Shown piece after piece: positions 1-45,655 of a DNA stretch of 45,655 bases. This DNA comes from a virus: positions 1 to 45,655 of the IMG/VR virus record IMGVR_UViG_3300021964_000132; one strand, written 5' to 3'. The translations under genes and the position numbers were made by a program. Each line of letters starts with the position of its first letter. The stretch's first letter is position 1. The notes beneath the pieces were generated by a model that had not been told where the DNA came from, ran no database searches, and was given only the letters and a program-made list of their open reading frames with translations.

Positions 1-965
1 GCCTTGTCAGCCATCACGTGTGGTAGATACTTGTTGAACGAAGCCTCAAGTTTCGCTGTTGAAACTGATTCCAACAGTTGACTCATAACTTCACTCTTGT
101 CTTTGCCCAATGGTTTGAGCATCTCAGCCATCTTTTCCTTGCGTTCCATCAAGTCCGCTTGTCTTCTGGCTTCCGCCTCCTTGGACTCAATCACCGCTTG
201 TTTCTCTTCGATGACTTTCTCAGCGTCTTTCAACTTAAGAGTGGTTTCATCCACAACTTTCATCAGCTTCGAAGTCTCAGATTTCTCATTCAAGTAAGAA
301 TTCTGGTACTCTGAAGCGAACGCTTCGAATATTTTCTTGCCGAAGTTGATTTCTCTCGCGGCAGTGATGTCTTCCTTCAGAGATTTCAGCTCCTCAGCAA
401 GTTTCTTGTTCACTGCAGACTCTACAACTTTGGCAGATCTTGTAATGAAAGCCTCTTTCATCTTGGCCATCTGTTTCTTGGCCTCGGCAACAAGTTTGAC
501 TTTCGTTTCCACAACGCCTTTTTTGTCTTCATGGAACTCTTTGATTTCTTTGGCAAGAGCACCAACAACGAATTCTTCCATCTTCTTGAAGTTTTCGTGT
601 ACACCTTTACGGTCGCTGTGTAGTTCTTTCAACTCTTCTGACAGTTTGTTTAGAATGAATGATTCTAACTTGGCAGAATGTTTGCCCACGTTTTCTTTGT
701 AGGCGATTTTTTCTTGTGCAAGTGCTTTTCTGTCTTCCACGAACTTGGTGATCTCTTCAGACAACTTCTCGTTCATCATCTTGTCGATCGCCTCGATCAT
801 GTTTGCCTTGTCGTGTTCGTATCTCTTGGCGAACTCTTCTCTTAACTCGGCTCCCACTTGCTCTTTGTTTTCCTTGATTTTTGAATCCCACGCTTCTTGG
901 ATGCTGTTCTTCACATCTTCTGAGATAGCGCCAGACTCAACAAGTTTTGATATTGCATCGATCAT
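1..965 (-). CDS. gp22: Prohead core scaffold protein gp22, 3' end cut off by window
   Basis: The reading frame is open from an ATG at 965 to the window edge, giving about 321 residues without a stop. It begins MIDAISKLVESGAISEDVKN and is very rich in Lys, Glu and Ala with long helical, coiled-coil-like stretches. Near the edge it has a conserved-looking motif SFNKYLPHVMADK, reminiscent of the C-terminal part of T4-like gp22 proteins. Gp22 forms the internal scaffold around which the prohead shell assembles and is later degraded by the gp21 protease. The start lies one base beyond the gp21 stop codon, so the two are probably co-translated. Gene order (portal, core proteins, protease, scaffold) matches T4, and the major capsid gene would be expected just left of this window. 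The identity rests on position, composition and motif rather than an alignment. Confidence 0.85.
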   Translation of the reverse strand, partial: MIDAISKLVESGAISEDVKNSIQEAWDSKIKENKEQVGAELREEFAKRYEHDKANMIEAIDKMMNEKLSEEITKFVEDRKALAQEKIAYKENVGKHSAKLESFILNKLSEELKELHSDRKGVHENFKKMEEFVVGALAKEIKEFHEDKKGVVETKVKLVAEAKKQMAKMKEAFITRSAKVVESAVNKKLAEELKSLKEDITAAREINFGKKIFEAFASEYQNSYLNEKSETSKLMKVVDETTLKLKDAEKVIEEKQAVIESKEAEARRQADLMERKEKMAEMLKPLGKDKSEVMSQLLESVSTAKLEASFNKYLPHVMADK

Positions 966-966
966 G

Positions 967-1599
967 TTATTTCAGGTCCTTTATTATGTTTGTTAACGCC
1001 TCTTTGAGGAACTTCTGTGCTTTTGGGTCATTTCTAACTTCGGCCGCCAAACCTTTCGCCATGTTTCCACCCTTGGTGTTCATTAGGTGTTCGTAAATTG
1101 GCGTTGGGTAAGCACCTGGTGCCGAAGGTTGGGCCACAACATCCACCGTGATGATCTCGAAGTCTGAAACTTCACCGTTGCCGTACTCGGAAATGTTTCC
1201 ACTTCCCCTACTGCTAACGCCCAGTTTCACGCCCGATTCCAGCATGGTCTTGACAAGTTGGCCCATTGGTGTTGGCAGGATCTTCATCTTGCCGTATCCA
1301 TTTGGTCCGTCCATCCACATCTCAGTGATCATGTGAGACACACGGTCCAAATTAATCTTTAAATCATCTGGGTGATCAACCTCACCTAGCACGGAATATC
1401 CTGAACTGATCTGGTCATTCAGTGTCTTTGTTGCCTTGGCAATCTCAGAAACTGGGTAAACCCTCTGGTTCGCGTTCTTGATCCCACCTTGGATACAGAT
1501 GCCCTTCATGTACAAATCCTTACCGTCTTTTCCCTCGTGTAAGACCTGTACCCTGGCTTGATCAAAAGTTAGATTTTCCCTTAGGTATAGTGTTGACAT
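967..1599 (-). CDS. gp21: Prohead core protein and protease gp21
   Basis: This 210-residue protein is the T4-type prohead maturation serine protease. It has the family layout: an N-terminal beta region (GICIQGGIKNANQRVYPVSE, about residues 33-52), then VLGEVDHPD with the candidate catalytic His near residue 77, and SSRGSG near residues 128-133 holding the candidate nucleophile Ser, followed by VDVVAQPSAPGA. In the family, it is built into the core, activates itself, cleaves scaffold and capsid proteins and then destroys itself. The ATG is preceded by AGGGAGA at a good distance, supporting the start. It lies between the acidic core protein upstream and gp22 downstream, one base from gp22. At 210 residues it is close to T4 gp21 (212). 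Confidence 0.93.
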   Translation of the reverse strand: MSTLYLRENLTFDQARVQVLHEGKDGKDLYMKGICIQGGIKNANQRVYPVSEIAKATKTLNDQISSGYSVLGEVDHPDDLKINLDRVSHMITEMWMDGPNGYGKMKILPTPMGQLVKTMLESGVKLGVSSRGSGNISEYGNGEVSDFEIITVDVVAQPSAPGAYPTPIYEHLMNTKGGNMAKGLAAEVRNDPKAQKFLKEALTNIIKDLK

Positions 1600-1627
1600 T
1601 CAATGATCTCCCTGTTTAAATCAACAA

Positions 1628-2575
1628 TTACTTTGCGGCAACTGGTGATTTAGCAGATTTGTCTGAACCATCAGCGGTGTTCGCCTTCTCCTGCTTCTTG
1701 AAAGAAGTAGATTTTGCTTTTCCGCCTGTGTTCTCGAAGTCACCTGCCATCTTCTGTGCTGTAGGTGCCGGTCTGCCTTTTTCTTCTGCAGATCCTTTGG
1801 CGATGTTGTCACCACCTTTTGGCATCTTTGTTCCAGCATCTTTAACTGGTGATTTCGCTGACTTGTCTGATCCGTCTGAATGGTCCGCTTTCACAGGATT
1901 TTTGTACTCTTTCATGTCTTCTTTTTTCTTATCCATGTGTTTCGCTTCCATTTCAACTTCTGGAGTAGGCTCTAAAGATTCTTCTTTGTCCATGTCCATG
2001 TCCATCTTGTCGTCCATGTCATCTTTTTTGCCCATCATTGCTTCGAATTCTGCTTTTAACTCGTCTAAAGCGTCTTCTAGGTCAACAACTCTGTCTTCCA
2101 TATCTTCTTCGCCTTTGTCCTCGGCGTCGTCCGCTGGCATCTCTTCACCGTTGTCAGCATCCATCTCGCCTTCTTCTTCAGCAGATATGTCTTTGACCAA
2201 TTCGTCAGTGGCGTCACCGCCCACTTCTTCGATTGATTCTTCTTCAGTTGTCTCAGATTCAGTTGCTTCGTCTTCTAGCTCAACAACTTCGTCTACTTGC
2301 TCGTCTTTAGACTCCTCAGAAGTTTCTTCAACTTTGTCATCCTCTTTAGACTCTTCAGCAGTTTCTTCTACTTTGTCCTCTTTGGATTCTTCAGTTTCCT
2401 TAACTTCTTCGTCTTTTGATTCTTCTTTGGCCTCAGCAGTAACTTCTTCGTCTGCTAGGTTTTCGTAGATGTCTCTTGACTTCTCTACTACTATTTCGTG
2501 GAAAAGGGCTTCTGCCTTTTCGTTCTCTTCGTTGATTAGCAATTCTAATAACGATTCAAATTTATTAGTTGACAT
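1628..2575 (-). CDS. Acidic prohead core protein (gp68-like position)
   Basis: This 315-residue protein begins with a helical segment, MSTNKFESLLELLINEENEK, followed by a very acidic middle of repeated EESKEDxVEE units (about residues 45-160) and a Lys/Asp-rich end. The phrase DGSDKSAKSPV occurs twice, around residue 235 and at the C-terminus, as an internal repeat. No enzyme motif is visible. Its place between the portal-side genes and the gp21 protease is where T4 carries its small core protein gp68, so a role as an internal core protein digested during maturation is likely, though it is much longer than T4 gp68. A clear GAAGGAG ribosome binding site precedes the ATG. A long open frame on the opposite strand is only an antisense echo of the biased composition. 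Confidence 0.75.
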   Translation of the reverse strand: MSTNKFESLLELLINEENEKAEALFHEIVVEKSRDIYENLADEEVTAEAKEESKDEEVKETEESKEDKVEETAEESKEDDKVEETSEESKDEQVDEVVELEDEATESETTEEESIEEVGGDATDELVKDISAEEEGEMDADNGEEMPADDAEDKGEEDMEDRVVDLEDALDELKAEFEAMMGKKDDMDDKMDMDMDKEESLEPTPEVEMEAKHMDKKKEDMKEYKNPVKADHSDGSDKSAKSPVKDAGTKMPKGGDNIAKGSAEEKGRPAPTAQKMAGDFENTGGKAKSTSFKKQEKANTADGSDKSAKSPVAAK

Positions 2576-2683
2576 TTTACACGTGCTCCTTCTATTAGGT
2601 CGATTTGTACTTATAAGTGTAATGTATTTACTACAAAGGCGCTAAAACGGTGGCAGAAACAGGCTAAAAAGGTGTGATTTTGG

Positions 2684-3313
2684 CTAGATTTTTATCTGTA
2701 GGTCGAATTTTGCCAGGAATTCCTCTGTGGAGGGGTGATCTATGTTGCCCGCCCACTCGATGTCCTTGGGTCGGAACCATCCCTTGGGTATCACGCGATG
2801 GAATTTGGTGTCAGGGAAGTCCTTGAGACACTTTTTGGTCTGGTTCATCCAGTTGCCGTAGAACGTGGCCTCGTCGCTGTGCTTCTTGTAGTTCCTGGTG
2901 TCACCGAATATGTTGTTCAATCTGTATCTGTTGTTCTTGCCGTTCTTCTCCGCAAGCCCTTGGTAGTCGAAACCCAGTATGTAGATCTCCCGGAAACCGT
3001 GCTCACAGGCCATCCTCAGTGCGGTTGGGCCCGAGCTCCATCCCAGGCTGGGCTTGAACCAGTTCACATGATTCAGTATCTTTGGGTTTTTGTTGTACTG
3101 TGCGTTGAAGTTCGACCACACTTTATTATGTAGCATGTAGTCGGTCTCCGCTATCTCCAGTATCATCTTGGGATCCACCGCTATCAGGAAGTGGGGTTGA
3201 TGTGTCCTGTACACCGCGTTGCAGGCGAACACGGTACCTTTTTCTTTGAGATCGTTGATTTCTATGCCCCTACGGGACTGACCGTTGCCTAGTACGAATG
3301 CTGTGGATGACAT
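2684..3313 (-). CDS. DUF115/sialyltransferase-like protein of unknown role
   Basis: This 209-residue protein opens with AFVLGNGQSRRGIEINDLK, then VFACNAVYR and PHFLIAVDPKM. A glycine-rich loop after the first strand, a cysteine/asparagine strand and then an Asp-containing strand resemble the Rossmann-like DUF115 (Maf-type motility accessory) and sialyltransferase-like folds. A later segment, SSGPTALRMACEHGFREIYI followed by LGFD, also fits that fold. These families transfer or handle nucleotide-activated sugars; the exact reaction here cannot be read from sequence. The ATG overlaps the stop of the upstream 80-residue gene by one base, so it belongs to the portal-core operon, an odd place for a sugar enzyme. 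About 108 bases separate it from the next gene. Fold assignment is an inference. Confidence 0.55.
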   Translation of the reverse strand: MSSTAFVLGNGQSRRGIEINDLKEKGTVFACNAVYRTHQPHFLIAVDPKMILEIAETDYMLHNKVWSNFNAQYNKNPKILNHVNWFKPSLGWSSGPTALRMACEHGFREIYILGFDYQGLAEKNGKNNRYRLNNIFGDTRNYKKHSDEATFYGNWMNQTKKCLKDFPDTKFHRVIPKGWFRPKDIEWAGNIDHPSTEEFLAKFDLQIKI

Positions 3314-3555
3314 TATAACTCTAAGTTATCGTCTTGCGCTGGTTGTCCGTACATCTTTTGGACGAATACCGCTTCTTCCTTCTGCTGTGCGTCGTGTGCC
3401 TCTGACGCCAGTCTCATAGAGTTGATCTGTTTCAGTGTTAGTCTGGTCTTCCTGGTGTCCTCTGAGTCCAGTATGGAGATGTCGTTCTCTGGCTCATAGG
3501 TCTTGTCCTGTTCAAACCCGTCTGCTGTGTATGTGAAGAATTCAAATAGTTTCAT
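3313..3555 (-). CDS. Small head protein in the gp67 position
   Basis: This 80-residue protein (MKLFEFFTYTADGFEQ...) has an acidic first half and a helical second half with LTLKQINSMRLASEAHDAQQ. It is located directly after the portal gene, where T4 encodes the 80-residue prohead core protein gp67, and its length matches. Sequence similarity to T4 gp67 is not evident by eye, so the name is positional only. The start is supported by AAAGGA 13 to 18 bases upstream. The stop overlaps the next ATG (TAATG), suggesting coupled translation. Confidence 0.6.
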   Translation of the reverse strand: MKLFEFFTYTADGFEQDKTYEPENDISILDSEDTRKTRLTLKQINSMRLASEAHDAQQKEEAVFVQKMYGQPAQDDNLEL

Positions 3556-3572
3556 TTTCAGTATTTAATCCT

Positions 3573-5306
3573 TTAGACCTGGCCTCCGCCACCTGTCCCA
3601 CCTGGTGTGGTACCACCGCCTCCTGGCGCCTGTCCCGGCTGTCCCGGCTGTGGTGAGCCCGGTTCTGGTGATTCTGGTTCCGCTGTTGGTTCCTCGAACT
3701 GGTCTAGGTCCCCCGTTATGCCGGACTGTGTGACTCCAGCACTTCTGAGTTGGTTGGACTTGGTCTGTTTCTTCTGTGGCACGTTGTTTTCTTCCGCCCA
3801 AAGCTCGGCGTTCCTTGCCATCTCTTCCTCAGACAGTCCAAGATATCTCTTCAGTGCGAATCTCTTACTCATGTAAGGCAGTTCCGCAACCGCTGTGAAT
3901 GTGTTGACCCTCGCTTGGTCCATCTCCGTCTGCCTGTACTGTGCGAAGTTCTGTGGTGGATTCAGTTTGAGTTCGAACATTCCGTTGTCGATGTTGTAGC
4001 CTTTGGATTTGATCCAAAGTTTGAACTCCTCGTCGAAAGTTGCCGCCAGCATTGACTGTAGTCTTGCGCAATACTTGTTGAATCTCAGTTCCTGGATGTA
4101 CGCAGTTCCAACCCTACCATCATTGTACTGTTGCTGTCCGTCTTCCGCACCCGTTGGTAGGTAAGAACTTGGTATCCTCAATCCCCTGAACAGTTTGTTT
4201 GTGAAGTATCTAAGGTCATCGATCTCGCCCAGGTTGGTACCACCTGGTAGCGTGTCCACTTTAGATCCCCTACCTTCCGCAGTCTGTGGGAAGAAGTAGT
4301 CTTCGTTGATACTCATCGGGTTGTATGTGGCGTCTATGAAGTTAGTACCACCCGCCGTGCTTGGAATCCGTCTTTGGTTGATCTCGTTTTTGACCCTCTC
4401 CACGAACTGCATCGCCAAGTGCGTTGGCATGTTACCCACGTCGATGTAGAACACCCTTCTCTCAGGTGCCCTCTGCACCCTGTAGATGATGATCGCATCT
4501 TCCAATAATTCTTTCTGTTTGTAAACTTTAAAAACTTGTTCTAGAACCGATTGTCCAAACGGGAACAGGTTGTCTAACCCGTCGCTCATGCTCATGTGTA
4601 TGACATGTTCGGCGTTGATGTTGTAGGCGTTCATGGTCTTGTAGAACCTTCCGCCCTGGCCACCTGCGAATCCACTCATGTTGTTTGTGGCACCTTGGTT
4701 GGCGTAACTGGATCCGTATGCGGCAGTACCGCCGCCTGTGGTTCCCGATCCACCATAGGTCTGGTTGGGTGTGATCTGTGTTGCTGATAATCTCTGTAGG
4801 TTGGGATTGATGTCCCTTATGACATACTGTTCTGGCTTCTTGCCTTCGGATTCGTTCACAACGATCCTGTCAACTTTCGCGTTGTCCACGTACAACCATT
4901 TCATGGTCTCTGGATCTCTGACGAAGAAACAGTCTCCGTACTTCAATGCATTTCTAAAAATTCTGAATATCCTCTTGTTGAACTTGTTTGACTTGGTCCA
5001 TTGTTGCAGGGCCTTCTTCAACAGTTTGACCTCATGCTCCGTGGTCTCGTCCTTGAACACGATGTCGAACGGTGTCTCGTTTTCTGTATTGGTCTGCGTG
5101 GAGAATTCCGCCAGGATGTCTAACGCCGCGTTGATCTCGGAGTCTGAGTCCATCTGGTCATACTGGAAATATCTCTGTATCCTGTTGGGGTGTCCGGTGT
5201 ACACGTCCGGCAGGTAAGAACTGTAGTTCCTCTTGGCGAAGTTGGGTACCTTCTCACCAGATATGGGAGAGAGGTTAGCGTCTTTGAAGTATTTTTTCCA
5301 AGCCAT
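3573..5306 (-). CDS. gp20: Portal vertex protein gp20
   Basis: This 577-residue protein matches the T4 gp20 portal: MDSDSEINAALDILAEFSTQ near residue 50, YGDCFFVRDPETMKWLYVDN near residue 125, then EHVIHMSMSDGLDNLFPFGQ and the long region with RVQRAPERRVFYIDVGNMP and EDYFFPQTAEGRGSKVDTLP. Gp20 forms the dodecameric ring at one capsid vertex through which DNA enters and exits, and it nucleates head assembly. A Gly-rich insertion (about residues 180-220) and a Pro/Gly-rich tail (last 50 residues) are probably disordered. It starts six bases after the tape-measure stop. No Shine-Dalgarno sequence is obvious upstream of the ATG. Confidence 0.96.
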   Translation of the reverse strand: MAWKKYFKDANLSPISGEKVPNFAKRNYSSYLPDVYTGHPNRIQRYFQYDQMDSDSEINAALDILAEFSTQTNTENETPFDIVFKDETTEHEVKLLKKALQQWTKSNKFNKRIFRIFRNALKYGDCFFVRDPETMKWLYVDNAKVDRIVVNESEGKKPEQYVIRDINPNLQRLSATQITPNQTYGGSGTTGGGTAAYGSSYANQGATNNMSGFAGGQGGRFYKTMNAYNINAEHVIHMSMSDGLDNLFPFGQSVLEQVFKVYKQKELLEDAIIIYRVQRAPERRVFYIDVGNMPTHLAMQFVERVKNEINQRRIPSTAGGTNFIDATYNPMSINEDYFFPQTAEGRGSKVDTLPGGTNLGEIDDLRYFTNKLFRGLRIPSSYLPTGAEDGQQQYNDGRVGTAYIQELRFNKYCARLQSMLAATFDEEFKLWIKSKGYNIDNGMFELKLNPPQNFAQYRQTEMDQARVNTFTAVAELPYMSKRFALKRYLGLSEEEMARNAELWAEENNVPQKKQTKSNQLRSAGVTQSGITGDLDQFEEPTAEPESPEPGSPQPGQPGQAPGGGGTTPGGTGGGGQV

Positions 5307-5312
5307 ACTTTA

Positions 5313-7355
5313 TTATACTAGACTTCCGCCCATGTTAGCAAGTCTATTATTGAAGTTTTTGGTATTCTTTTCTGTCATGGCACCTATCGTTACAAGCGTA
5401 TTTAAGTGTTGAGCCACCTTTTTGTTCAAATCTATCAGTTCTTTTGTGTTCGAATTCAATGTGGTCATATCTATCCCGGTTAAGTTTTGGTCCTGTGATA
5501 TTGTGCCTGATGTTAATGTGTTACTAGATGCGCCGATCATGGCGCCTTTCGCAAGCAGGTCATTGGCCAGGCCGGCCAGTTGATCCTTGGTGGCCACGGC
5601 CTCCATGCCGTGCAGTATGGCCATCGTGCCACTGCCGAAGTTTTGGAGCCCGTCCGATCCTGTGGCGAAGCGCAACGCCCTGCGCTGATCTCCTGTCATG
5701 TCTGCTTGGTCATTTACTACCTTTTTGCGGTGTCCCCTGGGGTTGAAAAACTGCACTCCCGGAGTGTCCGGGTCAGCGTCGAACATTCGTTCCATGAACG
5801 GTCGGGTGTCACGAGTTCCTGTGCTGTCCTCTATGCCCATCATTCGGTAGAGTGCGTCCGTGGCCCCGGAAACTGCACCGCCAAATCGGTCTAGGACTCC
5901 TCCGTCGACGGACATCTCCGCCAACTTCTGTGCTATCGCCGAGCTCGCCGCCAGTGTGGCCGGTAGCGTGGTCGCGATCCTGGCGTCCTGCATCGTCGTT
6001 GATATTGTGTCGAATTGGCTGAATACATTTACTGCCGCCTTACCGGATTCACTGATCTGTTCCAGCACGCCCGCAAGGCCTTCCTCGCTGATCTGTCTCC
6101 TGATACGCGGAACAAACTCCTCGAACACCCCAGCGAAGTCTCCGGTCAGTATGGCTACGTCTGCGAAGGCCTGTCCGTCCCGGAGCAGGTTATCCCCGAT
6201 ACGACCAACCGAGTTCTGGAATTGCCTTAGCGCATCAGAGTCCCCGGCGTTGTTGAGTAACTTCTGCAGTGGCCCTAGTATTTGTCCCTGCGTGGCTACC
6301 GTGAGGTCCCGTCCTATCTGGCTGACCGGTCCCTCGAACGCCAGCATGTCTTTGGTCAACTGTTGCAGTCCAGGGCCCATCTGGCTGTAGGCCTTGGTTA
6401 TGATGTCCGCGGTCTCCTTGTCCATGGTGGCAAGTTTGGCCCTGAACAGTGCGTCTGCGTTCGCGGCCTGCTGTTCCTCATTCAACTGGTCTATGCTCTT
6501 GCCCGTCATGGCGCTGAGCTTGGCCAGGTTGAGTGTGTACTGCTTGGTGGACTCGACCAGTTGTGTGTTGGTGAATCTTTGTAGGTTGCCCCTAGACCTC
6601 TCGGCTTCGAGGAAGGTCATCATGTACTGGGCGGTCTCGTCGGTGGTCAGTCCAAACTGTGCCAGGTCACGCTCGGTCACGTTCTTGAGTTCACGTCCCA
6701 GGCTTATGAATTGGTCTGCCCCCGCCTGCACACTGCCAAAGAACGCGCCCAACACTGCACCATTGGTGGCTATGAGATCCACCAACTTGGGCAGTGGTAT
6801 GCTCGCCTCCTTGGCCACCTTGGACAGTCCCAATAGGTTACCATTGAACGTGGCACCGGTGCGTGACAACTGAATGTAACTTTCTCGGAGCGTGTCGAAG
6901 TCTGAGGCCAACGCCATCGAGACTTTGCCGATACCTGGTATCTCGTCGATGCCGGCCGCCACTACGTCTGACAGACTGGTTATGGGTTTGCTGACGTCCG
7001 TGAATGCCAGCGCGGTCTTGCCCATGGCGGTGGCTGTGTTCAGCGCCGCTTTTGCTAACTTTTTGGGGAAGGACAACAGTCCCAGGCCGCTTGATTTGGC
7101 GCTCTTTCCTAGCTCGTCCAACTCCTTGGTGGTCTCTTTGAGTTCTGCCTGCAGGTCATCATATGATTCGCCAGATTCCTTGCGTTTTTTGATCAGATCC
7201 TTGATCACTCTAATCTGTGTTTTATGATACAGTGATTTTTCTTTTTCGTTCTTGGCCGATTCTTTCAGGGCCCTGTTTGATCCTTTGAGATGGATGACCA
7301 GTCCCTTCAACTCGGTGAGCACGTCCTCCAGTAATCGCTGTAATTCCTTGTCCAT
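5313..7355 (-). CDS. Tail tape measure protein (gp29-like)
   Basis: This 680-residue protein has an N-terminal coiled coil (about residues 1-85, with KNEKEKSLYHKTQIRVIKDL), then Gly/Ala-rich hydrophobic helical segments (about residues 95-160) and a long helical remainder rich in Ala, Gln, Leu and Thr. These are the usual properties of a tail tape measure, which sets tail length inside the tube. T4's equivalent, gp29, has 590 residues. The segment ERDLAQFGLTTDETAQYMMT resembles T4-like tape measures. It is followed six bases later by the portal gene instead of the sheath and tube genes usual in T4. The start is preceded by AAGGGG at some distance and by a TATAAATA box on this strand at 7426-7419. 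The gp26/gp51 pair lies divergently next to it. Confidence 0.78.
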   Translation of the reverse strand: MDKELQRLLEDVLTELKGLVIHLKGSNRALKESAKNEKEKSLYHKTQIRVIKDLIKKRKESGESYDDLQAELKETTKELDELGKSAKSSGLGLLSFPKKLAKAALNTATAMGKTALAFTDVSKPITSLSDVVAAGIDEIPGIGKVSMALASDFDTLRESYIQLSRTGATFNGNLLGLSKVAKEASIPLPKLVDLIATNGAVLGAFFGSVQAGADQFISLGRELKNVTERDLAQFGLTTDETAQYMMTFLEAERSRGNLQRFTNTQLVESTKQYTLNLAKLSAMTGKSIDQLNEEQQAANADALFRAKLATMDKETADIITKAYSQMGPGLQQLTKDMLAFEGPVSQIGRDLTVATQGQILGPLQKLLNNAGDSDALRQFQNSVGRIGDNLLRDGQAFADVAILTGDFAGVFEEFVPRIRRQISEEGLAGVLEQISESGKAAVNVFSQFDTISTTMQDARIATTLPATLAASSAIAQKLAEMSVDGGVLDRFGGAVSGATDALYRMMGIEDSTGTRDTRPFMERMFDADPDTPGVQFFNPRGHRKKVVNDQADMTGDQRRALRFATGSDGLQNFGSGTMAILHGMEAVATKDQLAGLANDLLAKGAMIGASSNTLTSGTISQDQNLTGIDMTTLNSNTKELIDLNKKVAQHLNTLVTIGAMTEKNTKNFNNRLANMGGSLV

Positions 7356-7385
7356 ATGGTTTTAATCTGCCCCTTTTTGTGCGCA

Positions 7386-7393
7386 TATAAATA
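7386..7393 (+). promoter_or_regulatory. T4-type late promoter box TATAAATA for the gp26-like gene
   Basis: Exact match to the T4 late promoter core recognised by gp55-containing RNA polymerase. It lies 43 bases before the ATG at 7437. The promoter activity is inferred from the match and from the presence of gp55 in this window. Confidence 0.75.
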
Positions 7394-7418
7394 TAGACAT
7401 CTATACGCAACTAGTGTA

Positions 7419-7426
7419 TATTTATA
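7419..7426 (-). promoter_or_regulatory. T4-type late promoter box TATAAATA for the tape-measure/head operon
   Basis: Exact TATAAATA on the minus strand, 63 bases before the tape-measure ATG. It faces the plus-strand box at 7386-7393 across 25 bases, so the two predicted transcripts would overlap at their 5' ends. Confidence 0.7.
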
Positions 7427-7436
7427 GAATAAAAAA

Positions 7437-8291
7437 ATGACGGATCAGACTCCATTAGAGAAGTACTATAGACAGCCCACAGTGTACATCAAACTGCCGA
7501 GCCGCGGACGCTACTACTCAGATCAGGTGTTCACGCCCACTGAGACCGGGGAGATACCCGTGATGCCAATGAACGCCAAGGACGAGTTGGCATTCAAGAC
7601 CCCAGATGCCATGCTGAGTGGACAGAGCACGGTGGATGTGATCCGGAGTTGCATACCAAATTTCAAAGACCCATGGCAGATGGTCAACTACGACACCGAT
7701 GCGGTGTTGCTGGCCATCAGGATAGCCACGTACGGGGAGACCATGAATATCAAGTTCAGAGTACCTGTCACCAACGAGGAAGGCGAACACACTCTCAACC
7801 TACCCGCACTCTTGGAGGACCTAGCAAAAGTTGAAATAAAAGACACAGTGACCACCAGCAAGGGATTCACTATAGTGATGGAACCACTAACCTACAAGAG
7901 TCTCACCAAAGTGCAGTTGGCCAATTTCGAGAGTCAGAAGATGTTTGGCGCATTGGACAGTTCCGCTCTCACTGACGAGGATCGTAGCAAGGTGTTCAGG
8001 GACACGTTTGACAAGATAAACAAGATCAATTTCTCACTGCTGTTGGATGGCATCAAGTCTATAACCACGCCCGATGGCACGGAGGTGACGGACAGGAAAC
8101 AGATCATCGATTTCTGCAACAACACAGATGCCAAGACCGTGGACGAGATACAGAAACTGCTAGGCGATCTGAGGAACCAGACACAGATACCCGCACTCAA
8201 ACTGAAGGCCACCGAAGAACAGATCAAAAAAGGGGTGCCGTCTACGTACGAAGTACCACTGACATTCGATAACTCAAATTTTTTCGTATAG
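7437..8291 (+). CDS. gp26: Baseplate hub subunit gp26-like
   Basis: This 284-residue protein contains YIKLPSRGRYY near residue 17, a later MNAKDELAFKTPDAMLSG, and IRSCIPNFKDPWQMVNYD. These resemble the T4-like baseplate family that includes gp26, involved in assembling the baseplate hub; the family name is from memory of cyanophage homologues. In many tailed phages the equivalent gene pair before the tape measure acts as a tail assembly chaperone. It ends with NSNFFV and TAG at 8289-8291. Just before the stop it crosses the slippery sequence A AAT TTT TTC, which would shift some ribosomes into the gp51-like frame. No Shine-Dalgarno sequence is seen; a late promoter lies upstream. Confidence 0.8.
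   Translation: MTDQTPLEKYYRQPTVYIKLPSRGRYYSDQVFTPTETGEIPVMPMNAKDELAFKTPDAMLSGQSTVDVIRSCIPNFKDPWQMVNYDTDAVLLAIRIATYGETMNIKFRVPVTNEEGEHTLNLPALLEDLAKVEIKDTVTTSKGFTIVMEPLTYKSLTKVQLANFESQKMFGALDSSALTDEDRSKVFRDTFDKINKINFSLLLDGIKSITTPDGTEVTDRKQIIDFCNNTDAKTVDEIQKLLGDLRNQTQIPALKLKATEEQIKKGVPSTYEVPLTFDNSNFFV
8276..8285 (+). promoter_or_regulatory. Candidate programmed -1 frameshift site
   Basis: The gp26-like frame reads TCA AAT TTT TTC GTA TAG. The heptamer A AAT TTT at 8276-8282 fits the X XXY YYZ rule exactly, and T TTT TTC (8279-8285) overlaps it. The -1 frame is closed by TAA at 8270-8272 and the zero frame by TAG at 8289-8291, so the two frames overlap in only about 16 bases and the heptamer sits inside that window. 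Confidence 0.72.
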
Positions 8292-8515
8292 AACTGCTGA
8301 CACGCAACAGCCCTGACATCGTGAAGTATATCAAGGACCTAGAGAGCGACACCAAGAACCTCAAAATGGAACTGATGAAGATCTGTTGGTACATGAGGGG
8401 TGGCATGACCTGGCAGGAGTCACTGAACCTCAGCCCGGATGAGCGAGAAATAGTTAGCAAACTGGTAAAAGAGAACCTGGACACCGCGAAAAAAACCGGT
8501 CAGCCTTTCTTCTAA
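8282..8515 (+). CDS. gp51: gp51-like hub assembly protein, read as a -1 frameshift extension
   Basis: After slippage the -1 frame reads FRIELLTRNSPDIVKYIKDL and continues through ELMKICWYMRGGMTWQESLN to LDTAKKTGQPFF and a stop at 8513-8515. The motif WYMRGG..W.E...LSP.ERE resembles the short gp51 (baseplate hub assembly catalyst) proteins annotated in T4-like marine phages. The only early independent start is GTG at 8321, which lacks a Shine-Dalgarno sequence. Internal ATG codons fall later, within the conserved part. The layout, a short downstream frame reached by -1 slippage next to the tape measure, is that of the lambda G/GT and P2 E/E' tail chaperones. A separate gene starting at 8321 remains possible. 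Confidence 0.7.
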   Translation, partial: FRIELLTRNSPDIVKYIKDLESDTKNLKMELMKICWYMRGGMTWQESLNLSPDEREIVSKLVKENLDTAKKTGQPFF

Positions 8516-8518
8516 AAT

Positions 8519-8530
8519 ATAGTATACTAT
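8519..8530. repeat. 12-base perfect palindrome between gp51 and the coiled-coil gene
   Basis: ATAGTATACTAT is a perfect palindrome directly after the gp51-like stop. It is too AT-rich and short to be a terminator. It could be a protein-binding site or chance. Confidence 0.3.
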
Positions 8531-8566
8531 TATGGTGCGCAAAAAACCTGATAATTACAGAACATT

Positions 8567-8893
8567 ATGTCGACTAACGATCTAGTCAAAGAACTCAAGG
8601 CCACAATCCAGGACATCTCCAAGGACAGAGATGACGCCTTGGACAACGCCAAATCCAAGGAGAGCCGCATCAAGCAGTTGATGATCAAACTGGAGCACAG
8701 CAACGACGATGTTCAGAGTTGCGGACACAAGATAGGTGAACTCAACAAGACCATAGCCAACCTAGAGGCCAAACTGGACACCAAGGAGAAGTTGCTACAG
8801 GAGGCGCTACAAAGGATCAAGGACATACATGATGACTCAACCCAAGAACAACAAGCAGACACCAACGCAGACGATACGGAACTGGATCAGTGA
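8567..8893 (+). CDS. Small coiled-coil protein of unknown function
   Basis: This 108-residue protein (MSTNDLVKELKATIQDISKD...) is almost entirely charged heptad-like helix up to about residue 88, followed by an acidic tail with DDSTQEQQADTNADDTELDQ. No known domain is recognised. It follows the gp26/gp51 pair by about 50 bases and overlaps the next gene by 65 bases in a different frame, which supports both being real and co-translated. It could be a tail assembly or scaffold accessory factor, but nothing in the sequence shows that. No clear ribosome binding site precedes the ATG. Confidence 0.65.
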   Translation: MSTNDLVKELKATIQDISKDRDDALDNAKSKESRIKQLMIKLEHSNDDVQSCGHKIGELNKTIANLEAKLDTKEKLLQEALQRIKDIHDDSTQEQQADTNADDTELDQ

Positions 8894-9362
8894 TTTCGTA
8901 ACAAGACCCAATCCGGTTTTCGGTGACCTGCCACCTTGCCCGTTCGCACAGCGGGCCATCATAGATGGTAGGGTGGAGTTCCTGGAACTGGACGGAGTGG
9001 CTGACTACCCCACGCTGTCGCAACACATCGCGGACTTCGACTTCGACGAGAAGGACGTGCTGGTCATGATAGCGGAACCGGACCACTTCACGGCCACCGA
9101 GACCGAACGGTTGGCATATGACCTAAACGGATACTACATGGGCAGGGACATAGTGATCCTGGAGGACCACCCTGAGATCGACGAACGTGTGAAGGATGTC
9201 AAACTGAACAACGGCGAGTACACGTTATTCCTCGCACAGCGATTGAGCAAGTTGAACAGGTACAGCGAGATGTTAGAGAAAGGTCCCTATTATAAAAATT
9301 GGTCTAAGTCTTATCTGGAATCAGTGAAAGGTTTCCGAGATCGGAAAAACGGTCAATCCTAG
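8829..9362 (+). CDS. Unknown protein with TRPNPVFGDLPPCPFA motif
   Basis: This 177-residue protein starts MMTQPKNNKQTPTQTIRNWI and carries a striking N-terminal motif, VTRPNPVFGDLPPCPFAQRA (about residues 24-43), that looks conserved, followed by an acidic alpha/beta region with DVLVMIAEPDHFTATETERL. A second ATG immediately follows the first, so the start may be three bases later. I do not recognise the family. A role coupled to the neighbouring genes is only suggested by the 65-base overlap with the coiled-coil gene. Its last 59 bases overlap the end of the convergent minus-strand gene at 9304-10074, so the two genes share coding sequence on opposite strands. Confidence 0.6.
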   Translation: MMTQPKNNKQTPTQTIRNWISDFVTRPNPVFGDLPPCPFAQRAIIDGRVEFLELDGVADYPTLSQHIADFDFDEKDVLVMIAEPDHFTATETERLAYDLNGYYMGRDIVILEDHPEIDERVKDVKLNNGEYTLFLAQRLSKLNRYSEMLEKGPYYKNWSKSYLESVKGFRDRKNGQS

Positions 9363-10074
9363 AGTCACGCTCACACAGCCTGCGATACTGCTTCTTGTCA
9401 GTGCTCCATCGGGTGCCCGTCCACCACTCGAATCCCCTGAAGTTGGCCTTGTACAGGCTACTTTTCTCATACCCTGACCCCATGTAGAAGTAACTCACAT
9501 GGTTCATGGATGCCCATTCTATCTCCATGTCCAGGGTGATGTCTGATACCTGCACCCGGTTGGCGTGTATCACACTTTCCAGGCCCGCCAGATCCCTTAC
9601 GTCGTAGTTGTCTATGGTGCTGTAGTGGTCCATCTCCCACTTGTAACGCTTCTGTTTAGTGAAGCCTATGATGTTGTCCGCTGTGCCCACGTAGAATATC
9701 ATGAACTGGTCCCTGTCATGGTAGTGCGCGAATGGCGTGTAGTCCTGCGAGAACCCCTTCCTCTTCATGTATTCGTCGTATATTCCGGGCAGTCCCAACA
9801 GCCTCACCATCTCCGACGCGTCGATTATTTTATAGCCTATGTCTCTGCCGTCCCACTGGTGTTTGGCGTATCTTGGTCGGTACAGGTCCAGGTTGATCCT
9901 GGTGCTACGGCTTTGATACCACACCTCCTGCTTCATGACCGGGTGGTCCAGCGCCAGCCATCCACGATCCAGGGCCTCGTGTTCCTCGTCAGAGTCCACT
10001 ATGGCCATGGGTCGGCACAGCACCACGTCGGTGTGTTCCTGTTTGCCCAGTGTGTGATCCCAGAGTAGTTCCAT
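9304..10074 (-). CDS. Putative GNAT-fold protein, resembles arginyl-tRNA-protein transferase C-terminal region
   Basis: This 256-residue protein is unknown by name. Its C-terminal half has LDMEIEWASMNHVSYFYMGS followed by YKANFRGFEWWTGTRW. This spacing resembles the ATE/leucyl-transferase C-terminal block (a helix, then YvYLGY, then YKArFrPlE and a Trp), a GNAT acyltransferase fold. A strand before it, FMIFYVGTADNIIGFTKQKR (residues about 130-150), would be the central beta region of such a fold. If correct, it would transfer an acyl or aminoacyl group to an amine; the substrate is not visible. Its upstream region (10075-10575) is non-coding and structured. It overlaps the convergent gene at 8829-9362 by 59 bases. 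The fold assignment is tentative. Confidence 0.5.
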   Translation of the reverse strand: MELLWDHTLGKQEHTDVVLCRPMAIVDSDEEHEALDRGWLALDHPVMKQEVWYQSRSTRINLDLYRPRYAKHQWDGRDIGYKIIDASEMVRLLGLPGIYDEYMKRKGFSQDYTPFAHYHDRDQFMIFYVGTADNIIGFTKQKRYKWEMDHYSTIDNYDVRDLAGLESVIHANRVQVSDITLDMEIEWASMNHVSYFYMGSGYEKSSLYKANFRGFEWWTGTRWSTDKKQYRRLCERDSRIDRFSDLGNLSLIPDKT

Positions 10075-10117
10075 TGTAGTGTACTTAATGACCTGTCAGA
10101 GACGGCTTACGCCATCT

Positions 10118-10147
10118 GAAACTTCGCTAGCGCTCGTTTCTTTTTTT
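10118..10147 (+). terminator. Terminator-like hairpin with T7 tract
   Basis: GAAAC (10118-10122) pairs with GTTTC (10136-10140) and is followed directly by seven T residues (10141-10147). The stem is short (5 bp), so strength is doubtful. It could stop plus-strand readthrough from the 7.4-9.4 kb genes. Confidence 0.35.
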
Positions 10148-10189
10148 AACTTACGCAGTTGTGAAAATAAATGACGCATTTATGCGTCG

Positions 10190-10266
10190 CCTGTGGTAGA
10201 TGAGCAGTCACAATTCGGCTATTTCTAGCCGAACCGACTTGAACCCTGTGGTGAGTTCGCAGTCAC
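10190..10266. repeat. Pair of 22-base imperfect direct repeats around a hairpin
   Basis: Copies at 10190-10211 and 10245-10266 share CCTGTGGT at the start and GCAGTCAC at the end with a variable centre (17 of 22 bases identical). The 8-bp GAAA-loop hairpin lies between them. Confidence 0.6.
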
Positions 10267-10345
10267 TATACATCGCTACCGTAGTCGGGCGGTTGTGCTG
10301 TACCCGTTAGCTCATTCATTACAACGCGAGCCCGCCATGTCTTTG

Positions 10346-10575
10346 TATAATAATCCATGACAGACCTGGGGTTTAACTTTTTCTAAGAGCCCCATCATTT
10401 TTTGCCGTTTGCATCAAAGGATTCACCTGTCGCCTTGTCGGCCGCATTTCCCTGCTCACTGGTTGCGATGCTATGTTTGCCTATGAAATTTTTTTTAAAA
10501 GTTGTGGTTTGCCTATCGCACTTGTTTATACGAGTTTTCTTTCTGGGTCAATCTTTTTGGCTTTAAATACCAGTC
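10346..10575. other. Gene-free stretch before the radical SAM gene
   Basis: On the minus strand a stop-free stretch at 10547-10395 reads ...IATSEQGNAADKATGESF and then DANGKK and TGA, but has no ATG, GTG or TTG. After its stop lies GGGG...CCCC, a weak hairpin (10368-10393), followed on the plus strand by a short T tract. A late-promoter-like TTTAAATA is at 10562-10569. Nothing else is recognised. Confidence 0.45.
10562..10569 (+). promoter_or_regulatory. Late-promoter-like box TTTAAATA
   Basis: One mismatch to TATAAATA, only six bases before the ATG at 10576. If used as a late promoter, the transcript would be leaderless or nearly so. Confidence 0.4.
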
Positions 10576-11574
10576 ATGCTGTCTGTGAATGAAATAACGT
10601 CTCTGCACTTGGAAATTTCCAGTTATTGTGTGGCGTCCTGTCCGATGTGTCCGAGGAATTTTTATGGAATGAAACACAATGCCGGCTATCCTGTTACCAA
10701 TATTTCTCTAAACGATTTCCGTAAGGTCTTCGATCCAGGATTGGTTCGAAGATTGGAACTTGTAAAGTTCAATGGCAATTTTGGAGACTTCAACATGAAT
10801 CCAGAAGCGATTGAGATAGTGGAATATCTACGCGGCAATAACCAGACTCTACACATAGAAATCAACACAAATGGACATTCGCGAGATTCGAAATTCTGGA
10901 GTCAACTGGCCAACAGCGATCCTGTTATACTGTTCGATCTAGACGGTTTAGAAGACACCCACCATCTACATCGTAAAGGCACTTCATACCAACGGGTGTT
11001 AGCAAATGCGCAGGAGTTCATCAACGCAGGTGGTCGCGCCACATGGAAGATGATTGTGTTTGATCACAACAAGCATCAAGTCGAGGAGTGTCGCGCACTT
11101 GCCAAGCAGGTCGGATTCACCAGTTTCAAAATTGCCAACGATGGTCGTGACCATGCTTACGTCTTCAACGACGACGGCAGTTACAGTCACACAATAGGCA
11201 ATCCGTCACACAGAGCACCACCGGAAGCCAAGACTCTGATGCAGTGGAAAACTAGAAGTAACCCAATAAGACATACCCAACCGCAAAAAAATATCGCATG
11301 CCAGGCCAAACGAGACAAAATGATATACATGTCGTCCAACGGTGACATATTTCCTTGTTGTTGGTTGGGATTTTCTCCCAAAACTTATGATGAAAAATTA
11401 TATTATGGAAACAGGCAACTCAAACAATTGATAGGAGAATCCAAAATCAATGCGATATCTCACGGTCTAGAAGAAGTGTTGGAGTGGTTTTCGTTGGTGC
11501 AGGACACCTGGCAGAAAAAAACCTTCAAGGAAGGAAGGCTATATCGTTGCGACATGTATTGCGGAAAGAACTGA
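10576..11574 (+). CDS. Radical SAM enzyme with extra C-terminal cysteines
   Basis: This 332-residue protein carries the radical SAM cluster motif CVASCPMC (Cys18, Cys22, Cys25; CX3CX2C), which binds the 4Fe-4S cluster that cleaves S-adenosylmethionine. Following elements fit the partial TIM barrel: KFNGNFGDFNMNPEAIEIV, a variant of the GGEP strand, and EINTNGHSRD. The C-terminal part has several Cys residues (IACQAKRD, DIFPCCWLGF, YRCDMYCGKN), like SPASM/twitch auxiliary cluster domains, which often act on peptides or sugars. The substrate is not visible. Its stop overlaps the ATG of the glycosyltransferase-like gene (TGATG), pairing the two. Arg codons are mostly CGN (11 of 18), unlike the AGR-only start of gp6, suggesting a different history. 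Confidence 0.88.
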   Translation: MLSVNEITSLHLEISSYCVASCPMCPRNFYGMKHNAGYPVTNISLNDFRKVFDPGLVRRLELVKFNGNFGDFNMNPEAIEIVEYLRGNNQTLHIEINTNGHSRDSKFWSQLANSDPVILFDLDGLEDTHHLHRKGTSYQRVLANAQEFINAGGRATWKMIVFDHNKHQVEECRALAKQVGFTSFKIANDGRDHAYVFNDDGSYSHTIGNPSHRAPPEAKTLMQWKTRSNPIRHTQPQKNIACQAKRDKMIYMSSNGDIFPCCWLGFSPKTYDEKLYYGNRQLKQLIGESKINAISHGLEEVLEWFSLVQDTWQKKTFKEGRLYRCDMYCGKN

Positions 11575-12683
11575 TGGTAGACAACACTCTTTTGAATCAT
11601 GCACTGGACTTGCCCAGCTGGGTGGCGGAATTTTTCCGAGAACCGGGCGGAGTAAATCTCCAAGAAATCGATTTGGCTCAACTGTCACAGATTTGTCAAC
11701 ATCAAACGATAGATAGGCTCTTTGTGGACGAAAGTTTTGTTGATGAGAAACGATCGGATAGTCCGCACATCAAGGTCATCGACCTTATGGAGCAAGGTCG
11801 CGTTCATGCGTTAATAGTGTACAGCAACCATCCATGGCACATACCCACATCAATAATGAATAAACTGGATAACTTGGCCATGTCTTGCCCGGTCAACATG
11901 ATTGTGAATGGCTATTTTGAAAAAACATACAGGAACATCAAAGTGCACAACATAGACGCCTGGGAACAGTTGATAAGTCATTATTTCAACATGCTTTTGG
12001 CACAGGAGTTACACAAAAGTCGACAACCTACAAAGACCTTCATGATACAGACGGTGTTCAAAGACCCTTTCAGGAAAGCAATAGGCGATAAACTTCGTAG
12101 TTCGAAGATATGGCACCAATTTGCCACCTCCGTGGGCACAAACACAAGCGAGTCGCTGGATGTTGGTAAACAAAAACTGATCCAAGACCTAGAGAGACAG
12201 CACGGTACCGGACAGTACATCAACGCTCTGAGAGCGTTTGGCAATGGTTTGCCAAATTTCAAAATCTACGAACAGGCGTTCTGCGAGTTGGTGTTGGAAA
12301 CACGAGTCACTGGTGATTGGCACTTCACAGAAAAGACCTTCCGACCCATAGCGCTTGGAATACCGATAGTGCATTTGGGACACAGACCACAGCATGATCG
12401 TTTGCTGGACTACGGATATCTTCTGTATGACAATGGATTCTACGAACAGTGGCACTCCGAGTCAGATACAAAGGAAAAATTATCATGCCTGACAGCGTTC
12501 CTAGATCACATTCACGATTCCGAGATCGCTCGGGACAAGTTGGCACAAACCGCACGGCACAATTATCAACTATTCTGGAATCAGCGCAAGAACAGTTATT
12601 ATTCGCACACAAGCAAAATATTTGATGTCATATGCGGCGGCGATACCCTATTAAGTACAGTGTATAAGCGGATGAACCTGTAG
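11574..12683 (+). CDS. Glycosyltransferase-like protein (fucosyltransferase-type C-terminus)
   Basis: I place the start at the ATG at 11574, which overlaps the radical SAM stop, giving 369 residues; the frame is open about 30 codons further upstream but that part lies inside the radical SAM gene. The C-terminal half contains FKIYEQAFCELVLETRVTGD and then HFTEKTFRPIALGIPIVHLG, which closely follows the pattern hxSEKt.rPi..g.P...G of GT10-like and related phage glycosyltransferases, where the Glu-Lys pair contacts the nucleotide sugar. The N-terminal half is unknown. With the radical SAM partner it may modify a glycan on the host surface, virion or a peptide; that is inference. Codon use resembles the radical SAM gene. 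Confidence 0.7.
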   Translation: MVDNTLLNHALDLPSWVAEFFREPGGVNLQEIDLAQLSQICQHQTIDRLFVDESFVDEKRSDSPHIKVIDLMEQGRVHALIVYSNHPWHIPTSIMNKLDNLAMSCPVNMIVNGYFEKTYRNIKVHNIDAWEQLISHYFNMLLAQELHKSRQPTKTFMIQTVFKDPFRKAIGDKLRSSKIWHQFATSVGTNTSESLDVGKQKLIQDLERQHGTGQYINALRAFGNGLPNFKIYEQAFCELVLETRVTGDWHFTEKTFRPIALGIPIVHLGHRPQHDRLLDYGYLLYDNGFYEQWHSESDTKEKLSCLTAFLDHIHDSEIARDKLAQTARHNYQLFWNQRKNSYYSHTSKIFDVICGGDTLLSTVYKRMNL

Positions 12684-12695
12684 GAAACCTTTAAA

Positions 12696-13100
12696 ATGTG
12701 GACGTATCAAGGAAAAGAAATCACCAGTATTCCGGAAGAGGTTGTGGGATTTGTGTACCAGATCACCAACACCACCAACGGTAGGATGTACATCGGCAAG
12801 AAGTTGGCCAGGTTCAAGCGTAGTAGGCCACCACTGAAAGGTCGCAAGAACAAGCGCAGGTACCAAGTGGACTCCGACTGGCAGGACTACTACGGTAGCA
12901 GTGATGAACTCACAGCGGATGTTCTGAAACTGGGCCGGGACAAATTCACCAGGGAGATCTTGTTCTACTGCTACTCCAAGGCAGAACTTTCATACGTAGA
13001 AGCCCGGGAGCAGTTCGCAAGGAAAGTTCTAGAATCAAATGACTACTACAACGGACACATCCGTGTGCGTGTGCATGGTAAAGGAATCCTTAAGTCGTGA
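12696..13100 (+). CDS. GIY-YIG family endonuclease
   Basis: This 134-residue protein shows the GIY-YIG nuclease core: GFVYQITNTTNGRMYIGKK at residues 18-36, where VYQI and MYIGKK are the two signature strands. A later helix, SKAELSYVEAREQFARKVL, holds the Glu expected to bind the metal ion. Before it comes YYGSSDELTADVLKLGRDKF, also typical of the phage versions. Enzymes of this family cut DNA; in T4-like phages they are often free-standing homing nucleases or degrade DNA, and there is no intron here to suggest homing in place. It follows the glycosyltransferase-like gene by 12 bases and has a terminator hairpin downstream. AGG and CGN Arg codons are mixed. Confidence 0.85.
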   Translation: MWTYQGKEITSIPEEVVGFVYQITNTTNGRMYIGKKLARFKRSRPPLKGRKNKRRYQVDSDWQDYYGSSDELTADVLKLGRDKFTREILFYCYSKAELSYVEAREQFARKVLESNDYYNGHIRVRVHGKGILKS

Positions 13101-13101
13101 A

Positions 13102-13131
13102 AAACCCCCAACTGTCACCAGCCAGGGGTTT
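13102..13131. terminator. Bidirectional intrinsic terminator between convergent genes
   Basis: AAACCCC (13102-13108) pairs with GGGGTTT (13125-13131). On the minus strand the stem is followed by a T tract (GGGGGTTTTTC), a good terminator for the 13159-13353 gene; on the plus strand it is followed by GGGTTTTG, a weaker one for the nuclease gene. Confidence 0.7.
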
Positions 13132-13158
13132 GGGTTTTGCAAAATCCAATTATCGAGA

Positions 13159-13353
13159 TTACGCTGACTCTTTGGCCGCGTTCTTGATTTCTTGAATCTC
13201 TTTTCTTCTTGCTTTGATCAATTTAGCCAAGTTTGCAAGTGCCTTCCTGGCCCTTGTGGCAGATGCTTTCACACCCTTGTCAACGAACTTACCGTTCTCT
13301 TCCGAGTAAGTCTGTATCTCGGTCATGATTGATTCATGTGTTTCATTTGACAT
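13159..13353 (-). CDS. Small basic, histone H1-like protein
   Basis: This 64-residue protein (MSNETHESIMTEIQTYSEEN...) has an acidic N-terminus and a basic Ala/Lys/Arg-rich helix, ASATRARKALANLAKLIKAR, then RKEIQEIKNAAKESA. The pattern resembles small histone H1-like (Hc1-type) proteins and DNA-binding proteins found in large phages, so it may condense or coat DNA; this is a guess from composition. A good ribosome binding site (GGAAGGA) precedes the ATG, and a sigma-70-like promoter is present upstream. It is the last gene before the terminator on this strand, 92 bases after gp46. Confidence 0.6.
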   Translation of the reverse strand: MSNETHESIMTEIQTYSEENGKFVDKGVKASATRARKALANLAKLIKARRKEIQEIKNAAKESA

Positions 13354-13406
13354 AATTTACGTCCTTCCTTTGTTGTCGTACGATAACATTAATTAACGTC
13401 AGTGTA

Positions 13407-13436
13407 ATTAAAGCACGTAAGAAGTGGTTCTGTCAA
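13407..13436 (-). promoter_or_regulatory. Sigma-70-like promoter for the histone-like gene
   Basis: On the minus strand TTGACA (13436-13431) and TTTAAT (13412-13407) are separated by 18 bases. The -35 is a perfect consensus and the -10 matches four of six. This suggests early expression by host RNA polymerase, independent of gp46. Confidence 0.5.
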
Positions 13437-13445
13437 CATAAAAGA

Positions 13446-15221
13446 TTACACTATTATATCAACGTCATTGGCGTAGTTGGTAAAACCGTTTTCTTTCACC
13501 ACTTTCAGCACGGAGTTGACCCTGCTGACCAGTTCGTCCTTGTGTGAGATCAGGAATATGTTCTTCTGTTGCGTCCTGGCCATGTCCTTCAGCACAGCCA
13601 TGGAACTCTCAACACCAGATATGTCCATGCCCGCGTCCACCAACTCATCTATGAACAACAAGTTGATCTGTTGATAAAGGCTTTCCCAAACGTCTCTGAA
13701 TGCCCAACTCATGCTGAGGATCAGCCTGTTTCTCTCACCCCTACTCAAGTTGTCGAAGTCCAGTTCTCTTCCCAGTTCCTCGATCCTCACACTGAGATCC
13801 GCTTGGAATGTCACAGTGTGTGGCAGTTTGACCTTGCCCAGGAAGAACGCCAGTCTCTGGTTCAGGTAGGTCAAGTTCTGTTCTATGATTCTGGTCCTGA
13901 TGAAACTGTCCTTGGCCGTCAGCAGTTTGTATAGGAAGTCCTGGTGCCTGTGTAGGTCCTCCAGTTCATTGGCCTTCTCGTAGTCCACGTCCTGTATGGC
14001 CTTCTTCTCCAGTTCCTCGATCTGTTCTGCGTAGGTGTCTTCCTTCTTCTCGGTGTGTTCCAACTGTCGCTTGAGGTCCTGTAATGTGCCCTTGTGGTTG
14101 TAGGCCTCGTCTATGGTGTCGTAGTAGGTGTCTGGCACTTGACCCAGGTCTCCTATGTCATCCATCGCCTGTTGTATCTGGGCGAGATCACTCCGTAATT
14201 TGTCTGCGTATTCCCTGTTCTCCGTCAGGTTGGTTTTCAGTTTGCCAACCAGGTGTTCGTGTTTGTCATCGTGTAGGGCCTGTTCGCAGGTGGGACACTT
14301 GGCCGCCTCCGCGAACTCCAGGTCCTTCTCGGTCTTCTCCACGGTTGATTCTGCCTTGGTCAAGGAGTCCTCGTGGTAGGCCTTCTCTTTCATTAGGTTG
14401 CGCAACGCTGTCTGTGCCTCGTTGTGTTTCTGCAGTTTCTTGTGCTTCTCGATCTCGATCTCGCTGTCCACCTTCTCCAGTTCCGCGATTGCCTCTCGGA
14501 AACTCTCGATGTCTTGTGCCTTCTGTTTTGTCCATGCGGCGGATCTGATCTTCAGACTCTCTATGGACTCCTGTATCTTCTCGTTGGACGCCACCTTGGC
14601 ATCCAATCTCATTTTCTCTTCTGTGAGCAGTTGTTTCGTTGCCTTCTGTTTCTCACGCAATAGGTCTGCTTTCTGCGATAGTAAAGTGATACCCAACAAC
14701 TGTTCTATGATCTCCCTCTGTTCCGCCTGCTTGGTGCTCAGGAAAGGCTGTGTGTAGGTGTTCAAGGCCACTATGTTCTTGAACATGGCGTGGGTCATGC
14801 CCAATAACTTGTTGATCTCTACCTGGGTCTCCCTGTTCTCACCCTGTGCCTCGTTGCTGTCTGATTTCTGCTCTATGTCGTTGGCGTAGAATCTGAATAT
14901 CTGTGGTTTACGTCCTCTTTCTATGGTGTAGGTCACACCGTTCTTGATGAACTTGACCGAAACCAGCATGCCCTTCTCGTTGGTCTTGTTGACCAGGTTA
15001 TCTCTTCTAATATTTGTCAGTGCCTCTCCGTAGAACACGTAACTCAGTGCGTTTATGATCGTGGTCTTACCTGTTCCATTCCTAGCGCCCGCGTCGTCAC
15101 CTCCAAGGTCCATGTTCTCACCGATCACCAGCACCAGACTCTTGTTGGAGAAGTCGATGGCCTGCGCCTGGTTGCCCACGCTCATGAAGTTCTTGACCGT
15201 TATTTCCTTAATCGTCAGCAA
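13446..15221 (-). CDS. gp46: Recombination endonuclease subunit gp46 (SbcC/Rad50-like)
   Basis: This 591-residue SMC-like ATPase has Walker A GARNGTGKTT at residues 45-54, a central coiled coil of about 150-480 interrupted by the zinc-hook motif CPTC (309-312), the ABC signature LSRGERNR (492-499) and Walker B LLFIDEL (521-527). With gp47 it forms the Mre11-Rad50-like complex that resects DNA ends for recombination-dependent replication. The start is TTG at 15221: no ATG is in frame nearby, and GGAGGAGG lies just 5' at good spacing. The GENMDLGGDDAG insert before Walker A is typical of T4-like gp46. It overlaps the 54-residue gene by 14 bases. Confidence 0.96.
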   Translation of the reverse strand: MLTIKEITVKNFMSVGNQAQAIDFSNKSLVLVIGENMDLGGDDAGARNGTGKTTIINALSYVFYGEALTNIRRDNLVNKTNEKGMLVSVKFIKNGVTYTIERGRKPQIFRFYANDIEQKSDSNEAQGENRETQVEINKLLGMTHAMFKNIVALNTYTQPFLSTKQAEQREIIEQLLGITLLSQKADLLREKQKATKQLLTEEKMRLDAKVASNEKIQESIESLKIRSAAWTKQKAQDIESFREAIAELEKVDSEIEIEKHKKLQKHNEAQTALRNLMKEKAYHEDSLTKAESTVEKTEKDLEFAEAAKCPTCEQALHDDKHEHLVGKLKTNLTENREYADKLRSDLAQIQQAMDDIGDLGQVPDTYYDTIDEAYNHKGTLQDLKRQLEHTEKKEDTYAEQIEELEKKAIQDVDYEKANELEDLHRHQDFLYKLLTAKDSFIRTRIIEQNLTYLNQRLAFFLGKVKLPHTVTFQADLSVRIEELGRELDFDNLSRGERNRLILSMSWAFRDVWESLYQQINLLFIDELVDAGMDISGVESSMAVLKDMARTQQKNIFLISHKDELVSRVNSVLKVVKENGFTNYANDVDIIV

Positions 15222-15372
15222 GTTGTTTCCTCCTCCATTCCCTGTATCCTCTCAGCCATTCCTCCTGGGTCACGGGTTTCGCAAGGTGATCCAAAAGTGT
15301 TTTCCTGTTCACTGGCATCTCGAGGTCGCCCTTCAATGCCTTTAGCAATTTCCGTTTACTGATTCTCGACAT
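15208..15372 (-). CDS. 54-residue protein between gp47 and gp46
   Basis: An ATG at 15372 opens a 54-codon frame, MSRISKRKLLKALKGDLEMP...EEWLRGYREWRRKQLADD, ending with TAA at 15208-15210. It overlaps the gp47 end by 17 bases and the gp46 start by 14 bases, and fills what would otherwise be a 134-base gap in a tightly packed operon. The protein is basic and helical, with Trp-containing C-terminal motif EEWLRGYREWRRK. I do not recognise the family. It has no clear Shine-Dalgarno sequence, so coupling to gp47 translation is likely. The strong GGAGGAGG inside its end serves gp46. Confidence 0.65.
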   Translation of the reverse strand: MSRISKRKLLKALKGDLEMPVNRKTLLDHLAKPVTQEEWLRGYREWRRKQLADD

Positions 15373-16381
15373 CTAGATCATTGTAGATCGCGGTGAGTAT
15401 GTTCTTGTCATACACCTCTGAATCCACCCCCTGTAGTTGTTTGATCACGATCTGGTCCACACTGTCAAACTTCTGTATCTCCACCTGTGGTTGCTGTGCG
15501 TTGTCGATCTGTTCTGGTATCAGTTGTAGTTCCCTCAACTGGTACTTGTCTATGAAGGTCTCCCTGATGAAGTTGGCCTCCTCGTATGAGATCTTTATGT
15601 CCAGTGTGACCCTCACGTACATCTTGGGCAACAGATGTTTGTCCGGATCCGCCAGCAGTTCGCTGATCCGTATGGTCCTGTATCTCGGCATGTCTGGCCA
15701 GTTGATGAATTTTGGTTCCTTGTCGTATTCCAACACCATCATTCCTCTTTCATCATCACCCGCGTCCGCGTAGTTGTGTGGGAAGGCGTTGCCCATGTAT
15801 GTCACATTCTTCATCTGTTGTCTCTTGTGGAAGTGTCCGGAGAACACTTTACCACAGCCCGCGAAGTGTTCCGCCTTGACAGTGCCCGTGTCTGGCATCT
15901 CCACCATGGCGTTCATCTTGAAGTATGGCAGTTCGAAGTGTCCGAACACGTATTTCTGTGTCATCTTCTCGATCTGTTTCCACTCGTCTTCCACTACCCA
16001 GGGTATTATAGCGACGTCATCCTCCACCAACCACTCGTTCACGATGTGTATGTTGGGTATGTTCCTGATGTACTCCATGGAATTGATCTCTCGCTTGTCC
16101 CTGTAGTACAGGTCATGGTTGCCCATTATCACATATACTTTCTCGAATGCCTTTCCCAACCGTTCTATGTTGGACACAGTGTAGTTCATCGTGCTGACGT
16201 TGGTGGCTGATCTGTGGTGGTGCCAGTCACCCAGGAATATGCAGGTCTCACAACCATGCAATTTCGCCTGCTCTATGAACCATATCACAAAAGATTCGCA
16301 GTCGTCGTTGTGTATCCTTGAATTGCCCTTGAGTCCGAAGTGTATGTCCGTGAAGCAGGCTACCTTTTTAAAGAATGCCAT
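15356..16381 (-). CDS. gp47: Recombination endonuclease subunit gp47 (SbcD/Mre11-like)
   Basis: This 341-residue metallophosphoesterase has all five nuclease motifs in order: TDIHFG (11-16), GDWHHHR (51-57), GNHD (87-90), FGHFE (146-150) and SGHFHKR (181-187). These bind the two metal ions of Mre11/SbcD nucleases. The C-terminal part would contact gp46. Together they process DNA ends for recombination and replication in T4-like phages. It starts three bases after the gp55 stop and ends overlapping the small gene leading to gp46, so gp55, gp47 and gp46 form one operon, transcribed leftward. Length is close to T4 gp47 (339). Confidence 0.96.
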   Translation of the reverse strand: MAFFKKVACFTDIHFGLKGNSRIHNDDCESFVIWFIEQAKLHGCETCIFLGDWHHHRSATNVSTMNYTVSNIERLGKAFEKVYVIMGNHDLYYRDKREINSMEYIRNIPNIHIVNEWLVEDDVAIIPWVVEDEWKQIEKMTQKYVFGHFELPYFKMNAMVEMPDTGTVKAEHFAGCGKVFSGHFHKRQQMKNVTYMGNAFPHNYADAGDDERGMMVLEYDKEPKFINWPDMPRYRTIRISELLADPDKHLLPKMYVRVTLDIKISYEEANFIRETFIDKYQLRELQLIPEQIDNAQQPQVEIQKFDSVDQIVIKQLQGVDSEVYDKNILTAIYNDLDVENQ

Positions 16382-16384
16382 GGG

Positions 16385-17365
16385 TTACCATTTCTTCTTT
16401 ACGATGGGTTTGTGATTTGTCATGTCCACTTTCTTGTAGTTGACCTCTTCGAAATCCGCCGCGTCTATCTTGCCCGTCTTCTTGAATTTCTTGTTCAGTT
16501 TGGCTATACCGGTCTTGTTCACTATCTTGGCCTCACCGTGTGCGGTCTTCATCTTCCTCTTGTATGAAGGACCCGTGGTCTCGTTCTCGTTCTGTCTGGT
16601 GAAGCTCGGCATCATGCCGTTGAATTCCAATAGGTCGTCCCTGATGGCCTGGTTCTTCTTCTCGATGTTCAGGATCCTCGTGAAACTGTTTGTTATGGCC
16701 GCGGTGTAGTAAGCGAACGGGTTGTCTGACTTTGACTCGTCAAACTGTAAACCAATCTGTGACAGTTGCATCAACGCCTGAGACTGCATCTCGTCATTGT
16801 AAGTGTAACCCCTCCAGTTTGCCCTGGTACCATATCTCTCGCAAAGCTTCATATACATGAGTGCCAGTTGGTTGGTCATCTTGCCATGGTCCGCTGAGAA
16901 ATGGCCGTTGCTCATTCCACCCACCCAGTGACTTTTACCCACGCACACCAGTTTGCCCTTCTTGTCTAATCGGTAGTGCTGGAACGGCGGGAAGTTGACC
17001 TTTGAGTGGTGGTCTGCCGTCTGCTTGGGATTCTTCTTACGGGTGTCGTCCATGGGCACATGGTCGTACATCATCACACGGAACACCAGGTCCGTCTTGT
17101 CGATCTTCCTGGGCGACACGGTGTAGTCCACCAGTTTGATCTTCTTCTTCCCCTCGCCCTTGGCCTGCTCCCAGGCCTCCTGTGTGAGACGCTTGGCCTT
17201 GTTCTTCTTGGCCTCCGCTATGCTCCTAACATTGATTTTTTTCAAATTGGGCACAATGATGTCGTACTGTGAGTCTTCCGGCGTCACGTACGAGCAGTAG
17301 GTGTTCTTGCTGGCGTGTATCTGTGCCAGCAGATCCCTGTTGTTAAGATATTTCACTCTCTTCAT
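16385..17365 (-). CDS. gp55: Late transcription sigma factor gp55
   Basis: I choose the ATG at 17365 (MKRVKYLNNRDLLAQIHASK), giving 326 residues, because AAAGGA lies just upstream; a longer frame starts 14 codons earlier without a ribosome site. The core LALMYMKLCERYGTRANWRG and then YNDEMQSQALMQLSQIGLQF, NPFAYYTAAITNSFTRILN resembles sigma region 2, the only sigma domain T4 gp55 has. Gp55 directs host RNA polymerase to TATAAATA late promoters with the sliding clamp. It is longer than T4 gp55 (185), with Lys-rich extra N- and C-terminal parts (IVNKTGIAKLNKKFKKTGK). It is the first gene of the gp55-gp47-gp46 operon. Confidence 0.88.
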   Translation of the reverse strand: MKRVKYLNNRDLLAQIHASKNTYCSYVTPEDSQYDIIVPNLKKINVRSIAEAKKNKAKRLTQEAWEQAKGEGKKKIKLVDYTVSPRKIDKTDLVFRVMMYDHVPMDDTRKKNPKQTADHHSKVNFPPFQHYRLDKKGKLVCVGKSHWVGGMSNGHFSADHGKMTNQLALMYMKLCERYGTRANWRGYTYNDEMQSQALMQLSQIGLQFDESKSDNPFAYYTAAITNSFTRILNIEKKNQAIRDDLLEFNGMMPSFTRQNENETTGPSYKRKMKTAHGEAKIVNKTGIAKLNKKFKKTGKIDAADFEEVNYKKVDMTNHKPIVKKKW

Positions 17366-17462
17366 AAATTCCTTTGCTTTATATAATGTAGTGTAAAGTG
17401 ACCACAAACAGGTCTGTTAGAATCGTGCCGCTAGAGTAATTAAGTGCGCCTAAAATTGTGCC

Positions 17463-17470
17463 TATAAATA
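17463..17470 (+). promoter_or_regulatory. T4-type late promoter TATAAATA of the baseplate operon
   Basis: Exact core match, 46 bases before the ATG at 17517. It probably drives the 27 kb plus-strand structural cluster. The minus-strand gp55 gene starts about 100 bases to its left. Confidence 0.8.
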
Positions 17471-17516
17471 TAGTCTAAGTATACAGAAATTTACATGGGA
17501 AAGCAACCTATAACAC

Positions 17517-18362
17517 ATGGCTGAACGCACGATTGGTAACGTGATAAAAGATGTCGGACAGGGCATATTCAACCGAACCCTGGGTAGATTACTCGGGGCC
17601 GGAATCTCCACCGATTCGAGGATAGTCAATGCCAGGGCCAAGTGGTCTGGCAGGAACGACAAGCGTGATTGGCGCGTGAGACTACAGGTACCCGACGGGC
17701 CGCTGAGACAGTTCTTTGACTTCACCAACAATCCAATACTGGCACCGTTGGCGGATGCGCAAGGCATATTCTGGCCGTTGACTCCGGCTGTAGTGATCCA
17801 ACATTCGGCCAACTATGACGCCATGTCAATGACGCACAGCAACTATCCACACCAGGCCTACAGCGCCTCGCAGGTGGACAGCATGAACATCATAGGTGAG
17901 TTCCCGGTACAGAATCAGCAAGACGCGGCGCACTGGGTGGCCACGGTAAACTTCCTGAGGACAGCGACCAAGATGTTCTTTGGCTCAGACGAAGGGCTCA
18001 ATGGATTAAAAGGTAATCCCCCGCCAATACTGCACCTATCAGGTTACGGGGATCACATGTTCCAGAAGGTTCCAGTTGTGATCAACACCTTCAACGTGGA
18101 ACTGCGACCCGGCATCGACTACATATCAACCAAACAAGATTCCGTGTACCAAGATACCGGAAAGTTCAGGCCAAGTCCCGTGAGGAACCAGATCAACTTT
18201 GACCCCAACAGCATAGACCAGACCTGGGCACCAACACTGTCCAACATATCGGTACTGGTTACTCCGATCTACAGCAGGGAATCTGTCAAGAACTTCTCAA
18301 TGAAGAAATTCGTCAGGGGTGAACTCAACGGCAAGGGCACCAACGAGGTGGGATTCATCTAA
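17517..18362 (+). CDS. gp48: Baseplate tail tube cap gp48-like
   Basis: This 281-residue protein (MAERTIGNVIKDVGQGIFNR...) contains NPPPILHLSGYGDHMFQKVP and then VVINTFNVELRPGIDYIST near residues 162-205. The strand pattern NPPPvlxLsGYG...vPVvI..F is what I recall for T4-like gp48, the cap that ends the tail tube on the baseplate and starts tube polymerisation; gp54 has a related fold, so that is an alternative. Position directly before gp53 at the head of the baseplate operon supports it. A late promoter is 46 bases upstream. Its stop overlaps the gp53 ATG (TAATG). Confidence 0.7.
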   Translation: MAERTIGNVIKDVGQGIFNRTLGRLLGAGISTDSRIVNARAKWSGRNDKRDWRVRLQVPDGPLRQFFDFTNNPILAPLADAQGIFWPLTPAVVIQHSANYDAMSMTHSNYPHQAYSASQVDSMNIIGEFPVQNQQDAAHWVATVNFLRTATKMFFGSDEGLNGLKGNPPPILHLSGYGDHMFQKVPVVINTFNVELRPGIDYISTKQDSVYQDTGKFRPSPVRNQINFDPNSIDQTWAPTLSNISVLVTPIYSRESVKNFSMKKFVRGELNGKGTNEVGFI

Positions 18363-18661
18363 TGGCAAAATATTCCAACACCTCACCTTACTTTGAAACA
18401 CAGGAGCAGGCAGAGTACCTGGACATTCTCAATCCCAGGACCATCACTGCTGAGGATGATGATCAGAGTTACACTATCGAAAGGACCTACGCATACAGGC
18501 CAGACCTGTTGGCTTATGACCTTTATGGCACTCCAAGACTTTGGTGGGTGTTCGCACAGCGTAACCCAGACCAGATAGAGGATCCCATTTACGATTTCCG
18601 ACCAGGGGTTACTGTCCAATTGCCCAAGAAGGAGAACGTGCTCAGAAACCTAGGATTGTAA
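18362..18661 (+). CDS. gp53: Baseplate wedge subunit gp53
   Basis: This 99-residue protein has RPDLLAYDLYGTPRLWWVFA followed by QRNPDQIEDPIYDFRPGVTV. This is the LysM-like segment typical of gp53 family wedge proteins, which clamp adjacent wedges together in the baseplate. It is shorter than T4 gp53 (196), as seen in marine T4-like phages, with only a short N-terminal arm. It overlaps gp48 by one base (TAATG) and is followed by the next gene one base after its stop. Confidence 0.85.
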   Translation: MAKYSNTSPYFETQEQAEYLDILNPRTITAEDDDQSYTIERTYAYRPDLLAYDLYGTPRLWWVFAQRNPDQIEDPIYDFRPGVTVQLPKKENVLRNLGL

Positions 18662-18662
18662 C

Positions 18663-20846
18663 ATGGCCAACAAAGTCTATAGCAACAATCCACACGTGAC
18701 CTACAGTCCCGCCTACGACTACGACGACACCTTCGCCAGCAAGAAGACGACCAAGAAACCCAGCGTGGAGGACTATCCCAACAACGTGCCGAACCCCCTG
18801 TTCAAGTACGCCAGTTACAATGTTATATTCACACTGAGTGCGCTCACGCAGGCGGAACTAGAGGATCCACAGACACTGCTGAAAGGCACCGAGCACGACA
18901 TCATCGTCAGGAGCTCGGGAATAGGCAATCCCAACCCCACGGATAACCTATCCGCGGAGAACAAGGCGATACTGAAGTCAGACAGGGCCACTAAATCTTT
19001 GCGAGACGCACGGGAGAACCTGCGCAGGGGCAGGGATCTATACTTCTCCAAGGTCAGGATGTTGAACGTGCCCAGCCTCAACGCACAGCGTAGGCTGACA
19101 TCGGTCACAAACATAGAGATGGATATAGTGGAACCCATGGGCATAAGCCTGTTGGACAAGATACGCGGTGCCGCCGCGAACTGCAACTATCTGGACCATA
19201 TCAGCGCACCCTACATGCTCACAATGGAATTCAGGGGGTTTGATGAGTTCGGCAAACCGATACCGGAAGCGGACCAACAGATGCTGAAGAGGAAGATACC
19301 GATCAAACTGGTCAACATGGAACTGGACGTCAACAAGGGTGGCACCACCTACTCGGTCAAGGCAGTGCCCATGAACGAGCACGGCTTTGTGAACCACCAC
19401 ATATACCTGAGGACTTCGGGTGTGATCAAGCGGGGCAACAGCATCCAGGACACCATGGACAGCCTGGCCGCCATAATGAACAGGCAGACGGAGGACGAAT
19501 CCAAGCAGTCCCTGGTGGAGATACCGGACACATACGAGATCATCGTCGACCCAGAATTCGCTCAGGAGCAGGCCACCGCACGGGGACTGGGCATGGGTGA
19601 CATAGGCGTGGGTGGACAGAGTGACGCCAGGGAGAACGCCATACTCAAGAAGGCCGGTCAGGTCAAACAGAACGACAGCCTGCTGACCATAATGACGGAA
19701 CTGATGAAATCACTTCCGAGGTTCCAAAAGGAAAGATCACTGACGGAGTTCGACAACAAGATCAAGGGATTAGGCAAGAACGCCAAGCCCGAGGACATGT
19801 ACTTCAACTATTTCTTCATAGAGTCCAGCGTGATACCAGACTCGTCCAGGTTCGACAGGGTCAGGGGCAAACACCCTAGGAAGATCATATACAACATCGT
19901 GCCCTACAAGATACACGCCTACGCTCTCGCCGACCCAGGATCCAGCACAGGCACCAACTTCGAGCAGTTCGTCAAGAAGACCTACAACTACATCTTCACC
20001 GGCGACAACCTGGACATACTGGACCTCAACATCAACTACAGGGTGGCCTACTTCCAGAGTCGCCTCAAGGACATACAGGGCAAGAGTGGGTCAGACAAGT
20101 TCTCCAAGACGCAGGGACAAGATGAAGATGACGTTGAAGTGGAGGATCCCGCGACCAAGGACGCATTCAGGGATCCATCATTCATCCACCAGTCTGAGGT
20201 GGGCACAACCACATCAGTGACCAGTGGTATCAACAAGGGCAACGCCACTGAACTGGATCAAAGATTAGACGCGCTATCCAACCCAACCGCGGACATGGTG
20301 TTCGTGAGGATGAGCATACTGGGAGATCCCGCATACCTGGGACAGTCTCAGTTCATACCAACCACGGCCAGGCGTGAAAACGTGCTGGAGAGCAATCGCA
20401 AGAAACTGGCGTTCTCCCAAGGGAACCGTGATGTTTGGAACGAGATATACGGTAACTTCAACATGGGATTTGGTGATCCCATAATCAAGCTCAACTTCAG
20501 GTCACCCACGGACGTCAATGAGAAGACCGGGGTGTACGAGCTGGCCAAGGACGAGCAGATAGCGTTCTCCGGACTGTACAGGGTGGTGCAGGTGGACAAC
20601 ATGTTCGAGGATGGCAAGTTCATACAGGAACTACAGTTGGTGAGATTCAACAACCAGGGCGACAAACCCTACGCACCACAGGCCGCCACTTACGTTAGGC
20701 CAAACCCACACGTGGAAACGTTTGACAAACTGGTGCCCAAGGCGGAATACGTCAATGAGGTGTCGCTGGTAGCAAAGAAGTTCTCCACGTACCTCGAAGC
20801 CAAGATAAATGCTTTAAAGGATAAGTTTAACATAGGAAGGAACTAA
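18663..20846 (+). CDS. Large baseplate structural protein, probable hub (gp27-like)
   Basis: This 727-residue protein lies between gp53 and gp5, where marine T4-like phages carry a hub protein. Features: FKYASYNVIFTLSALTQAEL (residues 48-67), a charged helix with RENLRRGRDLYFSKVRML, DHISAPYMLTMEFRGFDEFG, KIPIKLVNMELDVNKGGTTY near 210, IYNIVPYKIHAYALADPG near 420, an acidic linker near 480 (GQDEDDVEVEDP) and a C-terminal DEQIAFSGLYRVVQVDNMFE. The combination of repeated beta-barrel-like strands and position next to the gp5 spike supports a hub role, which in T4 is gp27, but no alignment was possible. TAATG overlap with gp5 indicates translational coupling. Confidence 0.6.
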   Translation: MANKVYSNNPHVTYSPAYDYDDTFASKKTTKKPSVEDYPNNVPNPLFKYASYNVIFTLSALTQAELEDPQTLLKGTEHDIIVRSSGIGNPNPTDNLSAENKAILKSDRATKSLRDARENLRRGRDLYFSKVRMLNVPSLNAQRRLTSVTNIEMDIVEPMGISLLDKIRGAAANCNYLDHISAPYMLTMEFRGFDEFGKPIPEADQQMLKRKIPIKLVNMELDVNKGGTTYSVKAVPMNEHGFVNHHIYLRTSGVIKRGNSIQDTMDSLAAIMNRQTEDESKQSLVEIPDTYEIIVDPEFAQEQATARGLGMGDIGVGGQSDARENAILKKAGQVKQNDSLLTIMTELMKSLPRFQKERSLTEFDNKIKGLGKNAKPEDMYFNYFFIESSVIPDSSRFDRVRGKHPRKIIYNIVPYKIHAYALADPGSSTGTNFEQFVKKTYNYIFTGDNLDILDLNINYRVAYFQSRLKDIQGKSGSDKFSKTQGQDEDDVEVEDPATKDAFRDPSFIHQSEVGTTTSVTSGINKGNATELDQRLDALSNPTADMVFVRMSILGDPAYLGQSQFIPTTARRENVLESNRKKLAFSQGNRDVWNEIYGNFNMGFGDPIIKLNFRSPTDVNEKTGVYELAKDEQIAFSGLYRVVQVDNMFEDGKFIQELQLVRFNNQGDKPYAPQAATYVRPNPHVETFDKLVPKAEYVNEVSLVAKKFSTYLEAKINALKDKFNIGRN

Positions 20847-23461
20847 TGGCGGGACTGCACGATTACCTCAAAGGAGATGCTTCAACACCCAGGTCACCAA
20901 AGATCAATCAGGACTGGGGTAACATATTCCCCGGACCCTATGTTGGCATAGTGAAAGGCAACAAAGATCCACTGCGCGCCGGCAGGCTAAAGGTGCTGAT
21001 CCCATCACTGAGGGGCACGTACAAGTCCGAATTCGATGGCCTGATCGACTGCGACTACCTGTCACCGTTCTACGGCAACAAGGGACTGCGGCACGTCAAG
21101 CCAGGTACCAAACACACAGATTCACAGTTCTCTTATGGGTTCTGGGCGGTGCCACCCGACCTGGAGACCAGGGTGTTAGTGATCTTAGCAGAAGGAAAGA
21201 TGGAACAGGCGTTCTGGATAGGTTGTGTTCAGGAACCGCTGACAAACCACATGACACCGGGCATAGCGTCTTCGCGTAAAGTCAAAGACGACCTTAACCA
21301 AGACCCCGCAGAGGATTATGGTTCGAGTAACTTGCCCGCAGGTGAGGTCAACAGGTTTTCTGGAGTCGACGAGATCAATTATAAAAACAAAAACAAGCCG
21401 ATACATCCTTTAGCGGACACCTTGCTCAGACAAGGACTGAGCGCGGATGACGTAAGGGGAAACACCACGTCCTCAGCGCAGAGGGAGGCGCCCAGCCAGG
21501 TGTTCGGCATGAGCACCCCTGGCAGGTTGAATCCTGGTTCCACCCCACAGAAGGTCAGCACTGACGATGCCGAAGCAACGGCCATAGTGGACAGGCTGGC
21601 GGGTCACACGTTCGTCATGGACGACGGTGCCGCGGACGGCACAAACCAACTTACCAGATTGAGGACCGCTTCAGGACACCAACTGCTGATGCATGACACG
21701 GAAGGTGTGGTGTACATAGCCAACGGATCGGGCAACGCCTGGATTGAGATGAACAGCGAGGGCAGGATAGACGTGTACTCGGGCATTGGCGGAATCAACA
21801 TGAGGACGCATGGTGACTTCAACCTGCACTCGGACGCCAACATCAACATGCACGCCGGGGGACAGATCAGGATGAGTGCCACCAACGAGATAGTGAAGTC
21901 AGCGGGCTCATACATGCTGAACCTGGGGGACAAGGGCATATTCAACAGCTCACAGAAAGGAAGCATAAGGGATTACGCCAGGGACGGTCTAAGTTCATTC
22001 ACTGACGGCACACAGTTGCATGGTGCAGGCGGAAGGATAGACTTGGCAGGATCACAGGTGCACCTGAATTCCGTTGGTGCTAGTCCGGTATGGGGGCCCA
22101 CGTGGTTGAACACTGACGCCGCGGGCATGACCGAGAGGCAGGAGGGCGACGTGGAGTTGGCCAAGAAGGGCATACAGCCACTGAGGCCGTTCACCAAACA
22201 GACTTCCACCACGGTGCACAGATTCGTGACACACGAGCCCATGCCTAGGTTCCGTGGATTCACTTCAGAGGGCGCAATGCCTACGGGAGGAGCGGACAAC
22301 AAGAAACGTTGGAGTCAGTTGGCCAACACACCAGGCACGGTGGAGTACACAGAATACCAACTCATGCTGTCTCCGAACGAGTCCATAAGGCAAGGCATTT
22401 TCCAGGCGCAACTGGAGAGACACCTGCGTGAACAAATGGGCACATCAACTGACCCTGTCAAGGCCAGGAAGATTGCGGCGGATTTTGGCAAGGAATACGA
22501 CGAATTATTCGGCATCAATGCCAGCAAGGTGAAATGGGACACCGCGGCCAGCATCAGCAACAAGTTGAAAGGGTTCGATGTCGCGGACTCCGTGTCGGAG
22601 GTGCTCAACAACAACACCAAGAAACTGGCGGACCAGGTCATCGACACTGTCACAGGATCAGAAGTGGCTGAACTGTTCAAGGACAACGTGTTCGTGAACC
22701 AGTCCGGAGAACTGTTCGCCCTGGGTGACAAGACGCAGTTGTACTCGGGTGACTTCAAGGGCTTCGCCACAGACGTGGGGAGCAAGGCCGTCGCCAACAT
22801 TGCAAACGAAAACCTGAAGAAGGCGGTGGGAGACCTCACCAAGAGAAAAGTGATCGGCACGGACAAGTTCGGGAATCCCATATACAAGGGACTGGACAGG
22901 GACTACAAGAACATCGGAGGCATAGACATATCCGGCATCGCGGGCAACATCAACATCGCCAACATCGCATCAGTGGGAGACATCAAGGCCACAACCAACG
23001 TGTTTAAGAACGTGGTGGCGGGACAGGTCACGTCGACCATACAGACGACGGCGATAAACGCTGCGGCCAGCCAGGCCAGAGGGTTCCTGGCGGGACTGGG
23101 CGGAAGCACGGCCCGGGAACTGGGACGACAGGGCATCACGCCGGGAAGGTTCACCAACCTGGGCGCCAAGATCGGTTCTATGAAACTGCCCGCGTCGTTA
23201 GGTGGAAGTGTGACGGGCGCATTCACGGCCGTGAAAACATTCTTTAGTGGATTCAGTGATGAGAGATTGAAGGAAGACATCAGATTGATTGGTAAGTCCC
23301 CTTCGGGAATCAACATCTACGAGTTTAAATACAAGCACACGTCGGGCACGTGGCAGGGTGTGATGGCACAGGAGGTGCCATGGGCTAGGATCATGACCGA
23401 CACGGGATACTACATGGTCGACTACAGCAAGGTCGACGTGGAATTCAGGAGGATACACTAA
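20846..23461 (+). CDS. gp5: Baseplate hub spike gp5, without lysozyme, with C-terminal S74-type domain
   Basis: This 871-residue protein begins with an OB-fold as in gp5/VgrG: GNIFPGPYVGIVKGNKDPLR, RAGRLKVLIPSLRG, and later VLVILAEGKMEQAFWIGCVQ. After it comes a repetitive beta region (VYIANGSGNAWIEMNSEGRI, MRTHGDFNLHSDANINMHAG) like the gp5 C-terminal beta-helix needle. No T4 lysozyme domain (the 174-342 region in T4) is present. Residues about 500-800 form a helical, Ala-rich segment, and the end (804-871) has SDERLKED, the S-D-x-R-x-K motif of Peptidase_S74 intramolecular chaperones, with the candidate Ser804 and Lys809. TAATG junctions join it to both neighbours. Confidence 0.88.
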   Translation: MAGLHDYLKGDASTPRSPKINQDWGNIFPGPYVGIVKGNKDPLRAGRLKVLIPSLRGTYKSEFDGLIDCDYLSPFYGNKGLRHVKPGTKHTDSQFSYGFWAVPPDLETRVLVILAEGKMEQAFWIGCVQEPLTNHMTPGIASSRKVKDDLNQDPAEDYGSSNLPAGEVNRFSGVDEINYKNKNKPIHPLADTLLRQGLSADDVRGNTTSSAQREAPSQVFGMSTPGRLNPGSTPQKVSTDDAEATAIVDRLAGHTFVMDDGAADGTNQLTRLRTASGHQLLMHDTEGVVYIANGSGNAWIEMNSEGRIDVYSGIGGINMRTHGDFNLHSDANINMHAGGQIRMSATNEIVKSAGSYMLNLGDKGIFNSSQKGSIRDYARDGLSSFTDGTQLHGAGGRIDLAGSQVHLNSVGASPVWGPTWLNTDAAGMTERQEGDVELAKKGIQPLRPFTKQTSTTVHRFVTHEPMPRFRGFTSEGAMPTGGADNKKRWSQLANTPGTVEYTEYQLMLSPNESIRQGIFQAQLERHLREQMGTSTDPVKARKIAADFGKEYDELFGINASKVKWDTAASISNKLKGFDVADSVSEVLNNNTKKLADQVIDTVTGSEVAELFKDNVFVNQSGELFALGDKTQLYSGDFKGFATDVGSKAVANIANENLKKAVGDLTKRKVIGTDKFGNPIYKGLDRDYKNIGGIDISGIAGNINIANIASVGDIKATTNVFKNVVAGQVTSTIQTTAINAAASQARGFLAGLGGSTARELGRQGITPGRFTNLGAKIGSMKLPASLGGSVTGAFTAVKTFFSGFSDERLKEDIRLIGKSPSGINIYEFKYKHTSGTWQGVMAQEVPWARIMTDTGYYMVDYSKVDVEFRRIH

Positions 23462-23877
23462 TGGCATACGGGGACAACGGATCAGACAACGGATTGAGCA
23501 ACAAGACCGTGACCTTCAAGGGTTTCAGCTCACGTGCTGACCGCCAGAATTTCAAACTGTACGACTTCGAGGTCGCCAAGCAGGACCTGATCAACAGGCT
23601 TTCCGTCAGGAAGGGCGAGCGCGTGGAGAACCCCGAGTTCGGCACCATCATATACGATGCGCTGTTCGAGCCATTCACGGAGGCACTCAAGGACGCCATA
23701 GTGGAGGACATCACGCAGAATCTCAACGCGGATCCCAGGATCTCAACACAGGACATCACGGTCACAGAGGCGGACAAGGGCATAGCCATACAGGCCACTA
23801 TAACCTACGTGCCCCTCAACATCACTGAGAAACTGAGGTTCAGTTTTGACGAGAACTCACTGCTACGTCTATCTTAA
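23461..23877 (+). CDS. gp25: Baseplate wedge subunit gp25
   Basis: This 138-residue protein has DFEVAKQDLINRLSVRKGER followed by VENPEFGTIIYDALFEPFTE. The G.R...P.FG......FEP pattern defines the gp25/gpW family of baseplate wedge subunits. Gp25 forms part of the baseplate core bundle with gp6 and is thought to nucleate sheath assembly. Length is close to T4 gp25 (132). It overlaps the gp5 stop by one base (TAATG) and is followed 42 bases later by gp6, with a late-promoter-like box in between. Confidence 0.93.
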   Translation: MAYGDNGSDNGLSNKTVTFKGFSSRADRQNFKLYDFEVAKQDLINRLSVRKGERVENPEFGTIIYDALFEPFTEALKDAIVEDITQNLNADPRISTQDITVTEADKGIAIQATITYVPLNITEKLRFSFDENSLLRLS

Positions 23878-23897
23878 TATACGTAGATAATCTATCA

Positions 23898-23905
23898 CAT
23901 AAATA
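23898..23905 (+). promoter_or_regulatory. Late-promoter-like box CATAAATA before gp6
   Basis: One mismatch to TATAAATA, in a 42-base gap, 14 bases before the gp6 ATG. It may be an internal late promoter with a very short leader. Confidence 0.5.
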
Positions 23906-23919
23906 TCCGTACAAACAGT

Positions 23920-26900
23920 ATGGCCACTACAGACAGACAGAACAGATTACTAGTCGCGGAAGATTGGAGGAAGATCTACCAGGCATTCCAACAGGCGGAT
24001 TTCAAATCATACGACTTCGAGACGCTGAGAAGGACCATGGTGTCATACCTCAGGGAGAATTACCCCGACGATTTCAATGATTTCGTTGAGAGCTCGGAGT
24101 ACGTCGCCCTCATAGATCTCATAGCCTACATAGCTCAGGCCTTGAGTTTCAGGGTTGACCTCAACGCCAGGGAGAACTTCCTGGAGACCGCGGAGAGAAG
24201 GAATAGTGTCCTTAGGTTGGCGAGGTTGATCAACTACAACGCCAAGAGAAACAAACCAGCAACCGGACTTCTTAAAATTGATTCAATATCAACCACACAG
24301 GACGTCTTAGACAGCACAGGAACAAACCTTGCCACGCAGACAATAGTGTGGAATGATTCTGCCAACTCCAACTACAGGGAACAGTTCACGGCCGTACTGA
24401 ACGCCGCTAATCAGACCGGACAACTGTTCGGCAATCCCAGGGAGTCGGGATCCATAGGTGGCATAGACACCGAGGTTTACACATTAAGTTCCAACCAGAC
24501 GGACCTACCCCTGTTCAAGTATGTCAAGTCAGTGGGTGGCGTCAGCAGGCAGTTCGAGATAGTGTCCTCGACCATAAACAATTCAGATTCCATATACGAG
24601 TCAGATCCCATACCGGGCACGGGGCTCACCTACACCTACAGGTCAGACGGTGCGGGCGACAGTTCAAACAACACCGGATTCTTCTTCCTGTTCAAGCAGG
24701 GCACTATGCAGTACACGGACTTCACGGTGGACACGGCAGTGACCAACTACGTGAGATCCATAGCCGCATCCAACATCAACGACACGGATGTTTGGCTGTA
24801 CAAACTGGACCAGTTCGGCCAGATAGCGGAGAAGTGGGCCAAGGTGCCCTCACTCTCAGGCAACAACGCCATCTACAACTCACTGGCGGAATCGGAGCGA
24901 AACATCTACAACGTCGTGACCAAGAACAACGACAGCATAGACTTGGTGTTCGGGGACGGAAACTTCTCTAACCTACCACTTGGCTCGTTCAGGACATACC
25001 ACAGGGTTAGTGACAACGCCAAGTACGCCATACAGTCGGCTGACATGCAGAACATACAGGTCGCGGTGCCATACACGGACGCCAACGGTGCACAGCAGAC
25101 CCTGACCATATCCATGAGCCTAAAGGCCAGCGTGTACAACGCGGCGGCCACTGAGTCCAATGACTCGATCAGGGAGAAAGCCTCCCAAGTGTACTACTCT
25201 CAGAACAGGATGATAACAGCAGAGGACTACCAGGTGGTTCCACTGTCAGCATCACAGGAGATAGTCAAGGTCAGGTCCGTCAACAGGTCAGCGTCGGGCA
25301 TATCGAGAGCAAAAGAGATACTGGATCCAACGGGAGCATACTCAAATGTTTCGGTGTTCGCGGAAGACGGCATACTGTACAGGGAGGAGAGCACCCAGCA
25401 GTTCTCTTTCACGTTCAACAACAGGAGCGACATTCAGAGGACCATAGACACATCTGTTGAAGCCAGATTAAAAGAGGCCTATGCCAGGCAGTTCTATTAT
25501 CTAAAATACGGAACCAAGGACCTCAGTACATTGACCGCCACGTGGAATTCCACAACCACATCCACCAACACCAACACTGGATATTTCACTTCAGGTGGAC
25601 CGCTAGTAGTGGGCGACTACGCCACGTCTGATTTAAAATTCGCAAAGACGGGTGCGTTGATCAAATTCACATCACCAGACACCAGGAAGTTCTTGAATGG
25701 AGCACTGGTAACGTCAGGCACTGACAACGCCGAGGACAGGGCATGGGCCAAGATAGGAGCGGTGGTACTAGACGGTGCCAACGGCGGACTGGGAAACCTA
25801 GAATCCGGCGTGGGACCAATAACGCTCAACGATATCATACCAAACGGCGCTGTGTTGAGTGCTGTAATACCTAATTTCACCACGTCATTCTCTACCACAC
25901 TGGAAGCTGACATAATAGACAGGATCGAGGCCTATGAGGAGTTTGGACTTAGGTACGACATAGACACAGAGACATGGAAGGTGATAACATCGACAAACCT
26001 AAGCACCAGTGCTGTGTTCAGTCTAGCAAACACCGGTAACGCATCTGGCACGAACCTTGATGCCAGTTGGTGGTTCAAATTCACGAATGACGGAAACACG
26101 TACACTGTGACCTATAGGAAATTAGATTACATATTTGAATCAGAATCACAGAATAAATTTCACTTCGACACACAGGACAGGATATACGACTACCAGACCG
26201 GTCGTAGCGTCAAGGACACGGTGAAGATACTGAAGACCAACAGCATAGTGTCAACCGGTAACAGCATAGGATATCCAATCACGTGGCAGGTGGTCGATAC
26301 CGTGACTGAGGTTGACGGCTTCCAGGACAACAGAAAGGTCAAGGTGGGATTCTTTGATGCGGACGATGACGGTGTCGTGGACAATCCTGACATATTCGAT
26401 ATAGTGGTTGAACCCACACTGTCGCAGAGCACGAAGTTCGTGTTCTTTGAGAAGTACACATCCTATGACAACATAGAGAGATTCAGACCATACGCGTCCA
26501 CAAATTTCGTGACCACACAGAACGAGTCTGATATAGATCTCAACACTGCCACTTACACTGACGGACAATTATTTTATTTCTATGACGCTGGCGAGGACGT
26601 AATCAAGTCATACAGCTCAGCCACAAATTCACTGACCACAACCACTGACTACATTGCCAGGAGGGGCAGGAGCTCCATCAGTTTCCAATACAAGCATTTT
26701 GCCGGGCAGGAGACCAGAATTGACCCCAGCGTATCAAACATTGTGGACATTTATTTGTTGGAGAGGACATATGACAACCTTTTCCGTGTTTGGTTACAGG
26801 ATGGAGGTCAGAAACCAACTCCTTCCACGCAAGATCAGTTGAGGATCAACTACTCGGGAGTGTTGAATCCTCTGAAGTCTCTGTCAGACCAGATTATCTA

Positions 26901-27402
26901 TCATCCAGTAAAATACAAGATACTTTTTGGTACAGACGCCGATGAAGAATTACAAGCAACATTCAAGGTTGTGAAAAATCCCAAAACAAACGTCACAGAC
27001 GCAGTGATCAAGACCAGGGTGATCTCCGCGATAAACGAATTCTTCGCCCTAGACAACTGGGACTTCGGAGACACTTTCTATTTCACAGAATTGGCCGCTT
27101 ACATTCACAATGAACTGGCACCAGACCTGCTGACAGCGGTCATCGTGCCCAACCAGTCAGGACAGGGTTTTGGGTCCTTGTTCCAGATCAACTCAGCGGC
27201 GGACGAGATTTTCATCAGTGGGGCCACCGTTGATGATGTGTCGATAATAACAGCACTTGGTGCCAATCAACTAGCGGCATCAGGCACTGTGGTCACATCA
27301 ACATCAACTGCCACTACCAACACCACCACAGGATCAGCGGTATCAGGCTCCACTACAACAGGTTCCGGTTCAACGACCGGAAGTAGTGGGGCAGGTTACT
27401 AA
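23920..27402 (+). CDS. gp6: Baseplate wedge subunit gp6
   Basis: This 1160-residue protein starts with RKIYQAFQQADFKSYDFETL, YPDDFNDFVESSEYVALIDL, AYIAQALSFRVDLNARENFL, the typical gp6 N-terminal helical region. The C-terminal part, INEFFALDNWDFGDTFYFTE and then LAAYIHNELAPDLLTAVIVP, is the baseplate J-like end. Gp6 forms the ring of wedges around the baseplate core together with gp25 and gp53. It is far longer than T4 gp6 (660), the extra being beta-rich and Thr/Asn-rich in the middle (about residues 370-1000). The last 40 residues are Ser/Thr/Gly low complexity. All 13 Arg codons in the first 115 residues are AGA or AGG. TAATG overlaps the giant next gene. Confidence 0.92.
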   Translation: MATTDRQNRLLVAEDWRKIYQAFQQADFKSYDFETLRRTMVSYLRENYPDDFNDFVESSEYVALIDLIAYIAQALSFRVDLNARENFLETAERRNSVLRLARLINYNAKRNKPATGLLKIDSISTTQDVLDSTGTNLATQTIVWNDSANSNYREQFTAVLNAANQTGQLFGNPRESGSIGGIDTEVYTLSSNQTDLPLFKYVKSVGGVSRQFEIVSSTINNSDSIYESDPIPGTGLTYTYRSDGAGDSSNNTGFFFLFKQGTMQYTDFTVDTAVTNYVRSIAASNINDTDVWLYKLDQFGQIAEKWAKVPSLSGNNAIYNSLAESERNIYNVVTKNNDSIDLVFGDGNFSNLPLGSFRTYHRVSDNAKYAIQSADMQNIQVAVPYTDANGAQQTLTISMSLKASVYNAAATESNDSIREKASQVYYSQNRMITAEDYQVVPLSASQEIVKVRSVNRSASGISRAKEILDPTGAYSNVSVFAEDGILYREESTQQFSFTFNNRSDIQRTIDTSVEARLKEAYARQFYYLKYGTKDLSTLTATWNSTTTSTNTNTGYFTSGGPLVVGDYATSDLKFAKTGALIKFTSPDTRKFLNGALVTSGTDNAEDRAWAKIGAVVLDGANGGLGNLESGVGPITLNDIIPNGAVLSAVIPNFTTSFSTTLEADIIDRIEAYEEFGLRYDIDTETWKVITSTNLSTSAVFSLANTGNASGTNLDASWWFKFTNDGNTYTVTYRKLDYIFESESQNKFHFDTQDRIYDYQTGRSVKDTVKILKTNSIVSTGNSIGYPITWQVVDTVTEVDGFQDNRKVKVGFFDADDDGVVDNPDIFDIVVEPTLSQSTKFVFFEKYTSYDNIERFRPYASTNFVTTQNESDIDLNTATYTDGQLFYFYDAGEDVIKSYSSATNSLTTTTDYIARRGRSSISFQYKHFAGQETRIDPSVSNIVDIYLLERTYDNLFRVWLQDGGQKPTPSTQDQLRINYSGVLNPLKSLSDQIIYHPVKYKILFGTDADEELQATFKVVKNPKTNVTDAVIKTRVISAINEFFALDNWDFGDTFYFTELAAYIHNELAPDLLTAVIVPNQSGQGFGSLFQINSAADEIFISGATVDDVSIITALGANQLAASGTVVTSTSTATTNTTTGSAVSGSTTTGSGSTTGSSGAGY

Positions 27403-30400
27403 TGGCTGACAATCCCACAAACGCACTCACCAACAACGAAGTAGTCAAGCAAGGCGATAACGAATACAGACGAACTGTACAACACCTTCCAGCATTCTAC
27501 AGGACGGACGCCAACCAACGTTTTCTGGCAAGCACACTAGACGCTCTGGTTCAGAAGGGAGATCTTGAGAGGTTGGATGGATTCATCGGAAGGCAGGATG
27601 CCTACACAAGAGAGATCAACGACAGATATATTCCGGCCACCAGCAGGGATAGATTTGCCTATCAACTTGAACCTGCGGTGATATACACAGATAGGGACAC
27701 AACCTCGGTCAATCCGGAGGACCAGGTCAAGTTCACGGGCACCTATGATGACTACATAAACCAGATACGATACCTTGGAGGAAAGGTAGACAACCACGAT
27801 CGTCTCAACAAGGAAATCGTTTACAGCTGGAACCCCGCAATAGACTATGACAAGTTAGTGAATTACAGGGAGTACTACTGGATACCCGAAGGTCCGGGCG
27901 CCATAGAGATTGATTCCGTTGGACCCAACGCTGTGGCCGAGTACACTGTGACCAACGTTGGACAAGCGGCGTATGAATTCAGACACAGGGAGAACGAGAA
28001 CAATCCCATACTGACACTGTACCGGGGCAACACCTATAGGTTCAACGTGGACGCCAAGGGACACCCGTTCTGGATAATGACGGAACCCTACAAGAGCAAG
28101 GTGTCAGAGGACGGTTCCACGTCCACAATATATTCAACAGGTGTTACCAACAACGGCGCAGACGAAGGGGTGGTCATATTCACTGTTCCCACTTCAGGAG
28201 CACCAGACACGCTGTACTATCAGTGTGGCAATCATGATGCCATGTACGGCATACTGCAGATCAGAGATTCAGTCGCTACCACCAAAATCAATCCTGATGA
28301 TGATATAATAGGAGTAAAAAATTACAGCCTTAGGACCTTGGACCTATCCAATGGTATGAAGATCAAGTTCACAAGCAGTCTAGTACCAACGGCGTACCAG
28401 GGCAAGGAATACTACGTGGAGGGAGTGGGCGACGCCATCACCCTTACCGATGTCGATGCCCTCATAGTTCCGTCGACTTATGCCACTGAGACCACTATAC
28501 TGTACGACTCTGTGGCCTATGACACACGTCCATACGCTCTGGCCTACTACACGCCTGACGTCAAGGACTACATCACAATAAAGCGCGACAGCCGTGACCA
28601 GAACGCTTGGTCCAGGTACAACAGGTGGTTCCATAGAAGCGTGATAGAGGAGACCGCGCGTGTAAGTGGGTTCACACCGGTGCTGAACGAGGATGACCGT
28701 GCCAAGAGACCCATCATAGAATTCGACTCAGGACTGACACTTTACAATCACGGCACGGTGGCCAAGAGATCGGTCACACTGTATGACACGGTTACCACGG
28801 ACGCTTTCAGCACGATAGTGAACAATAGCGGTTACATCATAGATGGTATCTCGCTGGCGGATGGCATGCGGGTGATATTCGCCGCCGACACCGACCCCAT
28901 AGTTCGCAACAACATATACGACGTCAGTTTCGTGACCGCGGGTGATTCCACACAGAAGATAGCCCTCACAAAGGCCACGGACGCCACGCCCTCGGACAAT
29001 GAAAGCGTTTTCATCGAGTTCGGCACTGTAAACCAGGGCAAGACATTCTACTACAACGGAGACACGGAGGCCTGGACGGAGGCACAGCAGAAGACTGGCC
29101 TGAACCAACAGCCGTTGTTCGGCATGTGGGACAACGATCACACTCCGTTCGACAACGAGACCAAATATCCTAACTCTTCGTTTACGGGCGCGACTGTGTT
29201 CAGTTATGCCACCAGCGACACCTCACCGATTGACACGGAACTTGGCATCAGGGTCAAGTACAAAACCATCAACAACGTGGGGGACATAGTTTTCGAGTCA
29301 GACCACACGTCTGGGACCTTCACCTACAAGAGCGGTTCTAGGACGGTGACCAAGAACCTGGCAGAAGGTCATCTACACTATACCACGGGCAGGCAGACCC
29401 ACAATTCACGTAGCGCCTGGATCCAAAGAACAAACGAGGCAAGGCAACGTGTAATAAGGACGCGTATTGTGGATGACACGGAAAAGAGACTGTTTCCCAT
29501 AGATGTCTATGAGAATTCAGCGGCGCTCACGGACCTAGAGGTTTCTGTGTCAGTGAATGGTAATAGGATGACCCAAGGCACAGATTACAATCTTGTGAAC
29601 GGAACAACAAACAAGTATGTGAGGTTTGTTGAGGATCTAGCAGTCAATGATCAGATAAGAATGGCCACATACAGCAGTGCCACTAAAGTCACAGGCAAAG
29701 GAATCTATGAGGTACCTGAGAATCTGGCCATTAACAGTTTGAATCAACAACTAGGCACGTTCACACTGGGGCAGGTGTTGAACCATGTAAGGGACATATT
29801 TGACAAGAACCAAGATGTCACGGGAGCGATACCAGGCAATTCGAATCTAAGGGACAAACCAGATGCTCGGCTGAAGGGAGGTACGATTCATCAGCACGCC
29901 GGACCATTGGTTCCCGCTATCTTTGGTCTTATTGACCAGCAAACCAATTTGATTTCAGCGTTAGATTATGTCAATCAAGAATATGAGAAATGGTACAACG
30001 CCTTCCTCACGCATGCCACTGGCACTGCCTATGAAGGGGTGGCCGCGGACAGGGTTGACGAGATCATAGCATCGATCACACAAGGTCGTAACTCCACGTT
30101 CCCGTTCTTCTATGAAGACATGGTCGGCTGGGGAGAGAATGTCACAACTAGGACGTACACAGTTCAGGGCGCGTCACAGACAGAATACGCCATAGATTCA
30201 CAGCACGATATAAACACGCCAAGCAACCGTGCGGTTTACGTGTACTTGAATGATGTGCAGTTGTTGGTGGGCACAGATTACACGTTCAGCACCACAGACG
30301 ACAGCATCGACATCTTGACCACACTTGCTGAGGGAGATCGTATTGTTATCAAGGACTACGCGGATACCACAGGCAGTTACATGCCCGTCACTCCGACCAA

Positions 30401-33400
30401 GATGGGAATGTATCCCAAGTTCAAACCAGAGTCGTTCACCGATGACACATACCTCAATGACACAGCGGTCATTCGGAGGCACGACGGTTCTATTATCAAG
30501 GCCTACGGGGACGAGCGCGATGACTTAATACTGGAACTGGAGAAGAGGATATACAACAATCTGAAAACACAACACGATGCTAGTTTGGTGGATATACATG
30601 ATGTCCGACCCAGCGCATTCACCCCAACTGAGTATTCCCTTGCTGAAATTGACGATGTAATGTCCGCAGACTTCAATGTCTGGGCTGGTAGAAACAGTGT
30701 CCAGTACATCAACAACACGACATTCACCGAAGGGTCGCCGTTCACATATAACTACGCCAAGTCAACTGACAGGTTAAATGGACAGAGCTTGCCAGGCTAT
30801 TGGAGGGGCATATACAAATATTTCTATGACACAGACTCACCACACACTAGACCGTGGGAGATGTTGGGTCATTCAGAGAAACCCACTAACTGGGACGCAA
30901 CATACGGAACTGCGCCATACACCTCAGGAAATGATGTTTTGTGGAACAAGATAGCCACAGAACCAGGCAGATACGGAAAACCATCAATCAAGCAATACCT
31001 CCCTGTTGACGATTCTGGCAATCTGTTGGACCCCATAGCGGCCGGACTGATCGACTCCTTTGACATACCAGGACGCCAGGCGTCATGGAAGTTTGGTGAT
31101 CAAGCTCCAGCCGAAACCGCATGGCGAAGATCAAGTTCATACCCATTCACTGTGATGAAGACACTGGCATTAACGAAACCAGCCAAGTTCTTCAGCAACC
31201 TGTTCGATCCTTCTAGGCTGTCTACCAACACAGCGGGAAACCAGATCTACACATTGACCGGAATTAGGAAGACGCTGTCTACTGCGAAATATCACCTAGA
31301 GACAGAGACTAACAACGACACAGGTGTCACGACTAGATACCAGACAGCAGGTTATCAACCCTTCGTAGTCAATTTTTTAGTATCAAAGAACCAAGATCCA
31401 AAGACTTTTTACTATGACAAGATGAAGGCCTTATCAGTGCAGTTGGCCTACAAACTGGGCGGTTTTACTGACAAGGAAAACATCAAAGTGTTGACAGACA
31501 GTGTGTCGCCGGGATCCACATCAGGCTCCAAATTCATTCCAGACGAAAACTACAAGATACTATTCAGGACCTCCAACCCAGTGGAGAGCTTCCAATACTC
31601 CGGAGTGCTGATAGAGAAGAACACAGACGTAAGTCAAGACGGTTCCACGCTACAGGGAGGTTACAAAGTTCTTGGTTACTCTACTACAAAACCCTATTTT
31701 AAATTCAATTATCCGATAAAGACCACCACCAACAAGTCGGTGTCCGTTACAGGATCACAGGCTGTGGCACAATACAACGCCTACCAAGAGACTGTGCAGA
31801 CAATACCATACGGCCACGTGTTCGACACAATTCAGGACGTCGCAGACTTCCTGTTCGGTTATGGGCACTGGCTAGAAGGTCAAGGTTTCAGGTTCAACAA
31901 ATTTTCCAACGAACTGAAGGAGACTCTAAACTGGGCGAACGCCGTCAGAGAGTTCCTGTTCTGGACCACACAGCCGTGGGCTCCGGGATCGGCCGTTACG
32001 GTATCACCGGCCGCGGATGGCTTTGAACTGGACACAAACAACAGCATAGTTGGAATGTTGAAGAACCTAGCAGGTGATTACTCATTGCTGGATGCCGGTG
32101 GCAGAAAGATCGACATAAGCGAAATATCCACGAAAAGGATAGGAAAGACTTTTGAACTTAGTATAAAATCTGATCAAGTGGGACTTTACAACATAGCGTT
32201 GAACACTGTCCAGAAGGAACACCTGTTGGTGTTTGACAACAGCACTGTTTTTGCAGACATCATCTATGATACTTTCACAGGATTCAGGCAACCACGATTG
32301 AAATTGGTTGGATGGAAGACCGGTGGGTGGAACGGCGACTACTATGCTCCTGGATTCGTGTTTGATGCGGCACAGGTGACATATTGGTTGGCAAACACCG
32401 ACTACAGATTGGGTGACTCGGTGGAGTTCCAAGGCAAGTTCTACGTGGCCAAAGTCAACCACAACTCGGGTCCGGTGTTTGAAGCTTCGAATTGGACATT
32501 GAAATCCAGCAAGCCGGTATCACAACTGATACCTAACTTCGACTACAAAATTGCACAGTTCAATGATTTCTACAATCTTGAATCCAACAACTTTGACGAG
32601 TCACAACAACAGCTGGCTCAGAGGTTGATAGGTTACCAGAGCAGGGATTACCTAGAGAACCTTTTCGTCAATGACGTTTCACAGTACAAGTTTTATCAGG
32701 GCTACATCCGCGAGAAAGGCACAAAGAATGCCATAGACAAGATACTCAAGGCCAAGTATGAAAATTCAGACATCACCCTGGACTTGTACCCTGAATGGAT
32801 GATTAGAACCGGAAAATTCGGAAACACCGACTCTACAGAAAGCATACAGATCATTCTTCAAGATGACCAAATCAACGCCGACCCACAGAGCATAGAACTA
32901 TATGACACCACCAACGAAAGTGTTGAGTATGCGCGATCGCAGTACGTGGCCAAGTCGGATCTATACTCAGTGCCGGTTGAATACACAGCATCGTCAACGT
33001 TCAGCAGACTTGACTACACCAAACCGGGCGTGGACAGGGAAACAGCACAGGTTTACAAGACCGCTGGATACCCCCAATTGGCACAGGTACAACACACTGC
33101 ATTGAACATCAGTGACCTGTTTAATCTAGACGTGAACAGGATAACATCTAACGATCTGGTATGGGTTGCCAACAAGTCCAACAAGGACTGGGACGTGTTT
33201 AGGATCACAGTCAGTGACTTCAAGATAGCGAGTCTGAGGACCATCAACAGCGCAACGCAGTTGGAGATAACCTTCACAGGCACCCATGGACTTTCAGAAG
33301 CAACACCAACAAGCGAGGCCGATTATTTCGCGATCAGTAACAGCGAGGAGGCCACCCTGAATGGTGTATACCAATTGTCAAGCACTCCGGACCACAAGAC

Positions 33401-36400
33401 AGTCATAGTTGACTTTGACGGAAACACGGCTTTCATACCCACACTGGAGGATGGGTCCACTGCGGACAGTTATGGTAATGTTTACAAATTCATATCAGTG
33501 AGGCTCTCTTCCATGGACAACGTCAATGACAGGCTGAGCTACTCTGATTACATCGACAAGGATGATGACATCGAGCGGGAGGGCGACAAGGTGTTTGCTG
33601 ATGCGGACAGTTCGGGACTGTGGCGAGTGTACGAGAAGCAGGATCCATACACCAGTAGGCAGATTCTTTCTCCTAATTCGTCTGCCACGGACCAGGAGTT
33701 CGGGCACAGGATAGTAGCACGTGATGATGGTAGGACCGCGGTAGTGTCGGCACCAGGAGCAGGGCAGGGCAGGGTGCACTTCCTGTTCAGACAATCCCAT
33801 GACCCAGGCACGAGGTTCACGGTACAGTCCACGGCCGCGATGACCGAGGGTTCTGACAACACCAGCAGATTGGGAGAGTCTTTGTCCATGAGCACGGACG
33901 AGAACTTTGTGGTTGCGGGCGCACCCTACGCCAATCTCGTAGATCAGGATGGTAGTACCATCACCCAGAACACAGGGCTCATCAAAGTATACCTGTGGAA
34001 TCCAGAAGTTTTCAACTACGGCATTCTCAGCACCATAAAGGCTCCCACGGATGGGTCAACGGCCAACACTGATCTGAATTTTGGTTGGTCTCACAAGATA
34101 TCAGAACCTTCAGTAGCATCCACGAGATCCACACCCCAGAAATACATGTTCGTGTCGGCACCAGGACACGAGAACGACACTGGAAGAGTTTACCTTTACA
34201 CGTGGGGCGTAGGGTTGGATGGTTCTACGTACGACACCTGGACTCAAGACTACACCATTGAGGCACCAGATGGTGGTTCGGGACAAAGGTTCGGTCATAG
34301 AGTCGACGCCAATGACAACGGTGATATATTAGCGGTCAGTTCTGTGGCGCCAGGAAATGCGGGCAAGGTGGAGATATTCGTAAGGACATCACAGAGCAAT
34401 GACGGAAGCACACAGAATTCATTCGCACTGACACAGACCCTCACAGGAGTGGACAGTGACGGATCCAGCATCAATACCGCTTTTGGTGAATCATTGGCCA
34501 TGAGCAAGGACGGCACAACGTTAATAGTAGGCGCACCCGGTGTGGATGGTTCACAACAAACCGATGGTGGAGCCATATACTACTACAAATGGAACGCAGA
34601 CGGGTCAACGAACACCTACACCCTACAGCAGACAATCACTGCTCCAGATACACAGGACAACATGAAGTTTGGTACCACACTAGACATCGATCAGACAGGC
34701 ACCAGGTTGGTCATAGGGGCGGAGAAATTTGCTAACGCTAGGGAAATGAAATTTGACTCAGGGGAGACCACCTTTGACCTGCAGGACACCACAATCGTGG
34801 ATCTAAACATTGGTTCGGGAGCGGCATACACAGCAACAATGTACAACACCCGTTTCGTGGTCGACGACAAACTTAACTTTGACAGTGTCACGTCCAATGA
34901 TGATTTTGGAAGAGGGGTGTGTATGATAAAAGACACAGTGTTTGTTGGTGCGCCGGACGATGACGGTAATCTGACCACTGACGGTAGCACCCGATTGTCC
35001 AACGACGGCACGGTGGTGTGTTATGACCTCACAGTGAGGGGAGAGTACGCTTGGAAGAATTTAGTCACAGAACAACCATTAATGGACGTGGACAAGCTGG
35101 GTGGGGTATTTGAATTCAACAAAAAAACCAAACAGATCAGAGATTATTACGATCTCTATGACCCAGTGAAAGGCCGGATACTGGGTGTGGCCGATCGTGA
35201 GATCAACATAAAGACCACCTGGGATCCTGCCACTTACAATTTCGGCACTGATTCCAACACGAGGACGCCATGGACAGATGACCACTTAGGGGAGACATGG
35301 TGGGACCTATCCACGGTGAAATGGATCTGGTACGAGCAGGACACACAGGAGTACAAGCACAATAACTGGGGCAGGACATTCCCAGGATCAAGCATAGACG
35401 TGTATGAGTGGACAGAGTCAACACTGCTTCCTAGTCAGTGGAACACAAGGTCGGGCACACAGCAGGGAGCCGCAGAAGGCATCTCAGGCATCGCTCTGTA
35501 CGGCGATGACTCTAGGTACACAGTGGTTCAGAAATACAATTCTAGACTGGATAGGTTCGTCAACTTCTACTATTACTGGGTCAGAAACAAGGTAACCGTG
35601 CCCTCTGAAAGTGTGGTAACAAGAAAGAACTCTACTTCACTGGTGGCAAACATGATAGCCAACCCAGAGAGGTTCGACAAAAAATATTATTCGATCACAG
35701 ACACTAACAAGTTTTTGATCAACAATACCGATAATTTGATCAACGATGAAATAGTGCTCAATGTTGATGTAAGGACCAATGATTTCGAGGGAGATTCTCA
35801 CTCGGTCTGGAAATTGGCCCGCGAAGGCGACAAGGACTACAGGCCAGGAACGCAGATTGAACAGCGTTGGTGGGACTCGCTGATAGGTTCCAACGAGGCG
35901 GGAGATTTGGTCCCAGACGTGAATCTGTCAGTCAATGAGAAATATGGAAACTCTGTTAGACCTAGACAGAGCTGGTACGTGGATAGGTTTGGGGCACTCA
36001 AGGAGATCATCGACTACACCAACTCTGTGTTGAAAAAGAACCAGCTGGTGGGACAGATAAACCTCACCAATCTCGATTCAAAACAACCAGAGCCCACGGC
36101 ACAGAGTGGGGAGTGGGACGCGGTGGTGGACACCTACGCCGAGCTCACGTACATCAACACCTCGGACCTATCAGGAACTGTGAATTACCTCGTGAGGTCG
36201 GACGAGACGGCCAACAACTTCTGGTCCATATACCAATGGGATGGCACCGAATTTTCAAGGACCAAGATCCAGACCTACAACACATCAGTCTACTGGAGTT
36301 ACACAGACTGGTACAAAACGGACGGTGACATGATTCACGATGAGAACACAACCATAGACAAGCAAGTTACTTTCCAATACGAACTGGACTCATTGGAACT

Positions 36401-39400
36401 GGAAATAGGTTCTCATGTCAAAGTCACATCAGCTGACACTGGTGGTTGGAAACTGTTCATGAGGACGGCCTCCGGATGGGAATTGGTTGGCACGGAGAAT
36501 GGCACCATAAGATTGTCCACAAAACTCTATGACTACTCGCAGGATGCCACAGGTTTCGCTGGCGAAGACACTTTCGATGACAACCGTTTTGACCAAGAGC
36601 CCAGGATAGAGACCAGGAAGATATTGACAGCCATCAGGGATGACCTGTTCATCAACGATCTGGCGCAAGAGTACAACACACTGTTTTTCACTGGTTTACG
36701 ACGTGTACTGTCAGAACAGACATATGTTGATTGGATGTTCAAGACCAGTTTCATCAATGCCAAAAACAGTGTAAGATCACTCGATCAACGTAAGTCATAC
36801 ACAACCGGCACCGACGCATGGATAGAAGATTACATCAATGAAGTCAAACCATTCCACACCAAGATACGGGAATACAAACTGGGATACACGTCCTCAGAGA
36901 CACAGGACGGTATATTCACTGACTTCGATAATCCACCATTTTTCTGTCCGGTATCAGGCAAGATAAGATCACTCAACGTAGACAGCAGTGGTGAGTGCAG
37001 TGATACAGAACTCATCACACAGTATCCGTGGCAGATGTGGTACAATTACCACAAGAAGTATGTGCAGTCAATCACGGTCACGCACGGAGGTAGTGGTTAT
37101 CAGACCACACCAACCGTCACTGTTTTAGGCGGTACAACAGGATCAACAGGTCCTTTCCAGATACAGGCCACCAGCACATCAGGTGCCACAAGCGGTTCGT
37201 TTGGATATTACTACCCATTGTTCACTAGCGAGAAGCAGGCCGAAATATATGACTCACAGAATGGTGGATCTGGCACAATGAAGTCGTACACTTTCGACGG
37301 TTACTCAGGAACGTTCTATGGTCCAACAGCAACGACCAGAGAAGCGCAGGGCGACAAGTCAGGAGCATTCAAAATGTACGTCACACCACGCACGACGGCG
37401 GCCACTGCCACGGCAACTGTACAGAATGGTGCGGTCACAAGGATAACCGTGACCGGAGTGGGAGCCAACTACACAGCGACACCGACAGTTATAATCTCAG
37501 GAGGAAGGACAGACGGTTCAACACCTGCAGACACGGCCAAAGCCTATGCAAATCTAAACAATGATCTTGTGAGGGATTTCGACACGACCATCAAGTTTGA
37601 CAGGGTGTCTAGCACATCTAGGGTACAAGAGTGGACTGCATCTACAAGTTATGCGTACAACGCCTTGATTAGATACAACAATGAACTTTACAAAGCCACC
37701 AGTGCCTTCACTTCCACAACGGACTTTGATGACAACATAGGAGATCTATACAAGGTTTACGGTGACGAGACAGGACTGACGGCGGCAGACAGGACCAAAG
37801 GTTTCTACACACCAGGTTCGGGAATGCCAGGCAATGAATTAGACCAAGTGATGACCGGTGTTGACTATGGCGGAACAGTGGTCACAGGACTGCTTTTCTC
37901 ACAGGAACAGGGTTGGGACAGGTCGGGTTGGTACGATTTCCCATGGGACAACTATGGAAATTCCAGAATTATACCTTTCAGGGCCGATGGTTCCACATCC
38001 ACTTACACATTCGCTACCGCTCCAACCACGTCCGACGTGTACCAGGTCTACATAACCGCCGATGACAGCACCAGGAGGAAATTAGATGATGTGATAAGGG
38101 GAGACGGATCGACCACCGCATTCACTTTGAGTGAAACGCCAGACGCAAACGCCCTGGTTGAATTCATACCTTTCGACGACGACGGTGTGCTTACAGCAAC
38201 AGACGACAGGACGCTTGACAGTATTGTGCAGGGCGGACTGTTCGGTTCCGCGTTGGGTTACGCACCCAGCGACATCATACTAGAGGGTGATGATTTCGTC
38301 AACCCAGACACCAGTTACGCACCAGAGGAGACGGTGCCAGGGCAACTGTTCGACACGCTAGACATCAAGGTGTACACGTCACCTGAGTCGGGAGTGCCCT
38401 TTATCACAGAGAAGAACTACAGGGGTGACGGCAACACCACGGAGTACGCAATAGGTGACTTCCCAGGAACACTGGGATCAGTCACGGTCACAGTGGATGG
38501 TGTGATCAAGAAACTGACCACTGACTACTCGGTTGACGTGGCCAACAAGACCATAACATTCGTGTCAGCACCATCGTCTATGTCGGTGATATCGACAAAA
38601 GTGTTTGCGATATCTGGAGAAAACTACAGGGTTCTCGACACATTCACAGGAGATGGTTCAACATCAGTGTTCACGACATCTACCAGGGGCGAATTCAATC
38701 TAGACTCCACGTCGAGCGACATGTACATAACCATCGATGGAGTTCCCACAACTGCGTACACCACAACAACGACAGCAAACACGATCACAGTGACATTCAC
38801 TACAGCACCTGCTTCAGGCGAGTACATACAGATAGCAGGGTTCAACAAGTCCACTACGTCCACTAGGAGTTACGCTTCAATCAGGAGCGAAACCATCACC
38901 TATGATGGATCTACCAACAGATACACGTTGACTTATCCGCCGGGAGCGATAGGACCATTCTCTGGTCTGACCATGGTGGAAGTCAATGGAAGGATGTTGC
39001 GTGGTCCAGACAACACCTACTACCTCGGTGATGGTAGCACTTACACATACGGTGTGGCATCCGGTCTGGGTGATGGGTCAACGGTTGATCCTGCCAAGAC
39101 GATAACATCTGCCGCACAGGTGGAAGTTTATGTCAACGGGACCAAGAAAGATCTCAACACCCACTACACGGTGGACACTGGAAACCAGAACATAGAATTC
39201 GTGTCTGGAGCCGTTCCAACAGCAACTGATGTGATCTGCATATCAACGCTTGTGGACAATCACTATTTCAACGAAGGCACCGACATAATTTTCAAACCAA
39301 GTGCCATAACTTCTCCATACTCATTGACCGCAGGCGATGTGTTATCAGTGACCACATTCAACAACGCACTGGGCATGAAACAGAGACGTGAAGTGCTGGA

Positions 39401-40274
39401 GGGCAGGTCGGGAGGAGTGTTCGCTTTGAGGTTCGCGCCACTCAATGCTACCCACACATACGTTTGGTTGAACGGCGAGCAACTTACACAACAGTATGAC
39501 TACACAGTGTCAGACACCACATTGACCATAGTTGGTAAGACGATCACAGCATCAGACAGGATTGACGTGATGTATTTCGCACTGGAATCAGCAGTGGGGG
39601 CCACAGGATTCAGGATATTCAAGGACATGCTGAACAGGACATTCTACAAACGTATCAGCAAGACAGCGACGACAAAATTGACTATCGACATGACGGAGGG
39701 CACACAGACCATAACGGTGGAAGACGGTTCGGTGCTGGGCACACCAGACATAGCCAGCAACACGCCGGGTGTGATCTTCGTTGACAAGGAAAGAATAGAA
39801 TACTTCACTAAATCAGGCAACACGTTGGGTCAGTTGAGACGTGGAACCCTGGGAACAGGAATTAAGGAGCACGGATCAGGCACGGAAGTGGTAGACGCGT
39901 CTGGTACTCAAACCGTCCCTTACGCGGACACAGTTTACACCAACACCTTCACCGGTGATGGCAGTACGGTGACGTTCGCACTATCACAAGCACCATCCAA
40001 CGCTGGCGAGTTAGACATATTCATTGGTGGCCAACGATTGTTGCTCACCAGCGAGGATGGATCAACCATAAACTACTCTGTGGACGGAAGCACGACGGCA
40101 GTTACGTTGAGCACGGCACCTGCTCTGGGAACACAGATCAAGATATTACACAAGAAAGGACAGGTCTGGTACACGGGCGCAGATGGTAATCCAGCAGACG
40201 GCAAGGGATTACAGGCCTCTACGACTCAACCAGCTCAATTCATAGCGAGTGAGCCCACAAATGCACCTGAATAA
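27402..40274 (+). CDS. Giant baseplate/virion structural protein (4290 residues), multi-domain
   Basis: A single open frame of 4290 residues lies in the gp7/gp8 region of the baseplate cluster. Visible modules: an N-terminal region with HLPAFYRTDANQRFLASTLD; a cupredoxin-like domain (about 195-290) with His221, Cys275, His278 and Met281; a CBM5/12-like segment (about 1655-1700, YRLGDSVEFQGKFYVAKVNH); seven FG-GAP-like repeats (about 2095-2555, such as FGESLAMSKDGTTLIVGAPG); a Trp-rich stretch after them; EDYINEVKPFHTKIREYKLG (about 3145); GGSGY-type repeats (about 3220-3370); a second CBM5/12-like segment (about 3407-3450); then repeated GDGST beta-sandwich units to the end. No catalytic site is clear. 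It probably forms part of the baseplate or fibres and binds the host surface. The identification with T4 gp7 is positional only. Confidence 0.75.
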   Translation: MADNPTNALTNNEVVKQGDNEYRRTVQHLPAFYRTDANQRFLASTLDALVQKGDLERLDGFIGRQDAYTREINDRYIPATSRDRFAYQLEPAVIYTDRDTTSVNPEDQVKFTGTYDDYINQIRYLGGKVDNHDRLNKEIVYSWNPAIDYDKLVNYREYYWIPEGPGAIEIDSVGPNAVAEYTVTNVGQAAYEFRHRENENNPILTLYRGNTYRFNVDAKGHPFWIMTEPYKSKVSEDGSTSTIYSTGVTNNGADEGVVIFTVPTSGAPDTLYYQCGNHDAMYGILQIRDSVATTKINPDDDIIGVKNYSLRTLDLSNGMKIKFTSSLVPTAYQGKEYYVEGVGDAITLTDVDALIVPSTYATETTILYDSVAYDTRPYALAYYTPDVKDYITIKRDSRDQNAWSRYNRWFHRSVIEETARVSGFTPVLNEDDRAKRPIIEFDSGLTLYNHGTVAKRSVTLYDTVTTDAFSTIVNNSGYIIDGISLADGMRVIFAADTDPIVRNNIYDVSFVTAGDSTQKIALTKATDATPSDNESVFIEFGTVNQGKTFYYNGDTEAWTEAQQKTGLNQQPLFGMWDNDHTPFDNETKYPNSSFTGATVFSYATSDTSPIDTELGIRVKYKTINNVGDIVFESDHTSGTFTYKSGSRTVTKNLAEGHLHYTTGRQTHNSRSAWIQRTNEARQRVIRTRIVDDTEKRLFPIDVYENSAALTDLEVSVSVNGNRMTQGTDYNLVNGTTNKYVRFVEDLAVNDQIRMATYSSATKVTGKGIYEVPENLAINSLNQQLGTFTLGQVLNHVRDIFDKNQDVTGAIPGNSNLRDKPDARLKGGTIHQHAGPLVPAIFGLIDQQTNLISALDYVNQEYEKWYNAFLTHATGTAYEGVAADRVDEIIASITQGRNSTFPFFYEDMVGWGENVTTRTYTVQGASQTEYAIDSQHDINTPSNRAVYVYLNDVQLLVGTDYTFSTTDDSIDILTTLAEGDRIVIKDYADTTGSYMPVTPTKMGMYPKFKPESFTDDTYLNDTAVIRRHDGSIIKAYGDERDDLILELEKRIYNNLKTQHDASLVDIHDVRPSAFTPTEYSLAEIDDVMSADFNVWAGRNSVQYINNTTFTEGSPFTYNYAKSTDRLNGQSLPGYWRGIYKYFYDTDSPHTRPWEMLGHSEKPTNWDATYGTAPYTSGNDVLWNKIATEPGRYGKPSIKQYLPVDDSGNLLDPIAAGLIDSFDIPGRQASWKFGDQAPAETAWRRSSSYPFTVMKTLALTKPAKFFSNLFDPSRLSTNTAGNQIYTLTGIRKTLSTAKYHLETETNNDTGVTTRYQTAGYQPFVVNFLVSKNQDPKTFYYDKMKALSVQLAYKLGGFTDKENIKVLTDSVSPGSTSGSKFIPDENYKILFRTSNPVESFQYSGVLIEKNTDVSQDGSTLQGGYKVLGYSTTKPYFKFNYPIKTTTNKSVSVTGSQAVAQYNAYQETVQTIPYGHVFDTIQDVADFLFGYGHWLEGQGFRFNKFSNELKETLNWANAVREFLFWTTQPWAPGSAVTVSPAADGFELDTNNSIVGMLKNLAGDYSLLDAGGRKIDISEISTKRIGKTFELSIKSDQVGLYNIALNTVQKEHLLVFDNSTVFADIIYDTFTGFRQPRLKLVGWKTGGWNGDYYAPGFVFDAAQVTYWLANTDYRLGDSVEFQGKFYVAKVNHNSGPVFEASNWTLKSSKPVSQLIPNFDYKIAQFNDFYNLESNNFDESQQQLAQRLIGYQSRDYLENLFVNDVSQYKFYQGYIREKGTKNAIDKILKAKYENSDITLDLYPEWMIRTGKFGNTDSTESIQIILQDDQINADPQSIELYDTTNESVEYARSQYVAKSDLYSVPVEYTASSTFSRLDYTKPGVDRETAQVYKTAGYPQLAQVQHTALNISDLFNLDVNRITSNDLVWVANKSNKDWDVFRITVSDFKIASLRTINSATQLEITFTGTHGLSEATPTSEADYFAISNSEEATLNGVYQLSSTPDHKTVIVDFDGNTAFIPTLEDGSTADSYGNVYKFISVRLSSMDNVNDRLSYSDYIDKDDDIEREGDKVFADADSSGLWRVYEKQDPYTSRQILSPNSSATDQEFGHRIVARDDGRTAVVSAPGAGQGRVHFLFRQSHDPGTRFTVQSTAAMTEGSDNTSRLGESLSMSTDENFVVAGAPYANLVDQDGSTITQNTGLIKVYLWNPEVFNYGILSTIKAPTDGSTANTDLNFGWSHKISEPSVASTRSTPQKYMFVSAPGHENDTGRVYLYTWGVGLDGSTYDTWTQDYTIEAPDGGSGQRFGHRVDANDNGDILAVSSVAPGNAGKVEIFVRTSQSNDGSTQNSFALTQTLTGVDSDGSSINTAFGESLAMSKDGTTLIVGAPGVDGSQQTDGGAIYYYKWNADGSTNTYTLQQTITAPDTQDNMKFGTTLDIDQTGTRLVIGAEKFANAREMKFDSGETTFDLQDTTIVDLNIGSGAAYTATMYNTRFVVDDKLNFDSVTSNDDFGRGVCMIKDTVFVGAPDDDGNLTTDGSTRLSNDGTVVCYDLTVRGEYAWKNLVTEQPLMDVDKLGGVFEFNKKTKQIRDYYDLYDPVKGRILGVADREINIKTTWDPATYNFGTDSNTRTPWTDDHLGETWWDLSTVKWIWYEQDTQEYKHNNWGRTFPGSSIDVYEWTESTLLPSQWNTRSGTQQGAAEGISGIALYGDDSRYTVVQKYNSRLDRFVNFYYYWVRNKVTVPSESVVTRKNSTSLVANMIANPERFDKKYYSITDTNKFLINNTDNLINDEIVLNVDVRTNDFEGDSHSVWKLAREGDKDYRPGTQIEQRWWDSLIGSNEAGDLVPDVNLSVNEKYGNSVRPRQSWYVDRFGALKEIIDYTNSVLKKNQLVGQINLTNLDSKQPEPTAQSGEWDAVVDTYAELTYINTSDLSGTVNYLVRSDETANNFWSIYQWDGTEFSRTKIQTYNTSVYWSYTDWYKTDGDMIHDENTTIDKQVTFQYELDSLELEIGSHVKVTSADTGGWKLFMRTASGWELVGTENGTIRLSTKLYDYSQDATGFAGEDTFDDNRFDQEPRIETRKILTAIRDDLFINDLAQEYNTLFFTGLRRVLSEQTYVDWMFKTSFINAKNSVRSLDQRKSYTTGTDAWIEDYINEVKPFHTKIREYKLGYTSSETQDGIFTDFDNPPFFCPVSGKIRSLNVDSSGECSDTELITQYPWQMWYNYHKKYVQSITVTHGGSGYQTTPTVTVLGGTTGSTGPFQIQATSTSGATSGSFGYYYPLFTSEKQAEIYDSQNGGSGTMKSYTFDGYSGTFYGPTATTREAQGDKSGAFKMYVTPRTTAATATATVQNGAVTRITVTGVGANYTATPTVIISGGRTDGSTPADTAKAYANLNNDLVRDFDTTIKFDRVSSTSRVQEWTASTSYAYNALIRYNNELYKATSAFTSTTDFDDNIGDLYKVYGDETGLTAADRTKGFYTPGSGMPGNELDQVMTGVDYGGTVVTGLLFSQEQGWDRSGWYDFPWDNYGNSRIIPFRADGSTSTYTFATAPTTSDVYQVYITADDSTRRKLDDVIRGDGSTTAFTLSETPDANALVEFIPFDDDGVLTATDDRTLDSIVQGGLFGSALGYAPSDIILEGDDFVNPDTSYAPEETVPGQLFDTLDIKVYTSPESGVPFITEKNYRGDGNTTEYAIGDFPGTLGSVTVTVDGVIKKLTTDYSVDVANKTITFVSAPSSMSVISTKVFAISGENYRVLDTFTGDGSTSVFTTSTRGEFNLDSTSSDMYITIDGVPTTAYTTTTTANTITVTFTTAPASGEYIQIAGFNKSTTSTRSYASIRSETITYDGSTNRYTLTYPPGAIGPFSGLTMVEVNGRMLRGPDNTYYLGDGSTYTYGVASGLGDGSTVDPAKTITSAAQVEVYVNGTKKDLNTHYTVDTGNQNIEFVSGAVPTATDVICISTLVDNHYFNEGTDIIFKPSAITSPYSLTAGDVLSVTTFNNALGMKQRREVLEGRSGGVFALRFAPLNATHTYVWLNGEQLTQQYDYTVSDTTLTIVGKTITASDRIDVMYFALESAVGATGFRIFKDMLNRTFYKRISKTATTKLTIDMTEGTQTITVEDGSVLGTPDIASNTPGVIFVDKERIEYFTKSGNTLGQLRRGTLGTGIKEHGSGTEVVDASGTQTVPYADTVYTNTFTGDGSTVTFALSQAPSNAGELDIFIGGQRLLLTSEDGSTINYSVDGSTTAVTLSTAPALGTQIKILHKKGQVWYTGADGNPADGKGLQASTTQPAQFIASEPTNAPE
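28062..28244 (+). other. Cupredoxin-like copper-ligand motif inside the giant protein
   Basis: GHPFWI (His221) and YYQCGNHDAMYG (Cys275, His278, Met281) give the His...Cys-x2-His-x2-Met set of type 1 copper sites. The strands between, EGVVIFTVPTSGAPDTLYYQ, are as in plastocyanin-like folds. Copper binding is inferred. Confidence 0.6.
33690..35070 (+). other. Seven FG-GAP-like repeats, integrin-alpha-type beta-propeller
   Basis: Seven units begin with a FG/LG-x-S-like step (FGHRIVARD, LGESLSMSTD, FGWSHKISE, FGHRVDAND, FGESLAMSKD, FGTTLDIDQ, FGRGVCMIK) and contain the VVSAPG / VAGAPY / VSAPG / VSSVAPG / VGAPG / IGAEK / VGAPD GAP step with a following V.... strand. Seven is the blade number of integrin-alpha propellers. 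Loop segments carry DGST. Confidence 0.75.
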
Positions 40275-40277
40275 ATA
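40270..40277 (+). promoter_or_regulatory. Late-promoter-like box AATAAATA
   Basis: One mismatch to TATAAATA, overlapping the stop of the giant gene and six bases before the ATG at 40284. It could give an almost leaderless transcript, or be chance in an AT-rich stop region. Confidence 0.4.
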
Positions 40278-40283
40278 CACTAG

Positions 40284-41012
40284 ATGACACAGCAAGACAA
40301 ATCACAAGAATCTAAAAAACAAGAACAAAAGAAGCCACAGGACAACACGGGTGTGATGATGACAGGACACATCAAGATCTTTGACCCTGAAACAGGCGAA
40401 GTTATAGTTGACAAGAGGAACGCCATACACTACGAGAACATGTCGCAGGCGTTGGCCAATTCACTGGCCAACAAGAGCAACGGTTTTGTCCATGAGATGG
40501 CTTTTGGCAATGGTGGGACCAGTGTTGACCCCACGGGGATAATAACATATTTGACCCCAAATTCCACAGGAACCAATGCGAGCCTTTACAACCAGACATA
40601 CTACAAAGTCATAGACGACAATTCAGCAACCAACAAGGACACCACGCGTAACAAGATGGAGATCAGACACACCGCGGGAAACAAATACACCGACATAGTG
40701 TGCACCTGCACACTGGACTACGGTGAACCAACCGGACAGGCCGCTTTTGACAACACCACGGATTTCAATGGCGACTATGTGTTCGATGAGCTGGGTCTAA
40801 AAAGTTGGGAGGGCACAGAGAACGGTTCTACCAACAAGTTGTTGACTCACGTGATATTCCATCCGGTACAGAAGTCATTGAACAGATTGATACAGATTGA
40901 TTACACCTTGAGGATACAGAGTTTGACAACTTTCACAGAGACCAGTGCGACCGCGCTTACCACGTCTAACACCGTAAGCGGAACCACGTCGGGTGCGAAC
41001 ACAGGATACTAG
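40284..41012 (+). CDS. Virion structural protein of unknown role
   Basis: This 242-residue protein has a charged, Gln/Lys-rich start (MTQQDKSQESKKQEQKK) and then TGHIKIFDPETGEVIVDKRN, AIHYENMSQALANSLANKSN and HEMAFGNGGTSVDPTGIITY. I recall this pattern from structural proteins of marine T4-like phages but have no function for it. A C-terminal beta region (DVVCTC-like strands and LNRLIQIDYTLRIQSL) ends in a Thr/Ser-rich tail. It follows the giant gene by ten bases and is followed by the fibre-like gene three bases after its stop, so it is a likely baseplate or fibre connector. Confidence 0.7.
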   Translation: MTQQDKSQESKKQEQKKPQDNTGVMMTGHIKIFDPETGEVIVDKRNAIHYENMSQALANSLANKSNGFVHEMAFGNGGTSVDPTGIITYLTPNSTGTNASLYNQTYYKVIDDNSATNKDTTRNKMEIRHTAGNKYTDIVCTCTLDYGEPTGQAAFDNTTDFNGDYVFDELGLKSWEGTENGSTNKLLTHVIFHPVQKSLNRLIQIDYTLRIQSLTTFTETSATALTTSNTVSGTTSGANTGY

Positions 41013-41015
41013 AGT

Positions 41016-42182
41016 ATGGCATACATCGTAAACAAAACCGACAACACAGCATCACCAAACCAGTACACTGTACAAGATGGGGTGATCAACACACAGACAG
41101 ACTTGAGTTTCATAGGCAAGGGCTATGCGGGTTATGGAGAAGCCATAGCGGAAAACTTCCTGCACCTGTTGGAAAATTTTTCAAACAGCACCGCACCCAC
41201 CAAACCCATAAAAGGACAGTTGTGGTTTGACAGTGCCAACAACAGGCTCAAGGTGTACACTGGCGCAGACTTTGTTCCGTCTGGTGGTAACGTGCCATAC
41301 CAGGCGACGCAACCCAGTGCCATAAATCAAGGAGACCTATGGATCGACTCGGACACCGGACAACTGTACTTCTACAACGGTAGCAGTTCCATATTAGTGG
41401 GACCTCCCGCCTCCACAGGCACAAAGAATGGTTTTGAGTTTGAAACCATCCTGGATTCCACCGACGCCTCACAGGACATAACAAAATGGTACAACGACGA
41501 TGTGCTTATTGCCATAATATCAGGCAACAGTTTTACACCCAAGGTATCTATCTCTGGATTTTCGACCATACAGCAGGGAATAACACTAAATTCTTCCACC
41601 AATGTGTTGGGAGGAACTTTGGTCGGCAATGCGGACACAGCCACAGAGGCAACCAACGTCACGGTATCAGCCAACAACTCAGCCAACGAGACCGTATACC
41701 TCACATTTGTTGACGGAGCAATCGGCACACAGGGCATAGAGACGGACACCAGCCTGTCATACAACCCAAGCACCAATGTGCTGACCACTACAGCCAGTTC
41801 GGCACGGTACGCTGACTTGGCGGAGATCTATGAATCAGATGCTGAATACGATGTGGGCACGGTCGTTATATTCGGCGGTGAAAAAGAAATAACGATCTCC
41901 AAAGAAGGCAATGACATAAGAGTAGCCGGAGTAATCAGTGATAACCCGGCCTACCTAATGAATTCGGAAGCGACAGGTTTGCCTGTAGCACTCGCGGGAA
42001 AGGTCAAATGCAAGGTTGTGGGACACATAAACAAGGGTGACATGTTGTCATCGCATCCGACACACAACGGCGTTGCCAAGAAGACACACGATCCGCAGGT
42101 GGGAGAGGTCATAGGAAAAGCACTGGAAGACTACGATTCTGATGAAATAGGCACTATTAATATAGTGGTGGGAAGGTGCTAA
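41016..42182 (+). CDS. Tail fibre-like protein A (paralogous N-terminus with the next gene)
   Basis: This 388-residue protein starts MAYIVNKTDNTASPNQYTVQ, with LSFIGKGYAGYGEAIAENFL followed by LHLLENF and PIKGQLWFDSANNRLKVYTG. That N-terminal module is shared with the next gene. The C-terminal part, ARYADLAEIYESDAEYDVGT followed by VVIFGGEKEIT, belongs to a beta-rich domain often found at the ends of phage fibres, and the chain ends with NIVVGRC. It probably forms a fibre or collar-whisker component anchored to the baseplate by the shared N-terminus and exposed by the C-terminus. No ribosome binding site is obvious; the start is supported by the shared MAY(I/T)(V/I)NKTD beginning. Confidence 0.75.
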   Translation: MAYIVNKTDNTASPNQYTVQDGVINTQTDLSFIGKGYAGYGEAIAENFLHLLENFSNSTAPTKPIKGQLWFDSANNRLKVYTGADFVPSGGNVPYQATQPSAINQGDLWIDSDTGQLYFYNGSSSILVGPPASTGTKNGFEFETILDSTDASQDITKWYNDDVLIAIISGNSFTPKVSISGFSTIQQGITLNSSTNVLGGTLVGNADTATEATNVTVSANNSANETVYLTFVDGAIGTQGIETDTSLSYNPSTNVLTTTASSARYADLAEIYESDAEYDVGTVVIFGGEKEITISKEGNDIRVAGVISDNPAYLMNSEATGLPVALAGKVKCKVVGHINKGDMLSSHPTHNGVAKKTHDPQVGEVIGKALEDYDSDEIGTINIVVGRC

Positions 42183-42192
42183 ATATAAGCAA

Positions 42193-43617
42193 ATGGCGTA
42201 CACAATCAACAAAACAGACGGCACAGTAGTAACAACGATCACAGACGGAACGGTGGACAACACCACGTCGTTGCAGTTGTTTGGTAAATCATACTCAGGT
42301 TTCGGTGAAGGCCTAAACGAGAACCTAGTCAAACTGTTGGAGAACGCCGCATCGACATCGGCACCAAGCGCACCTCTCAGGGGTGAACTATGGTTCGACA
42401 CGACCACAAATCAGATAAAAGTTTACGATGGAACAAGTTTCAAGCCCACAGGAGGCGCCAAGGCTGATTCAATCATTCCAACATCACCATCGACAGGCGA
42501 CCTATGGTTAGACACCACAAACGATCAGGTGTTCGTGTACACAGGCGACACAAGATCACACCAAACCAACTCAGGTTGGGAACTGATTGGTCCAGCATTC
42601 ACGGCGGGGCAGACAGAATCAGGTTGGAAGATAGAAACACTGGCCAGCGCGGGAGGAAACAAGGTTGTTTCTTCGATGTACGTGGGCAACACAAGAGTGG
42701 CGATACTCTCCAAAGAGACCTTCACACCGAGTGCCTCACAATCAGGCTTCGCTGAGATAAGAGCGGGTCTGACTTTGAATTCCACACTGGGCGCAGTGTT
42801 CGAAGGTTCGAGCACACAGGCCGCAACTTTGGACACAACAGACACCACGAATGCCACATCACCGGGCGAGGCCCTACAGGGTGGTGCCAATTTCTTAAGA
42901 TCAAACACATCAGACACCATGGCCGGCGCATTGACCATAGACAATGACACGGGTATAATTTTAGGTGACGCACAGGAATTGACCATCTCTGTTTCAAGCA
43001 ATGATGTAACTATAGCGCAGACATCACAGGACAAGGATCTTAGTTTCACAATCAATGATGGTGGCGTGACAAAAACACCACTCGTTTTCACAGGAGCAAC
43101 AGGTGATATAACACTTACAGGAAACACCACAGTTACAGGTAATCTTACAATCACTGGAGAATTTGAGAACAGTTCGAGCGAGATCAACATAGTGAATGAC
43201 GCTTTCATCAAATTAAACACAGGGAATTCCGAAACAGATTCAGGAATTATAGTGGAAACATCAGACACCGACGACGCAAGATTGAAATACAATGTGACAG
43301 CCAACTACTGGGAAGCTGGAGAGAACGCCACGTACTCACAGATAATTAGATTGGCGGACACCACAGATGATGGTGCGGCGAATCACTCTACTACACTGAA
43401 GTCATCATCAACAGGTGGATTGACTTTAGATTCGTTGACCGTAGCAACACCAGGTTCGGCAATAACACCAACAGATTCTAGAGAAACGGTGCCAACCATC
43501 GCACAGGTGGCCACTTTCGGAGACCAATGGGGTGGTTCAGAGAAGACTGTATCAACTGTTGCACCAACAAGTGGTCAAGGCAGTGACGGAGACTTCTGGT
43601 TCGTAAGGGAGGCATAA
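42193..43617 (+). CDS. Tail fibre-like protein B (paralogous N-terminus with the previous gene)
   Basis: This 474-residue protein begins MAYTINKTDGTVVTTITDGT and continues LQLFGKSYSGFGEGLNENLV, KLLENAASTSAPSAPLRGEL and WFDTTTNQIKVYDGTSFKPT, parallel to protein A. Middle and C-terminal parts (about residues 270-390) are repetitive Thr/Gly beta strands such as GDITLTGNTTVTGNLTITGE, like fibre shafts, then NDAFIKLNTGNSETDSGIIV. It ends with GSDGDFWFVREA, a motif that may be an exposed tip or anchor for another fibre. The start is 10 bases after the previous stop; an AAATA lies just upstream. Confidence 0.75.
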   Translation: MAYTINKTDGTVVTTITDGTVDNTTSLQLFGKSYSGFGEGLNENLVKLLENAASTSAPSAPLRGELWFDTTTNQIKVYDGTSFKPTGGAKADSIIPTSPSTGDLWLDTTNDQVFVYTGDTRSHQTNSGWELIGPAFTAGQTESGWKIETLASAGGNKVVSSMYVGNTRVAILSKETFTPSASQSGFAEIRAGLTLNSTLGAVFEGSSTQAATLDTTDTTNATSPGEALQGGANFLRSNTSDTMAGALTIDNDTGIILGDAQELTISVSSNDVTIAQTSQDKDLSFTINDGGVTKTPLVFTGATGDITLTGNTTVTGNLTITGEFENSSSEINIVNDAFIKLNTGNSETDSGIIVETSDTDDARLKYNVTANYWEAGENATYSQIIRLADTTDDGAANHSTTLKSSSTGGLTLDSLTVATPGSAITPTDSRETVPTIAQVATFGDQWGGSEKTVSTVAPTSGQGSDGDFWFVREA

Positions 43618-43621
43618 TCCC

Positions 43622-45046
43622 ATGGCCACAGTCGTCAAGACATTCAACTACACAGGCACACTTCAGCAGGCCACTGTACCACCAGGTACACAGTCAATAG
43701 ACGTGCACCTTTGGGGTGGCGCCGGCGGCGGTGGTGGAGGAGACCAAGGAGGTCCAGGTGGATCGGGAGCGGCCGGACACTATGTGACAAAAACATCAAT
43801 TTCAATATCATCAGCGCAGATAGGACAGACTATGAACATCGCAGTGGGAGGCGGTGCCGGAGGTGGTGGAAATGGCAGTAATACACCTGGTGGAGCCAAC
43901 GGCAAGAGTATCACGGGCTACTCAGGAGGAACAGGTGGTCGCTCTGGTCCGTCGGGCTTTTCAGGATCAGGTGGTGGCGGCGGTGGAGCCACGGTGGTAC
44001 AGATAGGTGGAACAGACATCGCGGTGGCCGGCGGCGGAGGCGGCGGCGGCGGAGCCGGTATAGCCTCAAACGGTACGGCGGGCATCAACACAAATTCAGC
44101 TACATCGAACTCTCCAGGAACACTAGGAGAGAATGGTAAGAACCACTCCGGAGACGGTGGTGGTGGTGGAGCCGGTGGCGGTGGAGTCGACGGTGGTAGA
44201 TCAGGAAACGCAGGATCGGGAGACAACGGCGGAACAGGTGGTCGCTCCGGTTCCAATAACGCCGCAGGCGGTACGTCATCAAACGGATCAGGCATCACAC
44301 CAGGCGGCACGGGTTCACAATATTATAGATCAGGAGTAGCAGTGGCTGGTCGCGCGGGAAGATCAGGAGCAAACGGCAGGGCAGTAGTGGTATTCAACAT
44401 AGGTGTGCAGGCCAACTACAAAGTTTCAGGCACATGGAAGAGCATCAGTGACATGTACACCAAGGTTGCGGGTTCTTGGAAGAGCATCACAGCGGCATAC
44501 TACAAAGTTGGCGGCGTATGGAAGGCAATGTTCAACTCAGGTGTCAATTTCATATCAACTGCGGCAGGGTTTGGAGACTCGTCTGGTAGTTCCAGCTCTG
44601 GAGGCGGTGGAACTGGTGGTGGTTGTTTCATAGCGGGCACAATGATAACCATGGCGGATGGATCACACAAACCGGTTGAACAGGTAGACATACGAGACGA
44701 AGTAGCAGTGGGTGGTTTTGTTTTCGCCACAGGTAAATTCCTCATAGACAACCTGTATGACTACAAAGGGATAAAGGTTTCCGGCACGCACATGGTCAAA
44801 GAGAATGGTAAATGGACACGTGTAGAGGACAGTGAACATGGTGTCGCGCTGGGCAATGACGAACACATCGTGTACGTTTTTGGATCAGAGCACAGGAGAA
44901 TCATAATCAACGGTACGGAATTCACAGACTACTTCGAACTGAGCGAACAGGAAGAACTTATCAACCACGGCGAGGGAATATTCAGCAATTGGCGAGATCA
45001 TGATAGACAGATTCATGGTAAAAATGTTAATATACTGAATGCTTGA
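43622..45046 (+). CDS. Glycine-rich fibre protein with C-terminal Hint (intein-like) domain
   Basis: This 474-residue protein has three parts. First, VKTFNYTGTLQQATVPPGTQ and a long Gly-rich region (about 30-250) with runs of Gly in patterns like AGGGAGGGGNG, as in glycine-rich adhesin tips of T-even-type phages. Then three WK repeats (YKVSGTWKSI, TKVAGSWKSI, YKVGGVWKAM; residues about 260-300). Finally a Hint domain (335-474): Cys335 in GGCFIAGTMITMADGS, KPVEQVDIRDEV, and VSGTHMV with His390. Hint domains cleave the chain at the N-terminal Cys by N-S acyl shift. The intein C-terminal His-Asn pair is not seen, so splicing is unlikely. Its end overlaps the next gene by eight bases. Confidence 0.82.
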   Translation: MATVVKTFNYTGTLQQATVPPGTQSIDVHLWGGAGGGGGGDQGGPGGSGAAGHYVTKTSISISSAQIGQTMNIAVGGGAGGGGNGSNTPGGANGKSITGYSGGTGGRSGPSGFSGSGGGGGGATVVQIGGTDIAVAGGGGGGGGAGIASNGTAGINTNSATSNSPGTLGENGKNHSGDGGGGGAGGGGVDGGRSGNAGSGDNGGTGGRSGSNNAAGGTSSNGSGITPGGTGSQYYRSGVAVAGRAGRSGANGRAVVVFNIGVQANYKVSGTWKSISDMYTKVAGSWKSITAAYYKVGGVWKAMFNSGVNFISTAAGFGDSSGSSSSGGGGTGGGCFIAGTMITMADGSHKPVEQVDIRDEVAVGGFVFATGKFLIDNLYDYKGIKVSGTHMVKENGKWTRVEDSEHGVALGNDEHIVYVFGSEHRRIIINGTEFTDYFELSEQEELINHGEGIFSNWRDHDRQIHGKNVNILNA

Positions 45047-45655
45047 TAACAGTTTCTACCACGGCCAACAGGGCGAATGCTTCCGACAACTAGACAAACA
45101 CTGGCAAGACATAAAACACGAGTTCGACTCTCAGCCCAACAAGACATTCCTAGACCCAGAGGACTTCTCTGACAGCGTCCGAGGACTGCCAGAGGACTTC
45201 GATGACAGGTCCGGAGACTACGTCAGTGGCGAATGGCGTGCGCTGGGCATACAGTCTGGTGATCACGAGGGACAGTCGTTCAACGACTATCCCATGCTGT
45301 ACTCCATACTGAGGAAATTCCCATACAAGACCAACGTGGCCATAATGACCGTTGGTCCCAAAACCAAGATCGGCAACCACACGGACAACGAGGGAGGATG
45401 GAGATACCAGATGTGCCTGGATGATGGTGGTGGAGACCAGAGCGGAATGTGGGTTAAGAATCTCGAGACTGGAAAACAAGAACTAATGACCTGGAAAACC
45501 GGTGAGGCATACGTTTTCCAGCCAGGACTGCAACTACACAACGGATTCAACCACAATCCTGGCCCAAGGACCACACTTCTCATTGACTTTTGGAAGGAAT
45601 CCCAGTACACTAAAGAAAGTTTCGACAAATATTACCAGCACTACTCGGAGTGTTT
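45039..45655 (+). CDS. 2-oxoglutarate/Fe(II) oxygenase, aspartyl-hydroxylase type, 3' end cut off
   Basis: The start ATG at 45039 lies inside the end of the Hint gene (ATGCTTGA overlap); the frame is open to the window edge, giving 205 residues. An in-frame TGA lies just upstream, so this is the first start. The core VGPKTKIGNHTDN contains the metal motif H-x-D, and QLHNGFNHNPGPRTTLLIDF supplies the second His and the 2-oxoglutarate-binding Arg. Together they match the Asp_Arg_Hydrox (aspartyl/asparaginyl hydroxylase) family. In phages such enzymes are of unknown target; here a virion or fibre protein is possible given the coupling to the fibre gene. The substrate is inferred, not seen. Confidence 0.82.
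   Translation, partial: MLDNSFYHGQQGECFRQLDKHWQDIKHEFDSQPNKTFLDPEDFSDSVRGLPEDFDDRSGDYVSGEWRALGIQSGDHEGQSFNDYPMLYSILRKFPYKTNVAIMTVGPKTKIGNHTDNEGGWRYQMCLDDGGGDQSGMWVKNLETGKQELMTWKTGEAYVFQPGLQLHNGFNHNPGPRTTLLIDFWKESQYTKESFDKYYQHYSEC

Follow-up and report, generated by a model that had tools for sequence, protein, structure and literature searches.

How is an open reading frame translated when it overlaps the end of the gene before it, lies in the -1 frame and opens without a start codon that carries a ribosome site? The question is raised by a stretch of 45,655 bases, hereafter the window, which comprises the whole of IMG/VR record IMGVR_UViG_3300021964_000132, a metagenome-derived virus record of T4-like make-up that encodes a prohead core protease and gp53-like and gp5-like baseplate proteins. 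An earlier note, made from the sequence alone, had proposed that a gp26-like and a gp51-like frame are joined here by a -1 programmed frameshift. A conserved frame offset and a conserved slippery site support that proposal, and -1 programmed ribosomal frameshifting very probably makes two proteins at this locus, a tail assembly chaperone of 284 aa (TAC-N) and, less often, a fusion of 359 aa (TAC-NC). The features concerned are collected in Table 1.

Table 1. Features of the tail chaperone locus and its neighbour in the window
Feature	Coordinates	Strand	Basis
TAC-N, gp26-like tail assembly chaperone, zero frame, 284 aa	7437..8291	+	PF12322, phrog_150, AlphaFold model
Candidate slippery heptamer T TTT TTC (P-site TTT 8280-8282, A-site TTC 8283-8285)	8279..8285	+	in phase, 119/119 loci
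Overlapping second heptamer A AAT TTT	8276..8282	+	kept in part of the family
-1 frame, C-terminal (T-like) domain of the predicted TAC-NC	8285..8515	+	78-codon conservation, pN/pS, helical model
Zero-frame stop TAG, two codons past the slip codon	8289..8291	+	sequence
Probable tape measure protein, 680 aa, divergently transcribed neighbour	5313..7355	-	mainly position

The ends of the two frames are as the earlier note had placed them. The zero frame closes with TCA AAT TTT TTC GTA TAG, and the -1 frame is open from 8273, just after a TAA at 8270-8272, to a TAA at 8513-8515. Two heptamers, A AAT TTT and T TTT TTC, overlap in this short region, and both are in phase as X XXY YYZ. The first -1 codon is CGT (Arg, 8285-8287), and the junction peptide is S-N-F-F-R-I whichever heptamer slips, so that the fusion would consist of 283 zero-frame and 76 -1 residues. 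The only early start in the -1 frame is indeed the GTG at 8321-8323, which has no Shine-Dalgarno match.

Two scans of IMG/VR yielded 110 loci, and the set of loci with both frames came to 119, of which 82 are distinct. This set comprises environmental contigs, the window and the jumbo phages Atu_ph07, Phosso, XbC2, pEa_SNUABM_47, RaK2, 121Q, PA5oct, Munch, GAP32, Vibrio 2.275.O and SCTP-2. The -1 offset and a zero-frame NNT TTT TTC are present in 119 of the 119 loci, a count that is not phylogenetically independent. The phages Hallingskeid, CBB and XaC1 also have T TTT TTC and a -1 tail, and XacN1 and CM1 have T TTT TTT. Altogether the junction was seen in about 70 distinct environmental contigs, 16 jumbo-phage isolates and seven classical T4-like phages, and the recurrence of the -1 offset and of T TTT TTC is more than chance. 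The alignment of the junction across many phages, proposed in the earlier note, thus supports the frameshift reading. A +1 frameshift is excluded, since the offset is -1 at every locus. Because the window derives from a metagenome, we also considered that the gene might really be fused and the break an error of assembly or sequencing; that the same junction recurs in 23 isolate genomes, and in about 70 distinct contigs drawn from many samples, leaves this virtually no probability, and the isolates refute it.

Within the heptamer, two synonymous third bases are frozen. The codon before the first Phe specifies Asn, Ser, His, Arg, Tyr, Asp or Ala, yet it is invariably NNT, and the first Phe itself is TTT without exception. 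Outside the heptamer, these genes have T as the third base in only 57% of such NNY codons and use TTT for 61% of their Phe residues. Since the ribosome has already decoded these codons in the zero frame when a tandem slip occurs, -1 coding alone does not explain their third bases, and we attribute the constraint to slippage. The second heptamer shows no such fixity. A AAT TTT, which the earlier note had picked out as a perfect slippery heptamer, is in phase in the window as stated, but it is T TTT TTC, there named only as what follows, that is conserved. A AAT TTT has been lost in loci L070-L072, L101-L102 and L107-L113; relatives without it have an AGT, CAT, TAT, GAT or CGT codon, or a base other than A before AAT. 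Since it is not universal, A AAT TTT would be a helper at most, and we rejected it as the main slip site because it is kept only in part of the family.

The -1 frame behaves as coding sequence from its first codon onwards. From slip to stop it is 78 codons long, with no indel, both in the window and in each of the 70 distinct IMG/VR relatives; the distance is also 78 codons in Atu_ph07 and SCTP-2, 79 in Phosso and 72-75 in the other jumbo phages. Among relatives the zero-frame stop wanders from 1 to 11 sense codons past the slip, whereas the -1 frame stays fixed. In an analysis of 73 sequences of 78 codons, third codon positions are the most variable along the whole -1 frame, beginning with its first codon, and pN/pS is 0.41 over codons 2-77. 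That first codon, Arg CGN, is invariant at positions 1 and 2 in the 73 sequences, while the overlapping zero-frame residue changes. For the 17 sequences that contain no ATG, GTG or TTG before codon 29, pN/pS over codons 5-28 is 0.47 in the -1 frame versus 0.95 and 1.50 in the other two frames. Purifying selection acts on the -1 tail upstream of any possible start.

These data bear directly on the view that the downstream frame is a separate small gene, a free gp51 whose translation begins inside the frame, for instance at the GTG at 8321, through reinitiation or translational coupling. GenBank annotates it so in P-SSM2, S-PM2, HTVC008M, KVP40 and several jumbo phages, phage genes often overlap, and in some relatives the zero-frame stop lies near possible starts. 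However, the -1 frame has no conserved start: the first possible one is scattered between codons 3 and 38, PA5oct has none at all, and a Shine-Dalgarno-like match of even four bases is absent from 75 of 81 first starts. The sole near-conserved ATG (codon 38, in 68 of 73 sequences) falls inside a WYMRGG motif, in the middle of the domain. Selection on the codons ahead of any start and the two frozen heptamer bases also count against a free gp51. Conserved -1 coding combined with scattered starts is hard to reconcile with a separately initiated gene, and we consider such a gene very improbable. Among the homologues examined, a gp51 that has a frame to itself along with a conserved start and ribosome site, named in the earlier note as evidence that would speak against frameshifting, was found in none except T4, where it is an in-frame fusion.

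The homopolymer T run at the junction is compatible with another route to nearly the same protein, in which transcriptional slippage on the six T residues adds a U to some of the transcripts, whose ordinary translation then produces the fusion. A six-T run is shorter than bacterial RNA polymerase usually needs for slippage. Moreover, the run is exactly six T followed by C in nearly all sequences, it is invariably in X XXY YYZ phase, and in one sub-clade a stem of 10-15 bp follows at a distance of 3-6 nt, like the stimulators of ribosomal frameshifting. No single one of these points excludes transcriptional slippage by itself; we regard it as scarcely credible.

For ribosomal frameshifting at -1, a stimulatory element, either a downstream structure or an upstream Shine-Dalgarno sequence, is common but not obligatory. 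In the window, neither RNA folding nor a stem search past the slip site did better than shuffled sequences, 186 of 200 shuffles matching or beating the best stem. No upstream Shine-Dalgarno-like stimulator was detected in the 82 sequences, the window included. The stem of 10-15 bp, by contrast, is absent from the window's lineage and occurs in the sub-clade formed by loci L074, L076, L077, L101, L103, L104, L107, L108, L110 and L111. Atu_ph07 and Phosso share it at the same 3-6 nt past the heptamer, and the list of stem-bearing loci, which covers the sub-clade and two rhizobial jumbo phages, also names L112 and L113. In the five cases tested, 0 of 200 shuffles reached such a stem. Its arms vary by paired changes (GGATCTTAAC/GTTAAGATCC, GGATCTCAAC/GTTGAGGTCC, GGCTCTTTGT/ACAAAGAGCC and GGCTCTTGTC/GGCAAGAGCC), and PA5oct has a different stem, of 11 bp, at the same distance from the heptamer. 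Because the arms also code for protein, the paired changes are suggestive of a frameshift stimulator rather than proof of one.

The gp26-like identity proposed for the zero-frame product is solid. TAC-N matches PF12322 (E = 5.1e-12) and phrog_150, 'baseplate hub' (E = 3.6e-15), and belongs to the T4 gp26 family. Its AlphaFold model, built from an alignment of 35 relatives (the structure predictions used the window and IMG/VR rows only), has a pLDDT of 86 and a pTM of 0.81, with low confidence for the last six residues. The model matches 'baseplate hub assembly protein, bacteriophage T4-like' (E = 6e-23) and both tail assembly chaperones of Arthrobacter phage Molivia, of 204 and 358 residues (probability 1.00, E = 0.02 and 0.008); a Foldseek search against the PDB returned no match. 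For the gp51-like label of the -1 domain, the position is right and profile comparison with the 'gp51' of cyanophages and KVP40 is suggestive, but the sequence match is weak: no Pfam or PHROG family is significant, and phrog_634, 'baseplate hub assembly catalyst', reaches E of about 0.04 in 2 of 35 members. The model of the -1 product is a confident helical unit (pLDDT 86) for which Foldseek found no match among viral models, and its long second helix (residues 11-40) starts ahead of the window's first usable start at codon 14.

The neighbouring gene on the opposite strand probably encodes the tape measure protein. In all 92 loci that include this neighbour, its homologue lies on the opposite strand, and the protein in the same place in Erwinia phage pEa_SNUABM_47 is annotated 'putative tape measure protein'; direct sequence similarity is marginal, so we take the role from position. 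From these features we infer slippage in the host, its efficiency and the roles of both proteins as follows. Most ribosomes would read the gp26-like frame to its TAG and release TAC-N. A minority would reach T TTT TTC with tRNA-Phe in the P and A sites, move back by one base to pair with TTT TTT and then read CGT, yielding TAC-NC with its helical C-terminal domain. By analogy with lambda gpG and gpGT, TAC-N would coat the tape measure protein, the rarer TAC-NC would recruit tail-tube subunits through its tail, and neither would stay in the virion.

A PF12322 search located homologues in P-SSM2, S-PM2, HTVC008M, KVP40, phiM12, phiW-14, phiM9 and T4. The seven phages other than T4 have one copy each, which ends NNT TTT TT(C/T/G) and is followed by an open -1 tail of 59-65 codons. 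In P-SSM2, S-PM2, HTVC008M and KVP40 the annotation makes this tail a gene of its own, named 'baseplate hub assembly catalyst' or gp51, which bears out the earlier note's suggestion that frameshifting would explain why gp51 is so short in marine phages. The KVP40 annotation remarks that the tail is similar to a segment of 40 residues at the C-terminal end of T4 gp51. T4 has two PF12322 copies, gp26 and gp51: its gp26 keeps the EFF residues as GAG TTC TTT GAG, without the heptamer, and its gp51 continues, with no change of frame, into a C-terminal part to which the cyanophage tail aligns (HHalign 86%, E = 5e-6 for the pair). Among the tail profiles, HHalign gave 99.6% for the window's lineage versus the jumbo phages, 70% for the jumbo phages versus the cyanophages and 21% for the window's lineage versus the cyanophages. 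Because the others have one copy with a slip site and T4 has two copies without one, T4 looks like a derived case in which duplication has replaced frameshifting, a direction suggested by phyletic distribution. On balance we lean towards a T TTT TTZ frameshift being ancestral to the T4-like superfamily, including the jumbo phages and the window's uncultured lineage; T4 would have lost it by chaperone duplication and in-frame fusion of the tail (gp26/gp51), and at least one sub-clade would have gained a downstream stem-loop stimulator at the same heptamer. If so, these phages are a series of natural variants in which the determinants of the short-to-long chaperone ratio can be compared, and T4 takes its place as the derived exception in a superfamily that otherwise uses one fixed slip site.

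Xu, Hendrix and Duda reportedly described a conserved tail-gene frameshift of dsDNA phages in 2004. In lambda, the tape measure protein is bound by many copies of gpG and few of gpGT, whose T part brings in the tube protein (PMC5009743). The window would share with lambda an abundant short protein with a rarer C-terminally lengthened version made by a -1 shift near the end of the first frame, and a position adjoining the (probable) tape measure gene. It differs in its heptamer (T TTT TTC, versus G GGA AAG in lambda), in a chaperone of the gp26 family (PF12322) and in a tape measure gene that is divergent, not downstream. A 2016 review described G-T frameshifting as conserved among long-tailed phages 'except T4' (PMC5009743). 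According to the papers that cite them, Vladimirov, Gautam and Davidson identified the tail chaperones of T4-like phages (Virology 566:9-15, 2022; cited in PMC10274946, PMC10885494 and PMC12846349). The PRFect papers relate from that study that some T4-like phages have a short gene and a fused long gene, with no frameshifting (PMC10274946, PMC10885494), and the 2025 Adele paper cites it for poly-T -1 signals in T4-like TAC-N genes (PMC12846349). In view of that citation, the earlier note was probably wrong in supposing that the frameshift had not been described for T4-like gp26/gp51.

The kind of system, a tail chaperone -1 frameshift, is therefore already known, insofar as Vladimirov et al. 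(2022) and the papers citing them cover T4-like chaperones. With T4-like gp26/gp51 the window shares the protein family, the cited poly-T -1 signal and the correspondence of the T4 gp51 C-terminus to the -1 tail, but T4 itself has separate genes without a slip site, and the window's lineage is far from T4, its tail domain falling in no Pfam family. P-SSM2, S-PM2 and HTVC008M share the NNT TTT TT(C/T) junction and a -1 tail annotated as a separate gp51; their tails, of 62-65 codons, are only distantly like that of the window, and the HTVC008M slip site is T TTT TTT. Phage Adele and the Vandenendeviridae/Andersonviridae likewise have a -1 shift on a T run near the end of TAC-N and a downstream ORF misannotated as a hypothetical protein, but they belong to other virus families and their motif is GTTTTT (PMC12846349). 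We found no description of the frameshift in this uncultured lineage, of its reach to the jumbo phages or of the stem-loop that follows the heptamer in one sub-clade; for jumbo-phage cases, a search of the literature, with most subscription journals outside its reach, returned nothing relevant.

No joined CDS was found among the annotations of relatives examined. The -1 tail is unannotated in RaK2 (L116) and PA5oct (L118), and in other jumbo-phage records, among L114, L115, L117, L119-L123 and L146-L148, it is given as a shortened separate hypothetical protein. In these phages, a joined CDS is the appropriate annotation for what is now listed downstream as 'gp51' or 'hypothetical protein', and the fixed heptamer, with or without a downstream stem, offers a ready test set for the tuning of chaperone ratios.

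Several other genes of the window deserve mention. The gene at 20846-23461 encodes a gp5/VgrG-like baseplate protein that matches Phage_base_V weakly and has a Peptidase_S74 auto-chaperone-like domain at its end, both matches lying just under the Pfam cut-off; a Peptidase_S74-type domain is more usual on tail fibres than on a baseplate protein. Adjoining the baseplate genes, a single open frame of 4290 codons (27402-40274) encodes a giant virion protein. A SegE-type GIY-YIG homing endonuclease (12696-13100; PF19835, E = 9e-36) is located near structural genes, and a radical SAM protein (E = 1.5e-9) is encoded at 10576-11574. Towards the end of the window lie genes for a glycine-rich fibre-like protein (43622-45046), whose C-terminal Hint-like (self-processing) segment, CFIAGTMITMADGSHKPVEQV, has a weak Hom_end_hint match, and for an aspartyl/asparaginyl beta-hydroxylase-like protein (45039-45653; E = 4e-11).
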